Source of the DNA: Henriciella pelagia
Lineage (GTDB): Bacteria > Pseudomonadota > Alphaproteobacteria > Caulobacterales > Hyphomonadaceae
Length of the DNA stretch: 64,000 nt
NCBI RefSeq assembly: GCF_002088945.1
Contig: NZ_NCSU01000014.1
Location: forward strand, 62,001 to 126,000
Reading direction: 5' to 3'
In this document: positions 1-64,000 of the stretch, piece by piece
Position numbering within the stretch: the first letter of the stretch is position 1
How the letters are laid out: each line of letters opens with the position of its first letter
The notes under the pieces: model-generated
What the model saw: only the letters and a program-made list of their open reading frames with translations
Database searches by the model: none
Told to the model about the DNA's origin: nothing
Translations under genes and position numbers: made by a program

Positions 1-207
1 TTATCCTTCAGATCGAAATCCGGGGGAAATCAGCACTATGGCGACGGCCCAATCCATACAGTACCGGCTCCTGCTCAGCCGCGCCTCGCAGGAATTTCCG
101 CCGGACAAATCCACGCCACGGAGCCCCGGCCAGAAGCACCGAACACCAGCAATACATCGGGGCGCGTCAACGCCTCAAACCGTTATCCGTAAAGAAAAGA
201 GACGTAC

Positions 208-1164
208 ATGAGCGCAAGTACCCAAACACGGGCCGATGAAATTGAGCCGGAAGTCAATCGCTTCGTCCAGGAAGTCATTGAACAGTCTAAAGCCCTCATC
301 GCAGGGCGTACGCTCACGCTTGATGAGCGCCGCGACCTTGCCGAAACGGTTCGAGAGCCGTGGAGCGCTGGGGGTCCCAAAATGGGCAGCACACAGGATG
401 TCGCCCTGCCCGACTCAACCTGCAAACTGCGCATCCATATTCCTGAAGGCGGCCCCGGCAAGGGCGTCATGCTCTATATTCACGGCGGCGGATGGATGCT
501 GTTCAGCGTGAAGACCCATGACCGACTGATGCGCGAATACGCTGCCGCAGCGGGCTGCGCAGTGGTCGGGCTTGACTACGCCCTCGCACCAGAAAATCCG
601 TTCCCTGCCGCGCTGAATGATGTCATCGCGGGTGTAAACTGGATTCGTGCGCACGGGGCTGCGCATGGCCTCTGCACTGACCGGCTGTTGATGGGCGGAG
701 ACTCCGCAGGCGGTAACCTGACACTCGCCGCCACCAAGAAGCTGCGAGACGATGGAGCAGACCTGCCGAACGGGATTCTGGTGAATTATGGCGCGCTCGA
801 TACCGAGCACCGGTCTTCACACAAACGCTATGACGGAGCGCCATTTATGCTCGATGCTGCCGAAATGGACGAATACTGGCAGGCCTATCTCGGCGAAGGT
901 GATCGTCAGAACCCATATGCCCGTGTGATGCTGGGAGATTTGTCGCAATTGCCCCCGACACATCTCTGCATCGCGGAATGCGATATATTGCTTGATGAAA
1001 ACAAGGCGCTGATGAAGCTGCTCAAGGTTGCCGGCGTCGAGGTCACGGGGAAGATCTATCCAGGTGCCACGCACAGCTTTCTTGAGGCTGTGTCGATCTC
1101 GCCGGTTGCGCGACAGGCAATCGCTGACAGTGCCGCCTGGATGAAGCGGATACTGGCGCGATGA
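208..1164 (+). CDS. alpha/beta-hydrolase of the HSL esterase family
   Basis: The 318-residue protein has the hormone-sensitive-lipase layout. An oxyanion-hole HGGGW lies at residue 92, the nucleophile elbow GDSAGGN puts Ser166 in place, and Asp259 (CDILLDEN) with His289 (GATHSF) completes the triad. Family members hydrolyse short-chain esters in the cytoplasm, and no signal peptide is visible. The ATG follows a purine-rich stretch. The stop overlaps the next start as ATGA, so it should be translationally coupled to the PaiB-like gene. The natural substrate cannot be read from the sequence. Confidence 0.9.
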   Translation: MSASTQTRADEIEPEVNRFVQEVIEQSKALIAGRTLTLDERRDLAETVREPWSAGGPKMGSTQDVALPDSTCKLRIHIPEGGPGKGVMLYIHGGGWMLFSVKTHDRLMREYAAAAGCAVVGLDYALAPENPFPAALNDVIAGVNWIRAHGAAHGLCTDRLLMGGDSAGGNLTLAATKKLRDDGADLPNGILVNYGALDTEHRSSHKRYDGAPFMLDAAEMDEYWQAYLGEGDRQNPYARVMLGDLSQLPPTHLCIAECDILLDENKALMKLLKVAGVEVTGKIYPGATHSFLEAVSISPVARQAIADSAAWMKRILAR

Positions 1165-1742
1165 GCGTGCAATTCAGCAACGTTCCAACACGCGAGATTG
1201 TCCGGTTTGCCGCTGCCTATCCGTTTGGCTGGATCGTTCCCGTAGCTGACCCATCCTCCGCGCTTCTCATGCCCTTGCTGATCGAAACAGACGCTGGCGG
1301 CGAACCACGATCGATCCTTGGTCACCTGCCCAGGCGCGCTCCAGCGACTGACGCGTTGGGACGCGACGGAGCGGCAATGTTCCTGTTCCTCGGTGCCAAC
1401 GCTTACATTCCGCCGGGATGGGTATCGAAAGACGATTGGGCGCCCACCTGGAATTTTCTGTCCCTCAAGGTTCATGCCTCCGACACAAGAATTGATGAAG
1501 CCATTACACGGTCAGCGGTCGAAGCGCTCGTGGACCATATGGAACGGCCGGCCGGCTCTGACTGGACGGTTGAGAAAATCGGTTCGCGATATGATGCGCT
1601 GCTAAACAGCATCATCGGTTTCAGGTCGCCCGTGCAGGCGCTGGAGCCTCGGTTCAAACTTGGCCAGGACGAAACGCCGGCAGTCTACAATGAAATCAAG
1701 CGGGCACTCACGGATCACGATCTCGCTGGCTGGATGGAGTAA
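1161..1742 (+). CDS. PaiB-like FMN-binding (negative regulator family) protein
   Basis: This 193-residue protein matches the PaiB/FMN-binding split-barrel pattern. An N-terminal PFGWIVPV segment is followed by LLMPLLIETD, ILGHLPR, FLFLGANAYIPPGWVSK with PTWNF, and a late IIGF segment. The family binds FMN. Bacillus PaiB was first described as a regulator of sporulation and protease genes, but in most bacteria its role is unknown. It starts inside the stop of the hydrolase gene (ATGA) and ends 3 bp before the symporter gene, so the three genes form one operon. The assignment rests on motif order only. Confidence 0.75.
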   Translation: MSVQFSNVPTREIVRFAAAYPFGWIVPVADPSSALLMPLLIETDAGGEPRSILGHLPRRAPATDALGRDGAAMFLFLGANAYIPPGWVSKDDWAPTWNFLSLKVHASDTRIDEAITRSAVEALVDHMERPAGSDWTVEKIGSRYDALLNSIIGFRSPVQALEPRFKLGQDETPAVYNEIKRALTDHDLAGWME

Positions 1743-1745
1743 ATC

Positions 1746-3155
1746 ATGGAAGCCATCACAAACTTTGTTGAAGCAGTCGGCGCGACTCTGGCCGGTGTGG
1801 TCTTCTCATCAGTCACGCTGTTTGGGGTCGAGGTGCAACTCATCGTGCTCTGGCTTTTTGCGGCGATGGTATTCTTTACCTTTCGCCTGGGCTTTCTGAA
1901 CATTCGCGGATTCGGCATCGGCTGGCGTGTGCTTGCGGGACGATACTCTGATCCCGACGCGCCGGGCGAACTCTCGCCTTTTCAGGCGCTTGCAACAGCA
2001 CTCGCCAGCACGGTCGGGCTTGGGAATATCGCCGGCGTTGCCATCGCTATAGCCATGGGTGGCCCGGGTGCTGCCTTCTGGATGATCGTCATCGGGTTCT
2101 TCGCCATGAGCCTGAAATACGCCGAAGTGACCCTCGCCGTGCGCTACCGCGTCATCAATGAAGATGGCACCGTTTCCGGTGGCCCGATGTGGTATCTCAG
2201 TCGAGGTCTCGCGGAACGCGGCCTTCCGACACTCGGGAAGGTGCTCGCGGCGACCTATGCCCTGTGCGCGCTTTTTGCCTTCATCCAGGTCGTCCAGGTC
2301 AACCAGTCCTACGCTCAGCTCAGCGAAGTCACCGGACTGGAAAGAGGCACAGGATGGGCGCTGGCATATGGCATTGTCGTCGCCTTGTTCGCAGCCATTG
2401 TCCTGATCGGTGGCATCCGCTCGATTGGCCGGGTGACAGCCAGGCTGACACCGCTCATGTGCGCGCTGTACATTTGCGGCGTTGTCGTCGTGCTTGCGGT
2501 GAACCTGCCCGCTGTACCGGCGGCCTTCATGACCATGGTCCAGGATGCGTTCAGTGCGGACGCTGCAGCTGGAGGTATTGCCGGCAGTTTTGTGGCCGGC
2601 ATGCGCCGCGCCGCCTATTCGAACGAAGCCGGCATCGGAAGCGCCTCTATCGCACACGCCGCAGCAAAGACCCGTCACCCAGCATCCCAGGGTTTTGTCG
2701 CCCTCATCGAACCCTTCATAGATACTGTGGTGATCTGTGCCGCGACCGCCCTTGTGATCATCACAACCGGCGTATGGGACGACGGCTATAACGATATTGC
2801 CATGACATCTGCGGCCTTCGGAACCGTGTCGGCCTGGTTTCCATACATTCTGGCCGCCGCTGTAACGCTTTTTGCGTTTTCGACAATTCTCGCCGCAGGC
2901 TATTACAGCCTTCAGGTGATCGACTATTTCTCGCGTCACTCCATCTGGATGCGCCGCATTTATCTGTGCTTCTTCTGCAGCCTGTTGCCGATCGGAGCGG
3001 TTGTCGACGTCACCACAGTGACCAACTACATCGACAGTCTGTTTTTCATGCTCGCCATCCCGAACCTGATTGGGCTCTACCTCATGCATCGCATTGTAAG
3101 CGACGAGACGGCCGCCTTCCGCGCAACTGTGAACCAAACCTCTCCGACTGGCTGA
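1746..3155 (+). CDS. AGCS family sodium:alanine/glycine symporter
   Basis: A 469-residue polytopic membrane protein with about ten or eleven hydrophobic segments. It carries the AGCS signature around ALASTVGLGNIAGVAIAI (residues about 82-100) and the conserved GGPGAAFWM and LKYAEVTLAVRYR stretches. The family imports alanine, glycine or related amino acids with sodium at the inner membrane. Length is normal. It is the third gene of the hydrolase/PaiB operon, and the 162 bp after it contain no recognised gene. Confidence 0.92.
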   Translation: MEAITNFVEAVGATLAGVVFSSVTLFGVEVQLIVLWLFAAMVFFTFRLGFLNIRGFGIGWRVLAGRYSDPDAPGELSPFQALATALASTVGLGNIAGVAIAIAMGGPGAAFWMIVIGFFAMSLKYAEVTLAVRYRVINEDGTVSGGPMWYLSRGLAERGLPTLGKVLAATYALCALFAFIQVVQVNQSYAQLSEVTGLERGTGWALAYGIVVALFAAIVLIGGIRSIGRVTARLTPLMCALYICGVVVVLAVNLPAVPAAFMTMVQDAFSADAAAGGIAGSFVAGMRRAAYSNEAGIGSASIAHAAAKTRHPASQGFVALIEPFIDTVVICAATALVIITTGVWDDGYNDIAMTSAAFGTVSAWFPYILAAAVTLFAFSTILAAGYYSLQVIDYFSRHSIWMRRIYLCFFCSLLPIGAVVDVTTVTNYIDSLFFMLAIPNLIGLYLMHRIVSDETAAFRATVNQTSPTG

Positions 3156-3317
3156 ACCGCTGTCGGCGAGCCTTCTGGCAAGCCGGAGAAACTCGCAATG
3201 ACCGATGGCTTTAACGGCTTGGCCCAGTGAGGGGCAAAAAACGCCCGACCGAGAAAGCTGCGAACGGCTCGCTCGCATAAACAGGATCTCAAAGCAAAAA
3301 ATCCGAAAGAGGCATGC

Positions 3318-4418
3318 ATGGCCGGAGGCCTGAAAAAGACGCTCTTCACGCTCCACAAATATGTGAGCCTCGTTCTGGTTGCGATCTGGTCGATCCAGAT
3401 CTTATCCGGCGTAATCCTCGTCTTCGCTCCTGAAATCAACGACCAGCGCTTCGGCGGCGGAAAGGTGCCGCTGGATCTTTCTGCTGTGTCTCAAACGATT
3501 GAAGAGCACCATGCGAACAATCCGGACTGGGAGCCGCAGCTTGTGTTCACGACGCACGCCAAGTCCAGCCGGTTTGATATCTACGCCTACCATGAGGATT
3601 CCGATACGCTCGGCAGCCGCGCCATTCGGATTGACGGCGATGGAACAATCCTCGCGGACAGGCGCATGAAGTATGATTTCCTGAACCGGGTGTCCGAGCT
3701 TCACGAAACGCTTTGGATCAGTGGCTGGGGATACATTCTGCTCGGCGTATCGGGCATTCTGTTGCTCACAAACATGATCATTGGACTTTACCTTATCTGG
3801 CCTCAGAGAAAGCGTTGGGGCGCGTTCTTCAAACTGGATGCCGGTCGTCCGCTGGTCTTTCGTCGGCTGCAGCTTCACCGGATGCTTGGCCTGGTATTTG
3901 TCCTGCCGGGAATTTATGTCGTCGGAACCGGAGTTGCGAACATGTGGCTTGGCGACATGAAGGAAACGTTCGGCGACCCATGGGCCGCGCCAGCAGCCGT
4001 CACTGAACGAGCGCCAGCCGAAACCATCGAGGTATCTCTCGTCGAGGCGATGGAGATTGCATGGGCAGAGTATCCCGACGCAACGCTTTCAATTGTCACC
4101 CTGCCGTCGACGGATACGCCATACTACACCATCCGCCTCCGCCAGCCAGGAGAGGTGCGTGAAGTTTACGGGAACACCAAGCTCTGGGTCGACGCCGTGG
4201 ATGGCAGCGTTCTTGGAAATGTTGACCAGGTGAACGCAGGCGCCAAGGCGACGCTTTTCAGTTCGTTCTTCGCCCTGCATATGGGACAACCATTTGGAAT
4301 TTTCGGAAAAATTGTCTTCTTCCTCACAGGGGCTGCACTATTGGTGTTATCGGTTTACGGCGTGTTGCTGTGGCAGGCACGCTCCAGCCTCAGAAAGCAA
4401 GGCAAGGTGACGTCTTGA
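3318..4418 (+). CDS. PepSY-associated TM domain protein
   Basis: A 366-residue membrane protein. An N-terminal helix follows LHKYVSLVL, a large periplasmic PepSY part follows, a central helix pair lies around GWGYILLGVSGILLLTNMIIG and HRMLGLVFVLPGIYVVGTG, and a C-terminal helix near ALLVLSVYGVLLW ends the protein. This is the PepSY_TM arrangement, linked in other bacteria to iron acquisition and reductase-like functions. Its stop overlaps the TTG start of the following lipoprotein amidohydrolase (TTGA at 4415-4418). No Fur-like box was seen upstream, so iron regulation is not supported here. Confidence 0.8.
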   Translation: MAGGLKKTLFTLHKYVSLVLVAIWSIQILSGVILVFAPEINDQRFGGGKVPLDLSAVSQTIEEHHANNPDWEPQLVFTTHAKSSRFDIYAYHEDSDTLGSRAIRIDGDGTILADRRMKYDFLNRVSELHETLWISGWGYILLGVSGILLLTNMIIGLYLIWPQRKRWGAFFKLDAGRPLVFRRLQLHRMLGLVFVLPGIYVVGTGVANMWLGDMKETFGDPWAAPAAVTERAPAETIEVSLVEAMEIAWAEYPDATLSIVTLPSTDTPYYTIRLRQPGEVREVYGNTKLWVDAVDGSVLGNVDQVNAGAKATLFSSFFALHMGQPFGIFGKIVFFLTGAALLVLSVYGVLLWQARSSLRKQGKVTS

Positions 4419-5767
4419 AGCTGAACGTGCTCTCAAGCTCTGCGATCGCAGTATTTGCAACAGCGATAGCCGGTTGCGGTGAAACCCGGCCAGCTCCCAC
4501 TCTGGACGCATTTGAAAGCACGTATGAGCCGCGTCCGTCACCACCTTACATCATTCAGAATGTCACCCTTCTGGACGGTCTGGGCGGAGAGATCGCCGCA
4601 GCAAATCTCCTCATATCAGATGGGAAGATCGCCGAATTTGGCGCCGACATCTCCGCGCCAGAAGATGCTGAAATCATCGATGGCACCGGTCGCACGCTGA
4701 CCCCCGGCATCATTGATGTCCACACTCATTACGGGACCGCGTCCCTGCCATATGCCGTCGGAACGCCAGACCATTGGGATGTGAATGAAGCAAGCAATCC
4801 GATTACCCCGGGGGTTCGGATCGAGACTGCGTTTAACCCGCAGGACCCGGCCCTGTTCTACGCCTTGTCCGGTGGTGTCACGACCTTTCAGGTCTTGCCC
4901 GGATCGCGCAACGCTATCGGCGGTCTTGGTGTAACCATGAAGAATGTGCCGGGCCTGACGGCTCAGAGCATGAAATATCCTGGTGCCCCCTACGGTCTCA
5001 AGATGGCCTGTGGCGAAAACCCGAAAGCCTACAGTATCGAGAGCCGCGCGCCATACAGCCGAATGGGCGTCGTCGCTTTGCAGCGTCAGGCCTGGCAGGA
5101 CGCGCAAGACTATGCCAACGATCCCAATGCGCCGCAAGACTTTGGGCTCGACGTGCTGGCGGCCGCACTGCGTGGCGAGGTAAAGGTCCACTCACATTGC
5201 TACAGGGCTGATGACATGTCCGTCATGATGGATATGGCGAACGAGTTCGGCTTCGAGATCGCCGCATTCCATCATGCTGTCGAAGCCTACAAGATTCCAG
5301 AACGCCTGGCCGATGAGAAGGTCTGCAGCGCCGTCTGGAGCGACTGGTGGGGCTGGAAGCTGGAAGCGTTCGACGGCATTCCCGAAAACGCAGCCTTTCT
5401 CCATGCCAGCGACGCCTGCGTGGTCATGCACTCTGACGTCCCTGCCCTTGGGGGGCGCCTGAACATCGAAGTCGCCAAGGCAGTTGCGGCGGGCCGCAAT
5501 GCGGGCGTGGACATATCGTTGCCAACAGCGCTGGCCTGGATAACGAGCGAACCCGCAAGACTGCTGGGCATCGAAGACGAGACCGGATCAATCACAATTG
5601 GCAAGAATGCCGACCTGGTCTTGTGGTCTGGCGATCCGTTCAGTGTAACCAGCCGGGCCGACCTCGTATTCGTCGACGGCGCCCTGATCTATGACCGAAG
5701 TGACCCGGACAGACAGCCGCGCGGCGATTTCATGACCGGCCAGCCAGTGATGGACCCTGCACCATGA
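4415..5767 (+). CDS. amidohydrolase lipoprotein (imidazolonepropionase-like), metal ligands intact
   Basis: I chose the TTG at 4415, inside the upstream stop, because translation from there begins with a short lipoprotein signal ending in the lipobox AIAGC and AAGGTG sits 5 nt upstream. An ATG at 4370 would add 15 residues and bury the signal. The 450-residue product has the amidohydrolase layout: a beta-sandwich N-terminus, the HxH metal motif in DVHTHYG, later histidines in KVHSHC and AFHHAVE, and the metal Asp in VVMHSDVP. It should be a periplasmic, membrane-anchored hydrolase. The neighbouring gene is a second, degenerate copy. Substrate unknown. Confidence 0.85.
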   Translation: MKLNVLSSSAIAVFATAIAGCGETRPAPTLDAFESTYEPRPSPPYIIQNVTLLDGLGGEIAAANLLISDGKIAEFGADISAPEDAEIIDGTGRTLTPGIIDVHTHYGTASLPYAVGTPDHWDVNEASNPITPGVRIETAFNPQDPALFYALSGGVTTFQVLPGSRNAIGGLGVTMKNVPGLTAQSMKYPGAPYGLKMACGENPKAYSIESRAPYSRMGVVALQRQAWQDAQDYANDPNAPQDFGLDVLAAALRGEVKVHSHCYRADDMSVMMDMANEFGFEIAAFHHAVEAYKIPERLADEKVCSAVWSDWWGWKLEAFDGIPENAAFLHASDACVVMHSDVPALGGRLNIEVAKAVAAGRNAGVDISLPTALAWITSEPARLLGIEDETGSITIGKNADLVLWSGDPFSVTSRADLVFVDGALIYDRSDPDRQPRGDFMTGQPVMDPAP

Positions 5768-6954
5768 TTTTTCGCGCTATTGCCGGACTGGCCATTTTCT
5801 GGATCGCGCCGCTCTTCGCTGTGCAAGCGACCGCGCAGGACCTCATCATCGAGAATGCGCGGCTGGCCTATGCTGACGATGACTCTGAGTTGGTCAAGAT
5901 ATCCGTCACGGATGGCCGGATCACAGACGTCAGCCCCGATCTGACGGCACAGGACAGTACTCGACGTGTTGATGCCGCAGGAAACTTCGTCACACCGGCG
6001 CTCATGAATTCAATGACGCAGCTCGGCTTGATAGAATTGTTCTCCGTCAACGAAACGCGGGACTCCAGCGGTGACGAGCATGATCTGGGGGCCGCGTTCG
6101 ATGTTCAGTACGGGTTGAACGAGAACTCCATCCTGGTGGACATCGCACGTCAGGAAGGCCTTGGCTGGGCCGTTACCCTGCCCGATGGGGGCAATGGGAA
6201 GTTCACCGGACTTGGCGCGATCCTGCATCTTCGCACCGATGGCAGCATTCTCCACAAGTCGCATGCGGGCCTGGTCTTCCGCTCTGGCGAAATGACGGGT
6301 GGCTCACGCGCCGCCGGCTGGACGGCCCTGCACGATGCGTTGAGCGATGGAGACGCAGAAGCCCCAGTCACAGAGGTGCTTGCCGGGACAGTGCCGCTCA
6401 TCATCACGGCCTCTCGCGAGTCGGATATCGCTCAGGCAATCGCAATTCGTGAGAAATACGGGATAAGGATCATCCTGATAGGCGGCGAAGAAGCCTGGCG
6501 GCTGGCGCCCGAACTTGCAGCGGCAGACATACCGGTGGTTCTGGTTCCGCATAACCATCTTCCTTCCAGCTACGACACCATCGGGGTGCGTGCGGACAAT
6601 GCTGCCCTGCTGCATGAAGCCGGGGTCTCCATCGCTTTTTGCGCAGACAGCATTTTCGTCAGCCATAATGCAGGAAACGCCATGCGGGTGGGCGCGGGGA
6701 TTGCAACCGCATACGGACTGGACAGGCAGGCAGCGCTTGATGCGATGACGAGAAATCCCGCACGCATTTGGGGCGTCGAAGCCGGGTATGGCGCAATAGA
6801 AGCGGGCAAGTCTGCCGATCTCGTAATCTGGTCAGGCGACCCGCTTGAGGCGCTAACTCAGCCGGTCGCCGTGTACATCGCAGGCGAGGCTGTGACGAAC
6901 GCCTCCCGCCACCAGCTCCTGCGTGAAACCTACCTTCCCGAAACCGCGCGATAG
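5764..6954 (+). CDS. amidohydrolase-like protein lacking metal ligands
   Basis: This 396-residue protein follows the previous gene with an ATGA overlap. It begins with a Sec-type signal peptide ending near AVQATAQD, so it is probably periplasmic. The fold is recognisable from the N-terminal sandwich, IIENARL, and the C-terminal segment IEAGKSADLVIWSGDPLE. The HxH site is replaced by NSMTQLG and the metal Asp region reads FCADS, so the binuclear metal site appears lost. The close pairing with an intact paralogue suggests a heteromeric or regulatory partner. That is inference. Confidence 0.8.
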   Translation: MIFRAIAGLAIFWIAPLFAVQATAQDLIIENARLAYADDDSELVKISVTDGRITDVSPDLTAQDSTRRVDAAGNFVTPALMNSMTQLGLIELFSVNETRDSSGDEHDLGAAFDVQYGLNENSILVDIARQEGLGWAVTLPDGGNGKFTGLGAILHLRTDGSILHKSHAGLVFRSGEMTGGSRAAGWTALHDALSDGDAEAPVTEVLAGTVPLIITASRESDIAQAIAIREKYGIRIILIGGEEAWRLAPELAAADIPVVLVPHNHLPSSYDTIGVRADNAALLHEAGVSIAFCADSIFVSHNAGNAMRVGAGIATAYGLDRQAALDAMTRNPARIWGVEAGYGAIEAGKSADLVIWSGDPLEALTQPVAVYIAGEAVTNASRHQLLRETYLPETAR

Positions 6955-7025
6955 GTTGCCACAAAACCGCTCGTCGCCCGTCGAACGCGTCCGACGGCCG
7001 CTGACGGCAACGCCGCCCGCTGGCT

Positions 7026-8636
7026 TCAGCCTTCCATATGACGATAGAGGTGTGACACAGGTGGCAGGAACTGTTCCTTCACTGTGCGCGGTGAGGCCCA
7101 ACGCATCAGGTTGTATGGGCTGCCCGCCTTGTCGTTCGTGCCGCTACGCCGTGATCCGCCAAAGGGCTGGCGTCCAACAACAGCGCCGGTGGGCTTGTCA
7201 TTGATGTAGAAGTTCCCGGCCGCAAAGCGCAGACGTTTGCTCAGCCTGTCGATCACGGCAGGATCGCTGGCGAAAATGGCGCCGGTCAAGGCGTATGGCG
7301 TCGAGGAATCGACGATCTCAAGGGCCTGCTCGATGTCAGCATCCTCATAGGCATAGAGGGCGAGGATTGGACCGAAGATTTCGTCGGTCATGAGTTTTGA
7401 TGTTGCACTTTCGCAAGCGATGACAGTCGGGGGGACGAAATAGCCTTCGCCACGATCGGGCGCCGCTCCCGCAATCAGTTTGTGTCCTGACGTTTTGTCA
7501 GCGTACGCCAGAAAATTGGAACACTGATCGAACGAACGCTCATCAATAACCGCCCCCATGAAGTTGGTCCCATCCGTCACATCGCCGTATCGGATCTTGC
7601 TGACTTCCGCGTGTAGCCGCTCACAAACCTCTTTGAAGAGGCTGCGAGGGATATAGGCCCGGCTCGCCGCGGAACACTTCTGCCCCTGGTAATCGAAGGC
7701 ACCGCGAATGAGCGCCGTCACCAGAGCGTCGACGTCAGCACTTGCGTGGGCAAAAATGAAATCCTTGCCGCCCGTTTCCCCGACAAGCCGCGGATAGGCC
7801 GCATATGCGCTGATATTTTTACCGACAGTTCGCCAGATATGGTCGAACGTGCCGGTACTACCGGTGAAATGGACGCCCGCCAGATGTCGATCGGCCAGAA
7901 CCACGTCGCCAACCGCCGCCGGGTCACTGGTGGGCAGCATGTTGATAACCCCCGGTGGCAGTCCGGCCGCCTCGAACAGGTCCATGATGAATGCAGCGCT
8001 CAGCATGCTGCGTTCTGATGGCTTCCAGACGACAGTATTCCCCATCAAAGCAGGCGCGAGACAAAGATTTCCCGCGATCGCCGTGAAATTGAAGGGAGAT
8101 GCCGCGAAAACGAACCCGTCCAGGGGGCGCAGCTCCAGCCGATTGCGCTCAGACCCTTCCGAGGATGGCTGCCATTCTTCGAGGCGCTCAGAAAAAGCGA
8201 CATTCAGACGGAGAAAGTCGACCAGTTCGGCACTGGCATCAATTTCTGCCTGATAGAAGGTCTTGCTCTGCCCCAGCATGGTTGCCGCCATCAAACGATC
8301 ATTGAACGGACCTTCGAGAAGGTTGGCAGCACGAATGAAGACGGCTCGGCGTGCACTGGCGGGCAAGTTGCCCCATTCGCGACGCGCAGCGTTCGCCGCG
8401 TCGACAGCCAGCTGGGCCTCCCGGGCGCCGGCTGAACCGAATGTCCCCAATGTCCGGGCGTGCGCATGCGGCTCGAAGATGCGAGTGCGATGATCCATCT
8501 GTATGCGCTTGCCATTGATCACCGGATCGATATCGCGCGGATTGAGGCGCTGGTGCTCAATCTCTGCCTCTACGCTTTTGCGCTCGGGTGAGCCGGGAGC
8601 AAATTCACGGACTTTGCAGTTTTCAGGCGAAATCAT
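7026..8636 (-). CDS. pruA: 1-pyrroline-5-carboxylate dehydrogenase (L-glutamate gamma-semialdehyde dehydrogenase)
   Basis: A 536-residue aldehyde dehydrogenase with the P5CDH features FTGSTGTFDHIWR, GETGGKDFIFAHASAD (catalytic Glu region) and catalytic Cys in GQKCSAASRAYIP. It oxidises glutamate semialdehyde to glutamate in proline and arginine breakdown, in the cytoplasm, using NAD. The length and the N-terminal extension resemble monofunctional P5CDH rather than the bifunctional PutA. No proline dehydrogenase gene lies next to it. It points away from the glutamate dehydrogenase gene at 9.9 kb, which uses the same product. Confidence 0.93.
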   Translation of the reverse strand: MISPENCKVREFAPGSPERKSVEAEIEHQRLNPRDIDPVINGKRIQMDHRTRIFEPHAHARTLGTFGSAGAREAQLAVDAANAARREWGNLPASARRAVFIRAANLLEGPFNDRLMAATMLGQSKTFYQAEIDASAELVDFLRLNVAFSERLEEWQPSSEGSERNRLELRPLDGFVFAASPFNFTAIAGNLCLAPALMGNTVVWKPSERSMLSAAFIMDLFEAAGLPPGVINMLPTSDPAAVGDVVLADRHLAGVHFTGSTGTFDHIWRTVGKNISAYAAYPRLVGETGGKDFIFAHASADVDALVTALIRGAFDYQGQKCSAASRAYIPRSLFKEVCERLHAEVSKIRYGDVTDGTNFMGAVIDERSFDQCSNFLAYADKTSGHKLIAGAAPDRGEGYFVPPTVIACESATSKLMTDEIFGPILALYAYEDADIEQALEIVDSSTPYALTGAIFASDPAVIDRLSKRLRFAAGNFYINDKPTGAVVGRQPFGGSRRSGTNDKAGSPYNLMRWASPRTVKEQFLPPVSHLYRHMEG

Positions 8637-8814
8637 TCGGTCAGCTCCTCATCATCATCTGATGAAGCCGAACCTACACACCCCGCCTCGATCCGCACCG
8701 CTGGCAGGGACAGTTTCATGCTGGTTCGGGTCACGCAGCGGGCGCCCTCATCGCAGACGCGATTGCCTGCACTGAATGCGAACAAGGCGAATGCAACATG
8801 GACAAGTTCATTGA

Positions 8815-9030
8815 TCAATGCGGCGGCCATGAGCGGCACTGCAGAAAAGCGGCCAGTCCGTACATGGCTGAAGCACCTATGGCGGCAAGGACGCCGAAGA
8901 TCAGCATTGAGGTTCCAAGCGGGCTATCAACGTCATTTGCAGCGAGCTGGTTACTCAGGACGCCCACATAGAGAGGCCCGAATCCAAGCCCGGTCAGATT
9001 GTCTGGTGAAGCGCTCCTCGACGGAACCAA
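8815..9030 (-). pseudogene. C-terminal relic of an MFS transporter
   Basis: On the minus strand an open stretch reads NLTGLGFGPLYVGVLSN, then a hydrophobic helix LIFGVLAAIGASAMYGLAAFLQ and a stop. That is how the last two helices of many MFS permeases look. Nothing upstream (9031-9362) restores the missing ten helices in any frame I could follow, so I call it a decayed remnant. The remaining spacer between pruA and rnk shows no other recognisable gene. The upstream boundary is approximate. Confidence 0.55.
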
Positions 9031-9362
9031 GAGCGAAAAGATGCAATGGAAGGGGCCGCACCCAATCTCGGTGTACACCAGTTCGAATTGATACAACGCA
9101 GAGCCGCTTGACATTTCCTGGTCCACTCGTACTGATCACAGCATCATGCGCACGTTTGGTATCTTCTCCATTTCGATACACAGGGTCTGTCCGATCGCAG
9201 GACGTTAGCCCCCGGCTTGCGCTTGTCGTGCCCGGGTCGAGGGGCAAAAAAGAGCGCTGAACTGTCATACAGTCGCTGCGTAAAGAACGACACCTCCAAT
9301 AATCGTAACGTAGCATCGACGGCTATCGCGCCGTCCCTTGCGATCAAGTGTGTGAGAATGTC

Positions 9363-9794
9363 ATGAGCAACAGACGCTCCCGTAAACCCGCCATTACAGT
9401 GTGCCAGACCGATTTTGACCGGCTGTCTTCGCTCGCTGAAGCATTGCATGCACGGAATCCAGCCGTTGCTGAAGAACTTCTGGGCGAGCTGGACCGAGCT
9501 CGCATCGTGGACGACGCAAAATTGAAACCGTATACCGCTCGTATCGGTTCAACACTTCACTATTCGACGGATACCGGCGACGAACGCAACGTCACGCTCG
9601 TACTCCCGAAAGATGCAGATATCTCAAAAGGGTACGTGTCCATCCTGACGCCAATTGGTGTGGCACTTCTCGGCCTGGCGCCCGGTCAGTCTATCGACTG
9701 GACCTCCACTCACGGAGAACGTCACAAACTCACCGTGAATCGCGTCAGCCAAGAGCAGGCACAAGACCAAACGCAAGACGCCCGGCCTGCTTAG
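9363..9794 (+). CDS. rnk: Rnk-like regulator of nucleoside diphosphate kinase (GreA/B C-terminal fold)
   Basis: A 143-residue protein with a short coiled N-terminal part (FDRLSSLAEALHARN) and a C-terminal GreA/GreB FKBP-like domain (NVTLVLPKDADISKGYVSILTPIGVALLGLAPGQ). This is the Rnk architecture. Rnk proteins bind RNA polymerase near the secondary channel without cleavage-factor activity. I chose the ATG at 9363, preceded by GAGA, over a GTG at 9348 that would add five unlikely residues. It is a single gene with no operon partner. Confidence 0.85.
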   Translation: MSNRRSRKPAITVCQTDFDRLSSLAEALHARNPAVAEELLGELDRARIVDDAKLKPYTARIGSTLHYSTDTGDERNVTLVLPKDADISKGYVSILTPIGVALLGLAPGQSIDWTSTHGERHKLTVNRVSQEQAQDQTQDARPA

Positions 9795-9918
9795 ACGAGC
9801 TGTCTTCACTTGTTGCTTCAATAGAGACTGAAATCCGCCATTTTCACGCTGGGCGATCCTTCACATCGACCAAAACATCCACACCTTGGGTCGCTTCCGC
9901 GAAGACGCGCCCCGGTGA

Positions 9919-11292
<1,374 letters not shown>

Positions 11293-11346
11293 GTCCCGAC
11301 GTCTTCCGGACTGTTCGGGCCGATGGTGCGTAGATTTTTTGCGTGT

Positions 11347-11490
11347 GTTCCGATGTCAGATCAACCGATGCAGAAATCGCCTCACTGCCCTGCTCATCGA
11401 TCCGGTCTGCAACGCCCTTTGCGAGCACTTCGTCCATGTCATTGACCACGACATGCGCGCCTCTCTCGCTCGACCGCCCAAAAAACCTGT
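11347..11490 (-). pseudogene. fragment of a short-chain dehydrogenase/reductase
   Basis: The minus strand encodes FFGRSSERGAHVVVND followed by VADRIDEQGSEAISASVDLT. This is the second strand and helix of an SDR Rossmann fold, with the Asp that follows the NAD(P)-binding beta-2 strand. The glycine-rich loop before it and the catalytic SxnYxxxK after it are absent. It is a relic of about 40 codons in the spacer between gdhA and cobT. Confidence 0.55.
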
Positions 11491-11524
11491 GGCTCTGGCC
11501 CGCCCGTAGCGATAGAGCGCCATC

Positions 11525-12538
11525 ATGGATATGGTGCCAGAAGAATTTCAGACATCGCTCAAGCGGGCGATCGATTCCAAGACTAAGCCGGTTGGATCCC
11601 TCGGGCGCATTGAGACATTGGCCGCGCAGCTGGCAATGATCCAGAATTCTCTGAAGCCCGTTGCAGAGCGCTGCCAACTGACCATTTTTGCGGCCGATCA
11701 CGGCATGGCCAGGGCGGGGGTATCGGCCTACCCGCAGGATGTGACCCGGCAAATGGTGGCGAATTTCCTGGCGGGCGGCGCTGCCGCAAATGTTTTCTCG
11801 AAGACGCTCGGCGTGGAGGTGCAGGTTGTTGATTGCGGCGTGGCCGGCGATCCAATCGAGACTGCAGCCCTGAGATCGTGCCGCATCGCTGCAGGAACGG
11901 CCAACGCAATCGAACGGCCCGCCATGAACGCCCACCAATGTGCGTCAGCGTTGGCGAACGGGCGTCAGATTGGACTGGAAGGCAGACATCACGCTGCCTG
12001 TTTTGGCGAGATGGGCATCGGCAACACATCATCGGCAAGTCTCATTGCGGCAAAGATCCTCGGCGAACCTGTCGACGAACTTGTCGGGCGAGGAACCGGA
12101 CTTGAGGCAGACGGTGTCAGGCGCAAACGCACGCTACTGGAATCTGCAGCCAGCCGCACGCCCGCGCAGCTGACGCCCGTTGAGGCACTGACAGAATATG
12201 GCGGCTTTGAAATCGCCACTATGGCTGGGGCAATGACAGGTGCGGCTGAGTCCGGGAAAATTGTCATCGTGGACGGCTTCATTGCCACGGCAGCAGCGCT
12301 TTGCGCACGAAAGATCTTTCCTGGCTGCGAGCGCAACTTTGTTTATGCGCACCGCTCGGCAGAGGCAGGACATAAGCGGCTTCTGGATGCTCTGAACGCC
12401 ACCCCTCTACTTGATCTCGACATGCGGCTTGGCGAAGGCACGGGCGCCCTGCTCGCCTGGCCTCTCGTGCAGGCAGCAGCCGCGATGCTGCGGGATATGG
12501 CGAGCTTCGACAGCGCCGGTGTCAGTGGTCCGGCATGA
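11525..12538 (+). CDS. cobT: nicotinate-nucleotide:dimethylbenzimidazole phosphoribosyltransferase
   Basis: A 337-residue CobT. The N-terminal KTKPVGSLGRIETLAAQLA, TIFAADHGMARAGVSAYPQ, GEMGIGNTSSASL and LVGRGTGL segments are all characteristic. The active-site glutamate lies in the C-terminal RLGEGTGALL. It makes alpha-ribazole phosphate, the lower-ligand donor for the nucleotide loop, in the cytoplasm. It starts a run of coupled genes (cobT-cobS overlap ATGA). A second ATG lies 6 nt downstream, so the start could be 11531. Confidence 0.95.
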   Translation: MDMVPEEFQTSLKRAIDSKTKPVGSLGRIETLAAQLAMIQNSLKPVAERCQLTIFAADHGMARAGVSAYPQDVTRQMVANFLAGGAAANVFSKTLGVEVQVVDCGVAGDPIETAALRSCRIAAGTANAIERPAMNAHQCASALANGRQIGLEGRHHAACFGEMGIGNTSSASLIAAKILGEPVDELVGRGTGLEADGVRRKRTLLESAASRTPAQLTPVEALTEYGGFEIATMAGAMTGAAESGKIVIVDGFIATAAALCARKIFPGCERNFVYAHRSAEAGHKRLLDALNATPLLDLDMRLGEGTGALLAWPLVQAAAAMLRDMASFDSAGVSGPA

Positions 12539-13293
12539 AGGACGCTCTCGCCCAGTTTGGCCTTGCCATTCAGTTCCTGACCCGCATTCCGCTGCCATTT
12601 GATCCGGGTTACACACCAGAGCGGATGGCGAGGTCACCCGCTTATTATCCGCTCGTCGGGGCTCTGATAGGTGGGATTTGCGCCGGGGTGTTCTGGGTCG
12701 CCGCGCTCGGCCTGCCGGCATTTGTCAGCGTGGTAATGGCACTGGCCGCAGGGCTGCTTCTGACCGGGGCGTTTCACGAAGACGGCCTTGCTGACACATT
12801 TGACGGGATTGGCGGCGGCCAGACAAAAGAGTCTGCACTCACCATCATGAAGGACAGCCGTATTGGCACCTATGGCACCGCTGCGCTCGCTATCATCCTG
12901 CTTCTGAAGGCCAGCGCACTGACGTCGATGACCGGTTCGCTGGTGGTCGCTGCACTCGTGGCTGGCCACGCCCTTTCACGCCTGTCAGCCGTCATGGTCA
13001 TCGTCACCAGCCGCTATGTCCGCGATGAAGGAACCGGCAAGCCTGTCGCGACGGGTCTCTCGTCAGGCGGGGTGGCTGTCGCGCTCCTGACAGGCGCGCT
13101 AATTGTTGCTCTCTGGCCACTCTTCCAGCCTCTCCCCGCCGTGCTCTACGGACTGGGCGGGCTCATCACCGGTCACGTGCTCATGCGGCTGGTGTTCGAG
13201 CCGAAGCTTGGCGGCTATACAGGCGACGCGCTTGGCGCGGTCCAGCAGGTCAGCGAGTCGGGCTTTTATCTCGGCCTGCTCATATGGCTCTGA
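12535..13293 (+). CDS. cobS: adenosylcobinamide-GDP ribazoletransferase (cobalamin synthase)
   Basis: A 252-residue polytopic inner-membrane protein with the CobS signatures QFLTRIPLP near the N-terminus, the acidic motif AFHEDGLADTFDGIGGG (Mg-binding DxxxD) and MKDSRIGTYG. It joins adenosylcobinamide-GDP to alpha-ribazole (phosphate) to close the nucleotide loop. It overlaps cobT by 4 nt and cobC by 10 nt. The C-terminal GGYTGDALGAVQQVSE is also typical. Nothing unusual. Confidence 0.95.
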   Translation: MKDALAQFGLAIQFLTRIPLPFDPGYTPERMARSPAYYPLVGALIGGICAGVFWVAALGLPAFVSVVMALAAGLLLTGAFHEDGLADTFDGIGGGQTKESALTIMKDSRIGTYGTAALAIILLLKASALTSMTGSLVVAALVAGHALSRLSAVMVIVTSRYVRDEGTGKPVATGLSSGGVAVALLTGALIVALWPLFQPLPAVLYGLGGLITGHVLMRLVFEPKLGGYTGDALGAVQQVSESGFYLGLLIWL

Positions 13294-13802
13294 CACTGCT
13301 GCGTCATACGCGTCTCGATGTGCCTGCAGGCACCTGTTATGGCATCAGTGATCTCGCTCTGGCCCCGAGCTTTGACGAGGAGGCCAGCGCGCTGTTGCCG
13401 ACCCTGCCGCCGTTCGACCGTATCGTAACCAGCCCCTTGTCGCGTTGCCGGCGTCTGGCCAAGTTCATCGCCGAACATACAAGCTGCGGTGTGACCCAAG
13501 ATGCCAGGCTGACAGAAATGGATTTCGGGCGATGGGAAGGCCGTCCATGGAGCGGCATCCCCCGCCCTGAAATCGATGCCTGGGCGGCTGACTTCCTGCA
13601 TGCCCGCCCGCATGGCGGTGAAAGCGTCGCCATGCTGCGCGCCCGTGCGCTGCAGGTATTGAGCGATTACCGAAGACACCCGGATGACATCTTGATTGTC
13701 ACGCATGCCGGCGTCATCAAGGCAGCCCTTGCCGCCGACGAGACCGCCGAAAGTCATGCGATACAGATAGATTTTGGCGGGTTCGTGACGCTCACCGACT
13801 GA
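13284..13802 (+). CDS. cobC: alpha-ribazole phosphatase-like histidine phosphatase
   Basis: A 172-residue histidine phosphatase. The phosphate-accepting motif reads LLRHTRLD, with the T common in CobC proteins in place of the G of phosphoglycerate mutases. It also has TSPLSRCRRLA, the acidic TEMDFGRWEGRPW and the second His in VTHAGVIKA. Placement between cobS and cobO supports dephosphorylation of alpha-ribazole-5'-phosphate or of cobalamin phosphate. It is slightly shorter than the roughly 200 residues of Salmonella CobC but has all catalytic segments. Confidence 0.85.
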   Translation: MALTLLRHTRLDVPAGTCYGISDLALAPSFDEEASALLPTLPPFDRIVTSPLSRCRRLAKFIAEHTSCGVTQDARLTEMDFGRWEGRPWSGIPRPEIDAWAADFLHARPHGGESVAMLRARALQVLSDYRRHPDDILIVTHAGVIKAALAADETAESHAIQIDFGGFVTLTD

Positions 13803-13813
13803 AAGGAAGGCCC

Positions 13814-14416
13814 ATGACGACCGAGCAGACCCATTCCGAAAGGATGAAAGCCCTGCAGGCCGAGCAGAAGAAGAAGACCTCCGAAGCGCGTGATCCCGGT
13901 CGCGGACTGGTTCTCGTCCACACAGGCAATGGCAAGGGCAAGTCCAGCTCCGCCTTTGGCGTCATCATCCGTGCGCTTGGCTGGAAACAAAAGGTTGGCA
14001 TCGTCCAGTTCATCAAGGGCAAGTGGATTACCGGCGAGAAGCAGTTCTTCATGAACTTCAAGGACCAGGTCGACTGGCATACAATGGGGGAAGGCTTCAC
14101 CTGGGATACGCAGGACCGCGAGCGCGACATCGCCGCCGCCGAGTCGGCCTTTTCCAAAGCTTGCAGCATGATGCAGAGTGGAGACTATGACCTTGTTGTC
14201 CTCGACGAGATCAATATCGCGCTGCGCTACGACTATCTCGATATCCAGGCCGTGATTGACGGGCTGAAGGCGCGATCGGACCGCACCAGCGTTATCCTGA
14301 CGGGCCGCGATGCCAGGCCGGAACTCTGTGACTATGCCGATCTCGTCAGCGAGATGACGGAAGTGAAGCACCCATTCAAGGCCGGAATCAAAGCCCAGCG
14401 CGGCATTGATTTCTGA
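13814..14416 (+). CDS. cobO: cob(I)yrinic acid a,c-diamide adenosyltransferase
   Basis: A 200-residue CobO/BtuR/CobA-type adenosyltransferase. The P-loop VHTGNGKGKSSSAFG lies near residue 36, followed by QFIKGKWITGE and the Walker B-like DLVVLDEINIALRY. It transfers the adenosyl group of ATP to the cobalt of reduced corrinoids. A good ribosome binding site AGGAAGG lies just before the ATG. It is the last gene before the riboswitch, so the first four cob genes are outside that riboswitch's control. Confidence 0.95.
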   Translation: MTTEQTHSERMKALQAEQKKKTSEARDPGRGLVLVHTGNGKGKSSSAFGVIIRALGWKQKVGIVQFIKGKWITGEKQFFMNFKDQVDWHTMGEGFTWDTQDRERDIAAAESAFSKACSMMQSGDYDLVVLDEINIALRYDYLDIQAVIDGLKARSDRTSVILTGRDARPELCDYADLVSEMTEVKHPFKAGIKAQRGIDF

Positions 14417-14486
14417 AGGTTTCCCAAAGGTCAGTCGACCAAAGAGACCGATTGACAAACCTTCGCACTTGCAACATCAGAGCGCT

Positions 14487-14655
14487 CAGATGGTGCTCCC
14501 CTAACAGGGAGCTAAGAGGGAAGCCGGTGTAAATCCGGTGCTGTACCCGCAACTGTAAGCCGGGAGCTGATGGCCAATATGCCACTGGAGCGCAAGCTCT
14601 GGGAAGGCGGCCAGAGGTGATGATCGGCGAGCCAGGAAACCTGCCATCGCGTCGT
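14487..14655 (+). ncRNA. cobalamin riboswitch aptamer
   Basis: The segment from GGTGCTCCCC through GAGGGAAGCCGGTG, CCGGTGCTGTACCCGC and AACTGTAAGC follows the conserved core of the adenosylcobalamin aptamer. The B12 box GCCAGGAAACCTGCCA follows at 14631-14646. It sits upstream of btuB in the sense orientation and should repress uptake and downstream cob genes when cobalamin is plentiful. Boundaries are approximate. Confidence 0.95.
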
Positions 14656-14681
14656 TCGTCCGGAGACCGGGGAAAGTTCTC

Positions 14682-14764
14682 AGCGGGCGGGAAGGCAATA
14701 GCCTCTCCTTTTGTAACGACACCCAGAGAAACCGGCTGGTCGCCCGCATGAGTCTTTCCTCATG
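14682..14764 (+). promoter_or_regulatory. candidate riboswitch expression platform
   Basis: Downstream of the aptamer, GCGGGCG at 14682-14688 can pair with CGCCCGC at 14741-14747, and CATGAG/CTCATG forms a 6-bp hairpin at 14747-14764. No T-tract follows, so control by ribosome access or long-range pairing looks more likely than an intrinsic terminator. This is inferred from complementarity alone. Confidence 0.4.
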
Positions 14765-14832
14765 GGCCAGATATTGTCGTTATGAATTGCACCTGTCTTC
14801 ACGGGCGACGGGGTGCCATGAGGGGAAGACCC

Positions 14833-16680
14833 ATGTCGTATAAGACGGCTCTGCTCAGCGCGGCAGCCCTAGGCATTTCTGTGCCTGTTTTCGCGCAAGT
14901 TTCTGAATTGGAAGAGAACCGGCTTGGCCCGGTTATTGTCGAAGGCTCACGCCTTGACCAGACGGCTGCCGAAGTCGGCTCGAGTGTCAGCATCATATCG
15001 GAGGAAGACCTCGAGAAACTGGACTATGATTTCGCATTGGACGCCGTCGCAACCGCGCCGGGCGTAACGATCAACCAGAACGGCGCATTTGGTGGTTCCG
15101 CCAGTGTCCGCATCCGCGGCGCATCCTCCGGCCAGACGCTCGTGCTTGTCGATGGCGTTCCCGTGGGAGACCCGTCCACCACCGACGGAAGTTTCAATTT
15201 CGCTTTTCTGGATACCGCCAGCGTCGAGCGCATCGAAGTCCTGAAAGGCCCGCAATCTACGCTGTGGGGGTCCGACGCGATTGGCGGTGTGGTTTCCATC
15301 ACCACCAAAGAGCCTGAAACTGGTCTCGTTGGCAGCGTGTTTGCCGAATATGGTTCCTTCAACACGCTTCGCGGCGGCGCATCCGTAGAAGGTGCGAACG
15401 ATACCGGTGATTTCCGGCTTTCTGCTTCAGGCATTTCGACAGACGGCATCTCGAAGGCCGACGAAGACAACGGCAATACGGAGGACGACGCCTATGAGTC
15501 GACAACCCTGTCGGCCAAGGGCGGCCTGAACCTGCCGAGCAAGGCGCGCCTCGAAGCGACCGTGCTGTATAACGACGCTGAGTCTGAATATGACAGCTAT
15601 TCGGGCGGCGCTCAGGGCAATGTCGCCGATGGCGACCAGGTCACGCAGAACGAAACCCTTGCAGGCAACCTTTCGCTTCAACTGCCCCTGCTCGACGACC
15701 GCTTCGACAATCTGTTCTTGGTTGGATATTCCGATATCGCGCGCGAGAATTTCACAAACGGCGCCCAGAGCTATTTCGCCGAAGGCGATCGTTCGATCTT
15801 CCGGTATCAAGGCACATTCGAAATCAATGACTTGAACACCGTGTCCTTCGGTGCCGAGCGCGAGGAAACTTCCGCCAATGGCGAGAATGCTGACACGGAC
15901 AGCCTGTTCGCGCTCTATGAGCTGAAGCCGGTCGACTCCCTGACCTTCACGGCAGGCGTTCGCAATGATGATGACAGCCGGTTTGGCTCCGAGACGACCG
16001 CTCGCGTGGCGGCAGCATGGAACCCGACAGACCAGGTCACCATCCGCTCAAGCTGGGCACAGGGCTTCAAGGCGCCAAGCATCTTCCAGTCGACCTATAT
16101 CTGTACGTTCTGCGGCCTGACCGAGCCGAATTCAAACCTCAAGCCGGAAACTTCCGAAGCGTTCGATATTGGCGTTGACTGGCGCTCCGCCGATGGCGGT
16201 CTGCAGGCTGGCATCACCTACTTCAACCAGGACACCGAGAATCTGATCGATTTCTCCTTCACCGCTGGCTACGACAATATTGCCGAGGTCAAGAGCCAGG
16301 GCGTCGAAGTGTTCGCCGGCTACGTCCTCACGGACTGGCTGAGCGTGAACGGCAACTACACCTTCATCGATGCTGAAGATGGCAACGGCAATGAACTCAG
16401 CCGTCTGCCGGAGCAATCAGGTAACGTCACTGTGTCGTTTGCCCCGGACGGTCCTTTCTCTGGCGCAGTCCTCATTCGTTATAATGGCGACGAGGCCAAC
16501 ACCAATGGAACGACGCTCGATGGCTGGACCCGTGTCGATCTGACAGGCCGTTACGCCCTCAATGAAAGCGTGGAACTCTACGGCAGGGTCGAGAACCTGT
16601 TCGATGACGATTACCAGCAGATCCTGGGTTACGGTACGCCGGGCCTGTCAGGGTCAGTCGGTATCCGGCTGCGCTACTAG
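14833..16680 (+). CDS. btuB: TonB-dependent corrinoid receptor, BtuB-like
   Basis: From ATG 14833 (AGGGGA upstream) the protein is 615 residues with a signal peptide ending AVPVFAQ-like (SVPVFAQ). A plug domain follows (VIVEGSRLDQTAAEVGSS as TonB-box region, VRIRGASSGQTLVLVDGVPVGDPS, VERIEVLKGPQSTLWGSDAIGGVVSI), then a 22-strand-type barrel ending in the aromatic IRLRY. The size, close to E. coli BtuB, and the cobalamin riboswitch before it identify it as the outer-membrane corrinoid importer. An upstream ATG at 14782 lies in the leader and is unlikely. It heads the btuB-F-C-D-cobQ-cbiB-cobD operon. Confidence 0.93.
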   Translation: MSYKTALLSAAALGISVPVFAQVSELEENRLGPVIVEGSRLDQTAAEVGSSVSIISEEDLEKLDYDFALDAVATAPGVTINQNGAFGGSASVRIRGASSGQTLVLVDGVPVGDPSTTDGSFNFAFLDTASVERIEVLKGPQSTLWGSDAIGGVVSITTKEPETGLVGSVFAEYGSFNTLRGGASVEGANDTGDFRLSASGISTDGISKADEDNGNTEDDAYESTTLSAKGGLNLPSKARLEATVLYNDAESEYDSYSGGAQGNVADGDQVTQNETLAGNLSLQLPLLDDRFDNLFLVGYSDIARENFTNGAQSYFAEGDRSIFRYQGTFEINDLNTVSFGAEREETSANGENADTDSLFALYELKPVDSLTFTAGVRNDDDSRFGSETTARVAAAWNPTDQVTIRSSWAQGFKAPSIFQSTYICTFCGLTEPNSNLKPETSEAFDIGVDWRSADGGLQAGITYFNQDTENLIDFSFTAGYDNIAEVKSQGVEVFAGYVLTDWLSVNGNYTFIDAEDGNGNELSRLPEQSGNVTVSFAPDGPFSGAVLIRYNGDEANTNGTTLDGWTRVDLTGRYALNESVELYGRVENLFDDDYQQILGYGTPGLSGSVGIRLRY

Positions 16681-16689
16681 GAACCGCTC

Positions 16690-17535
16690 ATGTCGAGACT
16701 GGCGATCCTCTCTTTCATCGGACTTGGACTTGCCGCCTGTGGTGCGCCTCCGCCGCCACACGGCGAGGGAGCAGGCCGCCCGATGCGGATTGTCAGTCTC
16801 GACTATTGCGCTGACCAGTATGTCCTGAAGTTCGCCGACCGGGAACAAATCCTGGCCATTTCGCCGGATGCGGTGAAGGACTTCTCCTATATGCGAGAGG
16901 CAGCCGAGGGTGTGCCAACCGTTCGCCCGGTCGCTGAGGATGTCCTCATCCTGAAACCTGACCTTGTCGTGCGCGCTTATGGCGGTGGTCCCAATGCCGA
17001 AGCCTTTTTTGAACGCGCCGGCGTACCCGTACTGACGGTGGGATGGACGTCTAACGTCGACACCGAGGAAGTCGGCTCCATACCAAGCCTCATCCAGCAT
17101 ATGGCTGACGGGCTCGGGCAAAGTGAACGCGGGCGCGCGCTCGTGACAGATTTCCGGGCCCGGCTCGCCGCCATCAACAAGCGAACAGGCGGCGAAACGG
17201 CCCTCTATCTCACCCCTACAGGCGTGACAACGGGCCCTGGCGCGATGGTGCACGAAATGCTGGTTACTGCCGGGTTCGAAAACTTCCAGGATCAGCCTGG
17301 CTGGCGCTCCATTCCGCTTGAACGCCTCGCCTATGAGCGCCCGGATGTTATCGCAGCCGCCTTCTTTGATCAGAAGACAAATCATCCAGGCTCCTGGAGC
17401 GCGATGAACCACCCCGTAGCGGAGCGACATATGGATGAGGTCCCCGTTATCCCCCTGAAAGGTGCCTGGACGGCCTGCGGCGGCTGGTTCATTCTGGACG
17501 CCATTGAAGCGCTCGCAGAGGGAGGCGGATCGTGA
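16690..17535 (+). CDS. btuF: corrinoid ABC transporter substrate-binding lipoprotein
   Basis: A 281-residue protein with a lipoprotein signal ending LGLAAC. It has the two-lobed cobalamin/Fe-siderophore binding fold: RIVSLDYCADQYVLKFA in the N-lobe, the helical backbone after GWTSNVDTEEVGSIPSLIQHMA, and the C-lobe YLTPTGVTTGPGAMVHEML. It would bind corrinoid delivered through BtuB and present it to BtuCD. It lies 9 bp after btuB and overlaps btuC by 4 nt. Because it is a lipoprotein, it is tethered to a membrane. Confidence 0.88.
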   Translation: MSRLAILSFIGLGLAACGAPPPPHGEGAGRPMRIVSLDYCADQYVLKFADREQILAISPDAVKDFSYMREAAEGVPTVRPVAEDVLILKPDLVVRAYGGGPNAEAFFERAGVPVLTVGWTSNVDTEEVGSIPSLIQHMADGLGQSERGRALVTDFRARLAAINKRTGGETALYLTPTGVTTGPGAMVHEMLVTAGFENFQDQPGWRSIPLERLAYERPDVIAAAFFDQKTNHPGSWSAMNHPVAERHMDEVPVIPLKGAWTACGGWFILDAIEALAEGGGS

Positions 17536-18521
17536 GCGAGCGTTTCCTGGTTCCTGGCCTTGTCGCCGCGTCGGTCGTCGCAATCTTTGCCGCCTGCCTT
17601 CTGGGCTCCACTCCGCTGGCGGCTGATCGCGTGCTTGCCGCTTTTCTCGGCGGTGCGGATGTCGGAGATCGGCTGGTGGTCTGGCAGATCCGTCTGCCGC
17701 GGGCCATCGCCGCTTTTGTGACAGGTGCTGCGCTGGGAATTAGCGGCGCAGCGCTCCAGGGCCTGCTACGCAACCCGCTGGCTGAGCCCGGCGTGCTTGG
17801 CGTTTCTGCATCCGCCTCCCTTTTGGCGACATTCTCGCTCTACTATGGACTGGCGGCGCTCTCTCCCTGGATCCTGCCACTCTCGGCGATTGCAGGTGCG
17901 CTGGCCGCGACAGCCCTCATTGCGCTCGCCGCCATACGGACCCGATCTGTCGTCACGCTGATCCTGATCGGTGTCGGCCTGTCGAGCTTCTCCGGCGCGG
18001 CAATGAGCCTGCTCATGAACCTCGCGCCCAACCCGTTTTCCCTGTCTGACATGATCAACTGGATGCTGGGATCTGTTGCCAATCGCAGCTTTCAGGAGCT
18101 TGGACTGGCGGCACCGTTCCTGCTGGCGGGAACAATTATCCTGCTGGTATCCCGGCGCGGACTTTCCGCACTCACCCTGGGAGAGGAAGCCGCAAGCGGT
18201 GTCGGCCTCAACCTGCGCAACCAACGCATCCTCACTGTGCTCGGAGCCGGGCTGGCGACGGGCGGCTCGGTCGGGCTCGCCGGTGCAATCGGCTTTGTCG
18301 GGATCGTCGCACCGCACATCATCCGGCCATTCGTAAAGCATGATCCGGCTCGGTCGCTCATCCCGTCTGCGCTTCTCGCGGGCCTCATACTGGTCATGGC
18401 AGATATTGGCGTGCGGTTGATGCCGACAACCAATGAACTCAAACTGGGTGTCGTAGCCGCGCTGATCGGGGCGCCGGCCTTTGTCTGGATTGCCATGAGG
18501 AGGCGCACGCTCAATGGCTGA
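17532..18521 (+). CDS. btuC: corrinoid ABC transporter permease
   Basis: A 329-residue FecCD/BtuC permease with about ten transmembrane segments. It has the family motifs WQIRLPRAIAAFVTGAALGISGAALQGLLRNPLAEPGVLGVS and, near the coupling helix, GSVGLAGAIGFVGIVAPHIIR. It starts at GTG inside the btuF stop, and its last codons overlap btuD by 8 nt. The neighbours btuB, btuF and btuD make corrinoid the likely cargo. Confidence 0.93.
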   Translation: MSERFLVPGLVAASVVAIFAACLLGSTPLAADRVLAAFLGGADVGDRLVVWQIRLPRAIAAFVTGAALGISGAALQGLLRNPLAEPGVLGVSASASLLATFSLYYGLAALSPWILPLSAIAGALAATALIALAAIRTRSVVTLILIGVGLSSFSGAAMSLLMNLAPNPFSLSDMINWMLGSVANRSFQELGLAAPFLLAGTIILLVSRRGLSALTLGEEAASGVGLNLRNQRILTVLGAGLATGGSVGLAGAIGFVGIVAPHIIRPFVKHDPARSLIPSALLAGLILVMADIGVRLMPTTNELKLGVVAALIGAPAFVWIAMRRRTLNG

Positions 18522-19275
18522 CCTTATCGCCCGCAATCTGTCTGTCGAAGCAGGCAAGGCGACGCTTGTCCGCGATGCCAGCTTTCGGCTTGCGCGGGGC
18601 GAACTGGTCGCGCTGCTCGGTCCGAATGGCGCCGGCAAGACCAGCCTGCTCCGCGCCTCGCTTGGCCTTGAGAAACGTGCCTCAGGTGATGCGCTCCTCG
18701 ATGGTACCGATAGCGAGAAGCTCTCGCCAATGCAGCGCGCGAGGCGGGTCGCTTATCTACCGCAGCAAAGACCGCTCGCATGGCCCAACACTGTTCGCGA
18801 CGTAGTCGCTCTGGGGCGCTTTGCGTATGGAGCCGCTCCCGGTCGGTTAAGCGCCGAGGATGCGGATGCCGTCGAGCGGGCGATTAAGCTCTGCGATCTC
18901 GGCTCTTTCGTCGACCGTCAGGCTGATACGCTGTCGGGTGGTGAGCTCGCACGCGTTCATTGCGCGCGTGCCTTTGCTGCAGGCGCTCCGCTGCTGATCG
19001 CTGACGAACCTGTTGCTGCGCTCGACCCGCGCCACCAGTTCCGGATCATGGATATGATACGCGGGTTCGTCGACGAGGGTGGCGGGGCGTTAGTGGTGCT
19101 GCATGACATCGCGCTGGCAGCACGCTACGCGGACCGGATGATCTGGATGAAGGATGCGCAAATCGTCGCTGACGGACCACCCGCAGAAACGCTGTCTGAA
19201 GAGCGGATGGCGGACATTTACGGCGTGCGCGCGAAGGTTTCAGGCAATTCGGTCGAGATCGAAGGGGCCATATGA
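18514..19275 (+). CDS. btuD: corrinoid ABC transporter ATPase
   Basis: A 253-residue ABC ATPase with Walker A LGPNGAGKTSLL, Q-loop PQQRPLAWPNTVRDVVALGRFAY, signature LSGGELARVHCARAFAAG, Walker B LLIADEPVAALDP and H-loop VLHDIALAARYADR. It pairs with BtuC to power corrinoid import. It overlaps btuC by 8 nt and cobQ by 4 nt, so transport and maturation genes are made together. Confidence 0.94.
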   Translation: MADLIARNLSVEAGKATLVRDASFRLARGELVALLGPNGAGKTSLLRASLGLEKRASGDALLDGTDSEKLSPMQRARRVAYLPQQRPLAWPNTVRDVVALGRFAYGAAPGRLSAEDADAVERAIKLCDLGSFVDRQADTLSGGELARVHCARAFAAGAPLLIADEPVAALDPRHQFRIMDMIRGFVDEGGGALVVLHDIALAARYADRMIWMKDAQIVADGPPAETLSEERMADIYGVRAKVSGNSVEIEGAI

Positions 19276-20756
19276 CCGCCAAGGCCTTGATGCTGCAGGG
19301 CACTGGGTCCGATGTCGGCAAATCAATCCTGACTGCAGCCTTTTGCCGTATCGCCAGACGGCAGGGCCTCAGCGTTGCGCCCTTCAAGCCGCAGAACATG
19401 TCGAACAATGCCGCGGCCTGTCCGTCCGGCGGCGAGATCGGGCGGGCGCAGGCCTTGCAGGCAATGGCATGCGGGCTTGAGCCTCATACCGATTTCAACC
19501 CGGTCCTCCTGAAGCCGGAAACCGACAGGCGCGCGCAGCTGGTCGTTCATGGCAAGGCAGTGGGCGCAATGGATGCTGCCCATTACATGGCCCATCGCGG
19601 CGATCTGATGGACCGTGTCATGGAGAGCTTCGAGCGTCTGACCGCGGCGCATGACCTCGTCATCATTGAAGGTGCTGGCAGCCCCTCGGAAATCAATCTT
19701 CGTGCGCGCGACATTGCCAATATGGGGTTCGCGCGCAGGGCTGACGTTCCCGTCTGCCTGATCGGTGACATTGACAAGGGCGGCGTCATCGCGAGCCTGG
19801 TCGGGACAAAAGCCGTTCTCGACCCGGCTGACGCCGCAATGATAACGGGGTTTCTCATCAACAAGTTTCGCGGCGACCCGGCCTTGTTCGAGGACGGGGT
19901 CAAGGCGGTCGAGGCGCGAACCGGCTGGCCGTGTTTCGGCGTTATTCCATGGATGACTGCGACCGCTCACCTGCCAGCAGAAGACGCCGTCACGCTTGAT
20001 CGTCCACAGCGCTCCGCTGGCGGCAGGCTCCGTATTGTCGCGCCGATGCTATCGCGTATGGCGAACTTCGACGATGCCGACCCGCTGCGCCAGGAAACAG
20101 GCGTTGATTTTGGATGGGTCAGGCCCGGCCAGCCAATCCCGCGAGATGCCGATGTGATCATCCTGTTTGGCACCAAATCTACGCTCGGCGATCTGGCCTT
20201 CCTGCGCCAGCAGGGCTGGGATCATGACATCATGGCTCATGCACGCGCGGGTGGACGCGTTCTCGGCATTTGCGGCGGCTATCAGATGCTCGGCAATCGG
20301 ATCATTGATCCGGACGGGATGGATGGCGAGCCCGGCGAGGCTACGGGGCTCGGGCTGCTGGACGTTGAAACGCGGATGTCGGCTGGCAAGCTCGTCGCGC
20401 CAGTGTCAGGTCATTGCTGCCTGAGCGGCGCGGATGTTTCCGGCTATGAAATCCATACCGGCAGGACCACCGGGCGTGACTGCAGCAACCCAATGTTTCA
20501 GCTTTCCAGCGGCGGTGACGGCGCCCGAAGCGCAAATGGCCTGATCGAAGGCACCTATCTGCATGGGGCGTTCTCGACTGATCTGTTCCGCAGAGGCTGG
20601 CTCGAACGGGCGGGCGGCGAGGCCAATACCGACTTGAATTATGGTGGCGCCGTTGAAGACGCCCTCGAAAAACTCGCAGACGACGTCGAAGCCGCCGTGG
20701 ACCTTACGTCGCTGCTGGCCTCAGCACGTCATCCCGGCTGGCAACCAGACGCCTGA
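19272..20756 (+). CDS. cobQ: cobyric acid synthase (glutamine-hydrolysing)
   Basis: A 494-residue CobQ/CbiP. The N-terminal dethiobiotin-synthetase-like ATPase begins MLQGTGSDVGKSILTAAFCR and contains APFKPQNMSNNAAACPSGGEIGRAQALQA. The C-terminal type I glutamine amidotransferase has the nucleophile in RVLGICGGYQMLG and a late His in EGTYLHGAF. It amidates four carboxylates of adenosylcobyrinic a,c-diamide. Presence without ring-synthesis genes here suggests late-stage completion or salvage, unless those genes lie elsewhere. Confidence 0.96.
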   Translation: MTAKALMLQGTGSDVGKSILTAAFCRIARRQGLSVAPFKPQNMSNNAAACPSGGEIGRAQALQAMACGLEPHTDFNPVLLKPETDRRAQLVVHGKAVGAMDAAHYMAHRGDLMDRVMESFERLTAAHDLVIIEGAGSPSEINLRARDIANMGFARRADVPVCLIGDIDKGGVIASLVGTKAVLDPADAAMITGFLINKFRGDPALFEDGVKAVEARTGWPCFGVIPWMTATAHLPAEDAVTLDRPQRSAGGRLRIVAPMLSRMANFDDADPLRQETGVDFGWVRPGQPIPRDADVIILFGTKSTLGDLAFLRQQGWDHDIMAHARAGGRVLGICGGYQMLGNRIIDPDGMDGEPGEATGLGLLDVETRMSAGKLVAPVSGHCCLSGADVSGYEIHTGRTTGRDCSNPMFQLSSGGDGARSANGLIEGTYLHGAFSTDLFRRGWLERAGGEANTDLNYGGAVEDALEKLADDVEAAVDLTSLLASARHPGWQPDA

Positions 20757-21706
20757 TGACCAGCGCGTCGCTCATGCTGGCCGCCTGGGCGATTGAAGCG
20801 GCGTTTGGCTGGCCGGACTGGCTCTACCGGCTTATCCGTCACCCGGTCGTCTGGTTTGGAGCTTTGACCGGTTGGCTTGATGCTGCTCTCAACCACCCTG
20901 CATCGCCACATCGGGTCCGGTACAGCTTTGGAGCGATTGCCGCGCTGCTGGCAGTGGTCGTCGCGACCACACTGGCATGGCTTCTGTCCAGGCTCCTCCC
21001 CGACACCTGGGCAGGCTTTGCCGTGGAAGCGCTCGTCGCGTCCAGCCTGCTCGCCTCTCGTAGCCTGTACCAGCATGTGTCAAACGTCGCTCAGGCTCTG
21101 ATTGCCAATGACCTGCCGGCAGCCCGCAAGGCGGTGTCGCTGATAGTCGGGCGCAACCCAGAACAGCTGGACGAGGCCGGCGTCGCGCGCGCATCTATTG
21201 AAAGCCTTGCCGAGAATGCTTCAGATGGCGTCGTGGCACCGCTGTTCTGGGGCGCGCTCTTCGGACTGCCGGGCCTCGTCGCTTACAAGGCCATCAACAC
21301 GCTGGACTCCGTGATCGGGCATCGAAATGACCAGTACGCGGCCTTTGGCGGGTTCGCAGCCCGGCTGGATGACGTTGTCAACCTCGTTCCGGCCCGCCTC
21401 ACTGGTCTACTCATTAGCCTCGCTGGCGGAAGCATGCTGGCACTCAAGGTGATGATACGGGACGCAGGACGGCACCGGTCGCCGAATGCAGGTTGGCCGG
21501 AAGCGGCAATGGCCGGAGCCCTGAATGTCCGTCTATCCGGCCCACGCCTTTACGGGGGTCATCGAACTGACGAACCGTGGCTCAACCCCCAGGCACAGGA
21601 CCCAGACGCAAGCGATGTCCGGAAGGCATTGAGGGTGTATGTACTGGCAATGGCCGCAGGCGCTCTCCTGCTAGGCGGCTTCGCCATGATCAGAGGCACG
21701 ATGTGA
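20756..21706 (+). CDS. cbiB: adenosylcobinamide-phosphate synthase (CbiB/CobD)
   Basis: A 316-residue membrane protein of the CbiB family. It has the N-terminal AIEAAFGWPDWLYRLIRHPVVWFGAL, the conserved VGRNPEQLDEAGVARASIESLAENASDGVVAPLFW, KAINTLDSVIGHRNDQYAAFGGFAARLDDVVNLVPARLTG, and GALNVRLSGPRLYGG. It attaches aminopropanol phosphate to cobyric acid. The start overlaps the cobQ stop (TGATG) and its own stop overlaps cobD in the same way. Confidence 0.95.
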   Translation: MTSASLMLAAWAIEAAFGWPDWLYRLIRHPVVWFGALTGWLDAALNHPASPHRVRYSFGAIAALLAVVVATTLAWLLSRLLPDTWAGFAVEALVASSLLASRSLYQHVSNVAQALIANDLPAARKAVSLIVGRNPEQLDEAGVARASIESLAENASDGVVAPLFWGALFGLPGLVAYKAINTLDSVIGHRNDQYAAFGGFAARLDDVVNLVPARLTGLLISLAGGSMLALKVMIRDAGRHRSPNAGWPEAAMAGALNVRLSGPRLYGGHRTDEPWLNPQAQDPDASDVRKALRVYVLAMAAGALLLGGFAMIRGTM

Positions 21707-22695
21707 TGCAGGATGGCCAACATGGCGGTGCGCTGGACCTGATGCGCGCGGCTTTCCCCTCAGCGCCCGAGCCCTGGATCGACCTTTCAACCGGCATAAA
21801 CCCCTGGTCTTATCCTTTCAGGGACATCCCAGATGCCGCTTACCGTCACCTCCCCGTTCGCGATGCCTATGACAGCTGCCGGAGCGCGATGGCGAAAGCG
21901 CTCAGGGCGCCAGCGGAAAGCCTGCTTCTTGCGCCGGGCAGTGAATTGCTGATCCGCCTGCTACCGAAAGTGATCAACCCTCGCCGGGCTGCCATCCTGA
22001 CCCCTATGTATGGCGATCATGTCGAAGCCTGGCGACGGGCAAGGTGCGACATCATCGAGACCGAAGACCCATTGGGCCTGGCCGACCAGGTCGATGCCGT
22101 GGTCGTTTGCAATCCGAACAATCCGGACGGCAGACGCTTTGCCCCCGATAGCTTGTTGAGGACGGCCGAACGGCTTGCTCGCCGCGGCGGCTGGCTCATT
22201 GTCGATGAGGCTTATGCCGATCTCGATCCATCTCTCAGCCTTGCGCCGCATGGTGGCAAGGATGGGCTGATTGTCCTGCGCTCATTTGGAAAGTTTTACG
22301 GCCTTGCAGGGGTGCGACTGGGCGCCCTGCTGGCGCCCGAAGCCCTGCGATCGGAGATGCAGCATCTGCTTGGTGTATGGCCTGTATCCGGACCAGCTCT
22401 TCACATTGGCAAACAGGCCTGCAGAGACGAGGCGTGGCAGCGCGAGATGCGCAGTCGGCTAGCGGACGCCAGAGTGCGGCTGGACCGAATTCTCCATGCG
22501 GCAGGTCTGAAAGTCGTGGGCGGAACGGACCTCTTCCGACTTGTCGAAACCGAAAACGCTACCCGGCTCTGGGAGCATCTCGCCCACCACGGGATCTATG
22601 TGCGCCGCTTTGACTGGAGCGACAGACTTGTCCGCATCGGCCTTCCTGAAACCGATGCGGCCGAAACCCGACTGTCAGCCGGCCTCACCCCTTGA
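21706..22695 (+). CDS. cobD: L-threonine-O-3-phosphate decarboxylase
   Basis: I start at ATG 21706, which overlaps the cbiB stop as TGATG; GTG 21703 is the alternative. The 329-residue protein is a PLP-dependent fold-type I enzyme of the histidinol-phosphate aminotransferase group. It has WIDLSTGINPWSYPF, VVCNPNNPDGRRF, VDEAYADLDPSLSL, and the PLP-lysine in RSFGKFYGLAGVRLG. It makes aminopropanol phosphate, the substrate of the preceding gene's product. Its last 11 nt overlap convergent cobU. Confidence 0.93.
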   Translation: MQDGQHGGALDLMRAAFPSAPEPWIDLSTGINPWSYPFRDIPDAAYRHLPVRDAYDSCRSAMAKALRAPAESLLLAPGSELLIRLLPKVINPRRAAILTPMYGDHVEAWRRARCDIIETEDPLGLADQVDAVVVCNPNNPDGRRFAPDSLLRTAERLARRGGWLIVDEAYADLDPSLSLAPHGGKDGLIVLRSFGKFYGLAGVRLGALLAPEALRSEMQHLLGVWPVSGPALHIGKQACRDEAWQREMRSRLADARVRLDRILHAAGLKVVGGTDLFRLVETENATRLWEHLAHHGIYVRRFDWSDRLVRIGLPETDAAETRLSAGLTP

Positions 22696-23191
22696 GACGA
22701 AGCGGCAGGCCTGCGGCAACAAACTCGACCACATCGCAGGCGCTCGCTACGGCCTGATTGAGGCGGCCCTGCGCGTCGCGAAACGCCCTGCCGATGGGGG
22801 ACTCCGGCACAAGACCTAATCCGAGCTCGTTCGAGACAAGAAACACCGGTTTGGTCGCAGCCGGAAGCGCCGCGCACAATCGTGCAGTCTCGTCTTCTAC
22901 ATCGCGGCCATGGTGCATCAGATTGGAGAGCCAGAGCGTAAGACAATCGATGACGATGGCCTCATCGGGCTTGGCCTCCCCGAGCGCCGGCGCGAGATCG
23001 AGCGGTGCCTCCACTGTGCGCCACCCTTCGGCGCGGTCTGCCTGATGACGGGCGATCCGTCGCGCCATTTCATCATCCAGCGGCTCGGCTGTCGCGATGA
23101 AAACGCGGCTGGGTGATGCCTGTTCGGCAAGGACCTGTGCCCGGCGGCTTTTGCCCGAACGCGCCCCTCCGAGAAGAAATGTGACTGTCAT
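22685..23191 (-). CDS. cobU: adenosylcobinamide kinase / adenosylcobinamide-phosphate guanylyltransferase
   Basis: From the ATG at 23191 (MTVTFLLGGARSGKS) the protein is 168 residues, normal for CobU/CobP. The P-loop GGARSGKSRRAQ is followed by VFIATAEPLDDEMARRIARHQADR, with the guanylylated-histidine region. VIDCLTLWLSNLMH and VFLVSNELGLGLVPE follow. It phosphorylates and GMP-loads adenosylcobinamide, feeding CobS. It is transcribed toward cobD with an 11-nt convergent overlap, so it is outside the riboswitch operon. A further ATG upstream adds 22 non-conserved residues. Confidence 0.94.
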   Translation of the reverse strand: MTVTFLLGGARSGKSRRAQVLAEQASPSRVFIATAEPLDDEMARRIARHQADRAEGWRTVEAPLDLAPALGEAKPDEAIVIDCLTLWLSNLMHHGRDVEDETARLCAALPAATKPVFLVSNELGLGLVPESPIGRAFRDAQGRLNQAVASACDVVEFVAAGLPLRLKG

Positions 23192-23221
23192 CCCCCTGCT
23201 TACCGGCGCTGCCTGATCTGG

Positions 23222-23412
23222 TCCACGGATAGCTGGCACATTTGATGGCGGTCCCATCTCTCAGTTCAGACTCGTGCGCGACAACTTCAGAAAGATGGCG
23301 GCGCAGATTGCAGGCTGGGGCCTTCCAAGCACTGATCGTTATGGAAGGCGGTTTTGCAGTCGACGATCTTGGTCGAAACGTAGCCGCCTTCCTGTCAGGA
23401 TTTGGCGCCTAG
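23222..23412 (+). pseudogene. C-terminal relic of an acetylpolyamine amidohydrolase/histone-deacetylase-like gene
   Basis: Read on the plus strand, AGTFDGGPISQFRL, NFRKMAAQIAGWGLP and then, after a shift of frame near 23333, LIVMEGGFAVDDLGRNVAAF match the end of HDAC-like amidohydrolases, including the EGGY-type loop. The stop TAG is at 23410. The catalytic core is absent. The relic abuts the tail of another relic on the opposite strand. Confidence 0.5.
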
Positions 23413-23630
23413 TCTAGCGCGAGGCGCAGGCTGGCACCGATCGTCCGCGGACGCGTCACCGAACCCGCAAACGAGAACGGCGCGTTGAGGATGCCATATT
23501 CATCGGTCGCATTCTTGACGAACAGGTCGATTTCGACGCCAGTCCGAATTTCGGCCGATGTAGTGAGATCGAACAGGTGATAGTCGCCTTTCATGAGCGT
23601 CGCACCAAATGCGGCCGGCGCTTCCGACAG
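23409..23630 (-). pseudogene. C-terminal relic of a TonB-dependent receptor
   Basis: The minus-strand frame ends with LFDLTTSAEIRTGVEIDLFVKNATDEYG and FSFAGSVTRPRTIGASLRL. These are the last barrel strands of the large TonB-dependent receptors common in sphingomonad- and hyphomonad-like bacteria. No plug or upstream barrel is present. The boundary at the upstream side is approximate. Confidence 0.6.
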
Positions 23631-23700
23631 GTGGAGGTGCCTCACCTCTGCGCCTCCTGACCGGCTTACCCGTATTTCGGCGCGATTGCCCATCACACAC

Positions 23701-23868
23701 AGTTGAAGAGAACTGCCTCGCCGACCAGCCTCTCAGCAGAAATGGACGCGTATCCTGTCGCCATCCAGTCGGGGAAACCCGGTCGCTCGCATGTTTTCAT
23801 GGCATCGTGCCGTCGGACTGTGGGAGGCAATTCCGGCTCTGCTCATCGTGGCCACCGGCTTTCTCTAG
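23701..23868 (+). pseudogene. possible PepSY transmembrane-helix relic
   Basis: An open plus-strand stretch ends MFSWHRAVGLWEAIPALL, then a short hydrophobic tail (IVATGFL) and a stop. It resembles the WhR..GL...l.avTG pattern at the last helix of PepSY_TM proteins. Only about 50 codons are readable and no start or binding site is evident. It overlaps the EF-hand gene's end by 4 nt on the opposite strand. Confidence 0.3.
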
Positions 23869-24383
23869 AAATGCGTTTCTGCGTCGCTCTCGTCAACGAC
23901 GCCATCGCCATTTGTGTCGAGTGTCCTGAAGATGCGTTCGCCCGATGCGTTGAACTCGGCGAGCGTCATGTTTCCGTCATCGTCTGAATCCAGCACGTTG
24001 AAGCGGATATGCGCCTGGTCGATCTGCCCCCTGTAACGTTCATCCAATTCCTTTTTGAGGCGCACATCATACTCGGACACATACTCTTCCTCGTGAACCT
24101 CGCCGTCGCTGTTTGCGTCACGCAAATCATAGCCCGACTTGCGCTCCACCCTGAACTCTTCATAGGTCACACGCCCGTCGCCGTTGGCGTCATATGACTT
24201 CACGAACCTGTCTTTGCCGTGCGGCGATGACCGGCTGATCGGCTCACTTTCGCCGGCCGAGGATGCGGTGTCAGCGTCGGCACTTGCGACCGCGTCGGCT
24301 GCAGCCAGTGACGACTGCTGCGATGCGCAGGATGCGAGCACAATGGCCGTGCCGAGCGCGATGAATGGTCCAGAATATTTCAT
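23865..24383 (-). CDS. EF-hand calcium-binding lipoprotein
   Basis: A 172-residue secreted protein. The signal ends at the lipobox VLASC, followed by a Ser/Ala-rich linker. Four EF-hand-type loops follow: DANGDGRVTYEE, DANSDGEVHEEE, DSDDDGNMTLAE and DTNGDGVVDESD. Most loops keep acidic residues at positions 1, 3, 5 and 12, so calcium binding is likely. It is anchored in the cell envelope. It lies 30 bp after the DUF4198 gene on the same strand and may share its transcript. Its role in the iron-linked neighbourhood is unknown. Confidence 0.85.
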   Translation of the reverse strand: MKYSGPFIALGTAIVLASCASQQSSLAAADAVASADADTASSAGESEPISRSSPHGKDRFVKSYDANGDGRVTYEEFRVERKSGYDLRDANSDGEVHEEEYVSEYDVRLKKELDERYRGQIDQAHIRFNVLDSDDDGNMTLAEFNASGERIFRTLDTNGDGVVDESDAETHF

Positions 24384-24413
24384 GAGAGTGTTTCCCTTGG
24401 TCGCGCCGCCGGT

Positions 24414-25217
24414 CTAGCGCAGCACTTCAAATGTGATGGAGGTTGTGTAGCTTCTGATGTCGGTTTCAGCGCCTTCTGGCGCATCAGCGCGGTGGCGGGT
24501 CATGAGCAGGTAGAGGCCCGGCTCATCAAGCTCCAGGCGCAACTTTCCCGCAGCATCGGTCTTGGGAAGCTGAACGTATTTAGGGTCTTCATATTCGCCG
24601 CCCTGACGAGTGATTTCCATTTCCTGACCGGCAAGCGGCTGGCCTTCAAACGTCACGTCGAAGGTCAGCGCATCGCCCAGATAAATCTCATTCGGGTGCA
24701 GGTTGGGTGTCAGCGCAAGCGGCCCTGAGGACTGTTCAACAGCAGCCCAGGTCGGTGCGCCCTTGGTGACATAGACGTCCGAAACCGTCGCCGTCTGCCC
24801 TGTCACCACGCGCGTTGCGTTGTCCGGGATCTCAACTGCACCGTCTTCAACGTGCAGCGGAACAAGTTCGCCATCGACTTCGGCATACTTGCTCTCCCGG
24901 CCGAGACGGAGGCCCGTGGTGAAGCGGTAAGTGCCTTCTTCCTCCAGCGAGCTCTCAAGCAGGACGAGTTGGCGGAACTCCGTCACCGCATCGATCTCAC
25001 CGCGCGTCCCATCGGGACGCACGACGTGATAATCCCTTGAAATAACGGCGATTTCAGCGTTCGGAAAATTGTCGGTGAACGACGAAACGAGCGTTACATA
25101 GCTGCCCTCGCTGGTGTTGAACACCGTTGGCAACAAATAGGATACGTGCGCATGCGCCTTGGCGCCCACCATTAGTGTGGCGGCCATGCACGCTGCCTTC
25201 AAATACGATCCAGTCAT
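24414..25217 (-). CDS. DUF4198 periplasmic protein
   Basis: From ATG 25217 the product is 267 residues. The Sec signal ends AKAHA, and the mature protein starts HVSYLLPTVF, as is common in DUF4198 proteins with a metal-capable N-terminal His. Beta-rich segments follow, including a late Ig-like portion (GEYEDPKYVQLPKTDAAGKLRLELDEPGLYLLMTRH). DUF4198 proteins are seen beside nickel, cobalt or iron uptake genes. The gene is divergent from the ApbE fusion across a short region holding a perfect inverted repeat. An upstream in-frame ATG at 25292 would overlap that repeat. Confidence 0.8.
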   Translation of the reverse strand: MTGSYLKAACMAATLMVGAKAHAHVSYLLPTVFNTSEGSYVTLVSSFTDNFPNAEIAVISRDYHVVRPDGTRGEIDAVTEFRQLVLLESSLEEEGTYRFTTGLRLGRESKYAEVDGELVPLHVEDGAVEIPDNATRVVTGQTATVSDVYVTKGAPTWAAVEQSSGPLALTPNLHPNEIYLGDALTFDVTFEGQPLAGQEMEITRQGGEYEDPKYVQLPKTDAAGKLRLELDEPGLYLLMTRHRADAPEGAETDIRSYTTSITFEVLR

Positions 25218-25269
25218 CAAATTTGCCCTTCCAGATTTCGATAAATTTCCTAGCAGCAGACAGCGCCTC

Positions 25270-25298
25270 TTGTAAATGCGAATAAGTTGCATTTACAA
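25270..25298. promoter_or_regulatory. perfect inverted repeat in a divergent promoter, Fur-like operator candidate
   Basis: TTGTAAATGC (25270-25279) and GCATTTACAA (25289-25298) are exact reverse complements separated by 9 nt. The inner 7-1-7 core TGCGAATAAGTTGCA resembles alphaproteobacterial Fur sites. It lies between the start codons of the DUF4198 gene and the ApbE-DUF2271 gene, so one protein could control both. Confidence 0.65.
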
Positions 25299-25364
25299 GT
25301 CCACTTGATTGATTAACTGCATACCGGCCCCCATTCGGGTCGAATGAAGGTCAGGAGACCGGAT

Positions 25365-26810
25365 ATGAAACTGCCCCTGTTCGTTGCGGTTGCCCTCTTC
25401 CCGATTGGCATGACAGCCGCACCTGACGCGCATGGCGAAACGTTCAAACATCACCAGGACCGCGTCCTCGGCACCTCATTCGAGCTCACGGTGAAGGCCG
25501 ATAGCGAGCAAAGCGCTGAGGCAGCCAAGGCAGCCGCCCTGGCCGAAATCGCGCGCCTCGAAAGCATCCTGAGCACTTATTACGCCGACAGCGAAATCTC
25601 GCGCCTCAATGCTGCGTCCGAGCTGAAGGTCGCGCCAGAGCTGATCGAGGTACTCTCCAGATGCGAAGCGCTGAGAGAAAGCTCAGGCAATGCGCTCAGC
25701 TGCCGGATTGGCGCCCTTCTGGCTGAATGGGATGCCGCTGAAAAACTGGGAAGCCCGCCAGACAGCGTAGAACTGAGATTACTCGCCGGCGAGATCCGGC
25801 GTGCCGATGTCTCCATCACGCCCGCCACCGGATTGATCTGCCGCAGTGACCCGGTGACGTTCAACGTCAATGCCCTCGCCAAGGGGTACATCATCGATGC
25901 CGCGCTGGAGAAAGCGCGGCTTGCATCGCCAGAAGCAGACGCGATCCTGATCAATATCGGCGGAGACATCGCCGCCTGGAACCGGGATACGCAAGGTGTC
26001 ATGTGGCAGGTGGCCATCGAGCAGACCCCGCAAAAGATCAGTCTCGGTACTGGCGCCATCGCAACGAGCGGCATGGGGCCGAGAAACATAAAAATTGGCG
26101 AGGCGGAGTATAGCCACATCATATCACCTGCCGATGGCTGGCCCGTTGACCATATCCGGTCGGTTTCGGTCTACGCACCCAGCGCGATGGAAGCGGACGC
26201 TACTGCAACCCTTCTCAGCGTGCTATCTCTCAACGACGGCCTTGCCTGGGTCGAGCAGACAGTCGGCATCGAAGCGCTCATCACCGCATCGGACGGACGG
26301 TCCCATCCATCTTCAGGATGGAACAGTCTTCAGACACCTGAAGGCCCAGCTCCACAAGAGGCGCTATCGAACGTCTCCATGAGCGTCACGTTCGAGATTC
26401 CCGAGAAAGACGTGTCGGACTATGAGCGTCCCTACATCGCGGCCTGGGTCTCCGACGACAAACGCAACCTCGTTCGCATTCTGCTGCTCGCCGGCGACGA
26501 AGCCCGCTGGATGGAAGAAAATTATTACTGGTTCCGTCGCTTCGGACGAAAGGCAGGCAGCCTTGTCGACGCAGAAAGCGGCCCCACCCGGCGGCCGGGA
26601 CACTATGACCTGAGCTGGGACGGCAAGGACCATGATGGGAATGGCGTTCCCGCTGGCGACTATGTCTTCCACATCGAAGCCTCCCGCGAACACGGCGGAC
26701 ATCAACATGAGAGCGTGGAGTTTCAGACCGGCAAAGCTGGCATTTCATCCTTTACTATCGATCCCGGCGATGAACTTGGTCCGGTCACTATCTCGGTCGA
26801 ACAGAGGTAG
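25365..26810 (+). CDS. FAD:protein FMN transferase (ApbE) fused to DUF2271
   Basis: From ATG 25365 this is a 481-residue exported protein with a signal ending near PDAHGE. Residues about 25-320 are ApbE-like: LGTSFELTV, FNVNALAKGYIIDAAL, ILINIGGDIAAW, ATSG, HIISPADGWPV and ADATATLLSVL. These are the FAD- and Mg-binding segments of enzymes that attach FMN to Thr/Ser of target proteins. Residues about 335-481 are DUF2271, with YIAAWVSDDKRNLVRIL and DLSWDGKDHDGNGVPAGDYV. The PepSY gene follows after 5 bp. I found no clear DxxTGAT-like acceptor site nearby, so the flavinylation target is unknown. Confidence 0.85.
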   Translation: MKLPLFVAVALFPIGMTAAPDAHGETFKHHQDRVLGTSFELTVKADSEQSAEAAKAAALAEIARLESILSTYYADSEISRLNAASELKVAPELIEVLSRCEALRESSGNALSCRIGALLAEWDAAEKLGSPPDSVELRLLAGEIRRADVSITPATGLICRSDPVTFNVNALAKGYIIDAALEKARLASPEADAILINIGGDIAAWNRDTQGVMWQVAIEQTPQKISLGTGAIATSGMGPRNIKIGEAEYSHIISPADGWPVDHIRSVSVYAPSAMEADATATLLSVLSLNDGLAWVEQTVGIEALITASDGRSHPSSGWNSLQTPEGPAPQEALSNVSMSVTFEIPEKDVSDYERPYIAAWVSDDKRNLVRILLLAGDEARWMEENYYWFRRFGRKAGSLVDAESGPTRRPGHYDLSWDGKDHDGNGVPAGDYVFHIEASREHGGHQHESVEFQTGKAGISSFTIDPGDELGPVTISVEQR

Positions 26811-26815
26811 TCACC

Positions 26816-27454
26816 GTGCTGAAGACGCCAGAGAAAAACGCGGTAACAACCAGGCGACGCTTCAACAAGGGCGCATTTTACCGGCAGTGTCGCATGCTGC
26901 ATGCTTACCTGTCTGCAGCTGCCTTCGTCTTGCTGATGTTCTTTGCGCTATCGGGTTTGCTGCTCAACCATCCGCAATGGTTCTCCCCCGAACGCAAAGC
27001 CCTCGAGCCGACCGTATTACAGCTCGATCCGGCAACGCTGGAGCAGGCCTTGGCTAGCGAAGCGCCAGCCCAATCCCTGTCGGATCTCATCGCCTCGCAA
27101 ACGTCAATTGTCGGGGATTTCCAGGACGCCGATATCGATGAGGTCGAAGGTCTGCTCCGCTTTACCGGCGTCAAAGGTTCGACGGACGTCTTCATCGACT
27201 TGGAAACTGCGACAGCCGAGGTCGAAACGAGCCGCGCCAATATGACGTCGATCATCCATGATCTTCATCGCGGCAAGGATGCGGGCGTGTTCTGGAAGCG
27301 CCTGATTGATGTCACGTCAATCCTGATCCTCGCCATGTCGCTCGCCGGGCTTATCCTGTTCTTTTCACTCAGATTCAGACTGGCAACGAGCCTCAAGATC
27401 ATGGGCGGGACTGTTGCCGTATTCGTCGCGATGTTTGTGTTCCTGACGCCATAG
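26816..27454 (+). CDS. PepSY-associated TM helix protein
   Basis: A 212-residue protein starting at GTG. One N-terminal helix follows RMLHAYLSAAAFVLLMFFALSGLLLNHP, a periplasmic PepSY-type part runs through residues about 60-150, then HDLHRGKDAG and two C-terminal helices. Small PepSY proteins of this form often sit with DUF2271/ApbE genes and TonB receptors and are suspected of reductive iron release at the inner membrane. The operon with the ApbE fusion supports that setting. The reaction itself is not shown by the sequence. Confidence 0.8.
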   Translation: MLKTPEKNAVTTRRRFNKGAFYRQCRMLHAYLSAAAFVLLMFFALSGLLLNHPQWFSPERKALEPTVLQLDPATLEQALASEAPAQSLSDLIASQTSIVGDFQDADIDEVEGLLRFTGVKGSTDVFIDLETATAEVETSRANMTSIIHDLHRGKDAGVFWKRLIDVTSILILAMSLAGLILFFSLRFRLATSLKIMGGTVAVFVAMFVFLTP

Positions 27455-27483
27455 GAGCACTGGCTCGCATCGAAGCGCCCAAC

Positions 27484-28371
27484 CTACTGCCCTTCGATTT
27501 CCACGACGAATGTGCGGTTCACACCGGGCGGTGGTTTCGGATATGGTGCTGCTCGCTTCACAACGTTTATGGCATCGTGATCGAACCGCCCCGAGCCTGA
27601 TCGCTGGCTGATGGAGACATCCTCAATGTCCCCGTCCGCCGTCAGGGTGAAAGACACGAAAGCAGAGCCAGGGCTGGAGGCGCGAGGACGCCGGACGCGG
27701 GACAGGTGGCGCATGACTTCACCCGCATAGTTCATCTCGGCGGCGTTGCCGGTTGCACCGGATGTTGCCTGTTCGGTCTGGATCTCGGACTGGTTTGTTG
27801 AATCAGTCTCGCTCACACTGGCGTCTTCAGCGCCTCCACCACCATCGACGATTTCATCCACGTCCGACTCAGCCGTGCCTGCGGTCTTGCCATCAGGCAT
27901 CGCATGCTGGCTCGTTTCAGCGTCATCCGGCGAGACTGGCTTTTCGGATTCGTGTGAGCGCTCCGGCGGAGTGGCGAGCAGATCCTTTGGTAACGTCTCG
28001 GGATGGACTTCGGTGGCTGGCGTGTAGCTGGGCGGCGGTGTCTTCGGGATAGCCTCGGGAGCCGATACCTCCGCGACTTCCTTCATAGGCTCAGGCTCGG
28101 CGGAAGTCAGCTCGGCTCCGGATGGCTCGGGCTCTACCGTCTCACCTTCAACTAGCGGCTCGACTGCGGTGTTCGCGTCAGCATTTTCGGGCGGCGAAGC
28201 AGACCTGCCCTCGCCGGTCCTGCTTCCTACATTGGCAAATTGCACACTCACGCTGCCGCCTTTTATCCTGGCGCTCGGGTCATGCGCAGGAAGCGCCGCC
28301 AGCAAAGCGGCGTGCGCCGAACAGGAGGCCAGTGTCACAGCGCCAATCTTGGTGAGAGTCTTCACATTCAT
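27484..28371 (-). CDS. tonB: TonB-family energy transducer
   Basis: A 295-residue TonB-like protein. The N-terminal anchor VTLASCSAHAALLAALP is followed by a long, strongly acidic Glu/Pro/Ser linker (residues about 45-200). The C-terminal domain EVMRHLSRVRRPRA, FVSFTLTADGDIEDVSI and AAPYPKPPPG is the TonB signature. The linker lacks the usual Pro-Lys repeats and is acidic. It spans the periplasm to energise the receptor at 29.9 kb. It overlaps the preceding exbD by 4 nt, as the last gene of the operon. Confidence 0.9.
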   Translation of the reverse strand: MNVKTLTKIGAVTLASCSAHAALLAALPAHDPSARIKGGSVSVQFANVGSRTGEGRSASPPENADANTAVEPLVEGETVEPEPSGAELTSAEPEPMKEVAEVSAPEAIPKTPPPSYTPATEVHPETLPKDLLATPPERSHESEKPVSPDDAETSQHAMPDGKTAGTAESDVDEIVDGGGGAEDASVSETDSTNQSEIQTEQATSGATGNAAEMNYAGEVMRHLSRVRRPRASSPGSAFVSFTLTADGDIEDVSISQRSGSGRFDHDAINVVKRAAPYPKPPPGVNRTFVVEIEGQ

Positions 28372-28751
28372 CCGCTTGCATCCTCCGTGACAATGACGAT
28401 CTGGCCCGCACCCGCCGTCTTGAGATGGCTGATCAGGCCGAGGAGCTCGGCAGCCGGCAGGTCCTTCGACGGCAGTAGCCGGATCGTACCGTCTTCGCTC
28501 TTCATGTCCGCCATACGCTCGGAGACATCTGCGACCGGATCTCCGTGCAGAAGCAGCACTCCGGCGGCATCGATCACAACGGCATCAGGCGGTACACAGC
28601 ATTCAAGACCATCTGACTGAACGAACTCCAAATCGCCGGATTGCTGGCGGTCGAGCGTGCCTGTCACCATGAAGAATATCAGGATAAGGAAGACGATATT
28701 GATCAAGGCAGTCGTCGGCTCAGCCTTGTTTGCCCGTTTCAGCTTTCTCAT
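28368..28751 (-). CDS. exbD: ExbD-type biopolymer transporter (second copy)
   Basis: A 127-residue ExbD-like protein with a single N-terminal helix (PTTALINIVFLILIFFMVTGTLD) that places an Asn where proton-conducting ExbD proteins have an essential Asp. A periplasmic domain with CVPPDAVVIDAAGVLLLHG follows. It couples with the neighbouring ExbD and ExbB. The Asn replacement, with the other copy keeping Asp, suggests a paired heteromeric stator. It overlaps exbD-1 and tonB by 4 nt each. Confidence 0.85.
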   Translation of the reverse strand: MRKLKRANKAEPTTALINIVFLILIFFMVTGTLDRQQSGDLEFVQSDGLECCVPPDAVVIDAAGVLLLHGDPVADVSERMADMKSEDGTIRLLPSKDLPAAELLGLISHLKTAGAGQIVIVTEDASG

Positions 28752-29146
28752 GCCGGAGATGCCTCCAGCCGGATTTCGATGCCTTCGGCATCGCTGAGCA
28801 TCTGAAGCACATCCATAAGCCGCTGGGTCGTCGCCGTATCATTGACGCGCACAGTGAGCGCCGTGGGCTCGCCTGTTCCGCTTACATGGCTGAGCGCGGA
28901 CACAATCTCGCTGTCAGCGACCACTTCTCCATCCAGAACGACCCGGCCCGGTTCCACCAGCAGCGTTTGAAGTGTCTGATCAGGTTGCGCCGACGACCCG
29001 CTGCCCGGCGCGGCAATCTGCACGTCCACCTCGGAAAATTTGGAGAATGTCGAGGCAAGCATGAAGAAAAGCAGCAGCAGGAAAATCACGTCGATGAGTG
29101 ACGTGATCGTCATGCGTCGTCTTCGTCTGGCCTGCCTCAGCGCCAT
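28748..29146 (-). CDS. exbD: ExbD-type biopolymer transporter (first copy)
   Basis: A 132-residue ExbD with a basic N-terminus, the helix ITSLIDVIFLLLLFFMLASTF containing the conserved proton-carrying Asp, and a periplasmic domain. It forms the proton channel with ExbB and passes energy to TonB. It lies 3 bp after exbB and 4 nt overlaps the second exbD. Confidence 0.92.
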   Translation of the reverse strand: MALRQARRRRRMTITSLIDVIFLLLLFFMLASTFSKFSEVDVQIAAPGSGSSAQPDQTLQTLLVEPGRVVLDGEVVADSEIVSALSHVSGTGEPTALTVRVNDTATTQRLMDVLQMLSDAEGIEIRLEASPA

Positions 29147-29149
29147 GGT

Positions 29150-29797
29150 TCAGCTTGCCCGTGAAAGCCGGTCCCGGTCGCTTGCAGCCCTGACTGGAGC
29201 AATCACCACCGAAATCGCATGACCGGCGAAAGCACGTTCGGCATCAATCCGTGACTCCAGCCACGCCAGTGCTACCGATGTCGGCATGGCGACGGCGAGA
29301 CCAGCAGCCGTGGTGAGCAGCGCAACCCAGATGCCGCCAGCAAGGATGGACGGGTCGACCTGGTTCCCCGCTACCTGCAGCGCCTGAAAGGCCTCGATCA
29401 TGCCGAGCACCGTGCCAAACAGGCCGAGAAGCGGCGCCAGCTGCGCGATCATGTCGAGTATCCGGAACCCACCTTCGAGCGGCAGGAGGGCTTTTTCGGC
29501 CAGCGTCTCCAGCCGGTCCTTGCGCCCTGTGCCTTCCGTCATCGTCATTCCGAGGCGAAGCGTGTCGGCCAGCCAGTGAGGATTGGATTCCAGTTGCGTC
29601 TGAGCCTTTGTCCGATCGCCCGCATCCCAAACTACGAGAATGCGCTCGATCTCGCCATGCTTTCCGATGCGCTCCACATGGAATTGCCAGACCTTGTAGA
29701 GAAACACTGCCAGAGACAGGATCGACACGGCGGTCAGCAACACGAGGACCGGGCCGCCTGTCTCAATCAGCGTCTGAATTGGGTTGAGCAATGACAT
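29150..29797 (-). CDS. exbB: ExbB-type MotA/TolQ/ExbB proton channel
   Basis: From ATG 29797 (GGAG upstream) the product is 215 residues with three transmembrane helices. It has the MotA/TolQ/ExbB core IAQLAPLLGLFGTVLGMIEAFQAL and IWVALLTTAAGLAVAMPTSVALAWL. It powers TonB with the two ExbD proteins. An ATG 33 nt further upstream lacks a binding site. It lies 108 bp after the receptor gene. Confidence 0.92.
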   Translation of the reverse strand: MSLLNPIQTLIETGGPVLVLLTAVSILSLAVFLYKVWQFHVERIGKHGEIERILVVWDAGDRTKAQTQLESNPHWLADTLRLGMTMTEGTGRKDRLETLAEKALLPLEGGFRILDMIAQLAPLLGLFGTVLGMIEAFQALQVAGNQVDPSILAGGIWVALLTTAAGLAVAMPTSVALAWLESRIDAERAFAGHAISVVIAPVRAASDRDRLSRAS

Positions 29798-29905
29798 TGG
29801 AAACTCCGTTCTGACTGGCTTTGCCGACAAGCAGAAAAGGCAATTGATGCCGACGGCTTTGCGCCAGCACCAATGCTGCCCTGAAGGTCGCGTGAGGCGA
29901 CAAAG

Positions 29906-31915
29906 CTAAAAGTCCCGGGCGATCGCGAACTTCAGGTTCCGTCCCGGCGCATATCGCGTTGACAGATATGGCGTGTACGGATGGTCCAGCACATTCTCCA
30001 CGCTGAAACGGAATGATGTGCCTTCGAGGACGCCTTCCTGGGGCGTGATTGTTGCGCGGAGGTTCGCAACAACATAGCCAGGCTCCTGCTCAGTGCCATT
30101 GCGTTCCGATTTGTCGGAGACGACGAATTCGCTGCTGAGGTCCACCAGGGGCGAGAACCGCTTGCCAAAGGTGATGCGCGCATTGTTTGCCGGGAAGTTG
30201 ACCCAGTCTGATTCCACGCCCGCAGTATTGGTCTGCTCAGCGTCCATGATGTTCGCATTGAAATCTATGTAGAAGCCGGACCGGCGCGCATAGGACCCCT
30301 CCAGCTCCAGGCCCTGCAGCTCGACTTCGCTGACGCCGGAATAGGACGTCACATCCGTCAGTTCGGTCTGATAGAAATTGCCCTTGAGCGACAGGATATC
30401 CTGATCGGTGAACACGCCGATCTTGTCATAGGAAGCGCCAAGTTCGAACGTATCTGCGACTTCGGCCTGCTCCCGGAACACCACATTCGTAAGGTCATCG
30501 AGAATGGGAAGGCTCTCAGTGTGCGCATAGCTCCCGAAGACCGCCAAACCTCCTGCAAAATCGTAGCGCAGAGACGCGCCGCCCATCAGGGCATCGTCGT
30601 CGAATGTTTCGGTGATGCCGAGCGATGGGTCAGGGTCCAGTTCGGAGGTCTCCCAACGCAGGGCCGGCGTAAATGTGAACCCATTGCCGAAGCCAATCTC
30701 ATCGACAACGAATACTGCAAATCGGTTATTGTCTCCGCCAGGCGCCGAATTGGCTGTCAGTCGCTCTCGGCTGATGACTTCGAAACCGGTGCGCAAATCC
30801 TGCACGATGGAGCCAGACGCAATGAAGGCGGTATTCTTCACGGTCAACTTGGTGGTCTCATATTGCTGGTCAGCGCCAACAATCGGCTCAATTATAAATG
30901 CAGGAAGCGGCGAGCTGCCGTCGACATAGGTCGAATCAATTTCCTGGTTCGCATAGGACAGGATCGCATCGAGGTCGATGAGGTCGTTCGCTGGATTGTA
31001 ATTATAAGCCAGCGTCGCGGTCTGGGACAGCGTATCGCGGTCCACATTGCCGAAAGAGCCACCCGTCGTGCCGAACGAGTCATACGGCTTGTCGCGCTCG
31101 GAGGTCTCAGTGTCGGTATAGCTGGCCGTGACGCTGTGATCGCCCGCCGTGTATTTTGCCTTCAGCAGGAATGATGGAAGCTCGAACGCGCTATTGCCGA
31201 TCGTGTTTCCATTGCCATCCGTCTGGTCCGACTGTTCGCGCCAGGAGTAATTGGCAAGAAATTCGAGATTCTCGGTCGGCTGCCATGCTGCCGTGCTTGA
31301 GGAGTTGAAGCCGTTCGAATTGGTCGAGCCGCCGAGCGACTGGCGGAAGGCAAATCCTGGCTCGCCACCGGTCATCTGCGAGGCGTCGATGGTTTCAAGA
31401 CGCACAACCCCGCCCACAATGCCTGATCCATATTCGAAGCTTCCAACCGTACCCCGGATCACTTCCACACTTTTGTAAAGAGACGGGTCGGTGAAGAGCT
31501 GGGTGCCGATCCGATACAGTTCCTCTGCCCCGACGCTCGCATTGTCGACAAGGATGGCAACCTTGTGGTCGGTACCGTAGGTGCCATTTGCGCCAAAGCC
31601 GCGAATATTGATGCCGGAGCCGATAGGAGTTGAACCATTCACCAGCGTGACGCCCGGCACAGAGTCGATCAGCTCTGCAATCGTATTGGCCTGCCGGTCT
31701 TCAATCTCTTCCTGGTTTACCACTGTGATCGGCGTTGCCGTGTCGGTCTGAACCTCGCGCTTGCTCTCACCGAGCGTCAGCGTACCGAGAAACTCGCCGT
31801 CCTCTGCCGGCGCATCGGCGCCCTGCGCCAGCGCCATGACGCCCTGCTGGAATGCCAGAAGCGCGATCACCGCCGCGCCTGTCCGCACTGCTCGCAAGGT
31901 TGCTGATTGAGCCAT
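29906..31915 (-). CDS. TonB-dependent receptor, haem/haemoglobin receptor-like
   Basis: From ATG 31915, preceded by GGAGGG, the protein has 669 residues. A signal peptide ends near VMALAQG. The plug contains TPITVVNQEEIEDRQANTIA, INIRGFGANG and the ExxRGxxGSFEYGSG segment, and the barrel ends in the terminal Phe of FAIARDF. The NYNPANDLIDLDAIL segment recalls the NPDL motif of haem receptors (HmuR/ShuA class). A Fur-like box lies just upstream and tonB/exb genes follow, so iron or haem import is the likely job. The precise ligand is inferred. Confidence 0.88.
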   Translation of the reverse strand: MAQSATLRAVRTGAAVIALLAFQQGVMALAQGADAPAEDGEFLGTLTLGESKREVQTDTATPITVVNQEEIEDRQANTIAELIDSVPGVTLVNGSTPIGSGINIRGFGANGTYGTDHKVAILVDNASVGAEELYRIGTQLFTDPSLYKSVEVIRGTVGSFEYGSGIVGGVVRLETIDASQMTGGEPGFAFRQSLGGSTNSNGFNSSSTAAWQPTENLEFLANYSWREQSDQTDGNGNTIGNSAFELPSFLLKAKYTAGDHSVTASYTDTETSERDKPYDSFGTTGGSFGNVDRDTLSQTATLAYNYNPANDLIDLDAILSYANQEIDSTYVDGSSPLPAFIIEPIVGADQQYETTKLTVKNTAFIASGSIVQDLRTGFEVISRERLTANSAPGGDNNRFAVFVVDEIGFGNGFTFTPALRWETSELDPDPSLGITETFDDDALMGGASLRYDFAGGLAVFGSYAHTESLPILDDLTNVVFREQAEVADTFELGASYDKIGVFTDQDILSLKGNFYQTELTDVTSYSGVSEVELQGLELEGSYARRSGFYIDFNANIMDAEQTNTAGVESDWVNFPANNARITFGKRFSPLVDLSSEFVVSDKSERNGTEQEPGYVVANLRATITPQEGVLEGTSFRFSVENVLDHPYTPYLSTRYAPGRNLKFAIARDF

Positions 31916-31935
31916 AACAAATCCCTCCAAGTCAC

Positions 31936-31954
31936 GAGAATGACAATCATTCGC
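31936..31954. promoter_or_regulatory. Fur box before the TonB receptor
   Basis: GAGAATGACAATCATTCGC matches 15 of 19 positions of the classical Fur box GATAATGATAATCATTATC. It lies 21 bp upstream of the receptor start on the minus strand, where a repressor would block the promoter. Confidence 0.75.
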
Positions 31955-31996
31955 AAATTGTGAGAGCTCTGTAACAGCATGCTCTCGTTTTGCAAA

Positions 31997-32011
31997 TAAG
32001 AATTGTTCTCA
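31997..32011. promoter_or_regulatory. second Fur-like 7-1-7 site
   Basis: TAAGAATTGTTCTCA is an imperfect 7-1-7 palindrome close to TGAGAATnATTCTCA. It lies 61 bp from the first box and could be a cooperative site in the receptor promoter. Confidence 0.5.
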
Positions 32012-32741
32012 TTTTGGATTTGAGTTGGTCCTATGTTCGACACCACAGCTCGCCACGAGCTTACGCGCCGCGCCCACCCGCAATTGCCCCGATCACTCTA
32101 CGAGATCGGGCAGGCCGACACAGAGGGGGGGCCTGTGAGAGCCCCCCCCTGACGAGCGGCCATGCTGCGCAGATGTCCCGGGTTGGAAGAAAAAGTACCG
32201 AATAGTTTGACGCTAATCTGCGTGGCATCGGGCATGAACCTCTCCGCACCGGATGCCTACCGAATAGAAAGTGCCGGAAACGTCCATCACAGCGCAAAAT
32301 CGAGGTCGTTCTCCCTGCGTCCGGTAATAAAGTGCCCTGCATGATGAGGCCGTTCTTCGCTTCTCGTCGATGCCCCGCCATCATCCGCGCGTGGAAGGTT
32401 AGAATTGTGACCCGCATGAGGTGCAGTCGCTACTCGCCCATGAAGCGATCCACCACTTTACCGGCGGATACGGCAATGGCGGCGGCGCAGGCAGCCAGCA
32501 ATGGACACGCACGAACGTCTCCAAGGATGATCGCGGCCTCTGATCGGCTCCTGCTGAGGTCGGCCCGCTTCATTTGGAGCGCAGAATGCTCTCGGTCCGC
32601 CAGAACCGCCCATGATGGATGAGCACTGAAAGCGCCGCCTCAGGGCTGCCCCCCAACCTGCCCTGACCAGCGCGGCTCCATGCTCCGTCTTCCAATCATT
32701 GCATCCGCCCCAATCAATTCAGACACCAGCCACCACATGTA
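32012..32741. other. 730-bp spacer without a supported gene
   Basis: I find no recognisable protein in either strand. It contains the G7/C8 hairpin at 32121-32153. A 47-codon minus-strand frame at 32430-32573 has no ribosome binding site. Several short frames lack any known family pattern. Base composition is similar to the flanks. It separates two divergent Fur-box promoters. Confidence 0.5.
32121..32153. repeat. G7/C8 hairpin
   Basis: Seven G (32125-32131) and eight C (32142-32149) can form a fully paired stem around a 10-nt loop, with flanking CAG and CTG able to add pairs. There is no T-tract, so it is not a standard intrinsic terminator. Confidence 0.5.
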
Positions 32742-32763
32742 TTGCAAATGATTATCACTTGCA
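32742..32763. promoter_or_regulatory. Fur box before the DUF6607 lipoprotein gene
   Basis: The arms TGCAAATGAT and ATCACTTGCA flank a single T and match as reverse complements at 9 of 10 positions. This is the alphaproteobacterial Fur/Irr-type pattern. It lies 53 bp upstream of the ATG at 32816. Confidence 0.8.
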
Positions 32764-32815
32764 TTAGCATTATTGACGAATAAGAAATCCACCGAATAAA
32801 CTCCTGGGGGCACTG

Positions 32816-33862
32816 ATGAAGTCCGCTTTTACCCGCACCGCCTTCGCCTGTTCGGCGTGGCTGATCTCCGCTTGTACAACCACCGCGGTTTCACCATCCA
32901 TTGCACAGGACGCCGTCGTGGACGCGCCGTCGCAAGATCCGGCCGCGTTCGAGAAGGACCGCCAGGCAATTCTTGCGATGGCCGGGGACTACCGGGTGAC
33001 ATTCGACTTCACCGAAACCGTCTCCCTCTTTGAGGGGTATGAGCTTAAGGACCCGAAGCGGTCTGGCGGATACGAAATTGTTCGAGTTGTCGAGGACTCT
33101 GGCGATTTCATCAGCCTGCAGCACATCCTGGTCGTCGGGCCCAAAGACTCACCGATCGTGGTCAAGCACTGGCGTCAGGACTGGGCTTATGAACCGTCTC
33201 GGGTGCTCGTTTTCATTGGCGGCAATGCATGGGAATGGCGCGACGTTCCGGCTGCTGAGCAAGCAGGTGCCTGGTCACAGACAGTCTATCAGGTTGATGA
33301 CGCACCACGCTATGGCGCTGTCGGCACATGGACATATGAAGACGGTATCGCCGAATGGACGCCGCCCGCCGAATGGCGTCCCCTGCCCCGCCGCGACATG
33401 ACGACCCGCGATGATTACCACGCTGTCGACGCCGTCAACCGCCACACGCTGACGCCCGATGGCTGGGTGCACGAACAGGACAATACAAAGATTATCCTGA
33501 CTGGCACGCCAAGAGCCCTCGTCCGCGAGGTCGGCGTGAACACCTATGAACGCAATTCCAGCTTTCCCGTCTCCGTTGGCGACGCCTATTGGGCAGCAAC
33601 GTCTGACTACTGGGCTGGTGTGCGGGACGAGTGGTCCCGCATCGAGGACGAGAATGAGCGCTTTGCGATCACACTGAAGGGTGAGACCGAAGACCTCTAC
33701 ACCCCGCTTCTCAGCCTCGCAGAGGAGGTTCAGGCGGGTGAGAAGGACATTGCCGCCGCCGTGTCCGAAGCCCGCTCCGTCATTCGCAGCTTTGTCACCT
33801 CAGACATCGGCCAGCTCGCAGACCGGCTGCGCCCAACCACCACACTGGCAAAGGCTTATTAG
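32816..33862 (+). CDS. DUF6607 family lipoprotein
   Basis: A 348-residue exported protein with a lipoprotein signal ending LISAC. The DUF6607-like pattern is visible: AMAGDYRVTFDFTETVSLF, KHWRQDWAYEPSRVLVFIGGNAWEWRDVP, and PLPRRDMTTRDDYHAVDAVNRHTLTPDGWVHEQDN. The function of this family is not known. A strong Fur-like box before it and the nearby TonB genes suggest it is made under iron limitation. The start has a purine-rich CCTGGGGGCACTG-like leader, so the ATG at 32816 is reasonable. Confidence 0.75.
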   Translation: MKSAFTRTAFACSAWLISACTTTAVSPSIAQDAVVDAPSQDPAAFEKDRQAILAMAGDYRVTFDFTETVSLFEGYELKDPKRSGGYEIVRVVEDSGDFISLQHILVVGPKDSPIVVKHWRQDWAYEPSRVLVFIGGNAWEWRDVPAAEQAGAWSQTVYQVDDAPRYGAVGTWTYEDGIAEWTPPAEWRPLPRRDMTTRDDYHAVDAVNRHTLTPDGWVHEQDNTKIILTGTPRALVREVGVNTYERNSSFPVSVGDAYWAATSDYWAGVRDEWSRIEDENERFAITLKGETEDLYTPLLSLAEEVQAGEKDIAAAVSEARSVIRSFVTSDIGQLADRLRPTTTLAKAY

Positions 33863-33895
33863 CTGGAGGTGGAAGGCGCGGCTGCTCTCTCCTGA

Positions 33896-34897
<1,002 letters not shown>

Positions 34898-34952
34898 TCA
34901 GACGTGTTTCTAGGCCGGGATTTTGGGGAAATCACCCGTAACGCCGGGGAAA

Positions 34953-35843
34953 TCAGATATCGCCGCGTATCCGCTTCATCACGCCGGAAAAATCGAGACC
35001 AGCATGGCCGTCCTCATCGAGCCTTGCGTAAATGTCGCGCGCATGTTTGCCCAGCGGCGTTTCAGCATCGGCTGCCTCTGCCGCACCAAGCGCCAGCTTC
35101 AGATCCTTCAGCATCATGGCGACGGCAAAACCCGGCTTGTAGTCACGATTTGACGGAGCGGTCGGCACGGGCCCCGGCGCGGGGCAATAGCTCGTCATTG
35201 ACCAGCACTGGCCGGACGCTGTCGAGGAAATATCGAAGAAAGTCTGCGCGTCGAGACCGAGCTTTTCAGCCAGGTTGAACGCCTCGCACGTACCGATCAT
35301 CGAAATGCCGAGCAGCATGTTGTTGGCGATCTTGGCGACCTGGCCGTTCCCGGCATCACCCGCGTGGAATACGTTCTTGCCCATGATCTCCAGCAGCGGT
35401 TTGGCCTTCTCAAATGCCTCTTTTGGGCCGCCGACCATGAAGGTCAGCGTGCCCGCATCGGCCGCCGCTGTGCCCCCTGAAACCGGTGCATCCACCATCA
35501 GGAAACCGGCCGCCTTCGCCTGCGCTGCTGCCTCACGGCTCTCTTCGACCGAGATTGTTGAGCAGTCGAGGAAGAGCGTGCCCGGCGCGGAATGGGCGGC
35601 AGCTCCATCGTCGCCGAAATAGACAGACAGGACGTGCTTGCCCGCCGGGAGCATGGAGACAACAACTTCGGCGCCCTCTACCGCATCCGCGACAGATCCC
35701 GCGCCATTCGCACCGGACTCTTCAGCCTTGCGGACGGCTTCAGCATTGAGGTCAAACGCCTTCACCTCATGGCCAGTCCTGGCGAGATTGGCGCACATGC
35801 CGGAACCCATATTTCCGAGCCCGATAAAGGCGACTTTTGTCAT
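34953..35843 (-). CDS. mmsB: 3-hydroxyisobutyrate dehydrogenase
   Basis: A 296-residue beta-hydroxyacid dehydrogenase with an N-terminal Rossmann motif FIGLGNMGSGMCANLA, the substrate motif DAPVSGGTAAADAGTLTFMVGG, the catalytic Lys in GNGQVAKIANNMLLG, and the C-terminal DLKLALGAAEAADAETPLG. It oxidises 3-hydroxyisobutyrate to methylmalonate semialdehyde with NAD. It lies 12 bp after the 3-hydroxyisobutyryl-CoA hydrolase gene, the preceding step of valine degradation. Confidence 0.95.
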   Translation of the reverse strand: MTKVAFIGLGNMGSGMCANLARTGHEVKAFDLNAEAVRKAEESGANGAGSVADAVEGAEVVVSMLPAGKHVLSVYFGDDGAAAHSAPGTLFLDCSTISVEESREAAAQAKAAGFLMVDAPVSGGTAAADAGTLTFMVGGPKEAFEKAKPLLEIMGKNVFHAGDAGNGQVAKIANNMLLGISMIGTCEAFNLAEKLGLDAQTFFDISSTASGQCWSMTSYCPAPGPVPTAPSNRDYKPGFAVAMMLKDLKLALGAAEAADAETPLGKHARDIYARLDEDGHAGLDFSGVMKRIRGDI

Positions 35844-35855
35844 GGCTGTTTCCTC

Positions 35856-36881
35856 TCAGATGAACTGGAGCTCATTCTCGCCCAGCGGCGCGAAGAAGCT
35901 GTCGACGAGATCGTCTGACACCGCTTCGAGCGTGGGCGGCTCCCAATTTGGATTGTGGTCCTTGTCGACCAGAACGGCGCGGACCCCTTCGATAAAGTTC
36001 TCGGTGCAGACCAGTCGTCCGCCGATGCGGTACTCCATCCGCATATTGTCACGGAAGTCGCTCATCTTGCCGCCTTCAGTCAGTTGGCGATGCGCGATCT
36101 TCATGGTGAGCGGCGATTTGCTGGCGAGTGTTTCGGCCTGGGATTGCGCCCAGCCGCTTCCAGCCTTGAGCGCCGAAACGATACCTTCAACACTGTCTTT
36201 TCCGAAGCAGGCGTCGATCTCGCCCTGGTGCTCTGCGAAACTCGGCTCTGCTTTCGTCTTCAGACTATCCAGCGCGCTCACACCCTGCTCGCAGAGCTTG
36301 TCAGCCAGCCCGGCCGGTTCATCGGCAAAATGGGTTGCCACACCGACGGCCAGAACATCTTCGCCTTTCAGCCGCGCACCTGTCAGCGCGAGCCACATGC
36401 CGGTCGCGCCCGGAAGGCGCGGCAGGAACCAGCCGCCGCCAACATCCGGGAAGAGGCCAATGCCGCTTTCCGGCATGGCAAACAGCGTGTTTGGCGTCGC
36501 GACGCGGTACGTGCCGTGCACGGATATCCCGACCCCGCCGCCCATCGTCACGCCGTCCTGAATGGCGACGTATGGCTTTGGATACTCTTGGATCAGTGTG
36601 TTGAGCCGGTACTCACTCGCGAAGAAGTCGCGCGCTTCCTGCCCATCCGCCTTGCCGGAATCCTGAAGCATGCGGATGTCGCCGCCGGCACAAAAGCCGC
36701 GCGAGCCTTCGGCGTGATCCACGACGATCAGTTCAACATCTGCATCATCGCGCCACTTCAACAGAGCGTCGGTCATCAGTTCGCACATGTCGAGGTTCAG
36801 CGCGTGCAGCGCCTTCGGCCGGTTCAGCGTGATCCGCCTGGCCTTGCCCTGCTTCCTCGCGATGACACTTGGTTCGCTCAT
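35856..36881 (-). CDS. 3-hydroxyisobutyryl-CoA hydrolase
   Basis: A 341-residue crotonase-family protein of the HIBCH type. The oxyanion segment RGFCAGGDIRMLQ is followed by GGGVGISVHGTYRVATPNTLFAMPESGIGLFPDVGGGWFL with the catalytic Glu, and the hydrolase-specific C-terminal part that plain enoyl-CoA hydratases lack. It releases CoA from 3-hydroxyisobutyryl-CoA. It overlaps the acyl-CoA dehydrogenase gene by 4 nt. Confidence 0.92.
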   Translation of the reverse strand: MSEPSVIARKQGKARRITLNRPKALHALNLDMCELMTDALLKWRDDADVELIVVDHAEGSRGFCAGGDIRMLQDSGKADGQEARDFFASEYRLNTLIQEYPKPYVAIQDGVTMGGGVGISVHGTYRVATPNTLFAMPESGIGLFPDVGGGWFLPRLPGATGMWLALTGARLKGEDVLAVGVATHFADEPAGLADKLCEQGVSALDSLKTKAEPSFAEHQGEIDACFGKDSVEGIVSALKAGSGWAQSQAETLASKSPLTMKIAHRQLTEGGKMSDFRDNMRMEYRIGGRLVCTENFIEGVRAVLVDKDHNPNWEPPTLEAVSDDLVDSFFAPLGENELQFI

Positions 36882-38020
36882 ACCTGGCCTCGCATCATTT
36901 CGCGCGAGACAATGACGCGCATGATTTCATTGGTGCCTTCGAGGATCTGGTGAACGCGAAGGTCGCGCACAATCCGCTCGACTTCATAGTCACCGAGATA
37001 GCCATAGCCGCCATGCAGCTGCAGCGCGTCATTCGCGACCTTGAAGGCCGTATCCGTCACGAAGCGCTTCGCCATTGCGCAGAACTTCGTCTTGTCCGGC
37101 GCCCCAGCGTCCACCTTTCGCGCAGCCTCGTAAAGCAGCGAGCGTGCGGCCGCGAGTTCCGTCTCCATGTCGGCCAGCTTGAACTGGGTTGCCTGGAAAT
37201 CGATAATGGCGCGGCCGAACTGCTTGCGTTCCTGTACATAGGCGAAGGCCCGGTCGAGAGCGTCCTGCGCGCCGCCAAGCGCACAGGCGGCAATGTTCAG
37301 GCGTCCGCCGTCGAGGCCCGCCATGGCGAACTTGAAGCCATTACCTTCCTCGCCGACCCGGTTGGTCGCCGGAATGCGGCAATCATCAAAATTGACCATT
37401 GCCGTCGGCTGCGCGCGCCAGCCCATCTTGTCTTCATGCTTGCCAAAGCTGAGGCCCGGCGCGTCCTTGTCGACCACGAAGGTCGAGACGCCCTTCGCGC
37501 CATTGTCATCGGTGCGCGCCATGACGACGTAGACGTCGGAGAAACCGGCGCCTGAGATGAACACTTTCGCGCCATTTAGCACATACTCGTCGCCATCGAG
37601 TTTTGCGGTCGTCTTCAGGCTCGCCGCATCCGATCCCGCGCCCGGCTCTGTCAGGCAATAGGAAGCAATAAGCTCCGTCGCGGTGAGACGCGGGACGTAT
37701 TTCGCGCGCAGCTGGTCGTGGCCGAAACTGTCGATCATCCAGGTCGCCATATTGTGGATCGACAGGAAGGCCGCATGACTGATGTCGCCGCGCGAGAGCT
37801 GTTCGAAGATCAGCGCGGCGTCGAGCCGGCCTAGCCCCGAACCGCCATGCTCCTCCTGCGTATAGATGCCGCCAAACCCAAGCTCGCCAAGCGCTTCCAG
37901 CTTGGTGCGGTCCATCTCGCCGGCCTTGTCCCATTCAGCGGCATGCGGGCGCAGCTCACTCATGGCGAAATTCTTCGCCATGTCGGATATCATCGTCTGC
38001 TCTTCGGTCAGAAGCGTCAT
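36878..38020 (-). CDS. isobutyryl-CoA dehydrogenase (acyl-CoA dehydrogenase)
   Basis: A 380-residue acyl-CoA dehydrogenase. It has YCLTEPGAGSDAASLKTTA, VYVVMARTD, the FAD-binding helix QFGRAIIDFQATQFKLADMETELAAARSLLYEAA, LQLHGGYGYLGDYEVERIVRDLRVHQILEGTNEIMR with the catalytic Glu, and a C-terminal helix. Context (mmsA upstream, HIBCH and mmsB downstream) argues for isobutyryl-CoA in valine breakdown. Branched-chain specificity cannot be fixed from motifs. Confidence 0.9.
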   Translation of the reverse strand: MTLLTEEQTMISDMAKNFAMSELRPHAAEWDKAGEMDRTKLEALGELGFGGIYTQEEHGGSGLGRLDAALIFEQLSRGDISHAAFLSIHNMATWMIDSFGHDQLRAKYVPRLTATELIASYCLTEPGAGSDAASLKTTAKLDGDEYVLNGAKVFISGAGFSDVYVVMARTDDNGAKGVSTFVVDKDAPGLSFGKHEDKMGWRAQPTAMVNFDDCRIPATNRVGEEGNGFKFAMAGLDGGRLNIAACALGGAQDALDRAFAYVQERKQFGRAIIDFQATQFKLADMETELAAARSLLYEAARKVDAGAPDKTKFCAMAKRFVTDTAFKVANDALQLHGGYGYLGDYEVERIVRDLRVHQILEGTNEIMRVIVSREMMRGQV

Positions 38021-38057
38021 CGGTTCAGCCCTTCAAAATCCAACTTGTTTGTCAGAC

Positions 38058-39554
38058 TTATTGCATCGTCGGGATGATGAAAGCCTGGTCGCCGATATCG
38101 CCTTCCGGCCAGCGCTGGGTGACCGTCTTGATTTTGGTCCAGAAACGGACACCTTCCGGCCCGTGCTGGTTGGTGTCGCCAAAGGCCGAACGTTTCCAGC
38201 CACCAAAGGTGTGATAGCTGACCGGCACCGGGATCGGCACATTGATGCCGACCATGCCGACATTGACCTGAGCGGCAAACTCGCGCGCCGCGCGGCCATT
38301 CGACGTGAAGATCGCGACGCCATTGCCATACTGGTGATTGCTCGGCAGCGCGGCCGCTTCTTCCAGCGTTTCGGCGCGCACGACCTGCAGCACCGGCCCG
38401 AAGATCTCTTCCTTGTAGGATTTCATCTCAGGCTTCACATAGTCGAACAGGGTCGGCCCGACGAAGAAGCCATTCTCATAGCCTTGGAGCGTGTGGCCGC
38501 GCCCATCGAGCTTAAGTTCAGCGCCCTCTTCCGCGCCCATGCGGATATAATCCTCAACCTTGGCCTTGTGAGCTGCGGAGACGACCGGGCCATAATGGGC
38601 GTCCTTGTCGGTCGAGATGCCGACTTTGAGATTGCTCGCGGAGTCCAGCATCCGCTCGACGAATTCGTCCCCCGTCTTCTTGCCGACCGTGACAGCCACA
38701 GGCAGCGCCATGCAGCGCTCGCCAGCCGAGCCATAGGCCGCGCCGACAATGTCCTTGACCGCCTGCTCCATATTGGCGTCCGGCATGATGATGCCGTGGT
38801 TCTTCGCCCCGCCCATGGCCTGGACGCGCTTTCCGTGCGCCGTGCCGGTGGCGTAGACATATTGCGCGATGTCGGATGAGCCGACGAAGCTGACCGCCTT
38901 GATGTCCGGATGCTTCAGGATTGCATCCACGGATGTCTTGTCACCGTGGACGACGTTGAGCACGCCTTCAGGCGCGCCGGCTTCGAGGAACAGCTCGGCC
39001 AGACGAACCGGAACGGACGGGTCTTTCTCCGATGGCTTCAGCACGAAGGTGTTTCCGCAGGCGATTGCCACGGCAAACATCCAGCACGGGATCATGGCCG
39101 GGAAATTGAACGGGGTGATGCCCGCCACAACACCCAGCGGCTGGCGCATCGAATAGACGTCAATGCCAGGGCCTGCGCCCTCGGTGTATTCGCCCTTCTG
39201 GAGGTGCGGGATGCCGCAAGCGAATTCGACGACGTCAATGCCGCGCTGGACGTCACCCTTCGAATCGGCAACCACCTTGCCGTGCTCGGAGGAGAGCAGC
39301 TCGGCCAGCTCGTCGATATTCTGTTCCAGCAGATCCTTGAACTTGAAGAGCACGCGGGCGCGGCGCTGCGGGTTGGTCGTCGACCATTCCGGCAGCGCGG
39401 CCTTGGCCGCCTCAACAGCCTTGTCGACTTCGCCTTCCGTCGCGAGATCGACTTTCGCCTGAACCTCGCCCGTGTTCGGATTGTATATGTCACCAAACCG
39501 CCCAGAGGTGCCTTCTACCGATTTGCCCGCAATATAATGGTGGACGTGCCGCAT
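38058..39554 (-). CDS. mmsA: CoA-acylating methylmalonate-semialdehyde dehydrogenase
   Basis: From ATG 39554 the product is 498 residues; the longer frame begins 17 codons upstream without support. It has HHYIAGKSVEGTSGRFGDIYNPNTG, TPFNFPAMIPCWMFAVAIACGN, FVGSSDIAQYVYATG and catalytic Cys in GSAGERCMALPVAV. No catalytic Glu is present at the usual ALDH position, as expected for the acylating class. It turns methylmalonate semialdehyde into propionyl-CoA and CO2. It heads the valine operon, divergent from the LysR gene. Confidence 0.95.
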   Translation of the reverse strand: MRHVHHYIAGKSVEGTSGRFGDIYNPNTGEVQAKVDLATEGEVDKAVEAAKAALPEWSTTNPQRRARVLFKFKDLLEQNIDELAELLSSEHGKVVADSKGDVQRGIDVVEFACGIPHLQKGEYTEGAGPGIDVYSMRQPLGVVAGITPFNFPAMIPCWMFAVAIACGNTFVLKPSEKDPSVPVRLAELFLEAGAPEGVLNVVHGDKTSVDAILKHPDIKAVSFVGSSDIAQYVYATGTAHGKRVQAMGGAKNHGIIMPDANMEQAVKDIVGAAYGSAGERCMALPVAVTVGKKTGDEFVERMLDSASNLKVGISTDKDAHYGPVVSAAHKAKVEDYIRMGAEEGAELKLDGRGHTLQGYENGFFVGPTLFDYVKPEMKSYKEEIFGPVLQVVRAETLEEAAALPSNHQYGNGVAIFTSNGRAAREFAAQVNVGMVGINVPIPVPVSYHTFGGWKRSAFGDTNQHGPEGVRFWTKIKTVTQRWPEGDIGDQAFIIPTMQ

Positions 39555-39624
39555 CTGTCGCTTCTCCCTGAAATCCTTGTCGCCTCTCACATAAGGGCTG
39601 TGCATTTGCTGGTAAACATGGATG

Positions 39625-39645
39625 ATTGCAGTTTATATCTGCAAT
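39625..39645. promoter_or_regulatory. LysR-type operator between mmsA and its divergent regulator
   Basis: ATTGCAG (39625-39631) and CTGCAAT (39639-39645) are exact reverse complements around TTTATAT. The arrangement includes the T-N11-A core typical of LysR-family sites, in the 113-bp divergent region. Confidence 0.7.
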
Positions 39646-39667
39646 TTTGCAGGTTAATAGCTTCACC

Positions 39668-40537
39668 ATGAACTGGGATGACCTCAAACTCTTTCTCGAT
39701 GTAAGCCGTCGGCCAAAACTCGAAGAAGCGGCAGCGCAGATTCATCTCGACGCCACGACGATCAGCCGGCGTATCAAACGCCTCGAACAGGAACTCGGTG
39801 TCACCCTGTTCGAGCGCACACGGCGCGGTCATGTCCTGACCGTGGCCGGAGAAAAGCTCGTCGCCCGCGTCGAAGCCATGGAATCTGCGTCCTTCGATAT
39901 CCTGGCTGAACGCACAAGTGAGCACAGCGCGGAAGGCCGTATCAGGCTCGGCGTGACTGAAGGACTGGGGTCAATCCTGATCGCCCCCGCCCTCGGCGAT
40001 TTCAAGCAGCTGCACCCGAAGATCGACATTGATCTTATCGCGCTATCGGGTTTCGTCAGCGTCCCGAAGCGGCAGGCCGACATGTCGATCCTGCTGGCGC
40101 GGCCATCATCAGGCCGCCTCAAGGTCCGCAAACTCTCCGACTATTCACTGCACCTCTACGCCGCCCCCGTCTATCTTGATGCACGACCACCGGTCCGGAC
40201 GCGCGACGATCTCCAGCACCACACGCTGATCGGCTATGTCGATGACCTCATTTATTCGGCGCAGCTACGCTATTTCGACGAATTGCTGCCGGGCCTGTCG
40301 CCAGACCTGTGCAGCCCGAGCATCGTCGCACAGTTTGAAATGGTGAGCGCAGGCGCCGGCGTCGGCATCCTGCCCGCCTTCATGGCCCGGCGAGATCCGG
40401 AGCTGCGCCGGCTGCTCGCAGATGAGCTGAATGTACAGCGCGCCTTCTGGCTGGCTGTGCATGAAGATGTCGCCAGCCTGACGCGAAATCGGCTCCTCTC
40501 CGACTTCCTCGTGAACCTGCTGCGCGACCTGCCCTGA
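39668..40537 (+). CDS. LysR family transcriptional regulator
   Basis: From ATG 39668 (MNWDDLKLFLDVSRRPKLEEAA) the protein has 289 residues. The winged helix-turn-helix includes IHLDATTISRRIKRLEQELGVTLFERTRRGHVLT, and the effector domain begins GRIRLGVTEGLGSILIAPAL. The longer frame from 39626 would start inside the predicted operator. Divergent orientation to mmsA points to control of the valine genes; the inducer is unknown. The N-terminal WDDLKLFLDV pattern is typical of alphaproteobacterial LysR proteins. Confidence 0.9.
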   Translation: MNWDDLKLFLDVSRRPKLEEAAAQIHLDATTISRRIKRLEQELGVTLFERTRRGHVLTVAGEKLVARVEAMESASFDILAERTSEHSAEGRIRLGVTEGLGSILIAPALGDFKQLHPKIDIDLIALSGFVSVPKRQADMSILLARPSSGRLKVRKLSDYSLHLYAAPVYLDARPPVRTRDDLQHHTLIGYVDDLIYSAQLRYFDELLPGLSPDLCSPSIVAQFEMVSAGAGVGILPAFMARRDPELRRLLADELNVQRAFWLAVHEDVASLTRNRLLSDFLVNLLRDLP

Positions 40538-40541
40538 ACGC

Positions 40542-41486
40542 CTAGTACCCGCGCGTGACGTCGACCGAGTCCGGCAACTGCCCCGTCCTGAGAACCTCAG
40601 CCAGCAGATCGCAGAATCGGTTCACCGCATCGTCTGCCAGGGTGAGCCCCGCCACATGAGGGGTCACCGTCACCCGTTCATCCGTCCACTGCCAGTCCGC
40701 TTGCGGAAGCGGTTCTTCCTCAAAAACGTCCAGAACTGCGTGGGAGACAGATCCCTGGTCCAGCGCCTGTCGCAAGGCATCATGATCCAGCGTGGTCCCT
40801 CGCCCGATATTGATGAGCAGCGCGCCCTCTAACCGGCCAAGCAAGTCCACCGAGACAAGGTTTTCGGTCTCCTGTGTCGCTGGCAAGGCGAGCACCACAA
40901 TGTCCGCCCCCACAAGAGAGCCTTCGGCTTGCAAAGCCTGAACCCGCTGCAGTCCTTCGCGCTGCCTTCCAGACCGCGAATACCCGGTCACACGAGCACC
41001 GAGCCGCTCAAACGTCGCGCCTATGACGCGGCCGATCTCTCCCGTGCCGACGACTGCAACTTCGCTGTCGAACAGGAAACGCGGCGCCGTGCGGTCCTTG
41101 TCCCAGACCAGCGAAGCATGCGCCTCCCGGCGGTGACGCATCTGCTGCAGGTGCTCCAGAGCGTAGCCGACGCAGTATTCGGCTATCTGCTCACCCATGC
41201 GGCCCGTGGTGCGGGTAATGACAGGGAGGGCACCGGTTTCGGGCAGGCCGGAACAGATCGCATCGACGCCGGCCCCTGTCGAATGGATCCAGTCATATTG
41301 ATCCAGATTCTCATCCTCCGGCGGACGAAAGCTTATCAGCGCCTTGAGCCTGGCATCGGACTGCAAAGCGATCCGGCTGACATGAAGGGACGGAAAGCGC
41401 TCGCGAAGCGCCGCTTCGATCACATCGGCATGCTTGTCGATGATGCGAATGGCAACGTCTTCTGGCCGTAAAGCGCCTTCACTCAT
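40542..41486 (-). CDS. D-isomer-specific 2-hydroxyacid dehydrogenase
   Basis: A 314-residue NAD(P)-dependent enzyme. The nucleotide fold has VVGTGEIGRVIGATFERLGARVTGYSRSG. LVSVDLLGRLEGALLINIGRGTTLDHDAL supplies the Arg region, and VTPHVAGLT supplies the catalytic His. Glyoxylate/hydroxypyruvate-type reductases are similar. It follows the flavin reductase gene with an 8-nt overlap and ends 5 bp from the LysR stop on the opposite strand. Substrate unknown. Confidence 0.88.
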   Translation of the reverse strand: MSEGALRPEDVAIRIIDKHADVIEAALRERFPSLHVSRIALQSDARLKALISFRPPEDENLDQYDWIHSTGAGVDAICSGLPETGALPVITRTTGRMGEQIAEYCVGYALEHLQQMRHRREAHASLVWDKDRTAPRFLFDSEVAVVGTGEIGRVIGATFERLGARVTGYSRSGRQREGLQRVQALQAEGSLVGADIVVLALPATQETENLVSVDLLGRLEGALLINIGRGTTLDHDALRQALDQGSVSHAVLDVFEEEPLPQADWQWTDERVTVTPHVAGLTLADDAVNRFCDLLAEVLRTGQLPDSVDVTRGY

Positions 41487-41967
41487 AAGACTGGATACGG
41501 TGGTAGGCTCGCCCGTGATAGATGAGGCAGTTGGCTGTCTCGCTCACCGCAATGTGAGCAGGCTTGCAGAACAGGACAGTGTGTGTGCCGTACTCAATCG
41601 CGCGGTCGACGCGGCAATCGAACCAGGCCGCAACATCCTTCAGGACCGGATTGCCGAGCGCGCTGACTGTCCAGGCGCCCGCCCCGAAGCGCTGGTCCGC
41701 AGGTACCTGTCCAGACGCAAATGTGTGGCTGATATCCTGCTGCTCGCTCGAAAGCACATTCACGCAGAGCGTCTGGTTCTGTTTGATGATCGCATTCGCG
41801 CCGGACGCCCGGTTCACGCAAACGATCAGAGAGGGCGGATCATCGGACACGCTTGTCACAGCAGAAACGGTGATGCCGTAGCGCCCTGCCGGTCCGTCGG
41901 TTGCAATCACACAGACCGCCGACCCCAGCTGGGCCATGGCTGCACGGAAGATTGCCTTGTCGGTCAT
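41479..41967 (-). CDS. flavin reductase (HpaC/RutF-like)
   Basis: From ATG 41967 (MTDKAIFRAAMAQLGSAVCVIATD) this is a 162-residue split-barrel flavin reductase with AGRYGITVSAVTSVSDDPPSLIVCVN and a later CLIYHGRAYHRI. Such enzymes supply reduced FMN/FAD to a partner monooxygenase. The partner is not adjacent; the nearest flavin enzyme is the nitronate monooxygenase 7 kb away. It overlaps the 2-hydroxyacid dehydrogenase by 8 nt. The upstream frame extension is not conserved. Confidence 0.88.
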   Translation of the reverse strand: MTDKAIFRAAMAQLGSAVCVIATDGPAGRYGITVSAVTSVSDDPPSLIVCVNRASGANAIIKQNQTLCVNVLSSEQQDISHTFASGQVPADQRFGAGAWTVSALGNPVLKDVAAWFDCRVDRAIEYGTHTVLFCKPAHIAVSETANCLIYHGRAYHRIQSYE

Positions 41968-42131
41968 AGACGGTGGGTGTCCTGAATGTTGCCAATACCT
42001 AGATAGATTTAGCGCTTTTGCGACATTTGAAAGGGTGGGATGCAGGCATGCAAGACTTTGCCTTGACTTAACGCCAGCCAAAGCGGCACCACGACAGTCA
42101 AGCAAGCTGGCTTTTCGTTCCAGGAGGACAG

Positions 42132-44960
42132 ATGACCGACCGCCGTTCAGCCACATCTCTGGATCTCACAAGCGTTCAGGAAACGCTGCGCGTAAACGCA
42201 GCCGAGATTGAAAAAGACCCGCTGACGAATTCGGTGCTTTCGCTCGCCCTGTCTCTGTTTCAGGACCTCGATTGCGGAAACCACCATCTCGAAGAATTCG
42301 CCCCGCTGATCGATGATGTTCACTTCAAGCTCTTGTGCGAGCGTGCTGACAGGTTTCGCGCACAGCACATTTCAGTCGGCGCAGGTGATACATGGGCCGA
42401 GGTCCGCTCACGCCTTGAGGCGGCAGCCGAAGACGGGCTCGACGCGTTTACCGCCGCCGCCGGACGCGCGCATGGCGGTATCGTCTTCACCGCGCACCCA
42501 ACCTTCGCACTTTCCAGATCCGTTCGACAGGCATTCGCCGAGCACGCCGCGCAGAATACGGACGAGACGCTCGCCAGATTGCGAGCCGAAGCCAACAATC
42601 CGCACGAAGATTGGCCAGACCAGATCACGCTGCAAAGCGAACATGAAGAGACCCAGTCAGCTATCCGCAACGCCCGCGACGCCGCGCGAAAGTATGCCGA
42701 ACTCGTCATTGAGGTCGCTCAAAAATACTTCCCTGACCAGTGGCGAAGCTTCCGCCCGGTCCTGCCCACGATCGCCAGCTGGGTCGGCTATGATCTTGAT
42801 GGACGCACCGATATTCACTGGTCACAGTCCATTGCGCTGAGACTCGGCGAAAAAGCGGTTCAGCTCTCATACTATGCCGAACGCCTGAGGAGCATCGGCG
42901 CCGGCAACAAGCTCGACGCCGTCATTGCAAGAGTCGAAGCTGCGCAAACCCACACGGCCAAGGCGGCTGAACTGTTCGCAGGCGACCTGTCTTCGTCCGG
43001 CACGCTGATCAAGGCGGCAAACTTCCTGACGGGCGAAACGCAGGCCAAACTGGTTGATAGCGATGAGATTATCGCCCCGCTCGACGCCCTGATCGCCGAC
43101 CCGTCGTCAAGCGCCGATCTCGTGTCCGCCCTGATCGTCCTTCGCTCTGAAATCGAGGCGCTGCAACTTGGCACGGCGCGTATTCATCTGCGCGTCAATG
43201 CTGCACAGGTGCGTACCGTCCTGTCCCGAGACCTCGAGCTCGAGACGGAAGATAGCGAGCTTGGCCGACTGGCGCTCCGCAATCTCGCCGACATGGCCGA
43301 TGGTGAGGCGGTACGGCCTGTCAATTTCGCTGACCTGTTCATCGAGCAGTCGACAGCCCGCCGTCAGTTCATGATGTGCGCGCAGATCCTGAAGCACATT
43401 GATGCGAAATCACCGATCCGGTTTCTGATTGCCGAGAGCGAGAACCCGGCCACCGTCATGGGCGCCCTGTATCTTGCGCATCAGTACGGTGTGGCTCACG
43501 CGCTCGATATCTCCCCACTGTTTGAAACCCCCGAAGCCCTTGAGTCCGGCGGCCGCTTCGTCGAGCGGCTGCTGGAGGAGCCGACTTTTGTCGAATACGT
43601 CAAACAGCGCGGCTATCTTTCCATCCAGCTCGGCTTCTCCGACTCCGGCCGCTTCATTGGCCAGGTCGCGGGCAATATGGCCATTGAGCGGATTCACAGC
43701 CTTATCGGCCGTGCTCTCGGAGACAAGCTGCCCGGCTGCGGCCTGCTCTTCTTCAACACGCATGGCGAGTCCATCGGTCGAGGGGGCTATCCCGGCAGTT
43801 TCGAGCAGCGCTTCGATCACTTGCTGACCAAATGGACTCGCGCCGGCCTGGTCAGTCGCGGCCTGCACCCCCTGCATGAAGTGAGCTTTCAGGGCGGCGA
43901 CGGTTTCATGCATTTCGGAACGCCGGAACTTTCAGAAGCCACATATGCGGCCTTCTGTGAACACATTCTCAGCGACACAGGAAGCGCACATGAGGACCCT
44001 TTCTACAAGCGGACTGATTTCGTCTGGGATGCGTATCGCGCGCTGCGCAGCTGGCATGAGACGATCTTCGGTAATCCGGACTATGCGCACATGCTGGGTG
44101 GCTTCGCGACCGGGTTTCTCGTCAAGGCCGGCTCGCGACCCGTGAAACGGGCTGGCGGAATTATCGCCGGACCATCAGCTATCCGAGCCATTTCGCACAA
44201 TGCATTGCTGCAGCAGCTCGGCGTTCCGCTGAACTCGGCATGTGGCATTGGTTCATCGGTCAGGCGCGAGTCCGAGCGGCTGACTCATCTGATCGACGAG
44301 TCGCCACGTTTGCATTCTCTGGTCATGCTCGCCACCACGGCCCGCATGCTGACCAGCCTGCCTGTCTTGCGTGGATATGCGACGGTATTCGACCCGGAAG
44401 CCTGGCTGTCGCTCGCCAAGCATGGAAATGTCTGCAATGCAGGCGCCATGCATAAGGTCGCGAGCGCGCTCGCCGACTATCAGACATCGACGAGTCTCAG
44501 GAAAATCGCCAACATCCTTGCTGTCGACCTGATGGAGTTTGACCGGCTCCTGAACACGCTCAAGGATTCCCCATCGGTCGAGGACCGCCACGAGGCTCGC
44601 CTCGAATTCCATGCCCTGCACGCCATTCGTCAGGCGATCATGATGTACGCCCTCAGCCTGGTCGGCCGTCTGCGCAATTTCTCGGCGCGGCATGATATCA
44701 GCCTGGAAGAAATCCTCGATCTCGTGCTCAATCTCCAGATTGATGACGCCGTTGCGCGGCTCGAAGAAATCTATCCCCTGTCGAGAGACGATGACGAACT
44801 CGTTTCGGGTCTTTCAGAGCCCGGTTTCGAAGCCAGTTCTGACGCTCTGACCGGATACGACCTTCTGCACAGGGACATTATTGATCCGCTTCGTCTTTCG
44901 GGTGAACTGATCCGCCGAATTTCGCTCGCAAATTGTCATGCTTTCGGCGCGTGGGGATAG
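42132..44960 (+). CDS. ppc: phosphoenolpyruvate carboxylase
   Basis: A 942-residue PEPC with a good ribosome binding site (AGGAGG). The catalytic His motif reads VFTAHPTF (canonical TAHPTE). The two other active-site segments read LGFSDSGRFIGQ (canonical GYSDSxKDAG) and FFNTHGESIGRGGYPGS (canonical FHGRGGSxGRGGGP). The phosphate loop is GSRPVKRAGG. These differ from enterobacterial PEPC but match a divergent class I have seen annotated in alphaproteobacteria. It adds bicarbonate to PEP to make oxaloacetate. It stands alone, 193 bp before the Pfa cluster. Confidence 0.85.
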   Translation: MTDRRSATSLDLTSVQETLRVNAAEIEKDPLTNSVLSLALSLFQDLDCGNHHLEEFAPLIDDVHFKLLCERADRFRAQHISVGAGDTWAEVRSRLEAAAEDGLDAFTAAAGRAHGGIVFTAHPTFALSRSVRQAFAEHAAQNTDETLARLRAEANNPHEDWPDQITLQSEHEETQSAIRNARDAARKYAELVIEVAQKYFPDQWRSFRPVLPTIASWVGYDLDGRTDIHWSQSIALRLGEKAVQLSYYAERLRSIGAGNKLDAVIARVEAAQTHTAKAAELFAGDLSSSGTLIKAANFLTGETQAKLVDSDEIIAPLDALIADPSSSADLVSALIVLRSEIEALQLGTARIHLRVNAAQVRTVLSRDLELETEDSELGRLALRNLADMADGEAVRPVNFADLFIEQSTARRQFMMCAQILKHIDAKSPIRFLIAESENPATVMGALYLAHQYGVAHALDISPLFETPEALESGGRFVERLLEEPTFVEYVKQRGYLSIQLGFSDSGRFIGQVAGNMAIERIHSLIGRALGDKLPGCGLLFFNTHGESIGRGGYPGSFEQRFDHLLTKWTRAGLVSRGLHPLHEVSFQGGDGFMHFGTPELSEATYAAFCEHILSDTGSAHEDPFYKRTDFVWDAYRALRSWHETIFGNPDYAHMLGGFATGFLVKAGSRPVKRAGGIIAGPSAIRAISHNALLQQLGVPLNSACGIGSSVRRESERLTHLIDESPRLHSLVMLATTARMLTSLPVLRGYATVFDPEAWLSLAKHGNVCNAGAMHKVASALADYQTSTSLRKIANILAVDLMEFDRLLNTLKDSPSVEDRHEARLEFHALHAIRQAIMMYALSLVGRLRNFSARHDISLEEILDLVLNLQIDDAVARLEEIYPLSRDDDELVSGLSEPGFEASSDALTGYDLLHRDIIDPLRLSGELIRRISLANCHAFGAWG

Positions 44961-44999
44961 CCGTGAAACTGGCCGGCATCGCAAACATAACGACATCGT

Positions 45000-45023
45000 A
45001 ATCTGTTGCAATTGCAACAGATT
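45000..45023. promoter_or_regulatory. perfect 24-bp palindrome in the pfa promoter region
   Basis: The half-site AATCTGTTGCAA is followed directly by its exact reverse complement. The site lies 131 bp upstream of the pfaD start in a 193-bp gene-free region and is likely the operator of an unidentified dimeric regulator. The central TTGCAATTGCAA is AT-rich enough for DNA bending. Confidence 0.75.
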
Positions 45024-45153
45024 GGAGGGCAGCAGCCTGAAATAGATGAAAAAATTCGAATGAGGCCTACGCAGGAGCAATAACGGTGCGGATCGTGCAT
45101 TGATGCAGGTGTCGAAATCGGCTTAACCTGCAACCAGAAGGGGAAAATCAGGC

Positions 45154-46659
45154 GTGTTGGAATCGGAATCTCCCAAGTCCGCAGTTCCGCCTTCAGCCAA
45201 GCCGGTTGAAGTCAGGCCGCCCGTGCACCAATCCATTCCCCCCTCGGGCGGACTTGCCGTGCATGCTGAATGGCTCGGCGATCACAGCTTCACGCGCTTG
45301 CACGGCAGCCGCTTCGCCTATGTCGTCGGTGAGATGGCGCGCGGAATTGCAACACCGCAAATGGTGGTTGAGGCGGTGCGGGCTGGACTGGTCGGCTTTT
45401 ATGGGAGCGCTGGCCTCAGGCCTGAAACAATTTCGGACGGCCTGTCTGAAATCGAGACAGGTCTTGGACCGAATGCCCCAGCCTGGGGCGCAAACCTGAT
45501 CCATTCTCCGCAGCAGGCCGGATATGAGCGCGCCGTCGTGGACCTCTTCCTCAGGCGTAAGGTCGCGCGAGTGTCGGCTTCCGCCTTCATGGCCCTCTCA
45601 CCGGAAATCGTGCGCTATAGCGCTGCTGGTCTCTCGCGCGCCAAGGACGGAACGATCGAGCGCGGCACTCACGTTTTCGCAAAAGTCTCTCGCGCCGAAG
45701 TCGCGCGACAGTTCATGGCACCCGCGCCGGAGAAGATGCTTCAGGACCTGGTCGCCAAGGGTGACATTACCTCAGAACAGGCAACCCTTGCGGCGAGTGT
45801 TCCGGTCGCGGGCGACATTACCGCGGAATCCGATAGCGGCGGCCATACTGACAATCGGGCCGCCGGCCCTCTTTTCTCGTCCCTCGCCCAGGCGCGGCTG
45901 GAGACAAGTAAAGTTCATAATCTGGACCCCGATAGTATCCGCATCGGCCTCGGCGGCGGCATAGGAACGCCATGGGCAGCTGCAGCAGCTTTCCAGATGG
46001 GCGCCGCCTACATCATAACCGGGTCCATCAATCAGGCGGCCGTGGAGTCCGGCCTCTCCCTGGAAGGGCGCAAACTGCTGGCCGATGCGGGCCCTGCAGA
46101 TGTTGCGATGACGCCAGCGGCAGACATGTTCGAACAGGGCGTCCATGTCCAGGTGCTGAAGCGCGGCACCCTTTTTCCGATGCGCGGCAACAGGATGCGG
46201 GCAATATACCTAAGCCGCTCCGGTTTCTCAGACTGCTCCCCGGAAGAAAAGAAATTCATCGAAACGGCGCTCGGCGAAAGCTTTGAAGCGGCCTGGCAGA
46301 AGACCCGGGAATTCCTCGCAGCGAGCAACCCCGGTGACCTCGCCAGAGCCGATCAGGATCCGAAGCGGCAACTCGCTCTGGTGTTCAGGCGATATCTGTT
46401 TTTCGGAGCGCAGTGGGCACGGGACGGCGATCCAGCCCGCATTCGCGACTACCAGATCTGGTGTGGACCGGCGATGGGCGCGTTCAATGAATGGGTAAAA
46501 GGCACGCCGCTTGAGCCGCTGGAAAGCAGGAGCGTCAGGCAGATCGCATGGAATCTGCTCGATGGCGCGGCACACATAACGAAGCTTCAGGCCCTTCGTG
46601 CGAGCGGGACTGACGTCCCACAGTCTGCGTTCGATTATAGGCCGGGACTTTTTGAATAG
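45154..46659 (+). CDS. pfaD: PfaD-like trans-acting enoyl reductase
   Basis: The 501-residue protein has the PfaD family pattern. FAYVVGEMARGIATPQMVVEAVRAGLVGFYGSAGL begins the FMN TIM-barrel. It continues with LIHSPQQAGYERAVVDLFLRRKVARVSASAFMALSPEIVRYSAAG, SVPVAGDITAESDSGGHTDNR and IGLGGGIGTPWAAAAAFQMGAAYIITGSINQA, and ends DYQIWCGPAMGAFNEW. In PUFA and trans-AT polyketide synthases such proteins reduce enoyl-ACP with flavin. It starts at GTG 45154 (AAGGGG upstream). It is the first gene of the cluster, as in the myxobacterial pfa1-2-3 order. Confidence 0.93.
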   Translation: MLESESPKSAVPPSAKPVEVRPPVHQSIPPSGGLAVHAEWLGDHSFTRLHGSRFAYVVGEMARGIATPQMVVEAVRAGLVGFYGSAGLRPETISDGLSEIETGLGPNAPAWGANLIHSPQQAGYERAVVDLFLRRKVARVSASAFMALSPEIVRYSAAGLSRAKDGTIERGTHVFAKVSRAEVARQFMAPAPEKMLQDLVAKGDITSEQATLAASVPVAGDITAESDSGGHTDNRAAGPLFSSLAQARLETSKVHNLDPDSIRIGLGGGIGTPWAAAAAFQMGAAYIITGSINQAAVESGLSLEGRKLLADAGPADVAMTPAADMFEQGVHVQVLKRGTLFPMRGNRMRAIYLSRSGFSDCSPEEKKFIETALGESFEAAWQKTREFLAASNPGDLARADQDPKRQLALVFRRYLFFGAQWARDGDPARIRDYQIWCGPAMGAFNEWVKGTPLEPLESRSVRQIAWNLLDGAAHITKLQALRASGTDVPQSAFDYRPGLFE

Positions 46660-46681
46660 AGTTTGTGAGGGCAAATTCGGC

Positions 46682-49600
46682 ATGATGGATAAACAGGGGT
46701 ATTCAGGCGACATAGCCGTGGTCGGGCTTGGCGCAATGTTTCCGGGACGGGGCGATACGCTCGGTTTCTGGCGGGACATTGCGGAGGGCGTCGATACGCT
46801 TGGACCGGTGCCTTCGTCTCACTGGCTGATCGAAGACTATTACGACGCCGACCCGCGCGCTCGTGACAAGACATATGGCCGCCGCGGTGGTTTCCTGTCG
46901 CCGAAAGGCTTCGATCCGCTCCATTTTGGAATTCCGCCGAACCAGATCGATGCGACGGACACAGCCCAGCTACTTGCCCTCATTGTCGCGCAGCAAGCGC
47001 TGGATGAAGCTGAGCAGGCGACCAGTGGCACGATCGACAGGAAGCGCACAAGCTGCATTCTTGGCGTGGCCTCCGCAACAGAGCTTGTCGGCCATATGTC
47101 AGGCCGGCTCCAACGCCCCAGCTGGGTGAAAGGATTGCGCGAAGCAGGCCTGCCAGAAGACCAGGTCCAGGACATTGCCGACCGGATTTCTTCAAACTTT
47201 TCAGAGTGGAAGGAAAGCACCTTCCCAGGACTTCTCGGCAATGTTGTTGCCGGGCGCATCGCAAACCGGATGGATCTCGGCGGCAGCAATTATGTCACTG
47301 ATGCGGCCTGCGCTTCATCGCTTTCGGCCCTTCACGGCGCCGTCCATGAACTGCGCGCCGGAGACAGTGACCTTGTTCTCGCAGGCGGTGTCGACACACT
47401 GAACGACATCCTGATGTATATGTGCTTCTCCAAGACGCCGGCTCTGTCGCCGACGGAGGATTGCCGCCCGTTCTCGGACAAGGCCGACGGCACCATGCTC
47501 GGTGAAGGCATCGGCATTGTGGCGCTTCGCCGGCTCGAAGATGCCGAACGGGACGGAAACCGCATTCACGCTGTCGTGAAAGGCATTGGCGCCGGCTCTG
47601 ATGGAAGGGCGACAGCAATCTACGCTCCCCTGTCCGAAGGCCAGGCACGCGCGCTCAGCCGCGCTTATGATCAGGCTGGGTACGCCCCCCGCACTGTGGA
47701 GCTTGTCGAGGCCCACGGCACTGGAACCAAGGCTGGCGACGCCGCCGAGATTGGTGGCCTGAAACTCGTCTTTGCACCGGAGAGCTCAGAGCCCGAAGAC
47801 CCATGGTGCGCCATCGGTTCAGTCAAATCCCAAATCGGCCACACCAAGGCGGCTGCCGGCTCGGCAAGCCTGATCAAGACCGTGATGGCGCTCAGCCGGA
47901 AGGTGTTGCCCCCCACGATCAAGGTCGACCAGCCCGCGCCTGCACTCGCCGGTTCGCCCTTCTACGTCAACCGCGAACTACGCCCTTGGGTCAGGGGCAA
48001 GGATCATCCGCGCCGTGCCGCTGTCAGCTCTTTCGGTTTCGGCGGGTCCAATTTCCACGTCACGCTGGAAGAATATGTCGGCGAATTCGCAGCGCAACCT
48101 GAACGCACCCTGAGTAGCGAACTCTTCATGTTCTCGGCTGAAAGCGCAGAAGCGCTCGAACAGGATCTCGAGGCCGCCGCCGCCCGGCTTGAGACCGAGG
48201 ATGATCTCGCAATCATAGCCTCTGAAACTCACGGTGCCTTCGACCCGATGGCGAAATGCCGTGCCGCGATCGTTGCGACAGACGGCGAGGACTATGCCGA
48301 CAAGGCAGGCAAACTCGCCTGGCTGCTCAGCTCCGGGCAGACAGAAAATGCGCCGCTTCCCAAGGGCACCTGCGTTTCGCTGACACATGCCCGCCCCGGC
48401 AAGCTTGCCTTTCTCATGCCAGGCCAGGGCAGCCAGTATGTCGGCATGGGCAGGGATCTTGCCCTTGCCTTCCCGGAAGCACGCGCCGCATGGGATCTTG
48501 CCGCCAGCCACAAGAAAACCGGCAAACAGAAACTGCATGCACTGGCCTTCCCGCCCTCAGCGTTTAGCGCACAAGAGGCCGTCGATCAGGCCGACAGGCT
48601 GACGGCGATGGAGAACGCCCAGCCTGCCCTTGCGGCGGCATCGCTAGCCGTCCTTGCCGTTCTGGAAAAGGCTGGCGTCCATGCCGACACCGCTGCCGGT
48701 CACAGTTTCGGTGAGATCATGGCCCTGCAGGCGGCAGGCGCCCTCAGTCCAAAAGACGCACTGACTGTGGCAAACAAGCGCGCCAGTCTCATGGCAAAAG
48801 CGGCGGCTTCGAATGAAGGCGCAATGCTTGCGACGCAGACGTCGACTGACAAGCTAAAGCCTTTCCTTGCAGACCATCCAGATGTCGTCATTGCCAATGA
48901 CAATGCTCCGACCCAGACCGTCCTCTCCGGTCCGGTTGAAGCAATTGAGGCTGTGCGCACCGCGCTGGACGCGGCCAATATCAAGGCGCGCCGCCTGCCT
49001 GTTGCGTCAGCCTTCCATTCGCCGATTGTCGCTGCAGCAGTGACGCCATTCCGCAAGGCCCTCGAGAAGATTGAGCTGCGGAAGGCGCGCTTTCCGGTCT
49101 ACGCCAATGTCTCGGCCAAGCGCTATCCGCTCGCCTATGCCCGCCAGCGCGACCTGCTTGCGACACAGATTGAAAGTCCGGTCCGCTTTCGCGAAATCAT
49201 TGAAACCATGGCCGCCGATGGCGTCACCACATTCGTCGAGGCGGGCCCCGGCAAGGTACTCACCGCGCTGGTCGGACAGATCCTGCCAGGCAAAGCCGAA
49301 GCCGTCGCACTCGATGACAAGAAAGGTGATGGCCTCGCCGCTTTCCTCGCAGGTCTCGGGAAGCTCGCCGTGCTCGGCCACCCTGTCGATCTGGTATCAC
49401 TGTTCGAAGGGCTTCCTGCGCCTGCCGCAAAAGCATCCCGTTCGAAACACGCCGTTGACCTCAACGGTGCCAATTACAAGAAGCCCTATCCGCCACAGGG
49501 CGGCGCAGCCGCGTTGCCCAAGCCGAACCCCAAGCCTACAGCTGTACCGGCCGAAGCCTCGCCTCCACCCGTGCAGACCGTCGCACCCGCCTCACCACCT

Positions 49601-50647
49601 GCTCAAAGTAAAGTTTCCACAGGAGCCACGCCCGTGACCCAATCTGCCTCCACACCGCCAAGCGACGCTGCCGAGCGCATTCACGCCAATCTCACGGCCG
49701 CGCATGCCGACTATATGGAAGCCCTGAAATCGGCGCATTCGCAATACCTGCAGACGTCTGCTGCCATTCTCGGAAACGCTTCGATGACTACAAGCGCTGC
49801 CCCTGCGACGCCGCGTCAGCAATATGTGGCGCCGCCCGCACCCGCCCCGGTCGTGGCTGCACCAACCCCGGCTCCAGCGCCCGCTGTACCTGCAACCAAT
49901 GGCAGCGGACACGCACCGGCTCCTCAGGCCGCGCCTGCCGCCCAGCCACCCACTGCTCCAACACCTCAACCACCTGCTCCGGCAGCCGCACCTCAGGCAG
50001 CCCTGCATGTGGCGGCGCCTGCACCTGACCCCGTCACCGCCCCCCCGGCTGCAGCCGATTTCAGCGCAGTTGTGACAGCGCTCGTCGCGGAAAAGACCGG
50101 CTACCCAGCCGACATGCTCGAACTCGACATGGACCTTGAAGGAGAGCTGGGCGTCGACTCGATCAAGCAGGTCGAAATCCTTTCCGCATTGCGCGAAACA
50201 ATGCCGGACCTGCCGGAGGTGGAACCGGAGCAGATCGCCGAACTGCGCACGATCCGGAAAATCGCCGACTTTCTTTCGCCTGCTGGCACCGCGGCGTCTG
50301 CTCCGGTCACTGCGGCTCCTGCGCCGCATGCACCGAACGGGAGTGGCAATGGGCATGCTCATCACGCACCGCAGGCTGTCCCGGCGTCCGCGCCACCTTC
50401 TGCACCTTCTGCCCCTGCCGGTGACATGGCTGACCTCGTCCGCAATCTCATTGCCGAGAAGACGGGCTATCCGCCTGAGATGCTCGAAGATGACATGGAT
50501 CTTGAGGGCGAGCTGGGTGTCGACTCCATCAAGCAGGTGGAAATCCTGTCTGCCCTGCGCGACGCCATGCCGAACCTGCCCGAGGTTGAACCTGAACAGA
50601 TTGCAGAGCTCCGCTCGATCCGGAAGATCGCCGATTTTTTTCAGTAG
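46682..50647 (+). CDS. pfaA: PfaA-like polyketide/fatty-acid synthase: KS-AT-ACP-ACP
   Basis: From ATG 46682 (GAGGG upstream; ATG 46685 possible) the zero-frame product is 1321 residues. KS: residues about 8-470, Cys210 in DAACASS, later EAHGTGT and GHTKAAAG. AT: about 570-890, Ser675 in AGHSFGE and SAFHSP. A long Ala/Pro linker with the AHADYMEALKSAHSQYL helix leads to two ACPs, with phosphopantetheine serines 1160 and 1282 in GVDSIKQVEIL. Usual PfaA proteins carry four to nine ACPs followed by KR. Here the frame ends at TAG right after ACP2, at a T7 run, and the KR continues in the -1 frame. Activation requires the PPTase at 59.9 kb. Confidence 0.93.
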   Translation: MMDKQGYSGDIAVVGLGAMFPGRGDTLGFWRDIAEGVDTLGPVPSSHWLIEDYYDADPRARDKTYGRRGGFLSPKGFDPLHFGIPPNQIDATDTAQLLALIVAQQALDEAEQATSGTIDRKRTSCILGVASATELVGHMSGRLQRPSWVKGLREAGLPEDQVQDIADRISSNFSEWKESTFPGLLGNVVAGRIANRMDLGGSNYVTDAACASSLSALHGAVHELRAGDSDLVLAGGVDTLNDILMYMCFSKTPALSPTEDCRPFSDKADGTMLGEGIGIVALRRLEDAERDGNRIHAVVKGIGAGSDGRATAIYAPLSEGQARALSRAYDQAGYAPRTVELVEAHGTGTKAGDAAEIGGLKLVFAPESSEPEDPWCAIGSVKSQIGHTKAAAGSASLIKTVMALSRKVLPPTIKVDQPAPALAGSPFYVNRELRPWVRGKDHPRRAAVSSFGFGGSNFHVTLEEYVGEFAAQPERTLSSELFMFSAESAEALEQDLEAAAARLETEDDLAIIASETHGAFDPMAKCRAAIVATDGEDYADKAGKLAWLLSSGQTENAPLPKGTCVSLTHARPGKLAFLMPGQGSQYVGMGRDLALAFPEARAAWDLAASHKKTGKQKLHALAFPPSAFSAQEAVDQADRLTAMENAQPALAAASLAVLAVLEKAGVHADTAAGHSFGEIMALQAAGALSPKDALTVANKRASLMAKAAASNEGAMLATQTSTDKLKPFLADHPDVVIANDNAPTQTVLSGPVEAIEAVRTALDAANIKARRLPVASAFHSPIVAAAVTPFRKALEKIELRKARFPVYANVSAKRYPLAYARQRDLLATQIESPVRFREIIETMAADGVTTFVEAGPGKVLTALVGQILPGKAEAVALDDKKGDGLAAFLAGLGKLAVLGHPVDLVSLFEGLPAPAAKASRSKHAVDLNGANYKKPYPPQGGAAALPKPNPKPTAVPAEASPPPVQTVAPASPPAQSKVSTGATPVTQSASTPPSDAAERIHANLTAAHADYMEALKSAHSQYLQTSAAILGNASMTTSAAPATPRQQYVAPPAPAPVVAAPTPAPAPAVPATNGSGHAPAPQAAPAAQPPTAPTPQPPAPAAAPQAALHVAAPAPDPVTAPPAAADFSAVVTALVAEKTGYPADMLELDMDLEGELGVDSIKQVEILSALRETMPDLPEVEPEQIAELRTIRKIADFLSPAGTAASAPVTAAPAPHAPNGSGNGHAHHAPQAVPASAPPSAPSAPAGDMADLVRNLIAEKTGYPPEMLEDDMDLEGELGVDSIKQVEILSALRDAMPNLPEVEPEQIAELRSIRKIADFFQ

Positions 50648-50672
50648 GGGGCGCGCCGGCGCCTTCGCGCGC
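50635..50672 (+). promoter_or_regulatory. candidate -1 ribosomal frameshift signal (T7 slippery heptamer plus stem-loop)
   Basis: The zero-frame codons GAT TTT TTT CAG TAG contain the heptamer T_TTT_TTT at 50635-50641, a canonical X_XXY_YYZ site. After a 9-nt spacer GCGCGC (50651-50656) can pair with GCGCGC (50667-50672). An alternative 5-bp GGCGC/GCGCC stem starts at 50650. A -1 shift reads straight into the KR frame and bypasses the TAG. Confidence 0.55.
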
Positions 50673-52146
50673 TGACCGCCCCGCTTCGGCCTCTGAAGCG
50701 AGCCGCGCGCCGTCGTCGGCACTGGCTGTTCGCGCGGTAGGCTATGTCGAACAGCGGCCAGTCGGGCGTGTGACGCCTGGCCTGCGCGAAGCAAGGCTGA
50801 TCGAGTTTATCGGGCCGGACCCGGCCCAGAACTTTCACTTTGTGCAGGCGATGATGGAAGCCGGTCTGGTCGTCCGCGAAGTGGACCAGCCAAGCGGCCA
50901 GGCCGACGCACTGGTGCTTGCAAGCGGTTTTTCCGGCGACACGCTGACCGCACACTCCCGCGCAGTGGCGCAGTTGTCGCGAGCAGCTCCAAGGCTGGAG
51001 CAAAGTCAGGGTGCGCTGGTCCTGTTGCAGGATACAGGCGGCTCTTTCCAGCCGCGCGATGCGCGCGCCTGGCTTGGCGGTCTAGCAGGCCTCGGCCGCA
51101 CGGCGCAGAAAGAGTTTCCGTCCATCACAGTGCGCACAATCGACGTCGACCTCGCGGCACTCGGCGCGCGGCCTGCCGCAGATCGCGTCGTCGAGGAATT
51201 GCTGTCGGGCGGTGCCGCGCCCTGTGTCGGCCTGTCTGAAACTGGACGCGTCGTGCCTGCAGAAGTGGACGCGCACAATGCCCCCAGCTCGCCAGATACA
51301 ATAAGTGCCCAAGACACCTTCCTCGTCACTGGCGGCGCGCGCGGCGTGACTGCGACCTGCATCATCGAACTTTCCCGGCGCACCAGGGCGAACTTCGTTC
51401 TGCTCGGCCGCTCACACATTGAGGACTGGCCTGCCGGACTCGCTTCTGACCTCGACGAAAGAGCCCTGCGGGGCGCACTCGCCGCGCGAGCGAAGGCGGG
51501 CGGCCAGAAAATGTCTCCCGCCGAACTCAACCGTCAGGCATCGCGCCTCCTCGCAGGTGCCGAAATCCGCCAGACGCTGTCAGCGCTTGAAGCTGCAGGC
51601 TCCCGCGTGCACTACGCTGTTGCGGATGTCGCAGATGCGTCAGCGGTAAAAGCCGCGATTCGCGATGCTGAAAGCCTGTTCGGCCCCATCACCGGCCTGG
51701 TTCACGGTGCGGGCGTCCTCGCTGATAAGCTGATCCGCGAGAAAACCGCTGAACAGATTGCACGCGTGTTCTCGCCGAAAGTGCTTGGATTGCAAACCAT
51801 CCTTTCAACACTCGACGCCAGGCGGTTGAAACATATTGCCTTTTTCTCGTCCGTCGCCGCACGCTACGGCAATACCGGCCAGTCCGACTATGCCATGGCG
51901 AATGAGATCCTGAACCGGGTCGCGCACGGCATGAAGGCGGCCAATCCGGGAGCGTGCGTGACGTCCCTTGGCTGGGGGCCATGGGATGGCGGGATGGTCG
52001 ATGACAGTCTGCGGGCGAAATTCGCCGAAATGGGTGTGAGCCTCATTCCCCAGCAGGACGGCGCAAACCTCTTTGCTGACGCACTCCTCGCTGGACCGCT
52101 CTGTCCTGTCGAACTCATTATCGGCTCGGAACTTGGACATGGCTGA
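50641..52146 (+). CDS. ketoreductase segment of PfaA, in the -1 frame
   Basis: Read from the slippery site in the -1 frame, a Ser/Ala/Pro linker (VGGAPAPSRADRPASASEAS) leads directly into a KR module. Its features are DTFLVTGGARGVTA for NADPH binding, VLLGRSHIEDW, LVHGAGVLADKLI, the Lys in RVFSPKVLGLQT, and the Ser-Tyr-Asn set in FFSSVAARYGNTGQSDYAMANE. About 501 residues would be added to PfaA, giving roughly 1821 in total. The GTG at 50770 has no ribosome binding site and would cut off the linker. The last 8 nt overlap pfaC. No DH follows the KR, unlike most PfaA. Confidence 0.85.
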   Translation, partial: SVGGAPAPSRADRPASASEASRAPSSALAVRAVGYVEQRPVGRVTPGLREARLIEFIGPDPAQNFHFVQAMMEAGLVVREVDQPSGQADALVLASGFSGDTLTAHSRAVAQLSRAAPRLEQSQGALVLLQDTGGSFQPRDARAWLGGLAGLGRTAQKEFPSITVRTIDVDLAALGARPAADRVVEELLSGGAAPCVGLSETGRVVPAEVDAHNAPSSPDTISAQDTFLVTGGARGVTATCIIELSRRTRANFVLLGRSHIEDWPAGLASDLDERALRGALAARAKAGGQKMSPAELNRQASRLLAGAEIRQTLSALEAAGSRVHYAVADVADASAVKAAIRDAESLFGPITGLVHGAGVLADKLIREKTAEQIARVFSPKVLGLQTILSTLDARRLKHIAFFSSVAARYGNTGQSDYAMANEILNRVAHGMKAANPGACVTSLGWGPWDGGMVDDSLRAKFAEMGVSLIPQQDGANLFADALLAGPLCPVELIIGSELGHG

Positions 52147-55100
52147 TCGCCGGTTCGAGCCCATAGCCATTGTCGGACGCGGCTGCGTGCTGCCCGGAGC
52201 ACTATCGCCCACGGCGCTCTGGCAAGCCGTCCTCAGCGGAAAAGACCTGCTCTCGTCAGCGCCAGCGGATAAATGGGGTGTGACGGCACAGGAACAGTCT
52301 GCGTTCGGATATCGCGGGGGCTTCGTCACAGGGTTCGAGCAAGTCTTCGACCCGGACCAGCACGCGCTTGGAAACATCGACGCTGCGGCGCTCGACCCAC
52401 TCTTCCAGTGGTTGCTGCATGCCGGGCGAGACGCGTGGATGGAGGCCGGTGCCCCGAAGGTGAAAGCAAAAAAGCTTGGCGTCATCGCCGGCAATCTCGG
52501 CTATCCAAGCCGCGCGCTCTCTGACTTTGCTGCTGACTTCTGGCTGGACGGCCAGTCTGATGTGCACCCGGAAAACCGGTTCAACACCGGCGGACCCGCC
52601 CGAATTCTGGCCCGCGCACTGGGGGCGAAGGGAGGTGCCTTTGCGCTCGATGCCGCCTGTGCATCGTCTCTCTATGCCGTGAAACTCGCCTGCGACAGAC
52701 TGCAGGATGGCTCACTGGATGTCGCGATCGCCGCCGCCGTAAACGGCGCGGACAATCTCATCTTGCACCAGGGCTTCAGTGCCCTGAACGCGCTCAGCAA
52801 GACCGGTCGGTCTCGCCCTTTCGCCAAGGGTGCCGATGGCCTTGTGCCAGCCGAAGGCGCAGCCGCCATCGTCCTGAAGCGCCTGTCAGACTGCAGCGCC
52901 AAAGAAACAGTGTTCGGTGTCATCCGCGGCATCGGCCTGTCCAATGACGGGCGCCGAAAATCCCTGCTCGCACCCGACGAAGACGGCCAGACAGAAGCCA
53001 TGGCTGAGGCCTGGGCCATGGCCGGACTCGACCCGTCCACGGATATCGGCCTCGTCGAAGCGCACGCCACGGGAACACCAACAGGCGACACCGTCGAACT
53101 CAAGGCGACATCGCAGTTCTTCAGTGGCGTGGACAACCTGCCTATCGGCTCACTCAAGGGCAATCTCGGTCACCTGATCACCGCGGCGGGGCTGGCCAGC
53201 CTCATCAAGCTGACCTTTGCGATCAATGAAGGCACAATCCCCCCCACACGCCTGGATGGCGAGCCGCTCGACGATTTCAGCGGCTCAAACCTCACCCCGG
53301 CGAAATGCGTAGACTGGCCGACCGGTCGGCCCCGGATTGCCGCTATCAGCAATTTCGGCTTTGGCGGCAATAATGCTCACCTCGTGCTCATGGCCGATGA
53401 TGGCACGCGAACACCTGCAAAGGTTCACAAGAACAAGGCAAGGCTCGCCATTTGCGGGGTTGGCCTCAATATGGGACCGGACCGGGGCCTCGCCCGCATC
53501 CTTCAGCGTCTCAGCCGCCCCCCGAAAGCAGAGCGGCGAGCCATGGACGAAATCGTCGCCCAGCCGAGAACATTGCGAACGCCCCCTTCCGAACTCTCCT
53601 CCGCACAAGGCCAGCAGCTGGCACTGTGGGACGCGGTCGATGAGGCCCTCGACGCCTCGCCCCTCGATGAAGGAGAGCGCGTTGGCGTCTTCACCGGCTT
53701 TTCCTGCTCGGCCGAAGCTACACGCTGGATGTTCCGCGCCCGCATTGCCAACCGCCTCAACATTCCGCCGGACAGTCAGCAGGCTGACGAGGCGCGCGCC
53801 GCAATCTGCCCACCGCTTCTGCCAGGAGATGTACTCGGCGCCATGCCGAACGTTTCTGCGAACCGTATCAATGTACGCGGCGACTGGCGGGCCATGGGGT
53901 TCGCCGTCATGGAAGAGGAGGCATCCGGCCTCCGCGCGCTCGAGCTTGCTGCGCGAGCCCTGCAGGCCGGTGAGATTGACGCCGCCATCGTCGCAGCGGC
54001 AGACCTTTCAAATGATGCGGTGCATCAGGCGGCCACTGGAGGAGGCGGCGGCGACGCTGCTGTCGCGCTTATCGTCAGACGCACCTCGGACGCTGCAGAC
54101 GGCGTTCGGCTGAAGTCGATCAAGGTCAGCGACAACCCCGCTGAAGAAACCCTGCTTGAACGCCTCTACGGACAGTCCCACGCGGCAGGCGGGCTCGCGA
54201 GGCTGGCCGTCGCGGCAAAGCTTTCAGAGCGCGGCTACAAGCTCGGACCGGCTGGCCTGTCTCCCAATTTCTCCAACAAGCCACTGAAGCTTGCGTTGTC
54301 CGGTGGCCGCGTCAGCCTCAAAGCGCGCCCTGTTCCGGCTCCTGATCTCCTGCGTCCGACACCGGTGCTAGAGACATATGCCGCCGGAAGCCGGGACGAT
54401 CTGGTGACCGGGCTTGCTTCCCGCAAGCAGAACGCGTCAGGCAAGGTTCGTCTGGCGCTTCTTGCGGACACTGGTGACGCAATGGAAACGATGCGCGCGC
54501 GCAGCATCACCGAGCTGAAAGCGGGTCGCATCCCCGAAGGAAAAGGCGTCCACTTCGGCGAGGGCGACGCGCAGGGCGAACTCGCATTCGTATTCACCGG
54601 TGCTGCCGCGGCATATTCCGGCATGGGACAAGGCCTGTTTGCTGCCTTCCCTGAACTCGCCCCAATGGTGGCGGGCAGGTTTCCAGCCGCTCAATCGGTG
54701 GCCGACCTGCTGTCCAGCGATCTTTCCTCTGCATTCGATCAGCTGCGCGCAACCACGCTCATCTCACAGGCGCAGAGCCTTCTGCTGAGGGGTCTTCTCG
54801 GCCTTCAACCCACTGTCGCCATGGGGCTTTCATCGGGAGAAACCAATTCGCTGATAGCCTTCCAGGCCTGGGTAGACGCCGACGGCCTGATGGCAACAAT
54901 TGGCGACAGCGGAATGTACACTGATGACCTCGCAGGTGCCTTCCGGACCGCGCAGCACGCCTGGAAGGATGACGCTCCGGTGCAGTGGGAAACATGGCGG
55001 CTACGCGCGCCAGAGCGCGATATTCGCGCTGCCCTCAGGAGCGAACCGCGCTGTGACCTCACCATTCTCTACAGCCCAACCGATGCGGTGATCTCCGGCG

Positions 55101-58100
55101 ATGCCGGCGCATGCCAACGCGTCCTGAAATCGATTGGAGGCTCAGCCATCCGTGTCCCGCATGACCTTGTCGTGCACACACCAATGATGGAACCATACGC
55201 CGAAACCTGGCGGTCCCTGCACCATCGCAAGACGAAGGCGCCGAAGAAGATTCGCTTCTATGCGAATGCCACCAGCAAACCCTATGTACCGGATGCCGAG
55301 ACTGTTGCCGACATGCTCACCGGCCAGGCCATCCGTGAAGTGAATTTCCCCAAAACCCTTCGCCAAGCCTATGCAGACGGCGTTCGCACCTTCGTGGAGA
55401 TCGGACCACGCGACACGCTGACCGGGGCCATTCGCGAAACACTTGGCAATGACGTCATCGCCATTGCCACAGACCGGTTCGGCCAACCCGGCCTCAGCGA
55501 CGTCGCTTCTGTCGCGGCATCGGTCTTTGCGGCCGGACACGCGGTCGACGTGGACTGGCTGAAGCACCGCCTCGACGAGTGCCGCGAGCATTCGATCACG
55601 CCGAGGCTGTCCCGTGATGGCGAAATCCGGCTACCGGCCCACACCGCTCCGCCCTCCCTGCCGCGCCGAAAAACCCAGCGTACGCTGCCCGAGCCACCAT
55701 CCCTGACAAGCCACCGCCAATTCCGCCCAGAACCTGCGAGACCCGCGCTTGGGCGCAGAATGCCACCAGCGCCGGGCACAGCCTGGACACCGCCAACGGG
55801 CGAAACCGCCCTGCTGGAAAGGCCGGCCCTCGCCCGCACCGGCCCGACGCTCAAGCCGGTGCAGAAACTATCAGGCGTCACACCACTGGCTCGCCGGGCG
55901 CCGTCCGGGCCGCAATTTACCCGCGCCCAACTCGAACACGCTGCTGCCGGCAACATCTCGGACGTGTTCGGTGAACAGTTCGCGTCGCAGGACAAGTATC
56001 GCCGGCAGGTCCGCATGCCGCGTCCGCCGCTGCTCCTCTGCGATCGCATCACAGGAATTGATGCTGAGGCCCTGGTGCACGGCAAGGGAACCATCTGGAC
56101 CGAGACCGATGTAACCGAAGGACACTGGGCGGTCAGCAACGGTGTCATGCGACCTGGCCCGCTCATTGAAGCGGGACAGGCCGATCTTGCGCTCATCTCC
56201 TGGATGGGCGCGGATATGCTCAATTGCTCCGACCGCGTCTACCGTCTCCTCGGATGTGAGCTCACCTTTCACGAAGGGGGTCTGGCACGGACTGGCGAAA
56301 CGCTGCACTTCCAGATTTCGATCAAAGGGCATGCGGAGCTTTCAGGCGTTCGCATGTTCTTCTTCGAGTATGATTGCTATGCTGACGACCGGTTGCTTCT
56401 GTCGGTACGGAATGGTCAGGCAGGCTTCTTCACCGACGCGGAACTGTCCGATTCAAAGGGCGTGCTCTGGGACGCTGAGGCCGATGGCCCACCGACAGCA
56501 GAACCGCGCCTTGCGGACGTGCCTGCCTCACGCAAAGCGGCATTCGACGCGGCAGAGGTCGCCGCATTCCGGGCAGGCGACACATTTGCCTGTTTCGGGC
56601 CCGGCTTTGAGCGTGCCGCGCCACATACACGGCCCGCCTGTCTGCCCGACGGCCGCCTCGCCCTCTTCGACGATGTAGAAATCTTCGAGCCTCAGGGCGG
56701 TCCATGGAAGCGCGGATACCTGAAAGCCCGCCACCACGTCCCGAAGGATGCCTGGTTCTATGACGGCCACTTCCACGAAGACCCCTGCATGCCGGGCACC
56801 CTGATGGCCGAGGCGGCAGTCCAGGCGCTTGAATTCACCGCCGCCGCACTCGGCCTCACCATTGAGCGCGACAGCCATGTCTTCGAACCCGCTCCCGGCG
56901 AGCAGGCCGTCTTCTATTGCCGCGGCCAGGTAACACCAGAGAGCGATCATGACGTGACTTACGAAGTCTTCGTCGATGAGATCGTCGATGGCGAAGAACC
57001 GATGCTCTTCGCCAGCCTGCTGGCGCGATCGGACGGTCGGAAGGTCTTCTACTGTCCGCGCTTCGGTGTCCGGTTGCGTCGCAGCTGGCCAGAGACCACG
57101 AGGCCCGTACAAGTTCCGCATTATGTGAATGACGAATGCGATGTGCGCGGCGACGAAACCGCTCTCATGGAGTGCGGGTCAGGCGCCCCGAGCCGGGCTT
57201 TTGGCTCAATGTACAAGCCGTTCGATACGGCTGGCGCGGTGCCTCGCCTGCCACAACCACCCTATCACATGGTCAGCCGCGTCCTCTCTGTGACCGGGCC
57301 CGCCGGCGCGCAGAAGGCCGGTCTGACGGCTGTCGCCGAATACGATATTCCGCCCGATGCCTGGTATTTCGAGGACGGCGGAACCGGCACCATGCCCTTC
57401 AGCGTGCTGACCGAAGTCATCCTTCAACCCTGCGGCTGGCTCGCCTCCTATTCCGGTTTTGCCCTGTCTGGTGAAACTCGCTTCCGCAACCTCGATGGTT
57501 CGGGCGCAACCGCACGGCAGGTCAGGCCCGGTGACGGCATGATCCGTACCCGTACAACACTGACGCGTTGTTCACGGGTCGGCCCGATGACCATCGTGTT
57601 TTTCCAGCTGGAGGCTACGCTTGCCGATGGAACACCGGTTGTTTCACTCGAGACAAGTTTCGGCTTTTTCACCAAGGCTGCACTGGCCTCGCAGGCTGGC
57701 CTCAAGGCTAGTGAGGAACAGCAGACCTTCTTCAATGCGCCGGCTGACCCGCCTACAGAGTCCGGAACGCTCCTTCCCGCATCGAGCCACCGGCTGGCCC
57801 TGTTCGATGTCATTGACCGTTTCGAGGCAAAGGGAGGCGAGGCCGGTCTTGGCCGCATCCGTGCTCGGCAAAGCGTTGATCCGTATGCCTGGTATTTCAA
57901 GGCACATTTCTTCTCAGACCCTGTGCAGCCCGGATCACTCGGGCTTGAAATGCTGGTCCAGCTACTGGCCCGCGCCGCAGACCTTAACGGGCACGCCGAT
58001 CCTTACGACCAGCCCGTCTGGGAACCGATTGCACCGGATGAAACCTTCACCTGGACCTATCGTGGCCAGGTCAATCCGACCGCCCGGCAGGTCACGCCAA

Positions 58101-59374
58101 TTGTTGAAATCGAACGCGTCGTAGCAGGCGAAGGCGAGACGATCGTGACCGGGACCGGTTCGATCTGGGTCGACGGCATGAGGATTTACGAGATGCGCGG
58201 CGTCAGCATCCGAATTTCGGAGGCCGCTCCAGAGGTGAGCGCGACGAGCCTGACCCGATTCACGCCTGCAGAGCCATCATGGCTCGCTTCTCATTGCCCG
58301 ACCTACACACTTCCTGCCCTGCCGCTCCTCGCACAGGCCGGCATGGCGATGCGGCAGGCTGCGGTCTCTCAAAACATCGCATTTCCTCTTGAATTGAAGG
58401 ACTTTTCTCCGCGGCGATGGGCAAGTGTGGGGTCACAGGGCCTGACCGTCGAAACGCAGACCCAGCCCGGCGGGCGAACCAACCTGCGAGGCCGCAACGC
58501 TCTATCGGGCGATGCCCCCTGGTATGACATCTCCTCCGGCCAGGTCTCATCCGTGCTGCGCCCACCGAAGGCCAGGCTCGACGTCAGGCGCCATGGCCGC
58601 AAACGCGCGGACCCATATCACTCGGCAGACCTTTTCCACGGACCGGCATTACAGCCCGTCACCGAGCTTCGCCGCAGCGCGACCGGGTTCGAAGCCCTGA
58701 TCGACCTCACAAGGGCCGAAACGCCGGGTGACGCATTCGACCCCGTCATTCTCGACGGATTGGTCCACGGCCCGCCCCACGAGACACCGGAGGAATGGTT
58801 CGACGGCACAGATGGACACGCCATCTATCCGGTGCGTATCGACCGTCTCGTCATCTGTAGTGAGCTTCCCGAAGACGGCATTCTGACCGTGCGCGGCACC
58901 CCCGGACGACCCGATCCCGCGACTGGTGACCTGCCCGTCGCGATAGAAGCGCTGATCGGCGACACACTCTGGGCGCGTCTCGATCTCATCGAGAAAGCTT
59001 ACCCCAAGGGACCGTTGGCTGCCTTGTCCGCACTGGAGCGGCGAGCCTTTCTCACCGGAAAGGACACCGACCAACCGGCCCCGCTGACCCGTTTCGACGG
59101 CACGCATACCCGCCTCTCTCCGGCCGATGTCATCAGCTGCGACTGGCTTCCCGGTACCGTAAGCGCCGTCTGGGGTTGCGGGGGGCGCACTGGCCGGGAC
59201 CTCGTCAAAGCTGTCGCGATCAAGGAGCATTTCGCTCGCAAATGGGGCGTACACCCACAGAAAATCCAGCTTGATGAGCCATTCGTCATTGGACCTGCGG
59301 GCCGTCGCCGTTACAGTTTGGCATTCGACCCCGTTGCCCGCGCCTGGGCTGTCTCGGACGATGCATATGAGTGA
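52139..59374 (+). CDS. pfaC: PfaC-like synthase: KS-CLF-AT-DH-DH-PKS-type DH-ACPS-like tail
   Basis: A 2411-residue protein starting at ATG 52139, inside the KR end. Order: KS (1-420, Cys174 in DAACASS); a CLF-like second KS (430-680) whose active-site Cys is lost (WRAMGFAVMEEEASG); PfaB-like AT (800-1080, Ser898 in GLSSGE); a Pro-rich linker; FabA-type DH (1261-1655, His1544 in DGHFHEDPCMPGT); second FabA-type DH (1685-2035, His1923 in HFFSDPVQPGSLGLE); PKS-type double-hotdog DH (2040-2310, His2052 and Asp2206 in LDGLVHG); and a tail with GRDLVKAVAIKEHF resembling a degenerate AcpS domain. KS-CLF-AT-DH-DH recalls myxobacterial Pfa3, without its acyltransferase end. Confidence 0.92.
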   Translation: MADRRFEPIAIVGRGCVLPGALSPTALWQAVLSGKDLLSSAPADKWGVTAQEQSAFGYRGGFVTGFEQVFDPDQHALGNIDAAALDPLFQWLLHAGRDAWMEAGAPKVKAKKLGVIAGNLGYPSRALSDFAADFWLDGQSDVHPENRFNTGGPARILARALGAKGGAFALDAACASSLYAVKLACDRLQDGSLDVAIAAAVNGADNLILHQGFSALNALSKTGRSRPFAKGADGLVPAEGAAAIVLKRLSDCSAKETVFGVIRGIGLSNDGRRKSLLAPDEDGQTEAMAEAWAMAGLDPSTDIGLVEAHATGTPTGDTVELKATSQFFSGVDNLPIGSLKGNLGHLITAAGLASLIKLTFAINEGTIPPTRLDGEPLDDFSGSNLTPAKCVDWPTGRPRIAAISNFGFGGNNAHLVLMADDGTRTPAKVHKNKARLAICGVGLNMGPDRGLARILQRLSRPPKAERRAMDEIVAQPRTLRTPPSELSSAQGQQLALWDAVDEALDASPLDEGERVGVFTGFSCSAEATRWMFRARIANRLNIPPDSQQADEARAAICPPLLPGDVLGAMPNVSANRINVRGDWRAMGFAVMEEEASGLRALELAARALQAGEIDAAIVAAADLSNDAVHQAATGGGGGDAAVALIVRRTSDAADGVRLKSIKVSDNPAEETLLERLYGQSHAAGGLARLAVAAKLSERGYKLGPAGLSPNFSNKPLKLALSGGRVSLKARPVPAPDLLRPTPVLETYAAGSRDDLVTGLASRKQNASGKVRLALLADTGDAMETMRARSITELKAGRIPEGKGVHFGEGDAQGELAFVFTGAAAAYSGMGQGLFAAFPELAPMVAGRFPAAQSVADLLSSDLSSAFDQLRATTLISQAQSLLLRGLLGLQPTVAMGLSSGETNSLIAFQAWVDADGLMATIGDSGMYTDDLAGAFRTAQHAWKDDAPVQWETWRLRAPERDIRAALRSEPRCDLTILYSPTDAVISGDAGACQRVLKSIGGSAIRVPHDLVVHTPMMEPYAETWRSLHHRKTKAPKKIRFYANATSKPYVPDAETVADMLTGQAIREVNFPKTLRQAYADGVRTFVEIGPRDTLTGAIRETLGNDVIAIATDRFGQPGLSDVASVAASVFAAGHAVDVDWLKHRLDECREHSITPRLSRDGEIRLPAHTAPPSLPRRKTQRTLPEPPSLTSHRQFRPEPARPALGRRMPPAPGTAWTPPTGETALLERPALARTGPTLKPVQKLSGVTPLARRAPSGPQFTRAQLEHAAAGNISDVFGEQFASQDKYRRQVRMPRPPLLLCDRITGIDAEALVHGKGTIWTETDVTEGHWAVSNGVMRPGPLIEAGQADLALISWMGADMLNCSDRVYRLLGCELTFHEGGLARTGETLHFQISIKGHAELSGVRMFFFEYDCYADDRLLLSVRNGQAGFFTDAELSDSKGVLWDAEADGPPTAEPRLADVPASRKAAFDAAEVAAFRAGDTFACFGPGFERAAPHTRPACLPDGRLALFDDVEIFEPQGGPWKRGYLKARHHVPKDAWFYDGHFHEDPCMPGTLMAEAAVQALEFTAAALGLTIERDSHVFEPAPGEQAVFYCRGQVTPESDHDVTYEVFVDEIVDGEEPMLFASLLARSDGRKVFYCPRFGVRLRRSWPETTRPVQVPHYVNDECDVRGDETALMECGSGAPSRAFGSMYKPFDTAGAVPRLPQPPYHMVSRVLSVTGPAGAQKAGLTAVAEYDIPPDAWYFEDGGTGTMPFSVLTEVILQPCGWLASYSGFALSGETRFRNLDGSGATARQVRPGDGMIRTRTTLTRCSRVGPMTIVFFQLEATLADGTPVVSLETSFGFFTKAALASQAGLKASEEQQTFFNAPADPPTESGTLLPASSHRLALFDVIDRFEAKGGEAGLGRIRARQSVDPYAWYFKAHFFSDPVQPGSLGLEMLVQLLARAADLNGHADPYDQPVWEPIAPDETFTWTYRGQVNPTARQVTPIVEIERVVAGEGETIVTGTGSIWVDGMRIYEMRGVSIRISEAAPEVSATSLTRFTPAEPSWLASHCPTYTLPALPLLAQAGMAMRQAAVSQNIAFPLELKDFSPRRWASVGSQGLTVETQTQPGGRTNLRGRNALSGDAPWYDISSGQVSSVLRPPKARLDVRRHGRKRADPYHSADLFHGPALQPVTELRRSATGFEALIDLTRAETPGDAFDPVILDGLVHGPPHETPEEWFDGTDGHAIYPVRIDRLVICSELPEDGILTVRGTPGRPDPATGDLPVAIEALIGDTLWARLDLIEKAYPKGPLAALSALERRAFLTGKDTDQPAPLTRFDGTHTRLSPADVISCDWLPGTVSAVWGCGGRTGRDLVKAVAIKEHFARKWGVHPQKIQLDEPFVIGPAGRRRYSLAFDPVARAWAVSDDAYE

Positions 59375-59951
59375 TTTCGAACTGATCGTGGCTGACCAGC
59401 GGGTCATGCCGCTCGTCCAGCATCTGCGTTATCGCGTCTACTGCGCGGAGAAGCGGTTCGCGATGGCCGGCGCCGATCACGAAGCGCGAATATTGACGGA
59501 CGAGGCAGACAAGCTCGGCGTCACATTCGCCCTGTTTGACGGTGCGGAGCTTGTCTCCAGCGCTCAGATCATCCCGGTGAATCCGCTCGATGAGGAGGCC
59601 CGCTTTGCCGTGTTCGACCTCGCCTCAGTTCTGCCCCGCCCGGACCAGGGCGCGGTGATCGTCTCCAAACTGGTCACGGCAAAGGACAGGCGCGGCTCCA
59701 AGACGCTGGGCCCCGTCATGCGCGCAGTGCTCGAATTCGTTTCGGCCGACAAAAGGCGCTACATCGCGATCCTGGCCGAGCCTGGCATGCGCGATTTCTA
59801 CGCGTCCATGGGTTTCGAGGCGCTACGGGAGGGCATCACGGCCGCGCCGTTCGGTGAAGTGACACTGATGGTGTTCGACATGAAGGATGAGCGCCATTTG
59901 AGCGGCAAGTCACTCGCAGGCTGGATGTTCAAGCCTATCTTCGCGCGCTGA
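59367..59951 (+). CDS. GNAT acyltransferase of the N-acyl amino acid synthase/LuxI/OlsB type
   Basis: From ATG 59367, overlapping the pfaC stop by 8 nt, the protein has 194 residues. LRYRVYCAEKRFAMAG with acidic residues downstream resembles the LuxI/FeeM/OlsB N-terminus. SAQIIPVNPLD is followed by the GNAT core VIVSKLVTAKDRRGSKTLGPVMRAVLEF and YIAILAEPGMRDFYASMGFE. These relatives transfer acyl chains from acyl-ACP to an amino group. Being coupled to the synthase, it is a good candidate for offloading the product onto an amine. Its acceptor is unknown and an ordinary acetyltransferase role cannot be excluded. Confidence 0.8.
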   Translation: MSDFELIVADQRVMPLVQHLRYRVYCAEKRFAMAGADHEARILTDEADKLGVTFALFDGAELVSSAQIIPVNPLDEEARFAVFDLASVLPRPDQGAVIVSKLVTAKDRRGSKTLGPVMRAVLEFVSADKRRYIAILAEPGMRDFYASMGFEALREGITAAPFGEVTLMVFDMKDERHLSGKSLAGWMFKPIFAR

Positions 59952-60579
59952 ACGCGATCATCGCAACGCGATCCTGCGCCGTATCGATCTGCCGCACGAG
60001 CACCGCGCCGGCGTCTCTCTCCACCTCAACCTGTCTCACATTTCCGGAAAGCAAGCCAGCCGGGATGTCGACCGACTTGGCCCCGCCCCGAAGACCATCG
60101 CCCTGCCATTTCAGGACGGCCTCCTTCGCGGTCCAGAGCCGGAAGAAGGCGAGCGGTGTTTCGCCCTCGTCTGAGGTCAGTCCCCGGATCAGCGCCGCCT
60201 CCGCTGGGCTGGCGATCATACTCAGCATGGCCAGATGAGAGAGCGGCCGGACCTGCTCGATATCGCATCCGATCCGCCCGTCCCTCAGCACGGCAGCAAA
60301 CGCCAGCGGTCCGGACCTCGACCACGAGATGCCGAGCGTGGGAAGCCCGGCAATTGAAGGGGCTGCATCATCATGCGAGCAAAGCTCGACCGCGGACGCT
60401 GGACAACCCTCAACCTTCGCAACGAGCATTCGGGCCGTGTGGCGGGCATGAAGGAAATTTTCGGCAAGGGTCCCAGTCCGCAGCGCGCTCGCGCGGCGGA
60501 CTTCATCGACTCCCACTGCAGCCGGAGGCACTGTCAGTTCACTCCGGTCGGAGAGAAGCCATTGCGGAGAAGGTGTCAT
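59935..60579 (-). CDS. pfaE: Sfp-type 4'-phosphopantetheinyl transferase
   Basis: A 214-residue PPTase with the Mg-binding motif IGCDIEQVRPL (canonical GxDIE with Cys) and FFRLWTAKEAVLKWQGDGL. It loads phosphopantetheine onto carrier proteins. Convergent placement, with its last 17 nt overlapping the GNAT gene, and the two ACPs in the cluster identify it as the PfaE equivalent. The upstream start is the first ATG, MTPSPQWLLSD. Confidence 0.92.
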   Translation of the reverse strand: MTPSPQWLLSDRSELTVPPAAVGVDEVRRASALRTGTLAENFLHARHTARMLVAKVEGCPASAVELCSHDDAAPSIAGLPTLGISWSRSGPLAFAAVLRDGRIGCDIEQVRPLSHLAMLSMIASPAEAALIRGLTSDEGETPLAFFRLWTAKEAVLKWQGDGLRGGAKSVDIPAGLLSGNVRQVEVERDAGAVLVRQIDTAQDRVAMIAFSARR

Positions 60580-60606
60580 CTGACTGCGCTACAGGCAGCG
60601 ATCCGA

Positions 60607-61206
60607 TCAGGCAACCGCGGCCATCGATGCGGTCAGGCGGTCGATACGGCTGAGCAGTTCCGTCATGCCTTGCTGGCGGCCGCCCTCAACGCAACGAAGG
60701 GACTTCTCCCTTGATTCAAAACGCGCCACGACGGTCTCGCGAGCCCGGCTCACGCGGCTCTTGATCGTACCGGCTGAACAGCCGCAAATCTCGCCCGCTT
60801 CCTCATAGGTCATGCCGGCGGCGAGGACGAGAAGTAGAGCATCGCGCTGATTGTCAGGAAGCGAATAGATGATCTGTTCCATACGGCTGAAATCCTGGTG
60901 GATCTCCTGCACTCCCTCCTGGATCAGCGCATTCTCGGCGAAGTCCGGCTCCATATTCACGTTCCGCCAGGCACGGCGCAGCATCATGTAGTATTCGTTC
61001 CGCAGGATGCGGAACACCCAGGGACGCATGGATTGCTCGGGGTCGAAGCTGTCTACGGAGGACCAGGCTCTGAGGCAGGCGTCCTGAACCAGATCGTCAG
61101 CAAGCACCGCATCTTTACAGAGGCCTCGCGCAAAGGCTCGCATTTCCGGAATTAGGGCCTCCAGGCGATCAACAAAAGACAATTCGCCCTGCTTGCGTTC
61201 TGCCAC
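60607..61206 (-). CDS. ecfG: EcfG-type general stress sigma factor
   Basis: A 199-residue ECF sigma factor starting at GTG 61206 (GGAGAAGG upstream). Region 2 has ALIPEMRAFARGLCKDAVLADDLVQDACLRAW and SMRPWVFRILRNEYYMMLRRAWRN. Region 4 has YSLPDNQRDALLLVLAAGMTYEEAGEICGCSAGTIKSRVSRAR. EcfG directs the alphaproteobacterial general stress response, held in check by NepR and released by phosphorylated PhyR. The adjacent nepR supports this. No phyR or kinase gene is in the window. Confidence 0.93.
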   Translation of the reverse strand: MAERKQGELSFVDRLEALIPEMRAFARGLCKDAVLADDLVQDACLRAWSSVDSFDPEQSMRPWVFRILRNEYYMMLRRAWRNVNMEPDFAENALIQEGVQEIHQDFSRMEQIIYSLPDNQRDALLLVLAAGMTYEEAGEICGCSAGTIKSRVSRARETVVARFESREKSLRCVEGGRQQGMTELLSRIDRLTASMAAVA

Positions 61207-61243
61207 CGACCTTCTCCATGCAGGACCGGCTGGTACCGTGTCC

Positions 61244-61373
61244 CTAATTGTTTTTCTTGCGCTCTTCGTCGCGCAGTTTTTTTTATAAGATCTTGCAGCT
61301 TGTCGGGGACCGGTTCGGTCAGGACATCCCGGTAGGCGTTGCGAAGAGCCTCGCCAATCGGCTTTTCCTTCAT
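61244..61373 (-). pseudogene. nepR: NepR-like anti-sigma factor, frame broken at an A8 run
   Basis: The minus strand encodes MKEKPIGEALRNAYRDVLTE and then PVPDKLQDLIKK, the NepR helix-turn-helix core. An A8 run (T8 at 61277-61284 on the plus strand) follows. As written the frame goes on to 61152 with unrelated residues and overlaps ecfG. With one A fewer it becomes KKLRDEERKKNN and stops at 61244, a natural NepR end. So either the run is miscounted, slippage repairs it, or the gene is mutated. It lies immediately upstream of ecfG, as usual. Confidence 0.65.
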
Positions 61374-61835
61374 TCAGGGAGAGGGCTTTCGCCCCGTCTT
61401 CTCGCTGCGCTGTGGCTGAGGTGACATCTGTTTCGTCAAGCCGTCACCGGAAAGCACTTTGCCGCTTTTCCTGAATTCCTGTCGTTCCGCCCTTCCTGTT
61501 GCAGATCTTGCAGAAGCATAGGGGCACACAATCGGTTAAAGGTGATATAAACCACAGGAAAATTCTGCACGGCTTTGTTAATCATCGTCACGGGGAGGTT
61601 TACGCGCGCCGGGCGTTGCGTGTGCATGTGAGCAATCATCCCGCAGTAATCTTTATGGGCCAAAGGCAAATTCAAGGGCCTGCGGCCTTTCCGCAACTGG
61701 AATTTACCGTCGCACCTCGTTTTCACGCGCTGAGCCGGGTATAAGGTTTGGGTGAAATAAGGTCGGAACTGGCAAGGATTTGGATACCACGCTGTGGCAT
61801 GTAGGGACTTTGTATCACTGAAGAGCCACACCAAA
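61374..61835. other. 462-bp spacer between nepR and the PilZ gene
   Basis: No gene is supported here. It must hold the divergent promoters of nepR-ecfG and the PilZ gene. I looked for the EcfG promoter pattern GGAAC-N16/17-CGTT and found GGAAC on the minus strand near 61484 without a matching -10. Confidence 0.5.
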
Positions 61836-62117
61836 ATGAAGTCCAGCCCTTCGAATACACTCAGGGATGCGCGCCGCTACATGCGGTTCCGTTCAATCAA
61901 GTCTGGCCTGCTCCGGCAGGACGAATCCAGCGAAACCATACCGGTTCGCGTGCTCGACATGTCGTCTGCCGGTGCACGCATAGAACTCCCTGCAGGATCT
62001 ACAGCACCCGCAACATTTGCATTGATTGTCCATCCAGAAGACGATCTGTCACGTAAAACTGTCAATTGCCGTGTCGTATGGCAACGCGACTCCTGTCTGG
62101 GCGTTAGTTTTCTCTAG
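61836..62117 (+). CDS. PilZ-domain c-di-GMP-binding protein
   Basis: From ATG 61836 a 93-residue single-domain PilZ protein. The arginine motif RRYMRFR precedes VRVLDMSSAGARIELP, the D/NxSxxG motif, and CRVVWQRDSCLGVSFL closes the barrel. It probably binds cyclic di-GMP in the cytoplasm and acts on a partner. It stands alone between the stress sigma operon and tamA. Confidence 0.85.
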   Translation: MKSSPSNTLRDARRYMRFRSIKSGLLRQDESSETIPVRVLDMSSAGARIELPAGSTAPATFALIVHPEDDLSRKTVNCRVVWQRDSCLGVSFL

Positions 62118-62211
62118 ACCCAACGCGATGCAGAAAGTTGTCGCAAAAAACCCGGCTTAGTGCGCAACTTGCATGGCTGGACCAAACTTGTGCCAGCACG
62201 GCTCGGACGGG

Positions 62212-63978
62212 ATGAGAACAAGACTGACCACATTCTGCGCGACTGCCATTATTGCAGCCTCAGCCGCTGCGGCGGACGAGGTACGACTTGAGTTTACGGG
62301 CGATGAGATCACCCCTGATTTCGCCTCATCGATTCGCGATGCGCTGCCGGACGAAACTCAGCCTCAGACCATCCTGGAAGCCCGCCGTCAGGGTCGCCGC
62401 GCCGTTCAGGCAATTACGGCCAAACTGAATAGCGAAGGCTACTACAACCCGACGATTGATCTGGGTATTGAAAATTCCGAGCCGCCCGTTGCACGCCTGC
62501 GCGTCGATCCAGGTCCTGAGTTTGCGCTCGCCTCCATCGAGGTCGACTTCAACGGCACGCCTCCTCGCGATGAGGATGCTGCTTTGATCCGCAGGGACCT
62601 TCCGGTGAAAGCGGGCCGCCGCGCCATCCCTTCAGCGGTGATTGACGCCGAACGCTGGATCGCCACCACATTGAGAAATCAGGGCTACCCTTACGCCGAA
62701 GTGTCCGAACGCCAGGTCTTCGGCGACCGCGAGGCTGAAACGCTCGATGTGAGATACCTCGTAAAGGCCGGCCCGCGCGTGCAGTTTGGTGCGACGATCA
62801 TTCCGCAAGACCAGATTGCCACGAAGGAAAGCTACCTTCGTCGTCTCATTCCGTATGAACCTGGTGAGCAATACACGCCATCACAACTGTCTTTGCTAAA
62901 CACGCGCCTCGCTGAAACGCGCCTGTTCAAGGTTGCGCGCGCAAGCCTTGCCGACACGCCGAGCGGAACGGCCGAGGACGGCGCGGAAATTCGCAATGTC
63001 GAAATCACGCTCACGGAGCGTCCCCGCAACACGATCGCACTCGGCGCAAGCTATTCGACGAGCGAAGGCGCAGGTGTGAACGCCGAACTCACGCGCCGCA
63101 ACCTGACGCGGCGCGGCGACTTGCTTGTCTCCGATTTGACAATTGCCGAACTGGAGCAGTCGCTGACCATCGACTGGCGCCGTCCCAACGAATTCGGCTA
63201 CGGGCGCGGCCTTGTCCTGAACACCGGCATTTCCAACGAAATCACAGACGCATATGAGCGCCAGTCCTTTATTCTCGGTGCCGGCTATGAAGTGGTTGAA
63301 GGACCACAATTCAGCTATTCCTACGGTGTAATGGGAGAAATCGCGAAAGAGACCGACGAGTTCGACGAACGCGATCTCCAGATCGTTTCGCTGTACGGGG
63401 CAGCACGCCTCGACCATACGGACAGTCTGCTCGACCCGCGTTCGGGCTGGCGCGCCAATGCCCGCGTTGAGCCGAGCTATGCCTTCGGCGACGACTCCAA
63501 CCCATTCGTCCGCTCGCTCGGCCAGGTCAGCGCCTATGTACCGTTCGACAGCCAGCAGCGTTTCGTGCTCGCTGGTCGGTTCAAGATCGGCGCTGTGCTC
63601 GGCGCAAACGCCGCAGAGCTGCCCGCCGACACCCGCTTTTACTCAGGCGGCGGCGGCAGCGTGCGCGGATATGCCTATCAGGGCATCGGCCCGAAATCCG
63701 ATGACGGCACACCGCTCGGCGGCAAGTCCGTCGTCGAAACCTCAATCGAGACCCGCTATCGCTGGCGCCCCAATATCGGCATCGTCGCTTTCCTGGATGC
63801 CGGCGCCGTCTCCGCCGATGAGTTCTCCAATTTCGATGATGCCAAGTATGGCGCGGGCCTCGGCGTGCGGTACTCAACGCCAGCCGGGCCAATCCGGCTC
63901 GATATTGCCGCCCCTCTTAATCCGGATGAGTTCGACGATCCTCTGCAGATATATATTTCCATCGGGCAGGCCTTCTGA
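62212..63978 (+). CDS. tamA: outer-membrane translocation and assembly module TamA (BamA/Omp85 family)
   Basis: From ATG 62212 (MRTRLTTFCATAIIAASAAAADE) the product is 588 residues with a Sec signal. POTRA-type repeats precede a 16-strand barrel, with AKLNSEGYYNPTIDLGIEN and ATTLRNQGYPYAEVSERQVF marking POTRA domains. In the barrel are GGGGSVRGYAYQGIGP, the VRGY/F loop that lines the Omp85 pore, and a C-terminal aromatic ending IGQAF. With TamB it helps insert outer-membrane proteins or moves phospholipids. The next gene begins in the stop (TGATG). Confidence 0.92.
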   Translation: MRTRLTTFCATAIIAASAAAADEVRLEFTGDEITPDFASSIRDALPDETQPQTILEARRQGRRAVQAITAKLNSEGYYNPTIDLGIENSEPPVARLRVDPGPEFALASIEVDFNGTPPRDEDAALIRRDLPVKAGRRAIPSAVIDAERWIATTLRNQGYPYAEVSERQVFGDREAETLDVRYLVKAGPRVQFGATIIPQDQIATKESYLRRLIPYEPGEQYTPSQLSLLNTRLAETRLFKVARASLADTPSGTAEDGAEIRNVEITLTERPRNTIALGASYSTSEGAGVNAELTRRNLTRRGDLLVSDLTIAELEQSLTIDWRRPNEFGYGRGLVLNTGISNEITDAYERQSFILGAGYEVVEGPQFSYSYGVMGEIAKETDEFDERDLQIVSLYGAARLDHTDSLLDPRSGWRANARVEPSYAFGDDSNPFVRSLGQVSAYVPFDSQQRFVLAGRFKIGAVLGANAAELPADTRFYSGGGGSVRGYAYQGIGPKSDDGTPLGGKSVVETSIETRYRWRPNIGIVAFLDAGAVSADEFSNFDDAKYGAGLGVRYSTPAGPIRLDIAAPLNPDEFDDPLQIYISIGQAF

Positions 63979-64000
63979 TGACATCCGAACCCGACGCCCC
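63978..64000 (+). CDS. tamB: likely tamB, first codons only (partial)
   Basis: An ATG at 63978 overlaps the tamA stop in the TGATG manner and reads MTSEPDA to the window edge. The position directly after tamA is where tamB, the large inner-membrane-anchored AsmA-like partner, is found. Only seven codons are visible, so the name rests on context. Confidence 0.5.

Follow-up and report, generated by a model that had tools for sequence, protein, structure and literature searches.

The window analysed here, a 64,000-nucleotide stretch of the Henriciella pelagia genome, carries a PfaA-type synthase gene that occupies two overlapping reading frames on the forward strand. The zero-frame ORF (46598–50647) specifies a short product of 1349 amino acids counted from a GTG; an ATG at 46682 may be the real synthase start, because the ORF of the upstream cluster gene, which encodes a PfaD-type protein (45154–46659, forward strand; TIGR02814), ends at 46659. 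The zero-frame ORF scores 1060 bits against TIGR02813 (PfaA), above the cut-off of 1010.1, and contains KS, AT and two ACP stretches, the domain order that the original prediction had placed upstream of the slip. The first ACP (50069–50275, forward strand) is the best PP-binding stretch (residues 1158–1226), and the second (50426–50641, forward strand, with approximate limits set by eye) ends in the slippery site.

The zero frame closes with GAT TTT TTT CAG TAG, in which a run of seven T (50635–50641) is read in phase as T_TTT_TTT and the TAG stop (50645–50647) follows 3 nt later, as had been claimed. An open -1 frame extends from 50596 to 52146; if entered by a slip at the heptamer, it would run for 501 amino acids (50641–52146, forward strand) through an Ala/Pro/Ser linker into a ketoreductase (KR) domain (Pfam KR, E = 3.5e-36; core PF08659 at 51316–51987, forward strand), as the original prediction had described. 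The KR region matches positions 1911–2268 of TIGR02813 (E = 9.7e-92, 307.8 bits), a score below the whole-protein cut-off because this region corresponds to only a part of the model. The predicted long product, composed of the zero-frame part and the -1 part, would contain approximately 1849 amino acids. The KR domains of the closest named relatives, which belong to Henriciella, are 59–65% identical to that of the window.

A PfaC/PfaB-like synthase follows (52073–59374, forward strand), with a KS, a weak AT, three FabA-like stretches and a weak PS-DH, and an ATG at 52139 overlaps the end of the KR frame. Just beyond this synthase, on the reverse strand (59935–60579), lies a 4'-phosphopantetheinyl transferase gene (PF01648, 53.1 bits), whose product is perhaps the partner that activates the synthase ACPs. 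Upstream of the pfa genes, a 942-residue protein (42132–44960) shows a partial match to phosphoenolpyruvate carboxylase, scoring above the Pfam cut-off (49.6 bits) and 53.9 bits against an NCBIfam cut-off of 815.

In order to compare this junction with those of its relatives, we searched 200 related genomes for the KR; 58 matched, 57 of them (including that of the window) in the family Hyphomonadaceae, and 55 junctions could be read. The two family genomes left out were G099, whose fetched stretch lacked an ACP, and G104, whose match begins at contig base 8. The heptamer was present in all 55 junctions as T_TTT_TTY (TTTTTTT in 38, TTTTTTC in 17) and was followed at an equal distance, one codon further on, by a zero-frame stop whose position was kept although the codon itself varied (TGA in 21, TAG in 19 and TAA in 15). 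The KR lay in the -1 frame in 54 of the 55, the exception being G052, where it is in the zero frame, and across these genomes it was 37–73% identical to that of the window. In G035, the KR match crosses a TAG at its very end.

The signal is conserved beyond what protein coding requires. The first Phe codon of the site was TTT in all 55 junctions, whereas in the rest of the fetched sequence of these ORFs TTT accounted for 392 of 1448 Phe codons (27%). The preceding base was always T, the residue there being Asp in 53 junctions and Asn and Gly in one each. At the matching motif of the earlier ACP, which was found in seven stretches, there was no TTT TTY pair, and in the window this motif reads GAC TTT CTT, with no slippery heptamer. 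An in-phase X_XXY_YYZ heptamer occurred within the last 36 nt in 55/55 ORFs, versus 1106 of 56519 background windows (2.0%) from the same ORFs; these family counts are not independent events, since close relatives make up many of the rows. Within the window, TTTTTTY shows no excess, the two strands together giving 5 matches where 8.7 would be expected; what raises the window site above chance is its conservation across the 55 junctions.

These comparisons bear directly on the concern, raised with the original prediction, that the frame break could be a homopolymer miscount or a recent mutation private to the window genome. A further T8 run on the forward strand (A8 on the reverse strand, 61277–61284), presumably the nepR homopolymer noted earlier, had lent this concern some weight, but the same arrangement recurs in 54 of the 55 junctions, and the orthologues do not uniformly carry eight T in one open frame, as an assembly error would have implied; instead, they share a T6 or T7 heptamer, the stop and the -1 KR. 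Sequencing error was therefore rejected and both forms of this explanation are ruled out, their chance being practically nil. It is likewise extremely improbable that the gene is a pseudogene decaying across the family: the G052 junction does look broken, but the frames are long in nearly all junctions fetched whole (approximately 1300–1440 codons for the zero frame and 478–619 for the KR frame), and substitutions upstream of the site are concentrated at third codon positions (348/219/1335 at positions 1, 2 and 3 of the zero frame, 23 pairs).

A putative stimulatory hairpin (50648–50682, forward strand) lies directly downstream of the stop. Its outer stem (50648–50653/50677–50682) consists of six G-C pairs, GGGGCG/CGCCCC, and an inner stem is formed by 50657–50662 and 50669–50674. 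The six pairs agree with the original prediction, but the stem opens 6 nt past the heptamer and not 9 nt, and its 3' arm extends the element beyond position 50672, where it had been taken to end. The spacing between a heptamer and a downstream RNA structure is suitable at approximately 5–9 nt, a range that includes the 6 nt found in 54 of the 55 folds. Taken alone, the hairpin of the window is not exceptional for G+C-rich DNA (z = -0.58; 52 of 200 shuffles were as stable).

In minimum-energy folds of 40 nt, a G+C hairpin opens at the first base past the stop in 54 of the 55 junctions (all but G052), and on average 2.5% of 40 shuffles each were as stable. At least five of the first seven bases opened a pair in all 55 real sequences but also in 55% of the shuffles, so that this count provides no evidence. 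Pair counting was restricted to 35 of the 55 rows, which share one register with 13 pairs and comprise 29 distinct sequences, since a first ungapped alignment of all 55 rows misplaced groups with loop indels; the 20 rows with other spacing or an unclear register, including G052, were dropped. In the 35 rows 85.7% of the cells were paired, 47 cells were changed on both sides (shuffled mean, 18.6) and the covariation score was 0.372 (shuffled mean, 0.205); none of 500 shuffles reached any of these values, although the shuffles do not preserve the relatedness of the rows. When the partner register was slid, pairing fell to 48–62%. Two further measures, based on numbers of pairs or of pair types and least affected by relatedness, were not significant: 8 pairs changed on both sides versus 6.0 (43/500 shuffles as high), and 19 further pair types versus 17.1 (79/500). 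With three of five measures beating all shuffles and two not doing so, the stem appears supported. RNAalifold, unprompted, recovered the outer stem together with a portion of the inner stem, with changes on both sides in five of nine pairs. Of 20 junction loci that had not been used to train a covariance model, the model recovered 13 at E ≤ 1, most of them above 0.01; the 13 included G052, which has lost its 3' arm, and one additional match fell off-site.

Compared with its sibling G093 (L114), G052 (L122, approximately 5261–5317) has lost about 32 nt, counted by eye, just past the site. The deletion takes the 3' arm of the stem, leaves the heptamer and stop in place and puts the KR in the zero frame behind the TAA. 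This genome may represent a natural broken version of the junction or an assembly fault.

We also considered that the KR could be made as a separate protein that acts in trans, through reinitiation or internal initiation within the -1 frame, in which case the overlap would simply be a tight gene junction. A precedent is described in the parts of PMC3098273 covered here, namely the pfaA of Psychroflexus torquis, split into a KS-AT-ACP gene and a KR gene. Some family members would lend themselves to such a scheme: a -1-frame start codon lies within 60 nt of the stop in 12 of 54 genomes, with an ATG overlapping the stop in G095, and in 12 of 54 a Shine-Dalgarno-like motif accompanies some start within approximately 420 nt. 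Outside the family, a TTG overlaps the stop in L053 and L072, so that translational coupling could operate there. Across the 54 family genomes, however, there is no conserved KR start codon: the first possible start (ATG, GTG or TTG) in the -1 frame falls anywhere from -1 to +317 relative to the stop (median, +77), only two of these first starts are preceded by a Shine-Dalgarno-like motif, and the Shine-Dalgarno-associated starts are scattered. The conserved T_TTT_TTY is, moreover, not something that a separate start would predict.

Substitution patterns point in the same direction. Between +45 and +120, substitutions at positions 1, 2 and 3 of the -1 frame numbered 106/54/184 (24 close pairs), and in the stretches that precede any start in either genome they numbered 87/74/132 (the 19 of 27 pairs that were long enough), a modest third-position lean in pairs that share genomes. 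This suggests that ribosomes already translate the -1 frame ahead of any codon at which they could start, and we regard independent initiation of the KR as improbable.

A third way of joining the frames is transcriptional slippage, by which an additional T in part of the mRNAs would open a single frame without any slip of the ribosome. The T7 run of 38 of the 55 junctions is the kind of sequence on which this could act, and the A runs described below for cyanobacteria, L049 and L053 would suit it; the remaining 17 junctions, however, have a run of no more than six T, ended by a C, and for realignment Antonov et al. give T runs above 8 in the parts of PMC3711429 considered. The phase of the heptamer, the distance to the stop and the hairpin all fit the ribosome. 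We thus consider transcriptional slippage very unlikely as the explanation for the family signal.

The reading that we favour is a conserved programmed -1 ribosomal frameshift at the PfaA ACP-KR junction, which we consider very probable given the anatomy of the junction and its conservation, the coding signs in the -1 frame, the evidence that favours the stem and the absence of a start codon conserved for the KR. A ribosome that has translated KS-AT-ACP-ACP would arrive at U_UUU_UUU with both its P and A sites occupied by tRNA-Phe, and would there meet a hairpin, six nt downstream, that resists unwinding. In a fraction of ribosomes both tRNAs would re-pair one base back, as U_UUU_UUY allows for both Phe tRNAs, and translation would continue through SVGGAP into the linker and the KR; the remaining ribosomes would read one more codon and stop, releasing a KR-less short product. 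In E. coli, UUN and homogeneous ZZN A-site codons shift better (PMC4066793, in the portion consulted), and hence so should UUU and UUC. Since both products would come from one gene, the synthase would be a mix of KR-bearing and KR-less subunits, in a ratio set by the signal. The programmed reading put forward in the original prediction is thereby supported by conservation, and from it we infer that slippage occurs with some efficiency, that the cell makes use of two stable products, and that their ratio, which had been proposed to be fixed, is relevant.

Among more distant relatives the KR is mostly fused in frame. A search of 398 genomes, of which 59 matched, found the KR within a single frame of 1982–2836 amino acids in other families of the same order (G144, G213, G247, G261 and G286); in the same class, G436 has a KR frame of 1512 amino acids (3 of 289 genomes matching), and the Shewanella and Psychromonas loci also have a KR fused in frame. 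The 120 nt that follow the ACP were read in four of seven loci with a fused or long KR frame (L139, L205 and L207 were left out): there was no in-phase heptamer in L203 (G261), L204 (G213) and L040, and L206 (G247) had one in-phase CCCTTTT near the end of the 120 nt.

Split arrangements nevertheless recur outside the Hyphomonadaceae. Such loci were chosen, among 80, by frame and not by heptamer. The first eight tested, which include L064, had an in-phase heptamer within 36 nt of the stop, compared to 403 of 10149 background windows (4.0%). In 23 of 24 split loci, counted with their relatives, the KR is in the -1 frame and an in-phase heptamer lies in the overlap, 7–43 nt before the stop; the exception is L064, which has an A run but a KR in the +1 frame. 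Paenibacillaceae carry A_AAA_AAG|TAG in four of four matching genomes (197 searched), and L053, of this family, has an A run. Among the Acidimicrobiales (4 of 148 genomes matching), three genomes combine C_CCT_TTG with a GGCTGG/CCAGCC hairpin; G836, in contrast, is fused, and the frame of G707 is 2360 amino acids long. Ten Nostocaceae junctions, picked from 125 matching genomes for a short KR frame or an internal stop, all have A_AAA_AAA, and many other Nostocaceae matches have frames of approximately 2300 amino acids. The same heptamer is found in Nostoc L106, Aphanocapsa L072 and Mucilaginibacter L049, with A_AAA_AAC in Pelagicoccus L046 and G_GGA_AAA in Actinomadura L070 (one genome). No second member was found for L046 in the 113 genomes searched, nor for L049 in 151.

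For the cyanobacterial and other A-run cases, ribosomal and transcriptional slippage both fit, and not all need be ribosomal. In the Elusimicrobia genome NORP122 (L064, near 5846), an A10 run precedes the ACP stop, an arrangement that, with its +1 KR, suits transcriptional slippage better than a -1 ribosomal shift. Three loci were not counted as frameshift candidates: L083 (Anaerolineaceae 4572_78, 4833–4948), in which a -1 break without a heptamer lies inside a tandem ACP array and is perhaps a repeat misassembly; L062, which contains a run of N; and L055, where the KR is in a separate frame and the apparent ACP motif proved false.

We built a KR tree by a quick method with no bootstraps; of its 93 rows, 27 were split, 63 were called fused and 3 were unlabelled. 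The tree requires 10 changes between the split and fused states, with at least five forced by branches with SH-aLRT ≥ 95; rows not known to be split were taken as fused by default, some of them (e.g. L156 and L205) by frame length alone, and L033–L035, L055, L062, L064, L083, L087, L195 and L198 were left out. The different heptamers and this tree lead us to favour a repeated origin. There is about an even chance, in our estimation, that the ACP-KR border of PfaA/HglE-type synthases is a recoding hotspot, at which a -1 shift arose repeatedly in several phyla, each with its own heptamer, holding the KR below the carrier and ketosynthase domains and giving mixed dimers of KR-bearing and KR-less chains. 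This repeated appearance elsewhere is more surprising than the family signal and less firmly shown.

Split pfaA genes are already known (PMC3098273 and PMC13291983, in the parts considered). The pfaA1/pfaA2 pair of Psychroflexus torquis (Type D) resembles our loci, as does the Type H split, in that pfaA is divided, in Type D between the ACPs and the KR, but the covered text of PMC3098273 gives them as separate genes, and the comparison is by description only. The word 'frameshift' does not occur in the main text of PMC3098273, nor in the parts of PMC13291983 and PMC11804610 covered. On the side of recoding, the first part of the review PMC5009743 does not contain 'polyketide', 'fatty acid' or 'acyl carrier'; the text of PMC3711429 considered uses 'polyketide' once, for a cyclase, and neither of the other two terms; and that of the PRFect preprint (PMC10274946) has neither 'polyketide' nor 'synthase'. 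Among the matches listed in the open-access literature, a scope that excludes subscription papers and supplementary tables, none linked PfaA-type synthases to frameshifting, in the parts of the texts covered. The junction is well supported as a canonical -1 frameshift signal, and we found no report of one in this class of genes.

To our knowledge, bacterial chromosomal genes with well-supported -1 frameshifting are few, dnaX being the textbook one. If the reading proposed here is true, a lipid or polyketide megasynthase that adjusts the dose of a single catalytic domain by frameshifting would put this process to a new use, and the recurrence of this solution at one and the same domain border in distant bacteria would open domain stoichiometry in iterative synthases to testing. 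Such synthases may be cut into two genes by gene callers and cluster tools.

In E. coli dnaX, a programmed -1 frameshift yields tau and gamma, the short form arising from the shift. Our junction resembles dnaX in that a hairpin follows the heptamer and a single gene would give two forms, long and short, of a multidomain protein, but here the heptamer is U_UUU_UUY, the long form would come from the shift, and the gene encodes a lipid megasynthase. A signal of the form AAA_AAA_G, flanked by a Shine-Dalgarno-like element upstream and a hairpin downstream, is described in the part of PMC3711429 considered, where dnaX is not named. With PfaA (TIGR02813) the window gene shares the KS-AT-tandem ACP-KR order and the pfaD- and pfaC-like neighbours, and it differs from PfaA of the Shewanella and Psychromonas loci in that its KR is in the -1 frame. 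Insertion sequences of the IS3/IS911 type (PMC4066793, in the portion consulted) likewise combine an X_XXZ_ZZN heptamer, a downstream stimulator and two overlapping frames that become fused; in contrast to those mobile elements, the site described here lies in a chromosomal biosynthetic gene, and its zero frame ends one codon past the heptamer in all 55 junctions.
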